This document shows positions 1 to 64,000 of a stretch of DNA of 64,000 nt, in pieces. Within the stretch, counting starts at the first letter, position 1, and each line of letters starts with the position of its first letter. Both the position numbers and the translations under genes were made by a program. The stretch spans positions 148,486,397 to 148,550,396 of the forward strand of contig NC_084800.1 in assembly GCF_963169125.1 (NCBI RefSeq), in the 5' to 3' direction. This stretch comes from Humulus lupulus (lineage: Eukaryota > Streptophyta > Magnoliopsida > Rosales > Cannabaceae). The notes below the pieces were generated by a model. It ran no database searches. It had not been told where the DNA came from and was given only the letters and a program-made list of their open reading frames with translations.

Positions 1-79
1 TGGGAAACAAGTACAAATTAACACGAGTAGTCAGAAATTTCTAGTTATTGATGATCTGAGGTCAGGTGCATGTATTTAC

Positions 80-177
80 CCTACGAGACTAAATAAATCC
101 TGCTTATTTCGAACTGCTGCAGCCATCAACTTTAATTTATCCCCATATTTGTGGATGTAATTATAAGCCTTTTTCAC
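80..177 (-). pseudogene. Transaldolase exon fragment
   Basis: The minus strand reads VKKAYNYIHKYG, then MAAAVRNKQDLF, then SLVG, which I recognise as the segment of plant transaldolase (pentose phosphate pathway) that begins AKxAYNYIHKYG. The segment is exactly bordered by an acceptor (TTTCAG before GTG at 177) and a donor (GTAAAT below 80), so it is one intact 98-bp exon. No other transaldolase exon is recognisable within the next 2 kb upstream on this strand; the next coding segment is from an unrelated gene. It is either the edge of a gene continuing off the left end or a captured fragment. The family call is from memory of conserved residues. Confidence 0.6.
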
Positions 178-785
178 CTGAAAGACAGAATAATAATATT
201 AATGATTAAAAAATGTCCACTAGATCAATTGATCAAACAAGAAATTTCATGTTTGCTGCTGACAAAACTTCTTTCATCACTCCTATGAGAAACTAATTAT
301 ATGAGCTGAGATATGGAATTTTACTACAACAGTCTCATAAAAGTTTTTTATTACCAAGAAGCACTCACTACAAAAAAAATAATAAATTTGAGAGAGTTGT
401 TGGGATGAGAATTTGAGGCAAGTACAGTAGAAACTTCAACTTTGAACGGTTGACATATATGAACTGTCTTCATCGTTATATGTATTATAATAAATTATAA
501 CTCTATGCAAGTTGGATTTAATTATTGCCTATATAAAGCATAAAAATAATCTAATGTGACTGCCAAAAGGAAAATAAATTTACACAGAATTACAATGAGG
601 TTATATTCCCATGCCTTCCAATGTGGATGTTTCAGCATTTTGCATATTGAAAATTGTTCCAATCTTTATATCTTTTCCATCACTTCAAATTCATGGAGTT
701 GAGACATAAGTCACTGCTGATAGAAGCTGAATCTAGCTTTGAATATTGCACTGCAAAAGACTGGCAGTGGTCACTTGTAGCTTTG
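178..785. other. Non-coding AT-rich stretch
   Basis: No long reading frame is present. Position 366 starts a CACTACAAAAAAA motif that resembles a CACTA-type transposon end. The minus strand between about 600 and 780 has short open segments that I could not assign to any family. The last five bases (781-785, CTTTG) are the left target duplication of the solo LTR that follows. Confidence 0.5.
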
Positions 786-2153
786 TGTTGATGCTCAAAA
801 TCTCATCAAGGGAAAATATGATATCAATGCGAGGCCCTCGGGCCATCATCATCTCGGGAAGTCATCACGCCATCACGTCACGAGTCTGGATCCGTGCCTC
901 ATGGGATCAATGCCATGTGGCCCCCATTCGCAAGGCATAGATGTGAAGCACCACTGGCCTCGCTCGGCCACCCAGGCGCTGACACCGTCGACCTCGCTCG
1001 GCCACCCAGGCGTGGGACACCGTCGGCCTTGCTTGGCCACCCAGGCGCGGGACACTATTGGCCTTGCTCGGCCTCGCTCGGCCACCAAGGCGCGGGACAC
1101 TATTGGCCTCGCTCGGCCACCCAGGCACGGGACATTGTCGGCCTCACTCGGCCACCCAGGCGCGGGACACTATTGGCCTCGCTCGGCCACCCAAGCGCGG
1201 GGCACTATTGGCCTCGCTCGGCCACGGCCGCGAAGCTCCAACCATCTCGCTCAGCCACGCCATCAGATGGACACACGAATGGGCCACGCGTAGGAGGCCT
1301 CGCGAGGGGGACTCATGAGCAGCTTGGGAGAGGCCACGCGAGGGGGGCCTCGCGAAGGGGACTCGCGAGCGTCAGGAGAGCCACGCCACCAAGGGGCTCG
1401 TGAGGGAGGCATCTCACCTCGTACCCTTAGGCATCTGGCGAGGTCACATGCCTATTACCCATGCTTGTGGGTGGCCTCGGGGTGCTTCAGGCATCTCGTG
1501 TCAAGGGCCCGAGAGCCTCGCCTCACACCACCACCGTTACACGCACCAAGTGTCCCATTCCCTATACCTTGGGACCCCAATGCTTAGGGGCCCGGGTATA
1601 AGTTGAATGGAACGTATTTGTACGATCTCATACTAGGTAAGGCCCTCAAGACCTTGTGTGTCCAAATACGGACACCTGTACCAATGGGGGAGTGGGAATG
1701 CTAGGATAGGAGTTGTGGCCCGTACGATTACAGCTCGGAGTCAGAGTCGACACCACTACCACCTGCACCACTACATCTGCCACCACTCCTCTGACGTGGG
1801 TATGGACAAGTAGTGGAGACATCTTCCTGACGCCTGCCCCTGTACTGGATGCACGACCACAACCTCCGAAACCACAATCCTGACAAAGTACTTATGTACC
1901 ACTTGGTCCCCTGGACCACCATGTACCCAGGGCCAATAGAGCCTACTATAAAATGAACTCTAACTCCACCTGAAAGGGGGTTGGAAAATTTACTGTAGCA
2001 AGGGCTTTAGAGTGAATGAAAGATTGATTTCTCCATTGTTGTTCTGTCATTGATCTTAAGTTATTACTTAAATTTCTACAGCTTTTTCATTGACTATCTT
2101 TACTTGATAATTTTTTCCAACTCAACTTAGTTGACGAGTTCTCACCATCAACA
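786..2153 (+). mobile_element. Solo LTR with minisatellite
   Basis: The segment begins TGTTGATG and ends CATCAACA, an 8-bp perfect inverted terminus. It is flanked on both sides by CTTTG (781-785 and 2154-2158), a classical 5-bp target-site duplication. It is 1,368 bp, contains no gag or pol sequence and no second LTR, so it is a solo LTR left after recombination. A TATA box (TATAAAAT, 1947-1954) near the 3' side indicates plus orientation. The 5' half is GC-rich and holds a 35-bp tandem repeat. Reading frames across it are products of that repeat. Confidence 0.9.
961..1213 (+). repeat. 35-bp GC-rich minisatellite, about 7 copies
   Basis: A unit starting CGCTCGGCCACCCAGGCGCG and ending CACTATTGGCCT is repeated about seven times head to tail, with an extra 9-bp partial unit near 1,072-1,080. 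Units differ by a few substitutions such as CACTATTGG against CACCGTCGG. It lies inside the solo LTR. The repeat explains the overlapping spurious frames on both strands between about 870 and 1,400. Confidence 0.9.
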
Positions 2154-2287
2154 CTTTGTCTCAGAGATTCAAGTAGATAAATTAATGATCGCAACAGAAG
2201 CAAAAAATTCAGTATCCATAAGAGCAACACAGACAAACATCAACATTTAGAAATGGTCAGAGAGAGAGAGAGAACGAAAGAAAGGAC

Positions 2288-2426
2288 CTATAACAACTGT
2301 TATGCTTTCAGGGATCACTTCTTTGACTGATAAGCTGACAAAAGCCCAAGCATACTGAGTTGAGAGATTTCCAAGGCTAAGTACCACCCCTCCTGCTATT
2401 GCAAACAACACAGAAGGTCAATTATC
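2288..2426 (-). pseudogene. Ureide permease exon fragment with nonsense codon
   Basis: The minus strand reads PSVLFAIAGGVVLSLGNLS, then TQYAWAFVSLSV, then KEVIPESITVVIG, which matches the conserved exon of plant ureide permeases (UPS family, plasma-membrane allantoin and uracil transporters). It is bordered by an acceptor (GGTGCAG at 2,427) and a donor-like GTCC. The codon before PSV is TGA where the family has a tryptophan, so the exon starts with a premature stop. No neighbouring UPS exon is visible on either side. It is a fragment, not a working gene. Confidence 0.7.
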
Positions 2427-3041
2427 CTGCACCAATCACCCTAACATGAATCAAAACCAAATACATACAATACAATACAACTCCATTATGGCAAACAGAT
2501 GAAATTTTCATTATGTTGTGTTCCTTATCACTGGTCTCTCAAAATAGTACCACATTCATCAGAGAGAATAGAGAATGAATGAACTAAACTTTATCCAAAT
2601 ATATGCAAATGTTGAATATTTGTGATTCAACACTTGTAATGAGCTAAAAAATTTAATCAATACTTAAGAGAAAATGAATTGGATAAAATGATCTCTGTAA
2701 ATGTACCAGAGATATGAGACTTTATTATTTATAGCTGAATAGTACAAAGATACAAAGAGAGGGAAAAAGGAGCTGGAAACCAAGAAGTGATTAACAGAAA
2801 ACTAACTACACTAATCAACTAACTATAGCTAAATCTATATTACAGTTAGAGCTAACTAACTACATGTGCTAATACTTAAGCCCAAGCAAAATAATCAAAA
2901 CCACCCATTTTGTTGGGATATTTAAGCCAAAGCAAAACAACCAAAGTGATTCCTGACTTAAAGGGTGGTGATAAACCATAATTGGAATCATTGAAGGAGG
3001 TTGTTATAAAGAAACACAACTACATTTATCCAGAAACTTAC
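2427..3041. other. Non-coding AT-rich stretch
   Basis: No family-level coding signal is visible. Several in-frame stops occur on all frames. The stretch separates the ureide permease fragment from the DUF547 fragment and may be captured intron or spacer sequence. Confidence 0.5.
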
Positions 3042-3694
3042 AGTAGGAGAGGACCAGCTTCCGCAGGACAATGCAAAAGTTACCAATGGTTCAGATAACT
3101 CCAGCCTAAATATGCTTCTTGTTGTTTTCTCATCAATTTTGATACCCTTGGAAAATGCCTGGTGGCCACTAAGGAGTAAGAAAATAAATGATATTCAAAG
3201 TTTTAACTCTACATATATAGAGGTTGAGTGGACCACTTACATATTTCGAGTGGTAAGGCAATCTCAAGATAAAATGTTCGATAGTTATTGCATTTAACAA
3301 GTGTCCCCCCAAATTTACTGTTGCCTAATTAAAAGGAAACATAATACCATATACATCATTGATCATTATAGATAATGTTTGTGTATTTAGTTTGAAAGAA
3401 ACAAAAAAATTGAAAAGGAAAACTTTGATACTATAATATTCCATACCTTTTGCATCAGGGCAACAACCATTTCAGGACTCTTTGGTATTCCATGGTCCAG
3501 GAATGCCTACAGTAAAATAGTGCTTTTATTTTACTTGTGAAAGCTTTAGAAAATATACATAAAAGAAACAAAAAGAAGCTACGAGTACTAGATGAGTCAT
3601 CATGCAAGAATTATAGATATTGATCCAAAAAGCAAGCTTCTCTTGATGAGTGAGTGTCTGTAACTTGACAGAAGTAAGTTTCCCAAAGAGGAGC
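3042..3694 (-). pseudogene. DUF547 (MIP1-like) gene fragment, three exons
   Basis: Three minus-strand exons belong to the plant DUF547 family, proteins with an N-terminal leucine zipper and a C-terminal DUF547 domain. Exon 3596-3694 reads [19 protein letters not shown]. Exon 3447-3506 is exactly 60 bp with good splice sites and reads AFLDHGIPKSPEMVVALMQK. Exon 3042-3105 reads [20 protein letters not shown]. The exon that normally lies between the last two (the VGGH...TIEHFILR part) is missing from 3,106-3,446. No leucine-zipper exon or terminal exons are seen. The donor of the first exon is not recognisable. It is an internally deleted, truncated copy. Confidence 0.75.
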
Positions 3695-3908
3695 CTAAAA
3701 CAATTCAAACACAAATAAATATATATATATGTATACACATATTGCTAATCCTCTTGTTTTATGTAAGGCAGCCTGCACATTGCAAAACCAACAATAAATC
3801 ACAGGGAGACTTCTTTTCTTCTTAATATTGTTTCTTTCTAATGTAGCATAAATAAGAGTACACCATAAAGGATAAGAAAATCACAAGACCAATGGAAATG
3901 TATTTTAC

Positions 3909-4141
3909 CAAATGTTTCTTTTTGTTGGAAAGAATTTGCACCATTTTGTATAATTTTTGAAGAACTTCCTCATTAACTCATCCACAACAACATCTTCTAA
4001 GAGGATTAGTTAAAGCCAAAGCTTTACAACCTTAATTAACAATCAGAATACCTTCAAGACAGACTGCTTATTAGCTTTTAGAATGTGAATATTGGCAAGG
4101 AGAAGAATTACATGTTCCCTTTGGTTGGCAACATTGCCTTC
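3909..4141 (-). pseudogene. Callose synthase (glucan synthase-like) fragment
   Basis: Exon 4052-4141 (90 bp) reads EGNVANQREHVILLLANIHI and is bordered by TAG and GTATTC. Exon 3909-3996 reads VVDELMRKFFKNYTKWCKF and ends at GTAAAA. Together these match the N-terminal cytosolic region of plant callose synthases (DNVANQREHLILLLAN, then VDELM..FFKNYxxWCKFL), large plasma-membrane enzymes that make beta-1,3-glucan. The intron between them is only about 55 bp and the codon phase at the junction does not fit, so the fragment is probably degraded. The remaining exons of this very large gene are absent. Confidence 0.7.
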
Positions 4142-4831
4142 CTAGTTAGAAAACACATTATGAAAATTTAGAGAAGCATCAAAATATGAGCAATGCAGAA
4201 GAAAGAGCACATAGTCCAACCATGGAAAACAGAAATCAGAAGTACTTGGCAAAAAAGGCTTGAATGGCCAAGTAAAGTCATATCTCAACCTTTTTCTAGA
4301 GATTCTCTAGTCAGAAGCTATTTCCTTTAACATCTATTTTTTTAAGAAAAAAAAACCTCAGAGCCATAGATATTTTTCCAAACCATTAAATAGTCTTAGG
4401 AAGGGTACAATAATCAAATTTAGAGCACCATAACACCAGCTGCAAAAATTATTGTTAACTGGACATTTTTTGCCTTTGAAAAAGAGAGTAATGAAAAAAT
4501 ATTATTTTGTCAGTTAGGGACAAGTGAAGACAGCAATCTAATAGCAACAATGAAATAACAAAATAACCATATTTTGCTCTCAGAACTGCAATATGAGTTT
4601 TGCTCAATACACCAGAGCATACATTTAGTTCAAATATTGTTAGATATTATATGTTTCGTGATAGCCATATGTGTGATAATCAGGAAAACCCCACTTTGAA
4701 CTTTGTCACAGTTGTCTCAAACAAAATGAAGAAAAATTTATATAAGTTTCATGCAAGTCAATACTTGAAATCAAGAATTTCAACATCTAGAAGTAATTAT
4801 ACACAATTATGTTAGGAAAAGAGATGCTTAC
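4142..4831. other. Non-coding stretch
   Basis: AT-rich sequence with no recognisable exon on either strand. A 71-codon plus-strand frame (4600-4815) has no family features and is treated as chance. Confidence 0.5.
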
Positions 4832-4885
4832 CGCCCATGCAAAAAGAAGGTTGACTTTTGCCCTTTCCTTTCCTGTGGTCACCAA
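4832..4885 (-). other. Exon-like segment of unrecognised gene
   Basis: A 54-bp minus-strand segment reads LVTTGKERAKVNLLFAWA in one frame. It is flanked by a good acceptor (CTGTTTTCAG) and a consensus donor (GTAAGC). The composition is protein-like, but I cannot name the family. It lies upstream of the callose synthase fragment in the same orientation and may be another captured exon. Confidence 0.35.
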
Positions 4886-5243
4886 CTGAAAACAGACAAA
4901 GTCTACTAAGTAACTTTATAACAACAATATCAAATTCATAAATTTATGACTACAATGTCATATTCTAGATCATGTTGAAATATTCACATACTTATTTAAG
5001 TTACACTTATACAGAATTTAAAAATTAATAACAAAATCAATTCACACAGGAGAAAATACAAGGAATGATATTTAGCATATAATCACACCGAACAACATAC
5101 ATGAGCAGGGGAATTAATTTCAATAATAAAGAAGGGCAGGAAGAAGCATCATCTTTTTAAAAACTGTAATAAAAGGACAAATTTAACAATATACCCAAGT
5201 AGTGGAATTTGTTGTTCTGACAGAAAACTTTGGCATTCTTCAG

Positions 5244-5379
5244 GAAAACCTTGTTCGGGTATAAAATGAATGAGATGACTGGTAGTGGAATTTTTGTAGG
5301 AAGTGGAGAAAATGAGGAATCAGAAGCTGGTAATACCAGTGCTACCCCAAATAACAGAACTGGAATACGCATGTATCAG
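5244..5379 (+). pseudogene. DUF4057-type gene exon fragment
   Basis: The plus strand reads YKMNEMTGSGIF, then GSGENEESEAGN, then NNRTGIRMYQ between an acceptor (ATTCTTCAG) and a donor (GTATAA). The KMKEMTGSGIF...RTGxRMYQ pattern is what I recall for plant DUF4057 proteins of unknown function. The first codons are out of register with the family, suggesting a small indel near the acceptor. It is the only fragment in the cluster on the plus strand. No flanking exons are seen. Confidence 0.5.
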
Positions 5380-7240
5380 GTATAAACAATTGGTTCTGAT
5401 TACAATTTACAAAACTGTGTGGTGAATGTCGTTCTAGGGGAAACATATCAGTTAATGTTTTATTTAATGGTTAAATAATTTAGTTGAGAAAATATATTTA
5501 TTTAATGCTCCGAAAATAATTTAGAAATAAAAAATTTACATAGCAGGGTTGTATAAAGACTAAAGAAAAGAGATCAAATACACGATGGAGATCAAAGATT
5601 AAAGAACATAAACAAATAATAATAAAAAAAATTAACAATCGTGTCCTGAAATTCAACCCATTAGGGCATCAAAACCCCCCAAATGAGTCCAAAAAAGACT
5701 AACATCGCACTCAATCATAGCTCACACACTCCACATTCAACAATCCTAGCTCACAGCAATCAATTTATCATCCAAAAGAGAAAACGATGTCAAGAAAAGT
5801 TACTCACCCTTACACTGCAAAAGAAGATTAATCAGGGGAACCACGATGTCGTCCTCGTCACCTTCCTTAAGCTAAACCCAGAAAAAAGAAAAAAAAATCC
5901 AAACGTACCATTTTGTTCCCGCCTTTGTTCTCCCAAGTCACACGAGCCCACAGCCCCGCCCTTGCTCTCCCACAACCACGACTCCATCACCGGCACGACC
6001 CTTGCTAGTGCGTCCCCACTGTCGTAACCATTTTCCTGCAAGCCTCCACTGTCGCAACTCATCTGTACCACAATGATAAAGTACCTAAACCAACTTATTG
6101 AAAAGTAATTCAAGGAACAAATCTCAAATTCAAATTCAAACTTTAACTAACCTCTTGCTTCACATTCTACCAGGTGAAAACATAGACAGAGAAATCCATT
6201 TACGTATATATGAGTTATAAGAAGGCACATTGATAATACCTGACATCCAGAAAAAATCATGATAGAAGACATTACTAGTAAACAAAGTAAGAACCTTTAA
6301 ACAAAGAAAATCAACGAGAAATTAAAAGCAGAGAATCAAAGAGAATAATAGAAGAGAATCAAAGATATCCACTAGATAATTAAATTACCTTATCCATTGA
6401 CCATTCGTACTCCAAGTCTAAGGAAAATACACTTTCTGTTTTTCTTTCCTACTTAAATAGAAAAATGTTTTTGTTGATGGATCCTTATTCCTAATCTTTC
6501 AATAAAAAAAGAATAATTATATTAAAATTATATGTGGGTAGAGGTGCTGATATAAAAAGACAATTGAGATCAAATGAACTGACATATGTGAAGATTCACT
6601 TCACTTATATTAACTGGCTTTCAATAATTTTTTCCCACAAGACAGAATATCTCATAAATATTAAACAAAAACAACAAAAAATCTTTCTCATAATGTAAAA
6701 GGTCATCCAAAACATTCAAAAACAATATCGTGTGGTCCATATGGATTGGTGTCACACAACTAGTAATGAAGTCTGACACTCTAATTCATCCAAATTCCCT
6801 ATATCGTGAACTCTTCTCATGTTGGCACATTTAGAAACAATTGTTCTAAACTGAAATATAAGCTAATAATTGCTCTAAAGTGAATAATTTAGAAAAGAAT
6901 TTGGGATTAACCGAGAAATAACAAACATAGATCAAATATATAGATGTCTATAGCTTTTTTTTTTTCATTCAAACATTCAATCAAACATCATAACTACATT
7001 AATTATATAGTTAAAATGTATATTTTATAAACATTTCCATTCTCACAAATGAATCATAGATAGTGGAACACCACCATCAAATACACACATTTTCAACAAA
7101 ATCAGTAATACTCAATCAAATTTATTGAAATATAAGTTATTTTGTTGAAAAAAAAAACTCATCATAGAAAAAAAAAAAGAGAAAAATACCAAAATATTTG
7201 TTCATGTCACTGTGAGGGAGATGGAGAGGCTGAAATGCTC
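5380..7240. other. Non-coding stretch, possible 5' leader remnants
   Basis: Mostly AT-rich with many A-runs. Between about 5,900 and 6,100 there is a GC-richer patch with overlapping open frames on both strands that I cannot assign. Several poly(A/T) runs occur near 6,950-7,180. I see no convincing gene. Confidence 0.4.
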
Positions 7241-7640
7241 AACTTGCATGGCTCTAGGCTGGAGAAGGTGGATGGGCAACGAAGAATGCCTGGACTGAGG
7301 GCTGGATGGAGCTAGCTGGTCTCACACCGGGAAGAAGAAGGCTTGGCCGCACATAGGGAAGAGGAGAAGAAGAGCTGGCCTCCGGTGTCGTCGTTCGCCT
7401 CTGGTGTCGTGTGAGGGCTTGGGCCCGCATGGGTCGAAGCTTCGACAGCCTCTAAAGAACCCTGGTCGGCGCGTGTAGGGGAAGATAGCGGTCGTTCTCC
7501 ATAAAGACACAGGCGAGAGAGAAAGAGTGATGGAGAGAGGTCTGGTGGGAGAAGGAGATCCGAGAGAGAGGAGAGAGAATGATGAGAAAAAAGGAGAAGA
7601 AAAGAAAGAGAAAGAGAGATCTGAATTAAGTGAGACATAG
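7241..7640. other. GC-richer patch ending in GA-rich low-complexity DNA
   Basis: From 7,241 to about 7,500 the sequence is GC-rich, then it turns into GAGAGA-type low-complexity DNA to about 7,640. On the minus strand this gives serine/leucine-rich frames of about 110 codons that overlap each other. They look like translated CT repeats, as found in plant 5' leaders, not genes. Confidence 0.45.
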
Positions 7641-7780
7641 AAAATTAAAAAAGAATACAAGAAAAAGAAGAAAAAAGAAGGAAATAATTACCGCTTTTTT
7701 ATATTGTCAATTATAATACTTTTTAAATAAGCTTATATTAATGTGTTGTAGAAAGTATTATTTGGTGTAGTGAGTGCCAG

Positions 7781-9470
7781 TTAATCCTGGCACCACCAGG
7801 GGTGTCGGATAATGGTTTGCAGGGCATTACATCCCATATTCGGGAAAGCTTTGGGTGCTTGGTTGGGCTGCCGGCTGCCATCCGAATGCTTGGATCCAGG
7901 CCTCCTCCTAGTTGAAAAAGCCTTGTGCCCTCCTTATGAATTCTTCGAGGGTGGTCGCCTTGTTGCGTTTCATGTCGTCCCAGAGAGAGGACCCAACTCG
8001 AATCCTAGACTTGAGAGCCACCAGGCGCTGTCCGTCGTCCACCTTGGATTTTGAGGCTTCCTCCGTGAAGCGCTTAATGTAGGCCCTCAGGGTCTCCGTG
8101 GATCCATTCTCATGGCAGCCATGAACTGTTTATGAAAACCCAATTTTAATTCAGACCAAGATTGGATTGATCTTGGCTTGAGTCTCTTCCACCACTCCTC
8201 CGTGGGTCCGTCCAGAGTGATTATATAGACACTTGCCGTTGTCACAGACGCGGGCTACGGTCATCAACCGATTGTAACAGGACAAGTGGTGCCTGAGGTC
8301 TGTGTTCCTGGTGTAGGTAGGCAGGTTTGGCATTTTGAACCCCTTTGGTAGCACCATGTCCAAAATGTGTTTGGTGCAAAGTTCTTTCTCCTCCTCCTTT
8401 GAATCAGAACCTCCTCCCTCTTGTTTCTGGAGCAAACGATCGGTGACTTTCTTTAATGTGGCCAACAGTTCCATGAACTATCTGGCCATTCCATCATCCA
8501 GAGGGACACTCTTGTTTCTCCTATCATTGAGGTTATTCCTTAGATCTCCCCCTAGTGGGCAGATCTTTTCCTTGAGGGCCCGTTCTTTCCGGGCATTTAA
8601 CCCATCATGCAAGTCTATCTGGGACGTGTCGTCCTCCAAACTGATGGCCTCCGGCTCTTCTGCGCACTGGCGTCCTCTATGATCTATGCTCACAGAGGCA
8701 CTAGGATGGGGACGTTGCTCCCGCCTAGTCTGTTCAGGGACAGTTTCGGGCCTGGCACCCTACGGACGCTTCCTTTGCAGATTGATTGGATGATCCCGTC
8801 TTGGGACGGGATGCATCCGCTCTTTCCTAGGGAGCTGCCCTGGGTTTGTCCCGACTTTTGGGACAGGATGAGCTTTTCTCCAGGGGTTTTCTTTTCCCAT
8901 AGGGTCACCCATCTTGGCTTTCCCTTTTTCTTGAGCTGGGTTGGATGGGCCGTCTCTGGGTTGCAGTCCCGAACTAGGGATCGACCTTGTGTTTCCATGT
9001 GTGTCGGTCCTAACTAGTGGGGCCGGTGGTTGTGTTCCTAGAGGAGGAACGGTTGGAGGATTGGCTGCCAATCCTTGGGCAGCAATGAAGGCCTGATGGG
9101 CCAGGAGGGATTTTTGCATTTGGTAGGTGGCGTAATTCTGTTCAGCTATCATGGCCTCTTGAGCCAGCACTTGTTATTTCCGTCTCATCACCTCTGGGTC
9201 CTCCTATTCGGGATTCATCTCTTCTTCAAGGATTGCAGGATCTTCAACATCGTGATCATGGTATCCCCCTTCATTTTCTTCATCTTCCTCATAGTAACCC
9301 TCTTCGTAGTCTGCTCCATCCTCAAAATTCTAGGAATTGTCAGGCTGAGGCATTTGATAGGGTGTGTCCTCAGGTTGGTACTGAGGGAATGGTTGATTGG
9401 GTAATGGCTCCACATTGCCTTGTTGTTGTTGGTGAGTAGGATCGAACACAGTGTGTCTAGTGTTCACCAT
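7781..9470 (-). pseudogene. LTR retrotransposon gag remnant
   Basis: The minus-strand frame starts MVNTRHTVFDPTHQQQQ at 9,470 and contains the gag-like stretch MVLPKGFKMPNLPTYTRNTD, then DLRHHLSCYNRLM, followed in another frame by TLRAYIKRF and GSSLWDDMKRNKATTLEEF. This is the retrotransposon gag domain of Ty3/gypsy (Tat-like) elements, which packages the element RNA. Several stops and frame changes break it (for example near 9,330, 8,694, 8,475 and 8,150). No protease or polymerase follows; the element ends abruptly near 7,780. It pairs with the LTR at 9,532-10,504, from which it is separated by a short leader. Confidence 0.7.
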
Positions 9471-9531
9471 TGTTGTAGATATTCAAGATTTCTTTGAAGC
9501 TTTCTTCGGACTCTCAATGAAAGCACCAAAA

Positions 9532-10504
9532 TATTTACCGAGTTTTTGAGAAACTATAATTATTAAAGATAAGAGAGCAAAAAGAAATGATTTAAAGAGA
9601 AAAACACAAGGGTTTTTATGTGGTTTGGGCATTAAAGAGCCTTAGTCCACGAGTCTATTGTATTAGAGCTTAGAGAGCTTTAACAATGGAGTTTTTTTGT
9701 AAGTTTGAGCAGAGTGTGAGATTACAAAAGAAAACTCAGATCTCCCCTATAGTGCACAATTGGTCCTATTTATAGGCAGTTAGATGCTCTAGACTTGGGC
9801 CAGACTATTCCGGGCCCAATAAGGATGTAATCAAGATTTGCTCACTAATGGAGGCTTAATACAAAGGGTTCTATTAAATAAAATACACTAATGAGGGCCC
9901 ATTGAGCTAGCTCGAGCATGACCATGATGTACGACTAACAATAGTACGTAGCTTCAATGTGGTCCGCGTGGGCTTCTAAGGAGATGTTGGGGACAGGATC
10001 CGTCAGAGTAGTGATAGTACTGTTTAGAGTAACGACAGACATTTTGTATGTAATCTTTTCTGCAGGTTAGTTGAGGAGACAAAACTCTGTGTTTCTCGAG
10101 GTGATGTCAGTGTCGGGGACATTCTATCATACCAACCCGGACGCCTAATCCAGGTTCATTTACCAATTTCCCGGTCAATTTACCAAGACCCTGGTTCTTT
10201 TACCAGAGCTTGGGTTCATCTGCTATCGTCCTGATCCATTCTTAGACTTGGAAACACCCTCCTTATTCGCACTCCGGATGACGCCTTATACTGGGTCCAG
10301 GTTAACAAACCGTGCCCAAGTCATGGTCCCGACTTCCTTGGAGCGAGGATGTCTAGTGGATAATGTTGGGCTTGCTGATATTTGGACCACCATGATTCAT
10401 TCCTTCCCCGTCCCTTGGGCTCAGTCTGGGCTTTGGATCCCTTCGGGATAATCCATGGACCTAGAGTATCGTGCCACGTGTGCGGGGAGGAAACGGGGAT
10501 AACA
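9532..10504 (-). mobile_element. LTR of truncated Ty3/gypsy element
   Basis: On the minus strand the segment starts TGTTATCCCCGTTTCC (10,504) and ends CTCGGTAAATA (9,532). The solo LTR at 45,366-46,245 starts TGTTATCC and ends CTCGGTAAACA, so both belong to one family and this copy has lost its terminal CA. A tRNA-primer-like stretch (TTTGGTGCTTTCATTGAG) follows on the minus strand, and then gag. The opposite LTR is missing, so no target duplication can be checked. Confidence 0.7.
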
Positions 10505-10783
10505 ATATATTTAATATAATATTAAGTTTAATTAAATATTATTAAAGTTATAAAATGTATGGTTTTGTTATTTTTAAATAATTATCATTGTAAAATATCT
10601 CAAAAATATCTTATTTTAATTTGTTTAATTAATTATTTATTTGATTTTATTTATGTTTAAGTCATGTTTACAATCTATCGTTAAATATAAGAATATTTGG
10701 TTAAATATAAGAATATTTTGTTAAAATTAATGGAAAAAAAATAAAAAACCGTTAAAACCAAAAATTTTCGTTATCTATACACT

Positions 10784-11001
10784 ATTTTTTTTTTATCAAG
10801 AAGAAAATATATTATTAATCAAACAAACTGGAAACAACAAAAAGCAAGAGAAGAACCTCCCCATGAGATTACAATCTGTAAACAAATTCTAACATTTGTC
10901 TCTCTCTAGAAGAAAGTTTCCAAACATTAATTTTAAGCACTCTAGTTTTTACAGAAAACCTAATCAAGTTATCAATTTTTGAAACAGAAAAGCAGCTATT
11001 C
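10784..11001 (-). mobile_element. 5'-truncated LINE 3' end
   Basis: The insert is flanked by TATCTATACACT on both sides (10772-10783 and 11002-11013), a 12-bp target duplication. Read on the minus strand it ends in a TTGATAAAAAAAAA tail, the usual end of plant L1-type LINEs. Only about 218 bp of the 3' untranslated region is present and no protein is encoded. Confidence 0.75.
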
Positions 11002-11013
11002 TATCTATACACT

Positions 11014-11373
11014 TTTTATATAGAAGAGATGCGTATATATATGGATCTACCGTATTTAATAATTCCATGCATTACGTCATTGGTAAGATCACCGTGACAT
11101 CACATATAATGAACTTTTATATAATTAATTAACCGATATTGCTTCGTTTAGGCTACATTTTACCTTATTATATTAATTAGCTAATTACGTGCCTTGCATT
11201 GTGAAACTAGAGAATTTGAAGACACAATAAAAATAAGAAAATCACCCTTTTAGACTATAATTTCATATTGACGAGTAAACTTGAACTACTTCTAGCTACC
11301 GGAATTTGACTAAACAACAATAAGACGCATACTCTAACTCACCATGCATAATATGTGTAATCTATTCGATTTC
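11014..11373. other. AT-rich intergenic stretch
   Basis: No reading frame or repeat of note. It lies between the LINE insertion and the low-coordinate end of the element 2 LTR. The last five bases (ATTTC) would be that element's target duplication, but the partner side is lost. Confidence 0.5.
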
Positions 11374-12196
11374 TATAATTACCCAACTAATTGTAGAATT
11401 TTGACCATTAATACCTACTATACATACGAAATAGTCATAACTTTATTAAAATCTGTAAAGCAAAGGTTAAAATATAAAAATTCGGGGTAGGATATGGGAT
11501 CCCATTGTTTGAAATAAAACATATCTTAAATAAATTCGCTACAAGATCAAGTGCGGAAAATACATAGAAAATATAATTGAAAATACTAAAAACAACTTCA
11601 TCCTCGAATCATTCACGCAGTCCACCGAATCCATTCTCCCTCAATACACAATCCTAAGCCGCCAAGAATCTTTCTACCGCCATAATTATTTTCCTGCCCA
11701 GCAAGGAAAATCTACTAAAAGCATGAAACATAAACATAAACATAAGCTATAAACATATAACATATAACTATAAACATATATTACAATTCTAACCCATGTG
11801 CATGGTAAACATTGGGGTTTGCTAACTAAGCAACTATAAGCCCCAAGAACATAAAAGTGTTGGGGTTTGCTATATAAGCAACTATAAGCCCCAAAACATA
11901 TATATCATAACATATAAAAACATAATCATATCATATAAGCATATAATAACTATCCTATTTTCCTTACCAAATACCGGGATGTGAGAACAAGGATGGGATT
12001 TTGGAACACTCCTAATACCAACAAGAAGAATGTGAGTATTTCTAAAAGAAAGAGATGAAAAGAAATGAGTCTAAACCACCGAGAAGATACTTACCAACAA
12101 GAAACCTCAAGTTCAAAGAACTTAGATGCCTAACCAAGAATGGAAAATATTGAGTTAAGATTTGAGTAGAGAAAAACTATAAAAATATACAGAAAT
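11374..12196 (-). repeat. Element 2 3' LTR, piece 1 of 3
   Basis: The segment starts (plus strand) TATAATTACCCAACTAATT, matching the start of the LTR next to the primer site at 34,540 (TGTAATGACCCAACTAATT). It runs into element 1 at 12,197 and resumes at 24,076. The last five bases (GAAAT, 12192-12196) are the target duplicated by element 1. It contains short AT-rich direct repeats around 11,800-11,900 (two copies of TTGGGGTTTGCTA). Confidence 0.7.
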
Positions 12197-14612
12197 TGTA
12201 ACGTCCTGGATAGCCAAGACCGTTACACTGTGTGTTTATAAAGTGCCAGACTTGCTAAACAAGTCATTTAATTAAAATCATGTTACTAAAACTCTAGGGA
12301 ACTAGGGTTAAAAATGTTTCGGTCTCAAAAGCCACATTTTCATTAAGAAGCATCATCTGTTTACATAGCATACCAAAAATATTAAGTTTAAAAACTGTTT
12401 ATAAAAGACACAAGGTTTATGCACAATATCAAGCCATATTAAGGCAAAACAGACAATTAGGTAATCCCAATCCTAATCCACACCTCAACCATGGCGATCG
12501 AATAGCTGGCTATGTACATTCCACCTTGGAGCTCTCCATCTCAGGCTTGGTTCAATCTTCCTTTGCCTTTACCTGCACCACGTAGCACCCGTGAGCCAAG
12601 GCCCAGCAAGAAAAGACAACAACAGAGCAAAAGCACTCAACAGACCAATCCATATCTCACATTGCATCACAAGTTCTCAAACATATGATCATTCAGTATG
12701 ACCAAGTATTCAACATACTAAGCATATCAATTCATATCTCATATCACTGCACAAATGATAACTAGGGCTAGCGCTCTAAGGCTGCTCCCTCCGTTATCCC
12801 ACTGACTCCAGCCCGCTTAAGCCAAGCTAAGTGAATGTTAAGCTGTCCTCGGCAACCAGTGGCCAAGCCGCGCCCTATGCGCAAGTATTATCTACGATAC
12901 TATTAGGCCGCTTTTACATGTCCCATGGCGTAATACAATCATTGACACGATACAATTCTCGGGAGCACTTAGTCCCATCACAAACATATAATCGGGTGCA
13001 GTTTTCTTACCTTTCAATTCACTAGCTTTGTTCCCTCGACTCCTTGAGCACGATCCCCCTCGAGCCCTAGCGCTCACCTAAACACAATCATGGCCAAAGT
13101 CATTATCAATCCTCAAGTTCAAAACCTAGCCTCGGGGCCAATCCCGAGTCCTCGGGAAGTCCTAGTTCCACCAAACAAGGTGGTGGAATCAAACCCCATA
13201 CCCTAGGTCAAAAGCCCTTGCAAATAACCCTAAAATCCCCTTCAGAAGGCAGGGTAGTGCTACAGCGCTCATGGGAGGGCGCTACAGCACTACAAACAGA
13301 AGCAAAACCCCATCAGAAAACTTGGCCTAGCGCTACAGCGCCCAAAGGCTAGCGCTGTAGCGCTAGTCACAGACTGGCCAACACCAGTTTTTTCCCTTCT
13401 GCGATTTCCTCGAACCAACCTCAACCAAAACTCTTCCAAATCTTCCCCAACCTCAAAAACAACCTTATGACCATACTCCACTCATCCCAAGCACCCCAAA
13501 TACCTAGAACTCAAGCACATCCATCCACAAACTCAGAATTCACCATAGCCACTCCTAAACACTTAAACTCAGCAGAAACCAATTGAACAACAAAGTTGGA
13601 GTTTAGAATTTATTCCTTTGATGGAACTTCGACCTCAAGCTGTCTCTAGACCTCTTTGGCTTGCTTTTCCTTAACCTTTTCCCTGAATTTCCCCAAAGTT
13701 CCTCATCAAACTCAACTTATACACCATAGTTCAGAAACCAAACCAGCAACTGAAGAAATTACAGAACCTTACCTCAAATGATGGCCTAACCTTGCTAAAC
13801 CCTTGTCAAACCCTCAATCTTAGCTCAGTAACCCTGTGGCTTGATTGAACTAGCTCTCCTCTTAATTTTACTCCAAAAAGAATGAAGAACAGTGGTGATA
13901 AAAGCACAAACCGACTCAGGGAAAACTTCTCTGTTTTTCCTTCTTTTCCTTTTTCTTTCTTTTCCTTCTCTCTCAGACTTCTATAACTTTCTACAATTCC
14001 CACTAACATAAAGCCTTGGTAAAACTTAACTCCTGTAAGCCAAATGACTATTATGCCCTCCCTATTAAGTCTAAACCCTTTAATCCACTTAGGGGCATTT
14101 TAGTCATTTCACCCAATTCCCGCCAACTCCTCGAGTGTCTCTAATATTTCCTGCTTAACTCCCGATACCTAATTAATCACCAATAACATTCCTCAATGTC
14201 AAGATAAACTCCAGTATATTCACTAAATTCCCATTTATACCCCTAAGCTCACACCGAGCCGGGTATAAATCCCCGCCATGGCTTTTTCCCTACTTTGCTC
14301 ACTAGGATCGTCTCTAGCCACAGATCACAGATATATCCACATAATAATGTGGTCTCGACAATTAGCACATATATCGAAGCAGTTATGCCCATAATGGCCA
14401 AAATTACGATTATACCCTTCTAGCCTAATTAGGGCCTATATGCATACTAATACACATAGTCATGCATCTCAAATATTCAAATAATCGTATAACATGCTTT
14501 AAATCATAACCATGCATCTTAATCATTAAAACCACACACATAATTCCCATTATGCCCTCCAGGCACACTAATCAAGGCCCTTAAGCCTTATTAGTGAATT
14601 TGGGTCATTACA
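12197..14612 (-). repeat. Element 1 3' LTR
   Basis: 2,416-bp LTR, minus orientation, from TGTAATGACCC (14,612) to a TTACA end (12,197). It differs from the 5' LTR mainly by two extra segments, near 13,340-13,362 and 13,789-13,812. It contains a GC-rich cassette of AGCGCTACAGCGC-type palindromes at 13,255-13,365. A TC-rich tract at 13,930-13,975 yields a lysine-rich minus-strand frame that is not a gene. Confidence 0.93.
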
Positions 14613-14626
14613 ACTATCCCCTCCTA
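14613..14626 (-). other. Element 1 polypurine tract
   Basis: The minus strand reads AGGAGGGGATAGT directly before the start of the 3' LTR. This is the expected position and composition of the plus-strand priming site. Confidence 0.7.
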
Positions 14627-14648
14627 ATGGGAATTTCGTCCTCGAAAT

Positions 14649-14915
14649 TTACCTGAACAACTCGGGATACTGATCCCGCATCGGTGTCTCAAGCTCCCAA
14701 GTCGCCTCCTCGACCTTACTATTCCTCCACAGCACCTTAACTAGAGGAATCATCTTATTCCGCAATACTTTATCTTTCTGATCCAAGATCTGAACTGGTT
14801 GCTCTTCATAAGCTAAATCTACTTGTAACTCAAAATCTTCATACCTCAACACATGAGTCACATCCGAGATATACTTCCGAAGCATGGAGATATGGAACAA
14901 GTCATGAACTCCAGA
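14649..14915 (-). pseudogene. Element 1 integrase C-terminal end (chromodomain-like)
   Basis: The frame reads SGVHDLFHISMLRKYI, then ILDQKDKVLRNKMIPLVKVL, then WRNSKVEEATWELE and ends at PELF. This is the C-terminal tail of chromovirus integrase, with the VKVLW...EEATWE chromodomain-like motif thought to guide integration into chromatin. It continues the integrase whose main part is at 17,048-18,176. The solo LTR at 14,921-17,042 now separates the two halves. Confidence 0.85.
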
Positions 14916-14920
14916 CAACG

Positions 14921-17042
14921 TGTAACGACCCAAATTCACTAATAAGGCTTAAGGGCCTTGATTAGTATGCCGGGAGGGCATGATGGGAATTATGTGTGAT
15001 TATTATGATTAAGATGTATGATTATGATTTTAAGCATGTTATATGACTATGTGAATTATATTATGTGATAATTATGATATGTGAATTGTACTGTGTGGGT
15101 GCTGTGATACAAACGTGATGCACGTGCCAAGGCGGTCCTAGGAAACTAGATAAAGGTAACTGGTGACTTGGTAACCTGTGTAACCATTAGTAACTATAGA
15201 AAGTAACAGGTTTCTTTGGGAAAGTGGTAGAATTGCAAAGTTAGGGAAAGGACAAATAAGCCCTTGAGGTCTAGTTAGTAAGTGATATTAATGGAGGGTT
15301 AAAATGGTAATTTGGTAGTAAATAGATGAGTTTGAGCTGAGGGAATAACATATACGTATAATATTTTGGAGAGGGGTTTATGCTGAATGGTGGAAACCTA
15401 GAATTAGAACAAAAAGGAGATAGAAAGGAGAAGCAGAAATCTAGACTCTTGGAAGGAGAATCAAGGGATGTCTGATGTTATCAACCAAGTTTAGGCCAAG
15501 AAAACTCAGAGGTAAGATTTTGATTATGCTATATCTAAGTTTTAAGTCTGAATTTTAGTTAAGGAAGGTGAATTGAGATAAGTTGGTGGCTGGTTTTATG
15601 TAATTTCAGAATTTGGAAACCAAGGGGGAAGAAGGTCAAGAGCTGGAGGTTGAACCTATCACTTAAGGTAAGGTCTCTGTATGTTTATTAGATTTGCTTT
15701 GTTAAGGTTTAGGGAGTTTGAAGTGTGGGTTGTGCTTGAATTCAAGCTGTGCATAACTTTTCTGGTTTGAGTTGTCAAGTGGGAATTCAAGAGTGAATTT
15801 TAGGATTGAAGGTGTGAGTGAGCTTAGGCATGATGTCTTTGGGTTGTTGTGAGGTTTGTTAGGGGCTTAGAGTTGGTTTTGGGACTTAGGATAGAGTTTG
15901 GGGTGAATTGGTGAGGTTGGAGCTCGGGAAAATGCGAAGGAAAACCCAGAAATCTGGGTCTGCGATGGTGTGCCGCGGCACGGCTTTTGCTTGCCGCGGC
16001 CTAGGGGTCTCTGGAGGTGGGTGCCGCGGCACAAGGCAAAATTCAGGGAGTGATATTTTGCAATTTTTGACCTTTGCTCTGGGGGTTCGGGGGATGTCTC
16101 CGGGATGTTGTTCTAGGGTTTTAGGGGTTCCGAGAGTGTGGATTAGGTACCGCGAAGGTAGTCTTGGATTGGTTAATGACAAGGAATATTATATTTGTGT
16201 TTGATTAGGACTTTGGAGAAGCTCGGGATAGAGGACCGTGCTTGTGGCTACGTGATATCGGAAACCAGCGAATTGAAAGGTAAGAACACTGCACCCGAAT
16301 GTATGACTGTGATGGGACTAAGTGCTCCCGAGAATTGTTTTGTGTCATCGTTGGTATTATGCCAAGGGACACGTGTAAGCGGTCTAAGAGTACCGTTCAT
16401 GAATTTAGCGTATGGGACGCGAATTGGCCACTGGAAGCCAGAAACGAAAGGATAACAGAGGGAGCAGCTTGTGAGCGCTAGCCCTGGTTATCATCTGTGC
16501 ATTGTGTTATATGAGTTGAAATGCTCTGTATATGAAATACTTGACCATTGATATGCTTGATTTTATGAGATGTTATAAGTGAGATTGACTTGACAGCTAA
16601 ATGTGCATGCTCTATTATTGATATATGTTCTTGCTGGGCCTTGGCTCACGGGTGCTTCGTGGTGCAGGTAAGGGTAAGGTCAAGCTGGACCAGGCCTGAG
16701 GTGGAGAGCTCCGAGGTGAAATGTACATAGCCAGCCGTTCGATCACCACGGTCGAGGAGTGTGTCAGGACGGAGATTACCTAACCACTCATTTTGCCTTA
16801 GTATGGCTGTTGATGTATATAGACTTCGTAACTTTTGTAAATGACTTTTAAACTGTCGTTTTTGGGATCCCTTGTACATAAACAATGTTTAGTAATGAAA
16901 ATGTATCTTTTGAGACCAAAACTCTTTTAACCTTAGTTCCTCTACTATTTGAGTAACACGCTTTTACTTTAAATACTTGATTAGCAAGTTTGGCACATTA
17001 TAAACACACAGTGTAACGGTCTTGGCTATCCAGGGCGTTACA
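14921..17042 (+). mobile_element. Solo LTR nested in element 1 integrase
   Basis: A 2,122-bp LTR starting TGTAACGACCC and ending GGCGTTACA, flanked by CAACG on both sides (14916-14920 and 17043-17047). It belongs to the same broad family as the element 1 LTRs (shared ends such as CACAGTGTAACGGTCTTGG) but lies in the opposite orientation and is clearly diverged. Its GC-rich cassette uses TGCCGCGGCA palindromes (15,971, 15,992, 16,022) instead of AGCGCT. The 98-codon frames on both strands around 15,886-16,204 are LTR sequence, not genes. Confidence 0.95.
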
Positions 17043-17047
17043 CAACG

Positions 17048-18176
17048 ATGGCAGCAAAGCTAACCTATAAGCCACCTGACCAATCCTTTCCAGGATCTCG
17101 AATGGTCTAATAAATCTAGGGCTTAGCTTGCCCTTCTTTCCAAACCTCCTCACCCCTCGAAATGGTGAAACTCGGAGAAAGACGTGGTCCCCAACTTGGA
17201 ACTCTACATCCCTACGCTTAAGATTAGCGTAGATTTTCTGCCTACTCTGAGATGCGAGCATCCTAGCCCGGATCTTCTCTATGGCCTCACTTGTCTTCTG
17301 AACCATATATGGCCCTAAATATCTTCTCTCACCCATCTCATCCCTATGAATGGGTGATCTAAACTTCCTCCCATACAACATCTCGTAGGGAGCCACTCCA
17401 ATCGTTGACTGATAACTATTGCTATACCAAAATTCAATCAACAGAAGATACTTACTCCATGAACCCTCAAAATCAATCACACATGATCTGAGCATATCCT
17501 CCAATACCTGGATCGTCCTCTCAGACTGTCCATCAGTCTGAGGATGAAAGGCTGTATTGAACTTCAACTGAGTCCCCAAAACTTTCTGCAAACCACCCCA
17601 AAACCTGGAAGTGAAAATAGGATCTCTGTCTGACAATATAGACTTAGGAACCCCATGGAGACGTACGATCTCCCTCACATACAACTCAGCATACTGATCC
17701 ACAGTATATGTTGACCTCACTGGAAGGAAATGGGCTGACTTGGTGTATCTATCCACTATCACCCACACCGAGTCATGAAGTCCTACTGTACTGGGTAAAC
17801 CTCCCCCAAAATCCATGGTAATGTCCTCCCATTTCCATTCAGGAATACCCAAAGGCTGAAGCAACCCTGCTGATTGCTGATGCTCAGCTTTCACCTGCTG
17901 ACAAGTTAAGCATCTGGTAACGTACTCTACCACATCCTTCTTCATCCCGGGCCACCAATACAAAGTCCGTAGATCCTGATACATATTCGTGGTACCCGGA
18001 TGAAGTGAGTACGGCGTCGTATGAGACTCATCTAGTATCTCTCGTCTGATCCCCTCATCAACTAGAACACAAATCCGTCCCTGATACCGAAGTAAACCAA
18101 CCTCAGAAACAGAATAGTCCTTAGCTATCCCCGCTAAGAACTCCTCTCTAACCCTCTGTAACTGAGCGTCTACCAA
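17048..18176 (-). pseudogene. Element 1 integrase
   Basis: The frame contains the zinc-binding HHCC module (SLHPGTTNMYQDLRTLYWWP, then RCLTCQQVK) followed by the catalytic core: D in ITMDFGGGLP, D in LSDRDPIFTSRFW, and E in TDGQSERTIQ. The core is followed by VGDHVFLRVSPF and LSPRFIRPFEI, the usual integrase C-terminal region. It inserts the element DNA into the host genome. The frame stops upstream at 18,178 (a TAG separates it from the RNase H part) and is cut downstream by the solo LTR at 17,042. Confidence 0.88.
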
Positions 18177-18877
18177 CTACCCGTCTCTGATCCGCTCAAG
18201 CAGGGTCGACTGCAGAGTAATATTAGCCAATCGGTCCACCACCAACTTTATCCTTGCTCTAACCATCTCGTCAGCTAGCTCCCTAGAAATCTGAACAGAA
18301 CTATACAAATGACCTGGACCTCTGCGGCTCAATGCATCCGCCACCACATTGGCTTTCCCTGGATGGTAAAGAATATCACAATCATAATCCTTTACCAACG
18401 CTAGCCAACGCCTCTGTCTCATATTCAGGTCCTTCTGTGTAAAGAAATACTTCAGGCTCTTATGGTCAGCATATACCTCGCACTTCTCCCCATTAGATAA
18501 TGCCGCCAAATCTTCAGTGTAAAAACCACTGCTGCCAGCTCCAAATCATGAGTAGGATACCGCTGCTCATACTCCTTCAGCTGTCGTGATGCATAAGCTA
18601 TAACCTTCTCATTCTACATCAACACACATCCTAAGCCCAACCTCGATGCATCACAATAGACAACAAACTTCCGTTCCCCTGAAGGAAGACTCAACACTGG
18701 CACTATAATAAATCGTCGCTTCAACTCCTGGAAACTGTCTTCACACTTGTCTGACCAGATAAACTTCAGATTCTTCCTCATCAATTCTGTCATCGGTGCT
18801 GCTATCTTTGAAAAACCCTCTACAAACCGTCTGTAGTAACCTGCCAGACCAAAGAAAACTCCACACCTCCGAGGCAT
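18177..18877 (-). pseudogene. Element 1 RNase H
   Basis: Two open pieces cover the domain. The first (18,614-18,877) has GYYRRFVEGFSKIAAPMTEL, the RT-RNase H connection, and the catalytic CDASRLGLGCVLM. The second (18,177-18,509) has [19 protein letters not shown] and the terminal VVADALSRR. RNase H removes the RNA template during reverse transcription. At least one stop (18,614) and a frame break between 18,510 and 18,613 inactivate it. Confidence 0.85.
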
Positions 18878-19608
18878 TCCTTGGCCTCGGCCAATCCCTA
18901 ACTGCCTCTATCTTAGATGGATCCACCTTAATCCCATCTGCCCCACGATATGTCCAAGGAATGTCACTTCATGTAACCAGAACTCACACTTCTTAAACTT
19001 AGCGTACAACTGATGCTCCCTCAACCTCGGAAGAACCTGTCGAAGATGAAATTCGTGCTTTGCCTCTGAACTGGAATACACCAAGATGTCGTCGATGAAG
19101 ACAATAATGAACTGATCCAGAAAATCCTTGAACACCCTGTTCATTAGATCCATAAAGGCTGTTGGGGCATTGGTCAAACCAAAAGAAATGACCAAGAACT
19201 CATAGTGCCCATACCGCATTCAGAAGGTCGTCTTAGGTATGTCCTCATCCTTGATCCTCAGCTGGTGATAACCAGATCGAAGATCAATCTTTGAGAACAC
19301 CGTCTTACCCTGCAGCTGATCAAACAAGTCATCAATCCTTGGTAGGGGTACTTATTCTTAATAGTTAACTTGTTCAATTCTCGGTAGTCGATACACATCC
19401 TCAAAGTCCCGTCCTTCTTCTTAACAAACAAAACTGGAGCACCCCATGACGAGTAACTAGGTCTGATGAACCCCAAATCCAGAAGCTCCTGCAGCTGTAT
19501 CTTTAACTCTTTCAATTCCGCCGGTGCCATCCTATATGGTGCCCTCGACACTGGCTCTGTCCCTGGTGTCAACTCAATAACAAATTGAATCTCTCTACGC
19601 GGCGGCAA
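18878..19608 (-). pseudogene. Element 1 reverse transcriptase
   Basis: The N-terminal part (19,258-19,608) has [20 protein letters not shown] and [18 protein letters not shown]. It goes out of frame near 19,350 by what looks like a one-base loss in a C run. The C-terminal part (18,908-19,219) has [20 protein letters not shown] and the intact catalytic box [13 protein letters not shown] lies just before RYGHYEF near 19,220, where relatives have arginine. The enzyme is therefore dead. Confidence 0.88.
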
Positions 19609-19727
19609 CCCAGGAAAATCTCAGGAAACACATCCTAGAACTCGCAAACCAATCGAGTCTCCTCCGGTCCTACTGGTGAAACTCTGGTGGTATCCACCAC
19701 ACTAGCCAGAAAACCTATACAGCCACC

Positions 19728-20285
19728 CTATAACAAGTCTCTGGCTCTCAATGCAGTTATCCTGGGTACGCGGGGTCCATGCACCGCTCCCACAAAAACA
19801 AAGGGATCCTCGCCCTCTGGCTCAAAAGTTACCATCTTCTTCCTACAGTCAAGGGTAGCTCCATATCTAACCAGCCAGTCCATACCTAGAATCATGTCAA
19901 AATCCTCCATACTCAACTCAATCAAGTCTACTGACAACTCCCTACCATCAACTAACACTGACAGTGCTCTAATCCACCTCCTAGATACTACCAGTTCTCC
20001 TGTAGGCAATATAGTCCCAAACCCTGAAGCACTATACTCACTAGGTCTACACAGCCTATCAATCACCTTATTAGATACAAATGAATGCGTAGCACCAGAA
20101 TCAATCAACACAGTAAAAGGAATGCCAGCACTAGAAAGCTGACCTGTCACTACCGAGGGACTAGCCTCGGCCTTCGCCTGCGTCAGGGTGAACAGTCGAG
20201 CTGGAGTCAAGCTGTCCACCTTTCCTATCTCTCCCTTCTTCACTGTCGGGAAATCCTTCCTGCGGAGTCCCACCACCCCACACAC
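19728..20285 (-). pseudogene. Element 1 aspartic protease
   Basis: The frame has the active-site VLIDSGATHSFVSN and the downstream DFDMILGMDWLVRYGATLDC, both typical of Ty3/gypsy proteases that process the polyprotein. The start of the frame overlaps the end of the zinc-knuckle region of gag. The active-site aspartate is intact. Upstream and downstream frames are broken. Confidence 0.85.
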
Positions 20286-21308
20286 ATAGCAGGCCTTGGC
20301 CCGACACTCACCCGGATGGCGCCTCTTGCACCTCGTGCACTCTGGATAAGTCCTCCATGGATCACTGCCTCCCTAACGACCACCCTGAGTACCCCGTCTT
20401 CTCCTATCAGGACCAGGAGCGATCGAAGCATCAGAAGTCTTCCTCTTCAAATCACTGGGGCCTCCGCCCCTACCAGAACCAGAATATGGAGGCACCGCCG
20501 TGCGGCCCTCCTTTCTCACTGCACTCTCCCTCCATATCTTATTCTCCGCTTCCTCAGCGGTAAGAGCCTTCTCCATAGCCTGGGCATAAGTAGTCCCTCC
20601 AGGAACTGTGGTAATTCTTACATCTCGGCCTATCATAGCATTCAGCCCTCTGGTAAATCTTTCCTACCTAGCTGCATCAGTAGGCACAAAATCTGGTGCG
20701 AACTTCACAAGTCTGTCAAACTTCAAGGCATATTTTGTACCTATCATACTACCCTGAACCAGCCCCACGAACTCATTCACTTTCGCTACCCTGATGGCAA
20801 CATTATAATACTTCTGATTAAACAGGTCCTTAAACCCTTCCCAAGTCAATGTAGCAACATCTCTAGTTTGTGATGCCACCTCCCACCAGATTCGGGCATC
20901 CTCCCTCAGCATATAAGTGGCACAGGCCACCCTATCACGTCCTTCCACTCTCATAAAATCAAGTATAGTAGTGATCATAGTCATCCACTGCTCAGCCTTC
21001 AGTGGATCTGGTCCACCCTCAAAGATCGGGGGCTGTTGCTTTCTGAACGGCTCATACAACGGTTCCCACTTGTTCCCAACATCAACTGGTTGTACCACAG
21101 GTACCATTGCCGGTGGCACAACAGGGGCAACACTCCCAGATGGAGCCTGCTGCAGAATTCGAATCTTTTCATCTTGGCTCTGAAGTCGAGTCTGCATGTC
21201 AGCCATTAACTGCTGCCAGTTCTCAGGGACTGGCGGAGGGGTCGGGCCCTGGGCATCATCTCTAGCCCCAGACCTGCCGGCTAGTCGTGTGGATATCCTT
21301 GAAGGCAT
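20286..21308 (-). pseudogene. Element 1 gag
   Basis: Gag starts MPSRISTRLAGRSG at 21,308. It shows the core pattern WEPLYEPFRKQQPPIFEGGP, then REDARIWWEV, then WEGFKDLFNQKYY. A TAG near 20,664 interrupts it just before ERFTRGL. The following part (20,373-20,636) carries the basic linker. The zinc knuckle region around 20,285-20,340 reads CTRCKRRHPGEC, then CYVCGVVG, with the last cysteine replaced by phenylalanine (KDFPT), so the nucleic-acid-binding knuckle is damaged. Confidence 0.85.
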
Positions 21309-21681
21309 AACTATTCAAGTCAATTTGCCATCAACGACTCAGCAATTAGGCTATGATAACAGGGTAATAACCCTTTCATAATCCATCACTAGAACTCCAA
21401 CCATTCACAAGCAATCAAAGTATAGCAATTTATCCAGATATTTATTCACATGCACAGCGGTGCTAATAAGCACGCCTCAATAACATCTTGAAATAGTCAA
21501 GGGCCAGGCCCTATCAGTATCACATGCTCCCTATTCATCAAACAGATATTGACAATCATATCTCACTCAAATCACTTAAACACATAATCATATATACACA
21601 ATTATGAAACCTTGAGTTGAGCATGTCTCTCGCGGCGAATGTACATATCCAGCCAGTCTTCAGGACCCATAAACCTAGGAC

Positions 21682-21693
21682 GCTCTGATACCA
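21682..21693 (-). other. Element 1 primer-binding site
   Basis: The minus strand reads TGGTATCAGAGC three bases after the end of the 5' LTR. This is the classical complement to the 3' end of initiator methionine tRNA. Confidence 0.9.
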
Positions 21694-21696
21694 AGT

Positions 21697-24070
21697 TGTA
21701 ATGTCCTGGATAGCCAAGACCGTTACACTGTGTATTTATAAAGTGCCAGACTTGCTAAACAAGTCATTTAATTAAAATCGTGTTACTGAAACTCTAAGGA
21801 ACTAGGGTTAAAAATGTTTCGGTCTCAAAAGCCACATTTTCATTAAGAAGCATCATCTGTTTACACGGGATCCCAAAAATATTAAGTTTAAAGACTGTTT
21901 ACAAAATACACAAGGTTTATGCACAATATCAGGCCATATTAAGGCAAAACAGACAATTAGGTAATCCAAGTCCTGATCCGCTCCTCGACCATGGCGATCA
22001 AACAGCTGGCTATGTACATTCCACCTCGAAGCTCTCCATCTCAGGCTTGGTCAAATTTGCCTTTGCCTTTACCTGCACCACGTAGCACCCGTGAGCCAAG
22101 GCCCATCAAGAAAACACAACAACAGAGCATAAGCAATCAACAGACCAATCCATATCTCACATTGCATCACAAGTTCTCAAACATATAATCATTCAGTATG
22201 ACCAAGTATTCAACATACTAAGCATATCAATTCATATCTCATATCACTGCACAAATGATAACTAGGGCTAATGTTCTCAGGCTGCTCCCTTCGTTATCCC
22301 ACTGACTCCAGCCTGCTTAAGCCGAGCTCAGTGAATGTTAAGCTGTCCTCGGCTACCACTGGCCAAGCCACGCCCTATGCGCAAGTATTATGTACGGCAC
22401 TCTTAGGCCGCTTTTACATGTCCCATGGCGTAATACCATCATTGATACGATACAATTCTCAAGAGCACTTAGTCCCATCACAAACATATAATCGAGTGCA
22501 ATTTTCTTACCTTTCAATTCACTAGCTTTGTTCCCTCGACTCCTTGAGCACGATCCCCCTCGAGCCCTAGCGCTCACCTAAACACAATCATGGGCCAAAG
22601 TCATTATCAATCCTCAAGTTCAAAACCTAGCCTCAGGGCCAATCCCGAGCCCCCGGGAAGTCCTAGTTCCACCAAACAAGGTGGTGGAATCAAACCCCAA
22701 CCCCTAGGTCAAAAGCCCTTGCAAATAACCCTAAAATCCCCTTCAGAAGGAAGGGTAGCGCTACAGCGCTCATGGGAGGGTGCTACAGCGCTACTAACAG
22801 AAGCAAAACCCCATCAGCAAACTTGGCCTAGCGCTACAGCGCTAGTCACAGATTGGCCAACACCAATTTTTTCCCTTCTGCGATTTCCTCGAACCAACCT
22901 CAACCAAAACTCTTCCAAATCTTCCCCAACCTCAAAAACAACCTTATGACCATACTCCACTCATACCAAGCACCCCCAATACCTAGAACTCAAGCACATG
23001 CATCCACAAACTCAGAATTCACCATAGCCACTCCTAAACACTTAAACTCAGCAGAAACCAATTGAACAACAAAGTTGGAGTTTAGAATTTATTCCTTTGA
23101 TGGAACTTCGACCTCAAGCTGTCTCTAGACCACTTTAGCTTGCTTTTCCTTAACCTTTTCCATGAATTTCCCCAAATTTCCCCATCAAACTCAACTTATA
23201 CACCATAGTTCAGAAACCAAACCAGCAACTGAAGAAATTACAGAACTTTACCTCAAATGATGGCCTAACCCTCAATCTTAGCTCAGTAACCTTGTGGCTT
23301 GATTGAAATAGCTCTCCTCTAAATTTTACTCCAAAAAGAATGAAGAACAGTGGTGATAAAAGCACAAACCGACTCAGGGAAAACTTCTCTGTTTTTCCTT
23401 CTTTTCCTTTTTCTTTCTTTTCCTTCTCTCTCAGACTTCTATAACTTTCTACAATTCCCACTAACATAAAGCCTTGGTAAAACTTAACTCCTGTAAGCCA
23501 AATGACTATTATGCCCTCCCTATTAAGTCTAAACCCTTTAATCCACTTAGGGGCATTTTAGTCTTTTCACCAAATTCCCGCTAACTCCTCGAGTGTCTCT
23601 AATATTTCCTGCTTAACTCCCGATACCTAATTAATCACCAATAACATTCCTCAATGTCAAGATAAACTCCAGTATATTCACTAAATTCCCATTTATACCC
23701 CTAAGCTCACACCGAGCCGGGTATAAATCCCCGCCATGGCTTTTTCGCTACTTTGCTCACTAGGATCGTCTCGAGTCACAGATCACAGATATATCCACAT
23801 AATAATGTAGTCCCGACAATTAGCACATATATCAAAGCAGTTATGCCCATAATGGCCAAAATTATGATTAAGCCCTTCTAACCAAATCAGGGCCTATATG
23901 CATACTAATACACATAGTCATGCCTCTCAAATATTCAAATAATCATATAACATGCTTTAAATCATAATCATGCATCTTAATCATTAAAACCACAAACATA
24001 ATTCCCATTATGCCCTCCAGGCACACTAATTAAGGCCCTTAAACCTTGTTAGTGAATTTGGGTTGTTACA
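21697..24070 (-). repeat. Element 1 5' LTR
   Basis: 2,374-bp LTR, minus orientation. It aligns with the 3' LTR nearly base for base. Relative to it, one copy of the palindromic cassette (near 22,840) and a 24-bp stretch (near 23,268) are missing. The right flank is the GAAAT duplication. Confidence 0.93.
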
Positions 24071-24075
24071 GAAAT

Positions 24076-24491
24076 GAACTAGGAATAGGAATACCTTTAA
24101 TGCACTATAATCGAACTACACCTCGATATCAAAAAATACACTAATAACCTTACTTCCTAAGTGTTTAATAAGCTTAAGATGATAAGGCTTATAACCCCAA
24201 CCCAAGTGTTTAACACTCTAAAGTAAACCTAGCAACTTGATGGCTCTGAACTCAGCTTGAAGAATGAAAGAAATGGCCAAGTACTAGGTCCTATTTATAG
24301 AGTTCAAGAATGAAAAGATCTTCTTTTAGCTTGAATAAAATAATGACCATTTAATTGAAAAATATTTGAATAATCATTTAGCAGAGGCTTAAGACTCGGT
24401 CAAAAGATTCTGAGGCTTATCAAGAGGTTATGGAATAAAATGAGCTCGGTTTCAAAATTGTTTGAAAAACTTGCCCTAGAGCCGATATATC
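24076..24491 (-). repeat. Element 2 3' LTR, piece 2 of 3
   Basis: This LTR sequence lies between element 1 and solo LTR A. It has no reading frame. Its last five bases (ATATC, 24487-24491) are the target duplicated by solo LTR A. Confidence 0.65.
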
Positions 24492-26329
24492 TGTTGGGGT
24501 TTTATGCCCTAATTAAAACACAAATTCTTTGTAATCTCATTTTATTAATAGAAATCATTTTTTGATTTGGTCAATCACTTTGCTCACATGTTTTATTTTC
24601 ATGATTATTTGTTTAATATAAACTTCTATTGAATCTCGAGCATATAGCTAATCTTATTTATAGTGTCGTAATCACAGTGGAATATAAATATGATTATATG
24701 TTCAAAATAAGTTAGTCCTAAGATTAGTTAGTGCATCGGATTTACACTGACTTGCCAATCTACGATATGATTTACTTACACATTACAGTGTTATGTTCTT
24801 TCCAGAACATTAGCAAAGTAGATAAGATCAGATGTATTTGTTACATCGGACTGGACCGATATTGACAGTTGATAAGATAAGTAAACATGCCGTTATTATC
24901 TATTCTAGTCATATCATATAGTTGACCATAAGTCAATTCAATCTCAATTCTGAGCGGTTAGTATTCTAACTGATTGTATTATTTGAGTTCTTTGACTTGT
25001 TTGTTACCAGCTTACCCTACGGACTAGCCCATAAATACATCTTGGGAACTCGGTAGTATAATTGAGTGGGAGTGTTAATCATAGATATGAACATCTATAG
25101 CTACTGATGAAGAAGTGAAACGATGGTTTCCTTTTTGTTTGGTTCAAGGTGTTAAATGATAGAGATCTCATTTCAGTAATTAAATTAGTTTACTGAAATA
25201 TCATTTACAAGGAACTAAGTGTTTTAAGGATAAAATACAATGAGGGGTAAAACAGTATTTTAGTCCTATCTCATTGTAGACCGTCTATAGAGGATTGAGT
25301 GACAATTATGGTTGTAACAATGGATAATTAATAGCGTATCTATATTTGCTATAGAGCATTCTGTGAATTCAAGAGTGCAATTCCGAGTCTATAGTGGAGT
25401 CACAAGGAATTAATAAGTTAGTAAATATATTTGTTAGATTTATGATAACTTATTGGAGCTTGATTTCATAGGCCCATGGTCCCCATTGTACCTTGGATAA
25501 AATCATCTAGATAGTCCCAATTAATTGATTTAATTATCAATTAGAATTATCAAAGTAGACCATGTCAATTTTGGATAGTTTCACAGAGTTGTTTAATTTT
25601 GAGAAGAAAAGAGAAATTATGGAAAATTTATTAATTAAGATAAATTGGTATCTAAATTAATAAATAAGTTTAAATCAAGTTTCAAATTATAAATAATTAT
25701 TTTGACAAAGGATTTAAATAATTATTTAATTAATTTAAACAATAGAAAATAATACAGGTCTTGATTTTAAGTGCAATGGGCTTAAAATCAAATGGGAAAT
25801 TTCACGGGCCTATAGCCCATGATAATTTCATCCTACGGCTTCAAAATGGCTATTATTTTATTGATTTTTTAATTAAATTAAATGGCCTAATTGAGTCTAT
25901 AAAAAGAGTGCTTAGAGAGAAGTCAAAACATAAGTTTAATCACTGGTTTTCTGATAGTTTTAGATTATCTCTAAACACAAGTCCTTTTCTAAGCCTGTTT
26001 GTTATTTTCTCTTCTTCTTTCTATATCTATCTCATGTGTTGAGAATTGCCCACACTGGTCTAGGTGGTTCTAAGGATACATTGGAAGATTGTGAAGAAAA
26101 TAGAAGATCGATTCAGTTTCTTGGTAATACTCTGCGACAGAGAGGATACAAGAGTTAGAGAAACTGAAGGAATGACTCTTTAATTCTATTGCGTATACTG
26201 TAAGTATTCTATTCTTTGTTTCTCTTTGAATTCAATTTTAGAAACATGTTTTAGTCTATCTCGTATTAATTTGTTTAATATTAGATATACATGAAAATAA
26301 ATAAAGATCATGTATAAGTTTTACCAACA
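24492..26329 (+). mobile_element. Solo LTR A
   Basis: The 1,838-bp segment starts TGTTGGGGTTTTATGCC and ends TTACCAACA, with ATATC on both sides (24487-24491 and 26330-26334). It has no gag or pol and is almost identical to solo LTR B at 30,501-32,357. The TGTTGG/CCAACA ends are common in Ty1/copia LTRs, but the superfamily is not proven. A 93-codon frame at 25,761-26,042 is not conserved as a frame in copy B. Confidence 0.92.
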
Positions 26330-26334
26330 ATATC

Positions 26335-26910
26335 GCCCATGGTAGGCAATATATTGCCTGGGCTTATATTCCCGAGGCTCGTCGAAGTGTTTGTGCGAAG
26401 ATACGTGTTTTTTGTATACCCCAAGTGGCGATATATCACCCCCTAGAGCTGGGATATATCGGCATACGCTGAAATATTATACACGTAATTGCACTTTTTT
26501 AGCCTAATTTGAATTGAGTAAACAGCTTTGACTGAGTCCTATAACAGTTTCAAAGCTGCTGGCAGACTCAGGGGTATTCAAATATTCCTCTTATAAAACT
26601 ATTCCTCAAAAATACTTAATTTCTTAATAAACATGCACACGACAAGTGTCATTATCTTATTGGGTCTATCTAAACCTTATAGTATAATAAATATCATCTT
26701 CATAATCAGCTATATTAATCAAACCTTATGTTATAATTAATATTCTTAAACTATAGGTTAAACTTATAAAATCTATAAGTATTGCTACGAGTGTTTGACT
26801 AAGTCCCGGCTTGAACAAAAATCCACGGTAATAAACATACTATAACTAGTACTAGCTATTACTACTACTACTACTATCTAACTATCTAAGTAAAATTCTT
26901 GGACTCTACA
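26335..26910 (-). repeat. Element 2 3' LTR, piece 3 of 3
   Basis: The last LTR piece ends at 26,910. On the minus strand it begins TGTAGAGTCC just after a purine-rich tract (TAGTATGGGAGAAT), the expected polypurine tract and LTR start. A short CTA triplet run lies at 26,855-26,875. Confidence 0.65.
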
Positions 26911-26958
26911 ATTCTCCCATACTAAAAAGAATTACGTCCTCGAAATTTACTTACCAAA

Positions 26959-28441
26959 CTATTCTGGATACTGGTCTTGCATGTCTTCCTCCAACTCCCA
27001 CGTTGCCAACCGTTCAGAACTATTACTCCATAGGACTTTGACTATCGGAATACTCTTGGATCGTAACTGCTTCATCCCTCTATCTAGGATGCTAACCAGT
27101 CGTTCCTCGTAACTCAAGTATTTCTGGAGTGCTATTGTATTGTACTTGAGGAAGTGAGATATGTGTAACACATACTTTTGTAGCATTGAGATGTGGAACA
27201 CGTTGTGGCTATCTGCTAGGGCTGGCGATAGGGCTATTCTATATGCAACTGCTCCCACTTTGTCCAATATCTCAAAAGGACCTATAAACCGGGGACTAAG
27301 CTTGCTTGTCTTCCCAAACCGCCTTACGCCTTTCATAGGAGATATCATTCAGGAAGACTTGATCTTCGACTTTGAATTCCACATCACGCTGCTTGGCATC
27401 CGCATAGCTTTTCTGATGGCTTTGAGCAGTGAGCATACGCTTTCTAATCAGCACTACTGCTTCTTGAGCTTTTCTAATAGTTTCGAGACCAAGAAGCTGC
27501 CTTTCTCCTACTTCGTCCCAATGTAACGGCGATCGGCACCTTCTTCCATACATCAACTCATAAGGTACCATCCTGATCATTGACTGGTAGCTATTGTTGT
27601 AGGAGAATTCTATCAACAGCAAGTACTTATTCCACGATCCTCCGAAATCAAGTACACAAGCGCGCAACATATCTTCTAAAATCTGTATGGTTCACTCGGA
27701 CTGACTGTCTATCTAAGGATGAAAAGCTGTACTAAGACTTAACTTAGTACCCATGGCTTGCTGTAAACTTCCCCAAAATCTCAATGTAAACACCGATCCT
27801 CTATCCGACACTATTGTCTTGGGGATTCCATGCAACCTTACTATCTCTTGGAAAAAGATGTCTGTGTATTGATCCACTGTGTATGAGGTCTTAACAAGAA
27901 GGAAATGAGCAGACTTGGTTCGTCTATCTATTACTACCCAAGCAGAATCATGCTGCCTACTTGTTCGAGGAAAAACCGTCACGAAATCCATAGCTATATC
28001 GTCCCATTTCCATTTTGGTACGCTAAGCGATTGCAATAAGCCTGCAGGCTGCTGATGTTCTGCTTTCACTTGCTGGCATACTAGACATTTAGACATAAAT
28101 TTCGCTATGTCCTTCTTCATCCCTGGCCTCCAATATATTGCCTTGATGTCATGAGTCATCTTGGTTGACCCAGGGTGAACTGAGTACGGGGTACTGTGCG
28201 CTTCTTCTAGAATCGTCATCTTAATCCTTTGATCATTTTGCATGCATACGCGATCCTTATATCTCAATAACCCTTGACCTGCTATTGAGAAATCTATGGC
28301 CTTGCCTTCTCTAACTGCATCCATATGTGTCACTAGTGTGTCATCATGCCCTTGCCCAATCCGTATTTCTTCTAGCAGATTTGACTGGATAGACAAATTA
28401 GCCAGCTTACCGATAACTACTTCTATTCTGACTATGATCAT
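26959..28441 (-). pseudogene. Element 2 integrase
   Basis: The domain is spread over three frames. Piece 27,713-28,441 has the HHCC module (YSVHPGSTKMTHDIKAIYW, then KCLVCQQVK) and two catalytic aspartates (IAMDFVTVFP and VSDRGSVF). Piece 27,296-27,670 has the tail of the core (YNNSYQSMIRMVPYELMYG). Piece 26,959-27,348 has LSPRFIGPFEILDKVG and the chromodomain-like VKVLWSNSSERLATWELE. Frameshifts or stops near 27,320 and 27,690-27,712 separate them, so no working protein is made. Confidence 0.85.
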
Positions 28442-28863
28442 CTCCTGCTACAATGGCTTTTCTACTCCGGCTAGTGATGCTAAACTTCCATAATTTTCCT
28501 ACTTAGCGCATCGCCAACTACATTTGCCTTTCCCGTGTGGTATAGGATTTCGCAGTCATAATCTTTTACTAGCTCTAACCACCTGCGCTGCCTCATGTTG
28601 AGCTCCCTCTAAGTAAAGAAGTACTTTAAACTTTTGTAGTCAGTATAAATCTCGCATTGTTCTCCGTAAAGATAATGGCACCAGATTTTTAATGCAAAGA
28701 TCACTGCTGCCAACTCCATATCATGAGTTGTATAGCATTGCTCGTACTCCTTCAACTACCTTGAGGTGTAGGCTATCACCTTGTCATTCTGCATCAGCAC
28801 GCAACCTAACCCTTGTTTTGACGCATCACAGTAGACTACAAACTTATCGTTGGGTGTCAGTAC
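28442..28863 (-). pseudogene. Element 2 RNase H
   Basis: The minus strand shows the expected CDAS...GLGCVLMQND stretch, then LKEYEQCY and [12 protein letters not shown], then SLKYFFT and [12 protein letters not shown]. At least two stops (near 28,755 and 28,610) and a degraded ADALSR end (near 28,500) break it. Confidence 0.75.
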
Positions 28864-29911
28864 CTAGAGTACTGGTGCTAAGCAAAGCTTATCCTTAAGC
28901 AACTGGAAGCTTTCTTCACATTTATTAGTCCAGTTGAATATTTGCTGTTTCCGGGTCAGGTTGGTGAGTGGAGTGGCTATCTTAGAAAAGCCCTCTATGA
29001 ACCTTCGATAATAACTTGCTAATCCCAGAAAGCTCCTTACTTTGGATGCTTTCTTTGGTCTTGGCCAATCATTCAAAACTTCTACCTTGGATGGATCTAC
29101 TGCAACTCCGTCCTCGGATATAATGTGCCCGAGGAACGCCACTTGCAAAAGCAAAAACTCGCATTTCTTGAACTTGGCATAGAGTTGATGCTCCTTTAGT
29201 CGCAACAAGATCAACCTTAGGTGTTCCTCGTGCTCGACATCATCCTTTGAGTATACTAAGATGTTGTCAATGAACACTATGATGAATTTATCCAAGTAGT
29301 CCTTGAAGACCCTATTAATTAAGTCCATAAACGCGACTAGAGCATTGGTAAGACCAAAATACATAACTAAGAACTTATAATGCCCATAATGAGTTCTAAA
29401 AGCTGTCTTTGGAATATCCTCAACCCACACCTTGAGTTGATGGTACCCGGACCATAAATCAATCGTTGAAAACACTGTCGTACCTCGAAGTTGATCAAAC
29501 AGGTCGTTAATCCGGGGTAGCGAGTACTTATTCTTAATCATTACCTTATTTAGCTCACGGTAATCTATGCACATCCGCATGCTTCCATCCTTTTTCTTCA
29601 CAAATAGAATGGTGCTCCCCATGGAGAATGGCTTGGTCTGATGAAACGCAGGTCTAGGAGTTCTTGTAGCTGCGTCTTTAACTCCTTGAGTCTATAGGTT
29701 CCATCTGATACATTGCCTTGGAGATAGGCTCAGTGCCCGGTACTAATTCAATCATGAAGTCAATTTCACGAGTCGGCGGCAACCCTGTTAAGTCATCGGG
29801 AAGTACTTCTAGGAATTCTCTTACAATACAGACGTCTCCAACTTTAAGTGGTGTTTCCTTTACCACATCTGTGATGCTGTCTAAGAATGCTTGACATCCT
29901 GTTTTTATCAT
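28864..29911 (-). pseudogene. Element 2 reverse transcriptase
   Basis: The main frame (28,864-29,622) reads [34 protein letters not shown] and [20 protein letters not shown]. The catalytic box is FIDNILVYS, where functional enzymes have FIDD: the second catalytic aspartate is asparagine. A separate frame (29,678-29,911) holds the protease-RT linker ending in [19 protein letters not shown]. The two are out of frame. This element could not copy itself even if its stops were ignored. Confidence 0.88.
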
Positions 29912-29953
29912 CCTTTGAGCTTTCAGAGATGATATTAGCGGTGTGCGTAATCC

Positions 29954-30481
29954 TTAAACTTGTCCCATGAAGCATAGTCCCTGGTCGTCAGGAGTCTCGA
30001 ACGTCACTTTCTTGTATTTGCAGATGATGGTCGCGCCATGCCGTGCTAGCCAGTCCATGCCTAGTGTCACGTCAAAGTCTTTGATCTCCAGTTCTATCAT
30101 GTCTCCTTCTAGTTCTACGTCCTCAATCTTGATCGGTACATCTCGTACTATCCGTGATGATAGAACTACTTTGCCCGAAGGCAACTCGGTTACAAACCTG
30201 GTTCTAAATCTTTCACAAGGTTTGTCTAGTTTTTCTATCATTCCTAATGAGATATACGAATGAGTGGCTCCCAAATCAAATAATACAGAACATATATTAT
30301 TGAGGAGAGAAACCTGACATGTGACCACCTTATTGCTAGTATCAGCTTTTCCTTGGGTTAAGGAAAATACCCTTGCAAGAACCATCTTGTCTTCCTTTTT
30401 CCCTTCTGGCTTGTGCTGAGGACATTCTTTCTTTCGGTCTCCTTCTTGACCAAAGTTGTAACATCCCTTGGTGTTTTCCAT
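29954..30481 (-). pseudogene. Element 2 zinc knuckle end and aspartic protease
   Basis: The frame begins MENTKGCYNFGQEGDRKKEC, the second half of the gag zinc-binding region, and continues to the protease SVLFDLGATHSYISLG and DFDVTLGMDWLARHGATIIC. The active site reads DLGA instead of DSGA. Solo LTR B lies immediately upstream on this strand and separates it from the rest of gag. Confidence 0.83.
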
Positions 30482-30500
30482 ACATTCACCAGGATGTTTT

Positions 30501-32357
30501 TGTTGGGGTTTTATGCCCTAATTAAAACCCAAATTCTTTGTAATCTCATTTTATTATCAATAAAAGAATAGAAATCATTTTTTGACTTGGTCAATCACTT
30601 TTCTCACATGTTTTATTTTCATGATTATTTGTTTAATACAAACTTCTATTAAATCTCGAGCATATAGCTAATCTTATTTATAGTGACGTAATCACAGTGG
30701 AATATAAATATGATTATATGTTCAAAATAAGTTAGTCCTAAGATTAGTCAGTGCACCGAATTTACATTGACTTTCCAATCTACGATATGATCTACTTACA
30801 CATTACAGTGTTATGTTCTTTCCAGAACATTAGCAAAGTAGATAAGTTCGGATGTATTTGTTCCATCGGACAGGACAGATATTGACAGTTGATAAGATAA
30901 GTAAACATACCGTTATTATCTATTCTAGTCATATCATATAGTTGACCATAGGTCAATTCAATCTCAATTCTGAGTGGTTAGTATTCTAACTGATTGTATT
31001 ATTTGAGTTCTTTGACTTGTTCATTACCAGCTTACCCTACGGACTAGCCCATACTTAGATCTTGGGAACTCGGTAGTATAATTGAGTGGGAGTGTTAATC
31101 ATAGATATGAACATCTATAGCTTCTGATGAAGAAGTGAAACGATGGTTTCTTTTTAGTTTGGTTCAAGGTTTTAAATGATAGAGATCTCATTTCAGTAAT
31201 TAAATTAGTTTACTGAAATATCATTTACAAGGAACTAAGTGTTTTAAGGATAAAATACAATGAGGGGTAAAACGGTATTGTAGTCCTATCTCATTGTAGA
31301 CCGTCTATAGAGGATTGAGTGACAATTATGGTTGTAACAATTGATAATTAATAGCGTATCTATATTTTTTGTAGAGCGTTCTATGAATTCAAGAGTGCAA
31401 TTCCGAGTCTATAGTGGAGTCACGAGGAATTAATAAGTTAGTAAATTTATTTGTTAGATTTATAATAACTTATTGGAGCTTGATTTCATAGGCCCATGGT
31501 CCCCATTATACCTTGGATAAAATCATCTAGATAGTCTCAATTAATTGATTTAATCATCAATTAGAATTATCAAAGTTGACCAGGTCAATTTTGGATAGTT
31601 TCACAGAGTTGTGTAATTTTGGGAAGAAAAGAGAAATTATGGCAGATTTATTAATTAAGATAAATTGGTATCTAAATTAATAAATAAGTTTAAATCAAGG
31701 ATGAAATTATAAATAATTAATTTGATAAATGATTTAAATAATTATTTAATTAATTAAATCAATAGAAAATAATACAGGCCTTGATTTTAAGTCCAATGGG
31801 CTTATAATCAAATGGGAAATTTAACGAGCCTATGGCCCATGATAATTTCGACCTAGGGCTTCAAAATGACTATTATTTTATTGATTTTTTAATTAAATTA
31901 AATGGCCTAATTGCGTCTATAAAAGGAGTGCTTAGAGAGAAGTCAAAATAAGAAGTTTGTAAGTCACAAGTCAGATTTTCTTATAGTTTTAGATTCTCTC
32001 TAAACACAAGTCTTTTTCTTAGCCACTTTGTTATTTTCTCTTCTTCTCTCTATATCTATCTCATGTGTTGAGAATTTCCCACACTAGTCTAGGTGGTTCT
32101 AAGGATACATTGGAAGATTGTGAAGAAAATAGAAGATCGGTTCAGTTTCTTGATAATACTCTGCGACAGAAAGGATACAAGAGTTAGAGAAACTGAAGGA
32201 AGGACTCTTAATTCCGCTGCGTACACTGTAAGTATTATATTATTTGTTTCTCTTTGAATTCAATTTTAGAAACATGTTTTGGGCTATCTTGTATTAATTT
32301 GGTTAATATTAGATATACATGAAAATAAATAAAGATCTTGTATAAGCTAATCCAATA
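30501..32357 (+). mobile_element. Solo LTR B
   Basis: The 1,857-bp segment is almost identical to solo LTR A and starts TGTTGGGGTTTTATGCC. Its last bases read CCAATA where copy A has CCAACA, so one terminal base has mutated. The flanks are GTTTT (30,496-30,500) and GTTTC (32,358-32,362), an imperfect 5-bp duplication. It interrupts element 2 between the two halves of the gag zinc-binding motif (CTKCQKK on one side, HPGEC on the other). Confidence 0.88.
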
Positions 32358-32362
32358 GTTTC

Positions 32363-33420
32363 TTCTGGCACTTAGTACATTGCGGGTATTCTACATAACT
32401 CGACCTATTACTTCCATTATTCGTCCGTGCCTTTTTATCGTTGTCAGACTGCTTATTGTCAGGATGCCTTCTTTTATGACCATTATTGTTGTTGCTGGAC
32501 TGATTGCTATTGTTGTGGTGGTTGTGTTTCGAGTAGTCTGAGGTTGATTCTGCTCTCAAGGTTCAGGCTTACTGGCTTCTTCTTACTAACATTAGCCTAC
32601 AGCCTTTCTAGTTCTATTTTCGTTTCTAGAACATCGGCATAGGTAGTGTTTCCTCGGTTTGCTAGCTTAACCCCTAGCTCGATCTTCGGTTGAAGTCCTC
32701 TAACAAACTTAGACACCCTTAGATAGTCAGTTGGAATCATTTTCGGTGCAAACTTAGTTAATCTGTCGAACTGCCGAGCATACTCTGCCACTGATAAATT
32801 CCTTTGCTTCAGGCCGGGGAACTCCACAAATCGGGTCCAACTCATGGTGGCAATGTCATGCGTCTACTGGACTAAGTCCCACCATATTCTGGCATCTTTC
32901 TCGAGCAGAGACGAAATGCAGGATATGCGGTCCGTGTTGTCGAGGTTCATGTGTGTCAGGATTAGCTCCACATTTCTGAGCCATTCTTCTGTAATGAAGG
33001 GGTCTGAAGTCCCTTCAAAGTTCGGAGCATGTTTCTTACGAAACTGCTCATAAACTGGCTCTATGTGCTGAACTGAATATGGCGCATAGTTCACCACTGG
33101 CCATCCCCCATATGGACCAACTTGTTGGGGTGCTGGGGCCATTTGCTACGGCTATGGTTGTGGTGGAGGCAGAGGCGGAGGCGAAGGCTAAGGCTGAGCC
33201 TGTTGTCGCTATTCCTGCAATAACTTCTCAACTTGTTGTCGAATTCTGGCAATTTCTGCAGTGTTGTCAACTGGCGGTGGTGGCGGCTGGCAGTAGCATG
33301 TACACCCCTTCTGCGAACTGGAGGGGCTTCGTTGTTCACCGTAGCAGTGTTGGAGGCATTTCCATTGGCTCGAGCAGATCTTCAGAGCGACATCACAGCA
33401 GAGTTCTAATAGTTGAGAGA
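32363..33420 (-). pseudogene. Element 2 gag
   Basis: Gag is in pieces. The N-terminal part reads APPVRRRGVHAT at about 33,330. The core (32,864-33,142) has EPVYEQFRKKHAPNFEGTSD and LLEKDARIWWDLVQ. The next piece (32,597-32,845) has WTRFVEFPGLKQRNLSVAEY and FDRLTKFAPKM. The last piece (32,347-32,559) is asparagine/histidine-rich and ends CTKCQKK at the solo LTR B junction. Stops and frame changes near 32,850, 32,590 and 33,150 disable it. Confidence 0.8.
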
Positions 33421-33920
33421 AACATGTCAGAATTTTACCCTAATAGGCTCTAAGGCAAAACTTAATCTAAACAAACATAACTCAGACCTATTAATTATGA
33501 CTTCTTATAAAAATTATATAAGTCTTCATTATTATTAGAGTGGATTTCTATACTTAGAAAAATAAGCCATCTTTATAATTTTCTAAGTCTGTTTCTAATC
33601 ATCCAATATGACTAAATTCTCAGGCTCGAAACTCATCTTTGTTCCAAAGTTAACCATATTGAGGGAGGGCTTGGATCAGTAAAATCGTTCCCACTACTAT
33701 GGCCCCCTAACTCTCAAATAGAAACTTTGTTCGATTTGTATCCACCTTCAACGAACATAGTCATTATTTATTTATATTTATTATGATTGAAAAAGAAAAA
33801 TCAAACTCATACATGTTAAAAAATTAACATTGATATTAATTTGGAAAAAAAGTTTTTACTATCTACAATCATAAAATAAAACAAATAATAAATTAAAATA
33901 AACAATGAAACTAATCTATT
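33421..33920. other. Spacer between element 2 leader frame and gag
   Basis: AT-rich, no reading frame of note. It lies between the extra leader frame and gag on the minus strand. Confidence 0.5.
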
Positions 33921-34388
33921 CTAAAAATTGGGATCTTCTACATCTGATCCTTCATCTAACATATCATCATCTATCTCTTCATAGTCATCATTGTCTTGTT
34001 CCTCAAAATGCCCTCGAGGAAGATTCGTAAAAATTATATGTTTTTGCTCATTTGTAAATTGAAATTCCATTTTTGAAGTGTACCTAAGTATGAGAAAGTA
34101 ATATCTCATAGCTACTGGTAATTCATCTTCGTCATCTATCGTCTCCCAAATTTCTTCTAACGCTGCAATCACAGTAGGATAATCTCTAAAATGTCTAATT
34201 ACTAAAACGTATTTCTCTTTTGATCTCATCATGATCTGCTTAGATTCTTGGAGGTGACCTATCTCCCTGTGGAATAAAAGTAGTCTTCGAGTGATTCTTT
34301 CTAGCACTCCTATGGTGTTTCTCGGTTCTCTAATCCTTTTTAGGGCCTTAATGGCTTGGATATCCTCATAAATTAATGCTCCGTTCAT
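33921..34388 (-). CDS. Extra leader ORF of element 2, unknown function
   Basis: A 155-codon frame starts MNGALIYEDIQAIKALKR with an ATG about 140 bp after the primer site and ends in an acidic tail (NDDYEEIDDDMLDEGSDVED). It sits where most Ty3/gypsy elements have only an untranslated leader before gag. It is predicted mostly helical, rich in R/K in the first half and D/E at the end. No membrane segment or known motif is seen. Unlike gag and pol of this element, the frame has no stop. A plausible splice pair (GTAAGT near 34,460, TTTTAG near 34,392) lies just upstream. I do not recognise the family. Confidence 0.5.
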   Translation of the reverse strand: MNGALIYEDIQAIKALKRIREPRNTIGVLERITRRLLLFHREIGHLQESKQIMMRSKEKYVLVIRHFRDYPTVIAALEEIWETIDDEDELPVAMRYYFLILRYTSKMEFQFTNEQKHIIFTNLPRGHFEEQDNDDYEEIDDDMLDEGSDVEDPNF

Positions 34389-34525
34389 TCTTAACTAAAA
34401 TATAAAGGCTAAAATGGTTAGCTATACTTATAAACATAATAACTATAACTTAAAAACTTACTTGGCGGTCATATTCGGAGCTTTGAGTGTGTGTATCGAT
34501 GAGAACTTCATGCGAATGAACCGTA

Positions 34526-34537
34526 GCTCTGATACCA
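34526..34537 (-). other. Element 2 primer-binding site
   Basis: The minus strand reads TGGTATCAGAGC, complementary to initiator methionine tRNA, a few bases after the TGTAATGACCC LTR end at 34,540. Confidence 0.88.
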
Positions 34538-34539
34538 AC

Positions 34540-34650
34540 TGTAATGACCCAACTAATTCTAGACTTTGGACCATTAATAACTACTATACATAGACACTAA
34601 TCTTAAGAAAACATACATGAAAGCTAAATAGTTGATGATAATCCTTACAA
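34540..34650 (-). repeat. Element 2 5' LTR remnant
   Basis: The first 65 bp or so match the 3' LTR end at 11,374 (ACCCAACTAATT, then ACCATTAATA, then CTACTATACATA). Similarity then fades and CACTA-like sequence takes over by about 34,740, so the 5' LTR is truncated. Confidence 0.6.
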
Positions 34651-34739
34651 TAAATATTATTAACTTCATACAGAGCATACACCATATAGAAGACAGTGCA
34701 TGATTGTCCAATCATCTCCTTTCTACAAAATTCAACTAC

Positions 34740-35575
34740 ATGTCATCTCGAAATAGAAGAGCGTGTTCATAAGCATGGCCAAACACATCAAAGTCAATGG
34801 ACACTTCAACGGCAGAATCATGTCTAGGCCAACCATTGACGATTTCATATACTTGTCTCAACTTAGGCATCAATGGAGATGGTCGTTGCACCTCTTGTGA
34901 CACTGACACCATAGGTGCTCGTTTTGGAACAAGTTTTTGTGTTCAAAGTGCTAATGGTAGAGAAGTTTTTTTTTGTAGCTTGCTTTTTAGTTTTTTTTTC
35001 ATGACCTCCTAATTCACCCATAACAAATAATTAACAATAGAATAAGTATATACAAAATTTAGGAGTTGTAAATAAAATAATTACATGTGTTGCTATAGTG
35101 AAGATTACAATCGATTTGGGCCAATGTATCATTCAATCATTTTATCATGCACATATATGTAAATTTTTATATATAAATATGTTATACAAGTGCAAGAATT
35201 TAGAATTTAAAAATATTAAGTTAAACATTATTTGAGTCATGAGTACTGATAAACACAGGTGCATCCTCTGGCTGTGGGGGTGGTGGTGCTAGAGGTTGAT
35301 GTTACGATTGCGATGATTCATGCCTAATGAGATGGTGTCACCTGATCTAAGGGTGATGGGTAAATTGGCACTGATGCATGAGAAGATCCTCCAAAGCCAG
35401 TATGTTGTCCTTTCATCTATTCCATAAATTGTCGCATCATTTCCACTTGTCATTTGATCATTTCGTGTTGTTGTTTCATCATTTCTTGTTGTTGATTGTA
35501 TTTTTCTTCCATCATTGTAAATCGAGTGCCAATAGACGAAATCTCAGGTTCTTTTCCGTTCTTCTTACTGGATCG
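34740..35575 (-). pseudogene. CACTA (Ptta/En/Spm-like) transposase remnant
   Basis: The minus strand shows TPRSSKKNGKEPEISSIGTR, then a glutamine/methionine-rich stretch (YNQQQEMMKQQHEMIK, then VEMMRQFME). Further on there is VYEIVNGWPRHDSAVEVS. This resembles the C-terminal half of plant Ptta/En/Spm-type transposase proteins, which have a conserved helix followed by a Q/M-rich coiled region. There are in-frame stops. It is interrupted by an LTR at about 35,576, and a further short piece may lie beyond 37,318. Confidence 0.5.
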
Positions 35576-37317
35576 TGGGGTTTTCCAAAATTAGCTAGGC
35601 GTTACACCGAGTCCAATACCCCTGACTCGCTCGCCCCCTACTCTCAGGGGTGCCCAATGTCATAGTAAGCATATCCTTAGACCCACCAGGTTCAAATTTT
35701 CACTCATGAGATGACAATAGTGCTCGTGTAAACAAAATATAAAAATATAATTATTCTCATTAAACTTAAGTAATCCAATCACATAAAAAGTAGTACACTT
35801 ACTATGTTACGAGCTACGCTCATTGATTAGATCTAATCTTCATTCGGTCCTGCGTTCAGTATCCCTGACTAGTCAGTACCATAGACAAGTAAAAAATATC
35901 AGTAGCATTTAATATGCAATCAATGTCCACATTTATCAACCAACATGCCTCAACAACAATCATGCATGTCATATACACAGTGTGCAGTTTTCTTACCTCG
36001 GGTTCGAGCAAGAATTAGTAAAAGAACAACCCTTGAGAACGATCAATCCTTTGATCCTTTAGAGGTCACCTAGTCATAACCAAATATGGAATCCCATCAA
36101 TAAAATAAATCATAAAAAGGTTTACAATCTAAAACCTCACTCCCGGGATCCATCCCGCACTCTCGGGACTCCCAATCTACTCAAAAGGTGTAAAGGAACC
36201 AACCCCCGAGCCTTAAAAGTCACCCCGAGCCCTAAAATAGGCTTGCTGGAAAATTCACTAGCATTGGGGCGCTGCCCCATAGTCAGTGAAGCCCAAAACC
36301 TACCTTGCCTAGCACTGGGGCGCCATCAGCAGACCAGAAACTTTTCTGGTTTCCCTCTTTGCAATTTCCCCCTGAAACCAAACCTCCAAACCAATCCCAA
36401 ACATCACCCAAACACCCTATTCAACCCTAAACCTCATCTACATCACACCCTCATCAAAACCCAAGCAACCAAACTCAAGAACTTCCCAACTAACACATCA
36501 AAATCCTCAACTGAAAACTTATTAGAAAAACAGGGTATAACAAGATTTCCATTGCTGAATTCCTTACCTCGAGCTTGACTTAGATCCCCTTCAATGAATG
36601 AACCAAGGTCCTAAGCCCTCAAGCTTTGCTCTCCTAACTTGGATCCTTAAATTGGCTCTCAAAAATCAAAAGGAAGAAGGAGAGAAAAACATGTTCGGGA
36701 GAGAAAGAGAAGAGGATGATGATCTATTTTGGTTCAACCTTCCACAGCCATCTAATGGCTAAATACCACCTTAGGGTGAAAAGACCATATTGCCCCTAAG
36801 TCTAATTAAAACCCTTAACAGCCACCAAGGGAAAAACCGTCCTTTCCTACCTGTCTCGTTAATTATAATTTACACCCTCCAATTCCCGTTATTCTCAATA
36901 TTCTCAAATACCAATAATTCTTATCCCGTTACCCTTTAATTCCCGGCAACGTTCTAATCATCAAATTACCCTGAGACTCACTCCGAGCCCCGAACTTAAT
37001 CCCGTTATGACTAGACCGAAAACTTGCATTCCATGATCGTCTCATGTCGAATGACTCGAACCATTCCACATATAATGTGGTATTATTTATAATTCACCCA
37101 CATGCACGAAAATACACAATCACGCCGTCAACGGGCCAAATCACCAAAATGCCTTTATAATTAAAAATGAACCCATATGCATACATTTACCATCATATAA
37201 TAATATAATTCACATAAACATGCATGTAATCATTAAATGGCATAATAAATCAATTATGTCCCTCCCGACCTCCTAATCAAGGTCCTAAACCTTATTAGGA
37301 AATTTGGGGCATTACAG
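35576..37317 (-). mobile_element. LTR of TGTAATGCCCC family inside CACTA remnant
   Basis: On the minus strand it begins TGTAATGCCCCAAATTTCC at 37,317 and follows the same plan as the element 1 LTRs, ending near CTAGCTAATTTTGG. Its GC-rich cassette has GGGGCGCTGCCCC (36,266-36,278) and GGGGCGCC (36,317-36,324). No gag or pol adjoins it. The low-coordinate end is approximate and I could not find a matching target duplication, so it may be truncated. Confidence 0.65.
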
Positions 37318-38214
37318 TACCAATCGGTTCACCCTTTTTGTTAGAATGTCCAAAAAACCACAACTGTGACTGTCGACTTCAGACACCTCAAGTCTAATAT
37401 TTTGTTGCTACAGTCTTTCCCTACCAACAAATACCTACCTCATGACATGTGGATATTGATGTATTTTTCTTTTTTTTTTCTTCCAATCATCGATCATACG
37501 TGAAGCACAAAACTCATCCCACTTTTTTTTAGTGATGAGCTGTGAGTAACATTTTGAATGTCTTGATGGTCGAATTTTCATTGATAATTCTACACAATAG
37601 AGCTATTTTACCACATTTTATATGCTAATTGTTGCTTAATTCTTGAGGTTTTAATTGATTTATAAAGTTTTAAAGTAATTTTTAATTTAGGTTTATTTTA
37701 ATTTTATAGATTTGTGTGCACTTTTATAGTTCTATTGTTGTAAAATATTTTAGTATAGTTATTTGAATTAATTTTGTTTAGTTTGAGGTCAAAAAAATCA
37801 TGTTTTATTGAACTTAAATGCTAAATTAAATGAAGTTATAATTAATATTTTCACAGAATTAACATGATTTATTTATACTAATGTTTTTTATTATGACTTA
37901 ATATATGTTTATTTTGTAGGAAATTGTTGTATTGTTGGTGCTTGAAAAGCTAAGAAAAATAAAGAAAATAATATGGCAAAATTGAAAAGAAAAGAGCTAA
38001 AAGTAAGTCCACATACTTTCTGCCTCCACCTAGGCCCGATCCCAGCAGCCACCTGGGCCCGTTCCTAGCCCACGGGCCTGCCTGCCCACCATTCAGCCCA
38101 AAGCCCAGCAGCCTTCTCCAAGCAGAAGACCTCCACGGCCCAACACAAAGCCCAGGCCTGAAACCAAAGGTCCACACGCTTGAACCCAGACCCACGCCAC
38201 TAGCCAGCAGTTGC
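37318..38214. other. AT-rich stretch and GC-rich spacer, probable retroelement DNA
   Basis: The first 200 bp may continue the CACTA remnant. The rest is T/A-rich up to about 37,980, followed by a GCCCA-rich patch (38,020-38,230) typical of large LTRs. No gene is seen; the minus-strand 102-codon frame here is low-complexity. Confidence 0.4.
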
Positions 38215-38785
38215 CTCTCACTCCAAGCCCGCTTGCCTTCATTTGGGCCCGCCAGCATTAGTTTTTCTCCTTAGCTAGCCCATGGCCCAAGCCTCCCAAA
38301 CATGCTGCCAAGACCAACAAAATTGGGAGCAATTTTTCTTGAGCCCAATAATATCCCTTTGTCCCCAATATCTAAAAATGATATTTTTTTACCCAACTTT
38401 TCTACACATTTTACAACAAAATTCATCACCACAACCTAAAATTTACCCTTACTTACCTTATTACTCTATTTAAAAATTAATTTGATTAATTTAAATTGAT
38501 TATTTTAAACATTTTATTTTGGCTATAAATAAGGGATTTGAAGACCATTTTTGGGGTGGACGTGACACTACACAATTTCTACACTTTCAAGACCACTCTA
38601 TTCTCTTCATCATCTTCTTCTTTTTGGTCATTTTTCTATGAGTTTTTAGAGGAAAAATTTGAGGGTTCCTCCTCAAAAATTTTCTATTTATGTTTGTAAT
38701 TTTTTATTTATAATTTATATTATGGTTATGAGTTTCTAATCTTTTTAAGATTATTAAGGTGATGATGAAACAATATGAAACAGGT
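38215..38785 (+). repeat. LTR-like direct repeat, copy 1
   Basis: This segment and 44,495-45,045 are about 90% alike by eye and in the same orientation. Both include TTTGGCTATAAATAAGGGATT in copy 1 (CTATCAATAAGGG in copy 2), followed by GAAGACCATTTTTGGGG and CACTTTCAAGACCACTCTATT. The TATAAATA box and the following pyrimidine-rich stretch look like the promoter part of an LTR. The repeat ends abruptly at the integrase fragment. Confidence 0.65.
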
Positions 38786-39651
38786 GTTGAGGAAAACCCT
38801 TCGAAGTACAGCGATGCCCCCTTCGCTTCCTCAAGTCTTTTCTTCAGAGTATCCTTTGGCATTTAATTGACTACTTCGACTTGTCTGTTTGTTTGAGGAT
38901 GAGCGACTGAAGAAAAGCCCTTGATAATTCCATGCCACTTGCAAAAATCTGTGAACAAATCACTATCAAACTGGGTGTCGTTTTCTAAGACAATTTTTCG
39001 TGGCAATCCATAGCGACACACAATGTTTTTGACTATGAAATCTAGCACTTTCTTGGTTGTTATGGTTGCGAGTGGCTCAGCTTTGGCCCATTTAGTGAAG
39101 TATACTTGACCCCGCCCTTTCCTGTGGGCAGAGATCCGATTAGATCTATAACCCAGACTGCGAATGGCCACGGACTTAGCATCTGTTTTAGCTCATTAGG
39201 GTCTGCTTGTGGAATTTTGGAGAACCTTTTGCATTTGTCACACCTCCGTACAAATTCCATCGAGTCTTCATTCATTGTTTGCCAGAAGTATCCTTGCCTT
39301 AGGATATTTTTTGATAAACTTTGCCCCCTAGCATGGTCCCCACAAAAGCCTTTGTGGACCTCTCTCATTAATTCTTTGGCTTTCTCTTTCGAAATACACC
39401 TGAGGAGTGGCACCTGAGGAGTGGCATTGAGTATCCCCTTCGATACAAGATTCCATCGACTAGGATATACCTAGCAGCCTACCACTGAAGGGTCCTGGCT
39501 TTGTTTCTGTCCATCGGCAACACGCCCTGTGTCAAGTACTCTATGTAAGGTGCCATCCATGTGTCCGCCGCCTGAATCACCAAAGAGGTCTCTTCTTCTC
39601 AGATGCTCGGTGTAGATAGCCATTCAACCGACACTATGTTTAGAGTGTCAG
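38786..39651 (-). pseudogene. Ty3/gypsy (Tat-like) integrase fragment
   Basis: The zinc-binding part reads VHKGFCGDHARGQSLSKNIL, then RQGYFWQTMNEDSMEF, then RRCDKCKRFSKI. The catalytic part reads FTKWAKAEPLATITTKK, then LPRKIVLENDTQFDSDLF and HPQTNRQVEVVN. The two are in different frames, shifted near 39,110. N replaces the usual D just before DTQF, and N/R replace DG before the catalytic glutamate region. No RT adjoins it. It abuts a truncated LTR of another family at 39,652. Confidence 0.8.
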
Positions 39652-40757
39652 TGTAACGACCCAAAATTACTAATAAGGCTTAAGGGCCTTGATTAGTGTG
39701 CCGGGAGGGCATAATTGGAGGTTAAGAGAATTGATGGTAAGAAAGTGTGAATATCGGTATTGAATAAGTATGCGGGCCCTGTTTGGCTGGTAAGGCATAA
39801 TGGTAATCTTGGCCCGTTAGGGCATAAATGTGAATGTGGGTGATAAATTGCTGAGACCACATTATTATGTGGATGGTTGGATAAATATATGTGCGTGTGC
39901 AGGTGTGTGCGTTTGTAATTAGTGGCACGAGGCGATCCTAGGGAGCAGGTAGCGGGGAAAGTCACAACGGGGCTTAATAGTTGACTTTGGATAAGTCAGG
40001 GATATTATAGGTATCGCGTAATTATTTAGACTATCGGGTTATGGAAATAAATACAGGACATATATTTGAGGTTAGGAAGTTTATGCGGGAACATTGGGGA
40101 ATTTTACCATTTTGCCCTCGGGGACGTTTCCGGCACCCCGAGGCTCGGGATTGACTTAACGGGATAAAGGATAGACTTAGTTAAAATAGAAGCTAGTGGA
40201 AAGAAATATTAGACCGACTCTTATTCTCCTTCCCTTCTCTCTTTCAAGAAAACTAAGAAAAACACAAGGAAACAGAGGAAATTTGGAGGATTTAGGTTGG
40301 GATTTCAGAGGATTTCAGTGGGGATTTAAAAGCTTAGCTCAAGGGTTATCCAAGGAACATTTAATCAAAGCCAAGGTGAGAATCAAACTGTGTTTTTGAG
40401 GTTAGAAACTCTGAGTTTTCTGAGTAGTAAGATAATTGTAATTTGATGTTTAAGGTTGAATTGAAGCTAGAAACCTGGGAACTAGCTGGGATTCTGCTTA
40501 GAGAAGGGGTTTAGCTCAAAAGTTAAACTTTAATTTATGATTTAGAAGTTTAAATCTGAGTTTTGAATGGTTGGTTATGGTGTTTGATGTTCTTGAGTTT
40601 CAGAGATTGAAACATGGATTGCAATGAGTTTTAGATTGGGTTTCCTGTTGAATTATGATGTTAAAGTTGTCTGAAAAGTGTTGGGAATGATTGATATTGA
40701 AGTAGGGAGCTTTGAGGAACCAGAACTGCACCCACCTCCCGGAACGAGCGTTCCGCG
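39652..40757 (+). mobile_element. Truncated LTR, TGTAACGACCC family
   Basis: Starts TGTAACGACCCAAAATTAC and follows the plan of the 14,921 solo LTR in the same orientation. It stops at 40,757, in the middle of the LTR plan, just after its GC-rich cassette (GGAACGAGCGTTCC, 40,741-40,754). The rest of the LTR and whatever followed have been deleted or replaced by the minus-strand gag-like gene. Confidence 0.75.
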
Positions 40758-40853
40758 ATGAGAGAGGCCTGCAAGGAAAGACAACAGAATGAGTTAAGCA
40801 GAACCAAATGTACTAAGACAAATGATCCCAGAACACAACAACTGACAGCTTAC

Positions 40854-43499
40854 CCCAGAAAGTTGCTGCTTTACGGCATGTGTCAGCAACAGCGGGTCCT
40901 TACTGCTACTGATGGCCCATTTCTCATAATTGAGCTCGCACAAGCTCAGGGCCATGTCCTCCATCATCTCCGCTCCGAACGGCGCCAATGCACGTCCGAG
41001 CCTAGGCATCAGCCTCTTCTCCAAGGCTGGGCCATCCAAAACCGCTCCAGCCGGGTGAAGGGATCTCACCCCTTCTGCCAGCTCAGCTCTCTTCACGGCA
41101 GACAGGTTGTCTGCCCTTCCCTGAATAACAGCCTTCTCGGCCTCCAACCGCCTCCTCAAAAAATTATCAGCCCGTCTTACACCCTCCAGGAGGGCAGCGG
41201 GGAAACGGGTTGGTTTCTGAGGGAAGTAGAACTTCAGGCCAGGCTGAGGAAGGCTTGTTTGTTGAGAAAGTGGAAGAGAAGGAGAAGAAGGAGACCCCGA
41301 AAGGGTGGACTCCCTTTGGACTGGAGGAGGAGGTAGACGGGGTATTAGGGACGGTAGCGAAGACACTACCGCCCCGGTTTGTTGTTGCTGCCGATGTTGC
41401 TGTTGTTTTTGCTGCTGCTGTGGCGGTGTTGGTTGTCTTTGTTGTTGTTGTTTTTGTTGTTGTTGTTGTTGTTGTTGCTTTTGCTGTTGGGGTTGTGGTT
41501 GCCGCTGGGTGGGGGTAGTCTGGCGGGGACTGCGCGCAGCCTGGAGGTCTCCATCACCTCCGGGAGAAGAATGTCTAAGGCGTTTCTTCTTGTCGCCCTC
41601 AGCCTCTCCTCCGGGGCGCTTGCTCACCCCGGTCATCTTCGCGGGGAACACAAGACCTTCCCCCTCGCTGCTACTACTCGATACCACCATGGTCTCGGAA
41701 GGCCCCTTGACAGGAGGCCTCTCCACCACCGGAGACACTTGCGCCTCGCCACTTGTCTTCTTAGGTGTGGCAGCTTTACCTCCCCTACCAGCTCTGGCCT
41801 TTCGTCCTTTCCCCTTGGACGGGTCTTGGCTAGTGGCGGCCTTCTTGAAAAGTGTGGTAGCTCTCCCCAACATCTTTGCTTCGGGATGTTCTGCAAGAAA
41901 TGTACGAAGCAAGGTTAACCAACCAGCAAGTGATGTGAAAAAAGATAAGCAGAAAACAAAACAAGCAACAACATAAAAGCACAAACAAGTCCACCAGCAG
42001 GGAACAAGAAACAAACAAGAGAAAAGTTTGAAAGGGACGACCATGCACGAGAAACGTGGATGGCCTTCCCCGAGCAAAACAAGACACCGCTTCCTGCTCC
42101 AGGAAGCTCCCATACTCTTCGAAGTCCGGGAATAACATGCTGAGGGAAGAAGGGTCAACCATGGTGACACCTTCTGGCAGACTACCGTCACTCAAACACC
42201 CGAGGAGCTCATCTACCCTATCGCAATATCTGTCAAAGGGTATCCTACGCGGATCTAGCCTAAGGAAGCGGGGATCGAACCCTATCTGAGAAGTCCGGGA
42301 AACCTCAGACAGGCTGGGGGTGTGGATCAATCGAAAGCTAGTCTTACCTTTCCCGGAGGTACCGGCTCCCGGAGTCGCTTCATTGGGGTAAGCTGCGGCG
42401 TGGCAAGCCTCGATTTCTTCTTCCTCCGACTGGGGGTCGGGGAACCTCTCTGCCCAACTGAGGGATAAATTATTCTCGTCCTGGGCCGCCTGGCAGATCA
42501 CCTTGGACAGCTTCAGGGCAATCTGCTCCCGGACGTCAGCTGACACCTGACTTTGCCCCCTGCCACTCACTGGCTCAATATTTTGGAAAGAGGCGAGTAG
42601 CCCATACTCCCTCAAAGATTCGATGGTCACAATTCCTTCCACCTTCAGCTCTTCCTCCGAGAGCCCCTCGTAGAAGTTTGACCTCCTTATCATCTCCGCA
42701 CAGCGAGGTGTCCGCGGGACGGCTTCTGCAAAATCCAAACATGAGTGTTAGAGATCCTCCCGGAAGGCAAACCAAACGTGAAGAAACAAAGTTAGAAAAG
42801 AAAGGAAGGAGCTCTTACCAGGGACATTGAAGTCCAAAGACAGAGCTGGCACCCTCTTCAATGGGAAGCCAGTCGTCAGGAACAAGTACTCCCGGAGATC
42901 TGGAACCCTCGCGGTATGACATGTGGGACACATCACGTCCGGATACCTCTCCAGCCTATAAAACCCCACCTTGTCTGCATGACCTCTCATGGGCTGAGAC
43001 TTCAGCCCATAGAAGTATAGCACCTCCTCCGGGGTAGGGGCCTCCAGGTCCCGGGACTTGCAAAAGATATACCACCCCGCTAGAAGCTTGTAGCTGGGGG
43101 GAATCAACTGGAAGGGGGCAATCCCCGCCTTCACGCAGAAGTTGGCAAAATAACTTCTTAGGGGCAAGTGTGCCCCACACACTATGTGTGCCCAGCTCCA
43201 GGCACCAAAACCCTCGAGACTCTGGCTGGCAGACTCACCCAGCACCGACAGACGGTGCCACATCAAGCCTGGGATGTTCTTCAGGCATGCCTTTGAAGAA
43301 TACAGCTCCAGCATGCCGTAGTTCCTGAACAGGTTCGGCTTCTGGTCCATCTCCCAGATGGAACTGTTGATAGTCGGTGGGCTAGCCGCGGCCACCTTAG
43401 TTTTTGCTTTCTCCTTTGCGCCGGCAACAGGGGAACCTTGCTCCTGGGCAGATTCAGCCTCTACCGCAGCGATGATTTGTTCCTTTGAGGTGTTCGTCA
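40854..43499 (-). pseudogene. Retroelement gag-like gene, putative gypsy-type transposon domain
   Basis: Three exons are visible. Exon 42,819-43,499 (CAG/GTAAG borders) reads LPLRSYFANFCVKAGIAPFQ, then PPSYKLLAGWYIFCKSRD and LREYLFLTTGFPLKRVPAL, the pattern of the putative gypsy-type transposon domain (PF04195). Exon about 42,042-42,725 has EMIRRSNFYEGLSEEELKVE. Exon 40,854-41,890 is basic at first, then has a long glutamine tract (41,365-41,520) and a helical end (NFLRRRLEAEKAVIQGRADN). Such genes occupy the gag position of some large Ty3/gypsy elements. The 3' part is lost at 40,757. Frames are open within exons, so decay is modest. Confidence 0.6.
41365..41520 (-). repeat. CAG/CAA tract encoding polyglutamine
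   Basis: A trinucleotide-rich tract encodes mostly Q with scattered K, R, H and P within the gag-like gene. Antisense it gives cysteine-, leucine- or valine-rich frames which are artefacts. Confidence 0.85.
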
Positions 43500-44494
43500 C
43501 TGAGCAAAAGAAACAAAGAAGAAAACACTCCAAGCAGTCAGCACCCTTGTCATACCCTAACGGTATTAAAGGCGTCGGGGAGACCCTCCCCGAAAACTGC
43601 TTGGAGAGGCTCCCACCGAGCTTGCCGAGGGGTTGGCACCATGCCACCCGGAGGACAGCAAGGAACCAGATTCAAACTTCGAGCCTAAGCCCGCCGAGAG
43701 AAGTGTTTTCCCAGGGGAAGACACCCTAAAGGCGTTCACGCTTATGCCCTAAAATAACAAACCAGAACAGCACAAGCAGACGAGAAACAACTTTCCAAAA
43801 GCAAATCGTCAAAGCATGCAAAGAAATGACTTATTGACTCACATCAGTCACATGCCTATCAAAGCCCTATTCACGCATGCATAAAGATGACACTGGCAGA
43901 AAACTCAACCCTAACAACTACCAACAATCTGAGGTTTAGAAGGAAAAAGCAAAGTAAAAATACTTACTGGTGTTCGGGTAGTTGAAGATTGAGGGAGTAA
44001 CCGGGTCACTGCACCGCACGAACACGTGAAGTAAAGGCTTCAAAGACAAGCAACGATTCAAACCTAGAACTTCGGCGAACAAACCTACTGCCAAATCGAA
44101 ATAAAAGTTTATGGATTCCTTACCAAAAGAAGTGGCGAATTCGAAGGAAAGGAAGCTTGGAAGCTTGAGAGTTCGAAGATTTGGGAATCTGAGAATCTGA
44201 AAGCTCAAGAATTTGAAAGCGTAAAGAGGAAGAAGGGTCCGTTCCTTCGTTTTTATAGCAGGAACGAAGTCATTTCGAATTCCACAAATGGACGGTCCCG
44301 ATCTTCCCATACCGCATGCATCAGATCCGACGGCTGGGGATGAAGTGCCGGTCCCATTTATGACTCCTCGGATGGGAATAAAGTATTTATTTCCCATCAT
44401 TGTACCATCTTGGGCCCGGTGTACCATTAAATGCCATCAAATCACTACTCAGACGCCTGACGCACGCATACTCAGCCAGTCGCCTCACGCACAC
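43500..44494. other. 5' region of the gag-like gene
   Basis: On the minus strand a 163-codon frame (43,936-44,427) contains no known motif. It lies where the first exon and promoter of the gag-like gene would be. A TATA-like element is not obvious. The region joins the LTR-like direct repeat at about 44,495. Confidence 0.35.
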
Positions 44495-45045
44495 CTCTTA
44501 GTCCCAGGCCCGCCTGCCTCCATTTGGGCCCAGCAACATCAATTTTTCTCCTTAGCCAGCCCATGGCCCAAGCCTCCCAAACTTGTTGCCAAACCCAACA
44601 GAATTTGGAGTAATTTTTCTTGAGCCCAACAATGTCCCATTGTCCCGCAATGCCTAAAAATGTGATTTTAGACAACTTTTCTACACATTTTACTACAAAA
44701 TTCATCATTACAACCTAAAATTTACCCCTACTTACATTACTACTCCATTTAAAAATTAATTTAAAAATTATTTTAATCATTTTATTTTGGCTATCAATAA
44801 GGGATTTGAAGACCATTTTTGGGGAGGAGGTCACACTACACAATTGCTACACTTTCAAGACCACTCTATTCTCTTCATCTTTTTTTCTTCTTTTTGGCCA
44901 TTTTTCTATGAGTTTTTAGAGGAAGAATTTGGGGGTTGCTCCTCCAATTTTCCTATTTATGTTTGTAATTTCGATTCTAGTTATGAGTTTCTAATCTTTT
45001 TAAGATTATTAAGGTGCTGATGAAATAATATGTAACTAGATAGTA
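44495..45045 (+). repeat. LTR-like direct repeat, copy 2
   Basis: Partner of 38,215-38,785 with the same order of motifs, ending TTTTTAAGATTATTAAGGTG, then CTGATGAAATAATATG. The two copies bracket the integrase fragment, truncated LTR and gag-like gene, so they could be the two damaged LTRs of one composite element. Confidence 0.65.
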
Positions 45046-45365
45046 TTTATTTTGTATGTTGATTTCTCATTTGTGCAGCCAAGCTTATGAATTTTTCTTC
45101 TTCAAATATCTTCTTTCATCTTAAATATCATGTATATGTTATTGTTAGCACATATTTACATTTTGTTCTTCATTAGTGCAAAATCATAATATTATTTAAT
45201 TAAAGTGTGCCATTAAATTGTGCACATCCATTGCTTAGAACAAAAATATTATGTTTTACCTTATAAATAATATTCATTGATTTGTTTGTTGTTTCTTTAG
45301 ATTGATTCACACTAAATACTTTGAAATTATATCTTAAAAAGTGAATATAAATCCTATATTAATAT

Positions 45366-46245
45366 TGTTATCCAGATTTCCGGATAGCGTTTAGATGGAT
45401 AGCCTCGGGGAAGCAGAATTATCAAAATCTTTCACGAAGGGTGACCAGGGCTCGCGGATGGACAGAAAGGCTTCGCCTCTCCCGTTTAGTGTCTAGCACA
45501 CTCTTTCAAGCAACCGCGACCCGGAAGCTCGTCAATTCTCCCGGACTCCCGAAGGGATATCCTTCGGGGAAGGTCCTTCCAGGAGAAGCACTTCAGGTTA
45601 CCTTCGCGGATACAGTTCCGTGCCTCGCACGGAAGAAGACCAAGCAGTCGAGTCACGGAGGAGGCATAGTTGGAATGATACTCACCTGACACAGGATCCC
45701 GCCTGACAGGTCGAGGCCCCACACATCCCAGCACGCCTAAAAGTGCCTTTTCGCCTACTGTTCCGCTGACAGCCTGGAAAAGACAGTTGCCTTTTGACAT
45801 TCCCCATATTTTCATGTAATTATACCTACGTAGAGCCTTGTAGCCATGCTACTACGGTAATTGTATCCCCTATTTACGGCTGGTGTAATTAAGACTCATA
45901 GGGGCAGAGTAAAACCCTAATCCAAAACCCTAGCTATAAAGACCTCCTCATTTTACGATAGGAAGAAGGCCAAGAAATGACAGAGCAAGAACTCTGCCAA
46001 AAATCTCTCTAGCTTCATCTTCTTCAAGAGAACCCGAGAGAAACATTGTGAGTTGGTGAGGTTCTTGTATACCAGCCATTTTACTGTAATTCTCTACAAG
46101 TATAATAACATCGACTCATGGACTAGGGCTCGTTAACGCCTGAACCACGTAAAAAACCTGTTTGTCTATTTATATTTCTGCACTTCTACAGTTCTTATCT
46201 TTTTATTATTTTGTTTGTATTCGTTTCCGAAAAACTCGGTAAACA
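45366..46245 (+). mobile_element. Solo LTR, TGTTATCC family
   Basis: The 880-bp segment starts TGTTATCCAGATTTCC and ends CTCGGTAAACA. AATAT flanks it on both sides (45,361-45,365 and 46,246-46,250). A TATAAAG box lies near 45,935. It has the same ends as the LTR at 9,532-10,504, so it belongs to that family. No internal coding sequence remains. Confidence 0.92.
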
Positions 46246-47738
46246 AATATAATAACTTGTTCTTAAAAAGAATATCTAATTTGAATAGGTGATAGTTTGA
46301 TTAATTTCTACTATTAATAAAACTTGAGAATCCATGTACTTATAGATATTATTAAGCTTATATTTTGTCGATTCTATTATCTTGATAATCTTTGTCTTAC
46401 AGCTTGTTTAACAATTATTAATTTAGTTCTATATATTGTCTTTAATTTCTTTATTATTGCATTTATTATTATCTTTTATTTTATTTTCTTGATACGAAAA
46501 TCTCATAAATGTTTGGAGCTATGTTAGATTTTATTAATTTTTGTTTAAAATAGTTCTCTTTTTTATTTTAGACAACTCCTTTGGGTTTCACTTCCTTGCT
46601 TATACCATCACTATTCTATATGAAAGATTTGTGTGCTTGCGATATAAATATTTAAAACATACTTTAGTCTGATAGGATTTGAATGCTCTCTATCCTCTTT
46701 CTACATTTTACATGATTTTTCTTTTTCCTTTATAGTCCATGTCAAACGTAGACTACAATTGAAAACAATACATATCATTATTCTATATTAAAAATACAAA
46801 AAAAATATATATTATAGTGATACTACTACAATATGTTGAACCAATGACACATTTTAATGTCTTGCAACATAGGTGCATGACATTAAAAAGCTGAGGAAGC
46901 TTATAATGTCTTCCCTTGTAAGACATTAAAGTCCGTCACAAATAGTGGATAAGTGCTGGAGTTTTCAAATTTATTTTTAAATATTAAAATAAATATAGAA
47001 GTAACGTCTCTCATTAAGAGACTTTAAATGCTTATAATGCTCCTCATTGGAAGACATTAAACAAGTGTAGCGTCTCCCAACAAGGGACATTACATATAGT
47101 CCAAATTTAAAGTGGGCGCCTTTTTCCCCCATAGGCGGGTGATTGAAAAAATTTGGGAAATTTATCAAAACAAAATTATTAAAGTTAATAATATAAAAAA
47201 GGAAGAAAAGTGAAACCATCGACTAATCTCTTGCCTAACCTCTATACTTTCTTGCCTCTCTACCTCTCTCAGGTTCGACTACTCACTTTGTTGAAGAATT
47301 TTTTTGGTTTTTTATCTAACCATTATGATCTTTGGTTTGTTTTATTATGGAATATGACTTTTTTTATTTGAGCACATCGATTCTTGATTTAACGTTTTGG
47401 GCTTCGTCTTATTGTGCATATGCTCTATTGAGTTTTGACCTCACGGTAACTCCTATAGTGCGAAAGAATGGCCTTTAGCATGTAATTTATGCATTTTCCA
47501 TTTAATATTTTCAGTTTTACTGGTTTCTTTCTACTCACCATATTTAGCTTTTTGTTTGTAGGGATTTGAAATGGGAGCATTGCATTGGAATTGTTAATGC
47601 TTGAGGTGTATTTTGAATAAGAACTTATCTTGCTCTGTTTTGCCTCTTTGAACGTCTCTATTTGGCTTTCTTTATAAGATTGAGTTAGTTGTAAAATGCA
47701 TTAGCCGAAGAAGAAGTCTTCCCTAAAAACCCCTCTCA
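46246..47738. other. Intergenic stretch with inverted ACATT/AATGT motifs
   Basis: AT-rich and without a gene. From about 46,850 to 47,100 short motifs (AATGTCTT, GACATTAAA, GTCTC...GAGAC) recur in both orientations, like the subterminal repeats of DNA transposons. A GC-richer patch follows (47,115-47,150). The left pararetrovirus copy starts at 47,739. Confidence 0.45.
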
Positions 47739-48679
47739 GCTCCCTAAAAAAGATCTCACCTGCAGAGGCCGTCTTGAATTGGCAAACGGAGAACATGCTA
47801 GCTCAAAACAAAACTCTAGCACAGATCGATGAAAAACTCTCTCACGTAAGCCATAAGGTGACCAAACTCAGTGACGAAATCTCAAGGGTCGACACAACTA
47901 TGAGCAAACTAGTCTACAGAATCTCGGAGGTACACGAAGAGCTACTGACAATGGCAAAATCCCAACATGCTCCACATGACATCTTTCGGGCTAAAGAAGC
48001 AGAACTTAAAAGTCTAAAAAGCCAATATGTCGCTATGCAAAGTCACCAAAAAGAAGTCTCTCTATCCCCAGGCGTTAGTCCCACACCATGGATGTTTTCA
48101 ACAATGCCACAACATTCCCAACCACTAGCAATGCCTACAAAAAGAGGTGATCAAATACTTCGCCTCAAAAGAATCCTTGAAGAGGAAGACCAACTAAAGA
48201 AACAACAAAAAGAAAAGCAAGTAGACGACGGTCAGACAAAACACCAGCTCATGGTCCAAAAGACAAATCGCCTTACTGAGCTAATCCATCAACATTGCTT
48301 AGACAGTCTCCCGCAAATTAATCTTAACGAAGAACTCGATGGCTCAAGCGACGATACACAATCTTCCTCCCCTGACAAATCTGAATTATGGGAGACCGAC
48401 GATGATGACAGTAGTGACGAAGCCCCACATCAATTCATGACACACCACACCCAAGATTCGGGGGTCGAAAGAGAAATAGGGTTTCCTCCAATAGAGCCAA
48501 TCATAGAAGAGGAGGCGTCATCCTCAGAAGAAAAAAACACCACCAGGCACAACTTTGTGACAAGCGGAAAACCTCATACCTTCACGTTAGATGATTTACC
48601 ACCAAGTCAATGGAGGTCTCGCTTTAAGAATTCAAAGTCTGGACCTTGCTCGAAGCCCAAAAGCCCAGGGCAGAAATAA
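47739..48679 (+). pseudogene. Pararetrovirus ORF1, 3' part (coiled coil and acidic region)
   Basis: The frame is open from the copy boundary to a TAA at 48,677-48,679. It starts with a heptad-rich coiled coil (LAQIDEKLSHVSHKVTKLSD, then EISRVDTTMSKLVYRISE), followed by a second charged helix and a serine/aspartate/glutamate-rich acidic stretch. It ends with a basic tail (RSRFKNSKSG, then KPKSPGQK). Coiled-coil regions of this kind occur in virion-associated or polyprotein linker parts of caulimovirids. The movement protein that normally precedes it is missing in this copy. The end overlaps ORF2 by about 50 nt in another frame. Confidence 0.75.
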
Positions 48680-51600
48680 GAGACATCCTTCTGCAACTTG
48701 TATCAAGGTTCACTGGAATACTGCAAGACTGGTGGCAATGTCTAGGAGAATACAGACAACTTCAATTCCACCAAGCAGAATCAATTGAAATAGCTCTAAA
48801 CCACCTCTATGTCGAATTTTGTGGGCAAGATGCCCAGGTAATCGAGAGACTCCGAGCAGAATTCTTCAAAATGAAGTGCTGCTCAATGGATAAGAATGAC
48901 TTGGAGCTACATTATCAAAGAATGTCCAAAAGATTCTACCTAATTGGGGGAGTAGATGATCCGAACCTAAAGCAAGCCTTCTTGGCGTCCATCCCAGAAC
49001 CACTTGGCGAAGAGACATTCAGACTCCTCTCAGCAAATGGCAGAACATTACAGAACACAACTCTTGGTGAGCTATTCCAGACAATAATGAGAGCACTAGA
49101 AAAAATGTGCTCCTTGAATAAATTCCTACAGGAATACATGAAGCAAACGAAACAGTTCGATAAGGTGTGCAGTCCAAGAGATCTAACAATCAAATGCTCA
49201 ACTAAGTCATCTTGTTCCTGCGAAACGCCAAGCTATGGTGGGAAGAGACACAAAAGCAAGTCATTCAAACCAAGGACTCCAAGGAAATTTCTCCGAAGGA
49301 AAAACAAACCAGGCAAGTCTTCTAATAGATGTTTCTTGTGCGGACAGAATGGGCACTTTGCCAAGCAATGTCCAAAAGGAAAAACGGCGAAGATGATATC
49401 ACACATCCAGGATGTAACAGGAGTATCCCTCTTAGACGATGATGTAGAATCCGTGTTCTCTATAGAAGATGAAATCTCCCCGTATACTGTCTGTGCATTA
49501 CGACCATTCTCCCACTCAGATGAGGATAGTGCAAGGGGCATCTTCAAAATGAATGCCATAAATTCTGTTCAACCCATCCCTATGGCAAAAATGCAAATCA
49601 TCCCAACAAAATACTCCAAGCCAATCAAGGTGGCTGCCTTCTTTGATACTGGCGCCTCCTACACCATCATGAATCCTGATATTCTACCACCCGAATTTTG
49701 GAAGAAAAAGAAGCAGTACTTCCACGCAGCAAATAACCAAATTTTCTGCACGGAACTAATCAGCAGGCCCATCAAGCTGCAATTTTTTCCAGGCTGCTCA
49801 ATCATCCACAGGGTCATCGGCTCCAAACTTCCGGGAAAGGATTTAATTATAGGTTTCGACCTCTACACGAAGAAAAAAGGTCTGAGAATACTTCCACAGG
49901 GGTTGGCGTACAAGAAATACTTCACTCCATGGGAGCAGGTTCCGAATTACTTCCACATGACTGAAGATTGTCTGACATCACTCAAAGAGCGCATTATCCA
50001 AAAATCATGTGCTACTTCCCATATGGAGTTCTCAAATAAATGCGACCACCCACTATGGAAAAATGAGGAATTCTTCATTTCTCTCCCCTTTAAGATGAAT
50101 GAAGATGCAAACCCAACTAAAGCAAGTCATCCGGGAATGAGCCCCGATCATCAAAGCCTGGCAAACAAGGAATGCGAAGAGCTAAAAGCACAAGGATTAA
50201 TCGAAGAAACTGAATCTCCATGGGCCTGCCATGCATTCTACGTCAACAACAGATCAAAACAAACCCGAGGCAAGCAACGACTAGTAATAAACTACCAACC
50301 GCTCAACCACTTCCTAACAGATGACAAGTTTCCTCTGCCAAACAGAAATTCCTTGTTCTCCAGCCTATCACAAGCAAAGGTATTTTCCAAATTTGACCTA
50401 AAAGTAGGTTTTTGGCAACTAGGAGTCAAAAAAGAGGACAGGCCGAAAACTGCATTCTGTATCCCAAACCATCATTTCCAATGGACTGTAATGCCATTCG
50501 GGCTCAAAGCAGCCCCATCCCTCTTCCAAAAAGCCATGAGCAAGATATACAAGCCCATCTTAAACCAGGTCCTCATCTACATAGACGATATCCTCCTTTT
50601 TTCCCCTGATATAAAATCCCATACCAATCTTCTAACCCAATTTGCTAGTATCACTGAAAAGTATGGAATAATGTTATCAAAAAAGAAGATGGTGTTGGGC
50701 CAGCCCAAAATCGAATTCCTAGGGATGAAATTGCACAATGGCACATACGAAGCCAACCCTCACATAGCCCAGGAACTCCACAAATTTCCAAATGAAGGCC
50801 TCACAAAGACCCAAGTACAACAGTTCCTAGCGATCGTGAACTACCTCAGAGACTTCGTGCCCCACCTGTCCGGTTTCACAAGCCCATTAACCAAGATGCT
50901 TCAAAAAGATTCTCCACCTTGGGGAAAAGAACAGACAGAAGCGGTAAAAACCCTCAAAGAGTTAATGAAAGATTTACCACCACTTCAGATTCCATCAGAC
51001 GGAAAAAGAATCCTGCAGACTGACGCAAGCGACAAGAATTGGGGGGCGGTCCTATTAGAGGAAGACACCAACAACAAAAGAAAGGTGTGCGGGTACAAGA
51101 GCGGAGCATTCAAAGATTCCCAACTCCACTACCACTCTACTCTGAAAGAAATCTTGGCGGTCAAAATGGGAATAATGAAGTTTGAATTCCACCTCATCGC
51201 TCATAATTTCTTGGTCGAAACAGATTTCTCATCCTTTGAAGGAATGCTCACATTCAAGCAAAACAAAGCTGTCAATGCCCAATCACTCCGATTAGCCACG
51301 TGGTTCTCTTGTTACACCTTTCAAGTCAAGCACATCAAAGGAAAATCAAACACCATCCCAGATTTCCTTTCAAGGCCAAACTGGAGTACTATAAATATAA
51401 TCTCCCCAGAAACTAATCAACCCATCCCTCTAGTTTTCATGGCAAACCCTGCAGCAATCATCCCTACATTTCCAAAAGATGCCCAAAAGGTTATCAACCA
51501 CAAAACCCCAAAAATAAAGGCCATGAAAAATGCTTTAGATATCCAGTCTACCCTTGTTAGAGGTCATGGAAAATCAATGGCAAAAGAGTTAGGCTTCCAT

Positions 51601-52410
51601 CCAAAGTACCCATTTGCCAAACTCTTTCACATGGAGAATACCATTTTTATGCCAAAAAAGATTACCCACATGTTCTGGTACTTAATGAGCTCCTACACTA
51701 TTGCTATTGAGGTTCACACCATAGGACTCCGAACATCATTTCGTAGCTACATGCAAAGGCCTGACCTCCGTCCAGCATACCAACATCCTATGGATCTATT
51801 GCAATGGTTCAAACCTTTATCTGATTGGAATGATCTGCTCACCCAACAATGGGAAAAGGTCCGCAACAAAAGGCCAGTTGGTTTATCTTATCCAGCTGAT
51901 GAAAACGTGGCAAATCCAACAAAGTGCTACACCATTCTGTTACTAAAGCTAAATGTCAACCATGATCTGACATTTACACCAAATGTTCAAATATACAGAT
52001 CCAGCGAATATCCAATGGTTGTCATCGGAAACCCTGAACACCGACAGCTGGAAAAACTTCTGTTTAGCACAAATGGCATCATTCCTGATGAAATGTGGCC
52101 ACGACCAGAAGACGACGCAACTTGGGAACAGTATCCAGCAGATTACTCACTAAGGATGGAAAAGGATATGGATTATTACAATCAACATTACGCTGAATAT
52201 GAAATTGATTATAATGATTCAATCTTCCAAGACTCACAACAACCAGATACCCTGTGCTCATCTCCAATAACGACTTCATTAAGAGAACTTGATGAAGAAA
52301 TAATGAGGGGATTATCAATCAAGAAAAGACCAACACGTGGAGAACCAAGTATGTCTGATGGAGATGGCAGTGATGACACATGCATGAGTCCTGATCCAAG
52401 TCATAAATAG
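48628..52410 (+). CDS. Pararetrovirus ORF2: coat/zinc knuckle, protease, RT, RNase H
   Basis: The frame is open for over 1,250 codons to a TAG at 52,408-52,410. Counting from TTG 48,646, it has a coat-like helical region (1-190), a CCHC knuckle CFLCGQNGHFAKQC (229-242), the protease site FFDTGASYT (about 333), RT with PKTAFCIPNHHFQWTVMPFG and the box YIDDILLF (about 645), RNase H starting LQTDASDKNWG (about 787), and a C-terminal extension of about 340 residues with no domain I recognise. There is no ATG before codon 75. The frame opens right after a TAA at 48,625, inside ORF1, one base back from its frame. Expression would need frameshifting or fusion. No stop interrupts the catalytic domains. 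Confidence 0.88.
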   Translation, partial: EFKVWTLLEAQKPRAEIRDILLQLVSRFTGILQDWWQCLGEYRQLQFHQAESIEIALNHLYVEFCGQDAQVIERLRAEFFKMKCCSMDKNDLELHYQRMSKRFYLIGGVDDPNLKQAFLASIPEPLGEETFRLLSANGRTLQNTTLGELFQTIMRALEKMCSLNKFLQEYMKQTKQFDKVCSPRDLTIKCSTKSSCSCETPSYGGKRHKSKSFKPRTPRKFLRRKNKPGKSSNRCFLCGQNGHFAKQCPKGKTAKMISHIQDVTGVSLLDDDVESVFSIEDEISPYTVCALRPFSHSDEDSARGIFKMNAINSVQPIPMAKMQIIPTKYSKPIKVAAFFDTGASYTIMNPDILPPEFWKKKKQYFHAANNQIFCTELISRPIKLQFFPGCSIIHRVIGSKLPGKDLIIGFDLYTKKKGLRILPQGLAYKKYFTPWEQVPNYFHMTEDCLTSLKERIIQKSCATSHMEFSNKCDHPLWKNEEFFISLPFKMNEDANPTKASHPGMSPDHQSLANKECEELKAQGLIEETESPWACHAFYVNNRSKQTRGKQRLVINYQPLNHFLTDDKFPLPNRNSLFSSLSQAKVFSKFDLKVGFWQLGVKKEDRPKTAFCIPNHHFQWTVMPFGLKAAPSLFQKAMSKIYKPILNQVLIYIDDILLFSPDIKSHTNLLTQFASITEKYGIMLSKKKMVLGQPKIEFLGMKLHNGTYEANPHIAQELHKFPNEGLTKTQVQQFLAIVNYLRDFVPHLSGFTSPLTKMLQKDSPPWGKEQTEAVKTLKELMKDLPPLQIPSDGKRILQTDASDKNWGAVLLEEDTNNKRKVCGYKSGAFKDSQLHYHSTLKEILAVKMGIMKFEFHLIAHNFLVETDFSSFEGMLTFKQNKAVNAQSLRLATWFSCYTFQVKHIKGKSNTIPDFLSRPNWSTINIISPETNQPIPLVFMANPAAIIPTFPKDAQKVINHKTPKIKAMKNALDIQSTLVRGHGKSMAKELGFHPKYPFAKLFHMENTIFMPKKITHMFWYLMSSYTIAIEVHTIGLRTSFRSYMQRPDLRPAYQHPMDLLQWFKPLSDWNDLLTQQWEKVRNKRPVGLSYPADENVANPTKCYTILLLKLNVNHDLTFTPNVQIYRSSEYPMVVIGNPEHRQLEKLLFSTNGIIPDEMWPRPEDDATWEQYPADYSLRMEKDMDYYNQHYAEYEIDYNDSIFQDSQQPDTLCSSPITTSLRELDEEIMRGLSIKKRPTRGEPSMSDGDGSDDTCMSPDPSHK

Positions 52411-55400
52411 ACCCATGTGACCTCTGAGAAGATTCTCCCACCCATGTGATGCACCCAGCTATGCTGACTAGATTCGCCTAGGTAATAACGTTTTTTCATA
52501 AAGACTACACTGAAATTTGCAGACTCCCTGAAGACATCAGAGCTAAACAGAAGTTTTTCCAGCTGTCGGTATTCAGGGTTTCCGATGACAACCATTGGAT
52601 ATTCGCTGAATCTGTATATTTGAACATTTGGTGTAAATGTCAGATCATGGTTGACATTTAGCTTTAGTAACAAAATGGTGTAGCACTTTGTTGGATTTGC
52701 CACGTTTTCATCAGCTGGATAAGATAAACCAACTGGCCTTTTGTTGCGGACCTTTTCCCATTGTTGGGTGAGCAGATCATTCCAATCAGATAAAGGTTTG
52801 AACCATTGTAATAGATCCATAGGATGTTGGTATGCTGGACGGAGGTCAGGCCTTTGCATGTAGCTACGAACTGATGTTCGGAGTCCTATGATGTGAACCT
52901 CAATAGCAATAGTGTAGGAGCTCATTAAGTACCAGAACATGTGGGTAATCTTTTTTGGCATAAAAATGGTATTCTCCATGTGAAAGAGTTTCGCAAATGG
53001 GTACTTTGGATGGAAGCCTAACTCTTTTCCCATTGATATTCCATGACCTCTAACAAGGGTAGACTGGATATCTAAAGCATTTTGGATGGCCTTTATTTTT
53101 GGGGTTTTGTGGTTGATAACCTTTTGGGCATCTTTTGGAAATGTAGAGATGATTGCTGCAGGGTTTGCCACGAAAACTAGAGGGATGGGTTGATTAGTTT
53201 CTGGGGAGATTATATTTATAGTACTCCAGTTTGGCCTTGAAAGGAAATCTGGGATGGTGTTTGATTTTCCTTTGATGTGCTTGACTTGAAAGGTGTAACA
53301 AGAGAACCACGTGGCTAATCGGAGTGATTGGGCATTGACAGCTTTGTTTTGCTTGAATGTGAGCATTCCTTCAAAGGATGAGAAATCTGTTTCGACCAAG
53401 AAATTATGAGCGATGAGGTGGAATTCAAACTTCATTATTCCCATTTTGACCGCCAAGATTTCTTTCAGAGTAGAGTGGTAGTGGAGTTGGGAATCTTTGA
53501 ATGCTCCGCTTTTGTACCCGCACACCTTTCTTTTGTTGTTGGTGTCTTCCTCTAATAGGACCGCCCCCCAATTCTTGTCGCTTGCGTCAGTCTGCAGGAT
53601 TCTTTTTCCGTCTGATGGAATCTGAAGTGGTGGTAAATCTTTCATTAACTCTTTGAGGGTTTTTACCGCTTCTGTCTGTTCTTTTCCCCAAGGTGGAGAA
53701 TCTTTTTGAAGCATCTTGGTTAATGGGCTTGTGAAACCGGACAGGTGGGGCACGAAGTCTCTGAGGTAGTTCACGATCCCTAGGAACTGTTGGACTTGGG
53801 TCTTTGTGAGGCCTTCATTTGGAAATTTGTGGAGTTCCTGGGCTATGTGAGGTTGGGCTTCGTATGTGCCATTGTGTAATTTCATCCCTAGGAATTCGAT
53901 TTTGGGCTGGCTCAACACCATCTTCTTTTCTGATAACATTATTCCATACTTTTTAGTGATACCAGCAAATTGGGTTAGAAGATTGGTATGGGATTTTATA
54001 TCAAGGGAAAAAAGGAGGATATCGTCTATGTAGATGAGGACCTGGTTTAAGATGGGCTTGTATATCTTGCTCATGGCTTTTTGGAAGAGGGATGGGCCTG
54101 TTTTGAGCCCGAATGGAATTACAGTCCATTGGAAATGATGGTTTGGGATACAGAATGCAGTTTTCGGCCTGTCCTCTTTTTTGACTCCTAGTTGCCAAAA
54201 ACCTACTTTTAGGTCAAATTTGGAAAATACCTTTGCTTGTGATAGGCTGGAGAATAAGGAATTTCTGTTTGGCAGAGGAAACTTGTCATCTGTTAGGAAG
54301 TGGTTGAGCGGTTGGTAGTTTATTACTAGTCGTTGCTTGCCTCGGGCTTGTTCTGATCTATTGTTGACGTAGAATGCATGGCAGGCCCATGGAGATTCAG
54401 TTTCTTCGATTAATCCTTGTGCTTTTAGCTCTTCGCATTCCTTGTTTGCCAGGCTTTGATGATCAGGGCTCATTCCCGGATGAGTTGCTTTAGTTGGGTT
54501 TGCATCTTCATTCATCTTAAAGGGGAGAGAAATGAAGAATTCCTCATTTTTCCATAGTGGGTGGTCGCATTTATTTGAGAACTCCATATGGGAAGTAGCA
54601 CATGATTTTTGGATAATGCGCTCTTTGAGTGATGTCAGACAACCTTCAGTCATGTGGAAGTAATTCAGAACCTGCTCCCATGGAGTGAAGTATTGCTTGT
54701 ACGCCAACCCCTGTGGAAGTAATCTCAGACCTTTTTTCTTCGTGTAGAGATCGAAACCTATAATTAAATCCTTTCCCGGAAGTTTGGAGCCGATGACCCT
54801 GTGGATGATTGAGCAGCCTGGAAAAAATTGCAGCTTGATGGGCCTGCTGATTAGTTCCGTGCAGAAAATTTGGTTATTTGCTGCGTGGAAGTACTGCTTC
54901 TTTTTCTTCCAAAATTCTGGTGGTAGAATATCAGAATTCATGATGGTGTAGGAGGCTCCAGTATCAAAGAAGGCAGCCACCTTGATTGGCTTGGAGTATT
55001 TTGTTGGGATGATTTGCATTTTTTCCATAGGGATGGGTTGAACAGAATTTATGGCATTCATTTTGAAGATGCCCCTTGCACTATCCTCATTTGAGTGGGA
55101 GAATGGTCGTAATGCACAGACAGTATACGGGGAGATTTCATCTTCTATAGAGAACACGGATTCTACATCATCGTCTGAGAGGGATACTCCTTTTACATCT
55201 TGGATGTGTGATATCATCTTCGCCGTTTTGCCTTTTGGACATTTCTTGGCAAAGTGCCCTTTCTGTCCGCACAAGAAACATCTATTAGAAGACTTGCCTG
55301 GTTTGTTTTTCCTTCGGAGAAATTTCCTTGGAGTCCTTGGTTTAAATGACTTGCTTTTGTATCTCTTCCCACCATAGCTTGGCCTTTCGTAGGAACAAGA

Positions 55401-55991
55401 TGACTTAGTTGAGCATTTGATTGTTAGATCTCTTGGACTGCACACCTTATCGAACTGTTTCGTTTGCTTCATGTATTCCTGTAGGAATTTATTCAAGGAG
55501 CACATTTTTTCTAGTGCTCTCATTATTGTCTAGAATAGCTCACCAAGAGTTGTGTTCTGTAATGTTCTGCCATTTGCTGAGAGGAGTCTGAACATCTCTT
55601 CGCCAAGTGGTTCTGGGATGGACGCCAAGAAGGCTTGCTTTAGGTTCGGATCATCTACTCCCCCAATTAGGTAGACTCTTTTGGACATTCTTTGATAATG
55701 TAGCTCCAAGTCATTCTTATCCATTGAGCAGCACTTCATTTTGAAGAATTCTGCTCGGAGTCTCTCGATTACCTGGGCATCTTGCCCACAAAATTCGACA
55801 TAGAGGTGGTTTAGAGCTGTTTCAATTGATTCTGCTTGGTGGAATTGAAGTTTCCTGTATTCTCCTAGACATTGCCACCAGTCTTGCAGTATTCCAGTGA
55901 ACCTTGATACAAGCTGCAGAAGGATGTCTCTTATTTCTGCCCTGGGCTTTTGGGCTTCGAGCAAGGTCCAGACTTTGAATTCTTAAAGCGA
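52401..55991 (-). pseudogene. Pararetrovirus ORF2, copy 2, interrupted and truncated
   Basis: Same domain order as copy 1: coat-like region (55,533-55,964), CCHC knuckle (CFLCGQKGHFAKKC), protease FFDTGASYT, RT with YIDDILLF, RNase H, and the first part of the C-terminal extension. A TAG at 55,530-55,532 replaces a glutamine codon found in copy 1 and splits the frame into 144 and 1,040 codons. Similarity stops at 52,543, and the last 45 residues are read from the opposite strand of copy 1's end. Roughly 35 residues differ from copy 1 over about 1,000, many of them explained by G-to-A or C-to-T changes. Confidence 0.88.
52411..52542 (+). other. Centre of the viral inverted repeat
   Basis: This is the short non-coding piece after the copy 1 stop codon, up to the junction with copy 2 at 52,543. 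On the minus strand the copy 2 frame reads into it and stops at 52,401, giving a foreign tail of about 45 residues. No clear polyadenylation signal is seen. Confidence 0.7.
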
Positions 55992-58374
55992 GACCTCCAT
56001 TGACTTGGTGGTAAATCATCTAACGTGAAGGTATGAGGTTTTCCGCTTGTCACAAAGTTGTGCCTGGTGGTGTTTTGTTCTTCTGAGGATGACGCCTCCT
56101 CTTCTATGATTGGCTCTATTGGAGGAAACCCTGTTTCTCTTTCGACCCCCGAATCTTGGGTGTGGTGTGTCATGAATTGATGTGGGGCTTCGTCACTACT
56201 GTCGTCATCGTCGGTCTCCCATAATTCAGATTTGTCAGGGGAGGAATATTGTGTATCGTCGCTTGAGCCATCGAGTTCTTCTTTAAGATTAATTTGCGGG
56301 AGACTGTCTAAGCAATGTTGATGGATTGGCTCAGTAAGGCGATTTGTCTTTTGGACCATGAGCTGGTGTTTTGTCTGACCTTCGTCTACTTGCTTTTCTT
56401 TTTGTTGTTTCTTTATTTGGTCTTCCTCTTCAAGGATTCTTTTGAGGCGAAGTATTTGATCACCTCTTTTTGTAGGCATTGCTAGTGGTTGGGAATGTTG
56501 TGGCATTGTTGAAAACATCCATGGTGTGGGACTAACGCCTGGGGATAGAGAGACTTCTTTTTGGTGACTTTGCATAGCGACATATTGGCTTTTAGACTTT
56601 TAAGTTCTGCTTCTTTAGCCCGAAAGATGTCATGTGGAGCATGCTGGGATTTTTCCATTGTCAATAGCTCTTCGTGTGCCTCCGAGATTCTGTTGACTAG
56701 TCTGCTCATAGTTGTGTCGACCCTTGAGATTTCGTCACTGAGTTTGGTCACCTTATGGCTTACGTGAGAGAGTTTTTCATCGATCTGTGCTAGAGTTTTG
56801 TTTTGAGCTAGCATGTTCTCCGTTTGCCAATTCAAGATGGCCTCTGCAGGTGAGATCTTTTTTAGGGAGCCATCAGGTTCTCGAACTTTAGGATTTGTGA
56901 TCTTTGGTTGGTGAGTTGTTGTACCATCGTCATCAGTAAATGTAGTAGGTAGTGGAAAATCGCGTTTGTGGGCATTTATCATGAGGTGGTGAGCGACTTC
57001 TTGGTTGGGTCTTTTCTGCCTGTAACATGGTAGGATCTTCTCTTGTTTTGGGGAGGTTTTTTGGTGGTCGTCGTCTTCATCCCATCCGGTAGGTGGGGGA
57101 AGGGGTGAGGATGGTGGGTCGAAGGAGTAGTTGACTAAGTAATCAAATTTTCCAGAAGGTTGCCCAAGGGGAGCAATATTCGGGTGCCCTGTTGCCCACT
57201 TTTCTTTTAAGACTTTGCCAGCACTAGGCTTCTTGCGGATTCTTTCCAGGTCATCGATGTTAATGCAATCCGAGCAGTTGCAAACGTCCCAATAAATATG
57301 ACCGGAGGATGACTTGTAGGCATAAATGGGGACCCCATTTTTGTCGAACGAGGTGATTTCTGCATCTGTCGGGATGACGGAGGACATCATGTACTGAGTA
57401 GAGAACACCGGAGGAGCATCGTCCTTCTTTTGAAAGTTAATTTCAATAGACCCATCCTTATTTGTAGAGTATGATGGATCTGCCGAATGGATTGTAGGAG
57501 GTGGTCGGTGGATTCTTTCATAATTGGTTATCCATGACGTCGGAAGGATATTTTGTAGTTCTTTTGTAGTGATTTTCCTCGGTATGTGGGTGCAGCTTTG
57601 CTGTTGATTTATGTCAACAGTGATCATTAGTGCGTCTGAGCTTCCCGGAAGTGCGATGTCAATGGCATCGTTTTGGACTCGGTAAGCCATTTGGTAGTGT
57701 AGTGTAGCGCCGATAGATTCAGGATCTTGGTCTAAACCCACTATTTGCAGTTGAACCTTTAGAGCGTCGAGAAGTCTTTTATCTTTCAAGGACATGCAGA
57801 AGTTTGGGTAGAAAGTGACAATTACTGTACCCGCATTAAGTGTTGTTTCAAGAGTACCGATGGAGGCATGTTGAAACCTTCGCATTCGTGTATCCAGCAA
57901 GGTGATCCTAGCACAAACCGGTAAGCCTTTCCATCCATGATGGGTGAGGGCGAGGCGAATAGCCCCAAAGTGGATGTGTGTCAGCCCTTGGTCTATCCAT
58001 TGTTGAGGGAATTCCGGCGGGATCTCTAAGGTAACGAGTTGTTCCTGTTTGGTGGCAGGGAGGTTACATTGGTCAAACTTTGTTGATTGGATGTATTCTT
58101 TTACTGACTTTGGTTGTTGGCGAATGAGTGTTTTTATGGATCGAGTGAGAATGCCTTGTGGTTTTGAGAAGGCATGGTAAGGATTTATGAGAGGTAGGTC
58201 GGAAGGAACGCTCTTATCATCATCGGAGATGTAAGAGAGTTCATACATATAGGAAAGTTTATTGGCTGAAGACTTTTTGAGGGACGGAGTGCCAGAAGAG
58301 GCCATAGAGACAGGAGTAGAAAACATGGAGAGCTGAGATGTTGAGGAGGTAGGATTTTGAGGAAGGAGAGACAT
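55931..58374 (-). pseudogene. Pararetrovirus ORF1: movement protein and coiled coil
   Basis: The first ATG is at 58,374 (MSLLPQNPTSS); the frame is open further upstream into the leader but without ATG. Residues of about 70-275 from that ATG have the 30K-type movement protein look of caulimovirids (ARITLLDTRMRRFQHASIG, then GTVIVTFYPNFCMSL), which lets virus pass through plasmodesmata. The coiled coil follows, as in copy 1. Near 56,590-56,593 this copy has one A fewer than copy 1 in an A run (T run on the plus strand), which throws the frame off. The original frame resumes as 55,931-56,575 and overlaps ORF2 as in copy 1. Confidence 0.82.
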
Positions 58375-58426
58375 GTGTGAGAGGTTGGGGTTTCTCTTTA
58401 GAAGGAGCTGAGAGGAGTCGACCTGG

Positions 58427-58438
58427 GCTCTGATACAA
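58427..58438 (-). other. Pararetrovirus primer-binding-like site
   Basis: The minus strand reads TTGTATCAGAGC, 11 of 12 bases identical to the initiator tRNA-Met complement TGGTATCAGAGC used by caulimovirids. It lies about 53 bp upstream of the first ORF1 ATG, in the place expected for minus-strand DNA priming. Confidence 0.75.
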
Positions 58439-58439
58439 T

Positions 58440-58720
58440 TAGTAACCAAATTCCACCATGAGGAGAGACAGTTAAGAATAGTATCATGGTAACAACACCA
58501 TGATACTATGCCCAGGTATCCTAGCCTGTTAGAGCTGGTTTAGGCAGACCATTAGTGGTCACTCATTAGGCTTCGAATCATGGTGGTATCACTAATGGTT
58601 GGATCTGTAATGGCAGGTCATGGTAACTAATGAGTGTTCAGAGGTGTATCTATATAAACTGTCTCTTTAGAAGGAGAGACAGTTTGGTAGTTTGTATTTG
58701 ATTCCTAATGAAAATAAAAT
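58440..58720 (-). promoter_or_regulatory. Pararetrovirus leader/intergenic region
   Basis: The region upstream of the primer site is full of inverted repeats: a 13-bp stem with a 6-base loop (58,478-58,509), ACCATTAGTG/CACTAATGGT (58,548-58,557 and 58,590-58,599), ACTCATTAG/CTAATGAGT (58,561-58,569 and 58,627-58,635), and a 10-bp stem around 58,657-58,686. A TATA-like TTTATATAGA occurs on the minus strand at about 58,649-58,658. Caulimovirid leaders are typically highly structured, so this fits. The plus strand also has TATATAAA here, so promoter direction is not settled. Confidence 0.5.
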
Positions 58721-59940
58721 TCCATATATAATGTGCTTAAGAAGTTTTTGAAAAAGGTTTTGTCTTTTAAGTTGTTAGTCTTTGTGTTGTATTTGTAATC
58801 ATGTATGTCAGGAGAGTAATAATATATATAAGTTTACGTACTTACAAATATAAATATATATACATATACGTAGGGAGAGAGAGAAATTGAAGAGCATAAA
58901 CATGAGAAATCAATATGTATATATATACATGTTTTATGTTTATATATATTATATATACAAATAGAGAAAAAGAGGTTGGTGAGCACAAACTCGAGAGATC
59001 ACTTTGGTAGTCCAATCAATGTCAATAGACTTTGGCTTTCATGACATGAAATGCAAACATCTTAATTCGAACTAGAATAAAAGCTAGAAAATGTACCGAA
59101 ATTGAGGAAGTGGCATAGAAGAAACACGCAGTAGGTAAAGTGTAGATGTTCAATAATTTTTTGAGATGACTTACAAGACATAGATTGAAGTTTATATAGA
59201 ACTAATAGAGTCTATAGGTTAGTTTGGTAATAAAGTGTGTGGCTTTTTTTTTTTTTCTTTATGTCAAGCCATTCAACGTTAGAAAAAGTAAAAATGTGTG
59301 CAAGAAAAAATCACTCAAAGTGTGTGTAGGTGTGTGTGACATGTGTGGTGTGGTGGGGTTAATTTAATTAGATAAATATATATTTGAATGGGTAGAATAT
59401 ATAAGTGACAAAAAAATTGTTATTGAGAGAAAGAGATAATCATGATCAAACAATGGCCATTTTACAATTTTGACCAAACCCCCAATATTTTTTTAAGTAT
59501 TAATTAGTAGTTCTCGATTGGAACATTTTTATTAGTTACTAGTTCAAATGGATTGTATTATGTATTATACGTATCATGCTAATGAGTAGCTTTAGTTTAT
59601 TAATACTTAGTTTTCTTCTTGTTATTAAGATATGTTACTCTTAAATATAGTAACAATTTTTATTTTTTGTAATTTTTATTTATGAAATGATAATTTTATT
59701 AATAATAAAACAATTTGAACTTTTTGACTCTTTACACATTTCAGGTGATAGAATCATAAGAACCAGTCAAAGTTGATCATCATGGAGATTATGTTAGATA
59801 AAACTTTGGCTCGCTTCAACAAGGAAATAATAATTATCCATTCAATAAATATGACAAACATTAGCCAGTTATCATCTATATATATTGTTGTCTATATTTT
59901 GGTCATCCGACATATGGCAATTAGGAGTAATTAGCGACAG
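58721..59940. other. AT-rich intergenic stretch with TA repeats
   Basis: No gene is seen. TA-rich simple repeats occur at 58,820-58,870 and 58,915-58,965, and a T run at 59,247-59,258. Two loosely similar segments (GAGAGAGAAATTGAAGAGCA and GAGAAAAAGAGGTTGGTGAGCA, each followed by CACAAAC or TAAAC) surround the second TA repeat. Confidence 0.45.
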
Positions 59941-60820
59941 GTCATGGAGTCCTCACGATGCGAGTTCCTTGATGTGGTCTAGTCTTTCAGAATAGACGAA
60001 ATCTGTAGATGAGGCTATGTCCTGAGGTCTTCTCACAGGTGAGGGTGTCTTCCATTGAGACCACATTTCAGGCCAGTCTCCGAAGCATGAATATCCACAG
60101 GTAAGGCCATAACCCGAGGTCCTCCCTCGGGCAGAGGATGTCTCCAAGTGAGGTCGTTCACTTGGCCATTCTCTAGGTCCAGGACTCTGGCCCTCAGGCT
60201 TAGGAGTAATGTTAGGTGTCAATGAGTAACATAAGGCACAGCAGGTTCAAAAAAGGAGTTCTCACAGTCACTTTGGCTGCAATGAGCTATCAACTTTGGC
60301 TAAACAGGAATGAAGTGTTATGGCAATATAGATGTAAACAGGTGGTCACAATTGTACAAAATATCAAAGATGAGGTCAAATACAGGATAAAAGGAAATAC
60401 ATACAAAGGACTAACACCTAGAGACATGAACTGGTTTGATCAATTGTAATTAGAACATCAAAAAAATCAGGCCTTTAGAGGTGCTGTAGGATGTAAATAT
60501 GTTTGGTCTAATATATTTTTCTCTAAATTACCAAAAAAAAAAAAATGTTAGGTGTCAATCACTGTAGGTGTAGGCATCGAAAAGATCATCTAATAACTTT
60601 TTGTGGTCCTCGATTAGTGGTGTCGAGCTCGTACACTCGACAATTGACATTTCCCACAACGTTGCCTGACATGGGAAAAAATTGCACCATACCCTGACAG
60701 TCACATATATGTTTCCCATAAAATTGGTGTGTGACTTTCGGCAATAGGTTCTGTAGAATCTGTGTGGGCCATAGTCTTTATTGTAACACAACCTTTTGTG
60801 TATTAACTTAACATTAATAG
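59941..60820 (-). repeat. Probable retroelement fragment split by a LINE
   Basis: Sequences at 59,941-60,208 and 60,560-60,820 are GC-richer than their surroundings and would be continuous without the LINE. Minus-strand frames (89 and 78 codons) show no known domain. The composition resembles LTR sequence. The identity is not established. Confidence 0.35.
60224..60544 (+). mobile_element. 5'-truncated LINE (L1-type) insertion
   Basis: The 321-bp insert is flanked by ATGTTAGGTGTCAAT on both sides (60,209-60,223 and 60,545-60,559), a 15-bp target duplication, and ends in an A run (60,532-60,545). Its frame reads AAMSYQLWLNRNEVLWQ, then KDEVKYRIKGN and DMNWFDQL, which is the C-terminal end of plant LINE reverse transcriptase proteins (…IW..RN…). 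Only this last part was copied, as is usual for L1. Confidence 0.85.
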
Positions 60821-60850
60821 CCTAAGACTCATGAGAGATGATCAACATTC

Positions 60851-61200
60851 ACTACAAGAAAAAACAGTATTCATAACACTTAAAAACTGCTAACCGGGAG
60901 TATTGATAACGCTTCTGAAAACGCTAACATAGCCCATGTTATCAAAAGTCCTATCTTTTCTATAACAGTATTTGAATGTTATGTTCGATGTTATCTTAAA
61001 CTATTCAATAACACATTTTTAGTTGCTATAATATTCAAATAATAACATTTAGTTAGAGTATTTGATTATAAATTTGACATTTAATCTTATACTTTTTGCA
61101 AAACACTTTTCAACTGTTACATTTGATTATTTTGATAGCATTTTTAATTTGTTATATTATATAAATCATAACGATTTGTTACACTTATAATATGTTTCTA
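60851..61200 (+). mobile_element. CACTA-type transposon left end
   Basis: The sequence CACTACAAGAAAAAACAG at 60,851 is the usual plant CACTA (En/Spm) terminal sequence. It is followed by recurring short motifs (ATAACGCT, GCTAACA, ATAACA, TGTTAT) typical of subterminal transposase binding regions. The matching right end is not found before 64,000, so the element may continue beyond the window or be broken. Confidence 0.6.
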
Positions 61201-63264
61201 AATCATAACATATTAAAAGTCTAGTAATAAAATTTTGTTACTTTAGTGTGGATAATATATTTTAAATTTTATTTTGATAAGTATACTTATAAAGTTTTTT
61301 TTAATTAAAATATTTCCATTATTGTATTTTGATAAAAAAAAATATATCAAAATTAATCATAAAATGTAATTCTCAATAGATTGATAAAACGTAAGTATTA
61401 CATTAAACAATAACTAATTCAAATCATGAATGTGTCTACTTCATGAGATCTTAGTTCTAACTTTAAGTTTGAAAGCATAACATAATAAAGTTTTATAGTC
61501 TTGAACATATTTTACTTCAAAAAATGAAAAACAGAACCATTAAAAGATACACAAAAGTAAACTATGCATGAAACTTGCTCCATCCTTCAATTCATCATCC
61601 TTTGTGCACTTGTCTTTGTTGTGAGTCCATTTGCTTAGCTACAACAAAATTTAAATAATTAATGCTTCAACTTAAAGTTAATAGTAAACTAACAGAGTAT
61701 GGAGAGAATAAGCCCATTAATAATTAAATTACATTAAACTGTCTGCCAACAAGAGACCAAGCAGAAATATCTACACAAATAAAATCTTCCATTCTGCTCT
61801 AATAGTATTGGTAGAATCTAAGAGTAGTTCAAGAAATGTACTCTTGCATTATGTTCTTCTTACTGAATGCAATAAACCTACAGTACACCTTTTTATTGCG
61901 ATTAACAAAATTAAATATGAATCATCTATAAAACAAAGAATATAATCCCAGCAAAGGATCTTCAAGGAGCCCATCAATGTAAAAACAAAAAATATAGTTG
62001 ACAAAGTTATTAATAAAAAGTGCCAAAAGTAAGAATTAAATATTCATCAACCAAGAATGAGACAAATTAAAAGCATCACTAATATGAGAGGGACAGGTAT
62101 ATGTCTAAACATTCACAGTTTTTTTTTACCAAAAAAGCATGCTCATATGAAATGAAAGATACAAGAGCTCAAGAGGATAAAATGCCACTGAGTTGAAAGG
62201 AAACATCAAAAACATCAAAGAGAAACAATAGCTCCACCAGTTGAACCTCATACATGAAAAAGTTCTTGTACTGTATATGCATTTAATGCTAAATGAAAAA
62301 GAGAACCCAGTACCAATAGAATTGGCCTAATATACTCAATTGGGGAAATCAAGCAATCACTAGAGTAGAATGGTGATAGACAGAAGTAAATCAGCTTTAG
62401 CAAATTTCTACAAACCATTTGTTATAAATATGTCTCAAATGAAGTAATAGCTAAAAAGCATTAGAAGACCTTTCTACATAGCATATTAACACATAACCAT
62501 GTATTTGGTGTAAATAATGCAGCCATAAACACTACCTTTAATGTGTCTAAAGTCTCATAATCCTAGAGCATTTTGAGCCAAATTTTCCTCTCACTTGAAG
62601 TTGAGTTCCTGTCTTTCTGATGTACTCGACAGTTTGTTGGTTAACTTCAGAAATAGCTGGCATGAAAAGTGATCAGCAAGAGCACTGAGATTTTGAATAC
62701 TTTGCACCTTTCTTTAACAATGCCTGCAAAAACCAGTTAATAATACACCATATAAGACCACTGAGATTTTGAATACGCAATTGTCTGTACTAAAGTCATT
62801 AGGACTAGCTTAAAGGTGTTTGTTGAATGGATGTGAGTGAGAACCTTCTATCTAATAAATGAAATTATACCATCACCACCTATATATGTGACACTACAAA
62901 ATGAGATCTGTATTTTCTATTCTCTTAAGTTACTACTTTTTTTTAAGCGGTTGAGCCAGGAGCATATATTTATTATAGTAATATATATAGAAAAGAGAAA
63001 GCTAAACTTAGTAAAGATATATAGAGAAAAAAAGTGTGACAAAGGCATAATTAAACATCAATTCAGTTGAACATTGATGTTTATAAGCAATTGAAGCACA
63101 CATCATATATAATAATTTCTCAGCGGGTAGTAGCAAGACAAAAAAAATGCTCTTGCACACAATCTGGGGAATAAAGAAGCATGCAACATACTGCTTGTGC
63201 ATACAACACAAGGTAAGTGTAAATATGGATAGAATGAAAATGAGATCACAATATAATAATATAC
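61201..63264. other. AT-rich stretch, no assigned gene
   Basis: No recognisable domain. A minus-strand open piece near 62,570-62,690 (EVNQQTVEYIRKTGTQLQ) looks protein-like but is short and unassigned. It may be part of the CACTA element or intron of the exons further right. Confidence 0.4.
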
Positions 63265-63840
63265 CTTGTTGATGATAAGGCCGGTCAGAGAAATATCATG
63301 AGAGCACCTTGTTGGATCTTTTTCCAAACCATTTTCCTCAAAGTGTTCTCTGTAAACACGAAGAAACAATTATGCAAGTCTTCTAATCAATTACATATAC
63401 TATATATAATAATGTTATTTGTAAAACAAAAGTTTATTATATAAATAATATAAGAAAATAAATAAAGCATTACGTACAATAAAAGCAACAGGGCATGGTG
63501 CTGCATCTGGTTCTGAACTATACCTAATTTACTTATTTACAAGCAGCAACACAACATTTTTTAATAGGCAACAGCAACAACAAGGCATGGTATACATGTT
63601 AAGAAATGAAAAAAATAGTTTGGAGATTAATACTACATTGTTTTGATAGAAGTATTGGCAAAGAAACCATGCATAAAGTTGCATCTATAGGAAAAAATGA
63701 ATGATTAGTCTATTGAGATACCAAAATGCATGAAGCCCTTACCTTCAGAGGTTTTGATGATGAGTGACCAGAATCCTCAGTGCCACTGCTCTCATTTTCC
63801 AAACTCGACCTCACACGGAGCTCGACTGACTTCGAGTTTA
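63265..63840 (-). other. Two exon-like segments of unrecognised gene
   Basis: Segment 63,743-63,840 reads SVELRVRSSLENESSGTEDS, then GHSSSKPLK, and ends at GTAAGG. Segment 63,265-63,349 reads EHFEENGLEKDPTRCSHDIS, then LTGLIINK, between TTTACAG and GTATAT. Both have good splice borders and the same orientation, with an intron of about 390 bp. I do not recognise the family. The gene would begin beyond the right end of the window. It may be a real gene or a further captured fragment. Confidence 0.4.
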
Positions 63841-64000
63841 CTACCAAATTTAGCAATGAAATTAAGGGTTTAAGTTATTTCTCATACTAGTTCATCTTAA
63901 GGGTACTAGTAGTGTCATATATATACGTATATATATTATATATACAGAGAGAGAGAGAGATTTACTTACATTGGGAAAGGGACGGTTTTGAGAGGTGTTG
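63841..64000. other. Right edge, simple repeats
   Basis: Contains TA-rich and GA dinucleotide repeats (63,918-63,961). No feature can be completed here. Confidence 0.6.

Follow-up and report, generated by a model that had tools for sequence, protein, structure and literature searches.

In tomato, rearranged endogenous caulimovirids lying as inverted repeats form the transcriptionally competent siRNA areas (TSAs; Valli et al.), which are reported to give rise to 22-nt DCL2-type siRNA and to bring about the degradation of matching transcripts (PMC10377300). The same review describes caulimovirid- or TE-derived inverted repeats in soybean with DCL2-dependent 22-nt siRNA, and eBSGFV-7 of Musa balbisiana, an endogenous pararetrovirus that is replication-competent and has some segments twice, in opposing orientations (PMC10377300). 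A second source reports an endogenous CMV RNA1 repeat of soybean, made of a 3.4-kb sequence with a 0.5-kb spacer of plant origin and producing mainly 22-nt siRNA, and states that several endogenous caulimovirids studied yield mainly 24-nt siRNA (PMC6256188). EPRV-derived, DCL2-dependent RNAs of 22 nt have also been described in tomato hybrids (PMC9124383), and petuviruses are characterized by a single large polyprotein ORF (PMC9719215). A literature search for endogenous caulimovirids in Humulus or Cannabis found nothing but an editorial; most subscription papers were outside its reach, so that absence is unproven.

The window analysed here is the whole stretch of 64,000 nucleotides from hop, Humulus lupulus (NC_084800.1, positions 148,486,397 to 148,550,396, forward strand). 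When the whole window was compared with itself by BLAST, the longest of the inverted matches listed paired 47,739-52,081 with 56,870-52,529 at 98.1% identity over 4,343 columns (E = 0), and the inverted pair was also recovered by a separate repeat search. Because the last five differences of the BLAST extension are packed into ten positions past 52,068, we place the end of true homology at 52,068 and 52,542, and a reading of the arm ends themselves agrees with this. The layout is as follows.

47,739-52,068, plus strand: arm 1, which is copy 1, a 5'-truncated caulimovirid fragment (the end of a movement-protein/coiled-coil ORF followed by the zinc knuckle, RT and RNase H regions; Pfam zf-CCHC, RVT_1, RT_RNaseH), 98.2% identical to arm 2
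52,069-52,541, plus strand: centre of 473 bp, comprising the C-terminus of the copy 1 polyprotein to the stop at 52,410 (from the ORF 48,646-52,410 and aligned relatives) and, after it, about 130 bp that are either viral 3' sequence or junction
52,542-56,870, minus strand: arm 2, the portion of copy 2 common to copy 1 by self-comparison (Pfam zf-CCHC, RVP, RVT_1, RT_RNaseH)

The initial annotation had proposed a tail-to-tail inverted pair with arms of about 4.33 kb around a centre of 473 bp, and both the arrangement and these sizes are borne out. The alignment of the arms that it called for shows 76 substitutions in 4,328 paired positions (98.2% identity), evenly spread along the arms (chi-square 7.4 over 10 bins), with a longest perfect stretch of 339 bp. 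Its estimate by eye of 96-97% identity at the protein level is close to the measured 95.5% (573 of 600 residues in three coat-to-RT pieces). As far as the assembly is trustworthy, the inverted pararetrovirus pair is real. The viral block extends further right, through the 5' part of copy 2 that is absent from copy 1, to about 58,660, a limit estimated from composition.

Judged by anatomy, the locus fits the known inverted-repeat pararetrovirus kind. It shares with the tomato TSAs the rearranged endogenous caulimovirid copies and a long inverted repeat of caulimovirid sequence, and is hairpin-capable as they are. Such a repeat is one mark of a TSA-type siRNA locus, beside transcription across it and DCL2-dependent 22-nt siRNA from its arms. 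The hop locus differs in that 22-nt siRNA and target degradation are reported for tomato, whereas hop, a member of another host family, offers DNA anatomy alone. The details that make the hop locus informative are its viral centre and a frameshift common to both copies.

Scanning ten pieces with Pfam identified a movement protein (PF01107), zinc knuckle (PF00098), retropepsin (PF00077), RT (PF00078) and RNase H (PF17917/PF17919), all in one virus; none of these pieces matched an integrase family at E <= 0.01. A tRNA-Met primer site near the genome start and the lack of an integrase are features of Caulimoviridae, and the hop element shows both, its primer-site-like sequence lying at 58,438. 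Among solved structures, the RT profile matched 8r0s best ('Enzymatic polyprotein', 6.7e-88), which we take to be a caulimovirus RT; 4ol8 and Ty3-G 7q5b ranked behind it (about 1e-60). With the RT piece, 1,243 proteins from many different plant genomes passed, the best among the 120 listed being LOC133795762 of Humulus lupulus itself (P0001; 94% over 77% of the piece); relatives of the movement protein include proteins of Cannabis (P0121, 68% over 91%) and Parasponia. The pararetrovirus identity first read from the open reading frames is thus upheld by the viral domains and by the relatives in plant genomes. The accompanying statement that the stem covers coat, protease, RT and RNase H holds in both copies for zinc knuckle, RT and RNase H. 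Pfam recovered the protease from copy 2 alone, but its miss in copy 1 is uninformative because the border between two query pieces cuts the protease region there.

On these sequence features, the element is an endogenous caulimovirid. Because the structure model was poor (mean pLDDT just 57.5), we used the fold search for its printed sequence identities only; the closest viral entry of the structure library is 58% identical and unnamed, and named plant pararetroviruses lie at 23-37% among the 50 matches listed. The caulimovirid is possibly petuvirus-like, a tentative placing at the level of genus. PVCV carries movement protein, zinc knuckle, protease, RT and RNase H in that order. PVCV and the endogenous petuvirus-like elements resemble the hop element in domain order, and relatives run on as one frame at the joint that was tested; both hop copies differ in being truncated and frameshifted, and their nearest viral entry has no name.

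The two copies are truncated at different ends. Copy 1 begins within the viral genome, close to the end of the movement-protein/coiled-coil ORF, so that it is devoid of the viral 5' part, and reaches the natural ORF end at 52,410, past RNase H. Copy 2 has no viral 3' end, being cut at the inverted junction. The features of the two copies are as follows.

47,732-47,743, plus strand: 12 nt at the left edge of copy 1 that match the viral leader (58,415), with 5 nt of shared sequence
47,774-48,679, plus strand: coiled-coil part at the end of ORF A in copy 1
48,628-48,679, plus strand: overlap of frames A and B, the frameshift region common to both copies
48,646-52,410, plus strand: copy 1 ORF B, 1,254 open codons encoding coat zinc knuckle, RT, RNase H and a C-terminal tail (ORF call and Pfam)
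52,401-55,964, minus strand: copy 2 coat-protease-RT-RNase H frame with one in-frame stop, continuing beyond the junction into the antisense of the copy 1 3' part
56,482-58,449, minus strand: copy 2 ORF for movement protein (PF01107, E 8.2e-15) and coiled coil, of which only the end is present in copy 1

The 12-nt match at the left edge of copy 1, which has a chance probability of about 3.5e-4 and was spotted post hoc, may mark an internal-deletion junction. At the other end, the C-terminus of the copy 1 polyprotein fills the opening 342 bp of the centre; the alignments of relatives from Hibiscus (P0119) and Ficus (P0254) extend into the centre, which therefore opens as copy 1's own C-terminus. 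From its sequence the centre is not a neutral spacer and starts as viral coding sequence. The soybean CMV repeat has a spacer of comparable size and viral arms of the same order of length, but its spacer is of plant origin and its virus an RNA virus, whereas the hop centre begins with those 342 bp of viral coding sequence.

The junction between frames A and B bears on the history of the arms. The sequence 48,625-48,679 is identical to 55,931-55,985 of copy 2. Of 265 relatives, 59 have an alignment that takes in the beginning of ORF B. Among these 59, 43 read through the break, with the ORF A-end motif directly upstream in the same frame; seven begin at or after the site and nine are without the read-through motif. 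Some of the 59 are gene models that could conceal introns, but Cannabis, elm and fig all show the same joint. The comparison bears on this one joint rather than on a whole petuvirus-type ORF. Since the break region is identical in both arms and most of these relatives read through it, both arms carry a common frameshift. We gave little weight to a programmed -1 frameshift from ORF A into ORF B, since the overlap has a single slippery heptamer and this is out of phase; an in-phase slippery heptamer lies upstream, ahead of the opening of frame B. Beyond the common frameshift, copy 2 carries one more frameshift and one in-frame stop. The locus shares with eBSGFV-7 the oppositely oriented duplicated segments of an endogenous pararetrovirus; unlike eBSGFV-7, described as replication-competent, it is broken in both copies.

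The differences between the arms within ORF B (n = 61, counted on copy 1 codons) comprise 18 synonymous changes, compared with 15.6 +/- 3.4 expected without selection, and one stop, compared with 2.5 expected. Polarizing 42 amino-acid changes against 16 relatives chosen from the 265 assigned 10 derived changes to copy 1 and 19 to copy 2, with three ambiguous and 10 without data. The arm differences thus look compatible with neutral drift after function was lost. Gene conversion keeping the arms alike was also considered, and neither the even spread of the differences nor the 339-bp longest perfect stretch gives any sign of it. Taken together, the common frameshift and the neutral-looking differences indicate that the arms derive from one already broken source and then drifted. 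Two already defective viral DNA fragments from that source would have been joined tail to tail at chromosomal entry or soon after, and the arms would since have drifted neutrally by about 1.8%, for which the arm comparison suggests about 1.3 to 4.4 My at assumed substitution rates. We consider this account of identity, structure and history, namely an endogenous caulimovirid cluster of two defective fragments of one broken source, joined tail to tail and neutrally drifted, to be probable.

Whether such a locus could produce a hairpin depends on its capacity for pairing and on where a transcript might begin. The 5' region retained by copy 2 contains three features.

58,427-58,438, minus strand: tRNA-Met primer-binding-site-like TTGTATCAGAGC, with one mismatch to the tRNA-Met primer-site motif TGGTATCAGAGC
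58,426-58,660, minus strand: structured leader that lies upstream of the primer site in copy 2 (MFE -72 kcal/mol, z -4.8; none of 200 shuffles reached this stability)
58,650-58,656, minus strand: TATA-like box TATATAG, candidate viral promoter by consensus match

Around TATATAG at 58,656 the G+C content drops from 0.45 to 0.30 in 200-bp bins, so the candidate promoter is a consensus match adjoining AT-rich DNA. As to pairing, 68% of the 22-nt windows in the arms are perfectly paired, the mismatches of about 1.8% disrupting a third of them, and a 631-nt segment spanning the centre plus about 80 nt of each arm has a folding energy of -242.8 kcal/mol, where 20 shuffles average -139 (z = -19.4). 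The initial annotation had expected transcription from either side to give a long hairpin. The pairing potential is there, but 'either side' calls for a proviso: the candidate viral promoter is retained on the right side only, and with the viral 5' region gone from copy 1, left-side transcription would need a host promoter.

If a Pol II transcript crosses the centre, it would most plausibly be one that starts in the retained viral 5' region of copy 2 and reads through into antisense copy 1, a read-through favoured by the loss of the 3' end of copy 2. Folded back on itself, such a transcript would make a hairpin about 4.3 kb long, the type of substrate from which tomato and soybean produce DCL2-dependent 22-nt siRNA. 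Six AATAAA hexamers lie on the minus strand inside copy 2, and a right-side transcript could therefore end short of the centre; five more, on the plus strand inside the block, could likewise cut transcripts short. That the hairpin is self-driven, the viral promoter that only copy 2 has driving a transcript through the 3'-deleted copy 2 into antisense copy 1, seems to us distinctly doubtful. If true, it would make a defective virus its own silencing trigger with no host promoter involved and with a loop that is largely viral coding sequence. A silencing role for the locus is possible.

Other origins for the structure were weighed against the joining of two fragments. A local inverted duplication of one integrated copy, by fold-back or breakage repair, would account for the common frameshift and the 98.2% identity of the arms, but each copy has viral sequence that is missing from the other (the 5' part in copy 2, the 3' part in copy 1), and the self-BLAST matches listed at E <= 1e-10 include no mirrored host flank. 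Moreover, the other hop copy, P0001, agrees with the two arms at 528 and 526 of 562 residues, a closeness little short of that between the arms themselves (573 of 600), and direct local duplication is therefore not favoured; we regard it as rather unlikely. The arms seem instead to be two members of a single family. Inverted repeats are easily misassembled and the locus is known from the assembly alone, so that a fold-back chimera or a wrong join of two copies has to be considered; a chimera of this kind would give nearly identical arms, yet the arms have different ends and flanks, and their 76 evenly spread differences include derived changes on both sides. An artefact is highly improbable.

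Accepting two drifted fragments of one broken source, the question becomes what, if anything, they do. An inert, rearranged viral fossil, in which the inverted pair was joined by chance, is transcriptionally silent and gives nothing beyond ordinary 24-nt heterochromatic siRNA, departs from our preferred explanation solely in the hairpin step. It agrees with the neutral-compatible, evenly spread arm differences, which bear no sign of conversion or selection, and with the mainly 24-nt siRNA that several endogenous caulimovirids are reported to yield (PMC6256188); activity is made plausible, against it, through the tomato and soybean precedent alone. We give inertness about an even chance. The locus might, at the other extreme, be a natural antiviral hairpin whose arm siRNA silences related episomal or endogenous virus, as its long, near-perfect stem from coat to RNase H would allow and as the ability of tomato loci of this type to have matching transcripts degraded (PMC10377300) would suggest. 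Nothing indicates that the arms have been kept alike, however, and one IMG/VR scan with the RT piece, which reaches close relatives only, confirmed no relative. To our knowledge there is no live cognate virus, and we judge an antiviral function to be very unlikely.

If the locus is transcribed, inverted-repeat pararetrovirus siRNA loci would extend from tomato and soybean to the hop/Cannabis family. The common frameshift has a meaning of its own, in that the source of both copies would already have been broken, a point relevant to the way in which defective endogenous viral DNA is multiplied or co-integrated.

The rest of the window consists in part of other repeats. A search for host genes in the flanks found no Pfam family at E <= 0.01 in the 10 of 29 stop-to-stop ORFs scanned, Rfam gave no match at gathering thresholds, and ARAGORN found no tRNA. 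A Ty3/Gypsy-like element occupies 12,193-24,070, with 2.4-kb direct repeats (12,193-14,612 and 21,693-24,070; 93.9%), integrase and gag pieces between them, a sequence at 21,693 (minus strand) that matches the tRNA-Met primer site exactly, and an inverted partial repeat copy inside at 16,267-17,042. It is followed at 24,484-32,346 by a second element, in which a 1.85-kb direct repeat pair (93.4%) encloses protease, RT and integrase pieces. Direct repeats of about 0.55 kb (84%) at 38,214-45,036 flank ORFs at 40,797-43,647 that gave no Pfam family above the cut-off and only a weak TFIIA match. A further exact tRNA-Met primer-site match, at 34,526-34,537 on the minus strand, adjoins a 54-bp match between 34,539-34,592 and 11,373-11,426, and a G+C-rich tandem array with a 35-bp unit lies at 956-1,225.
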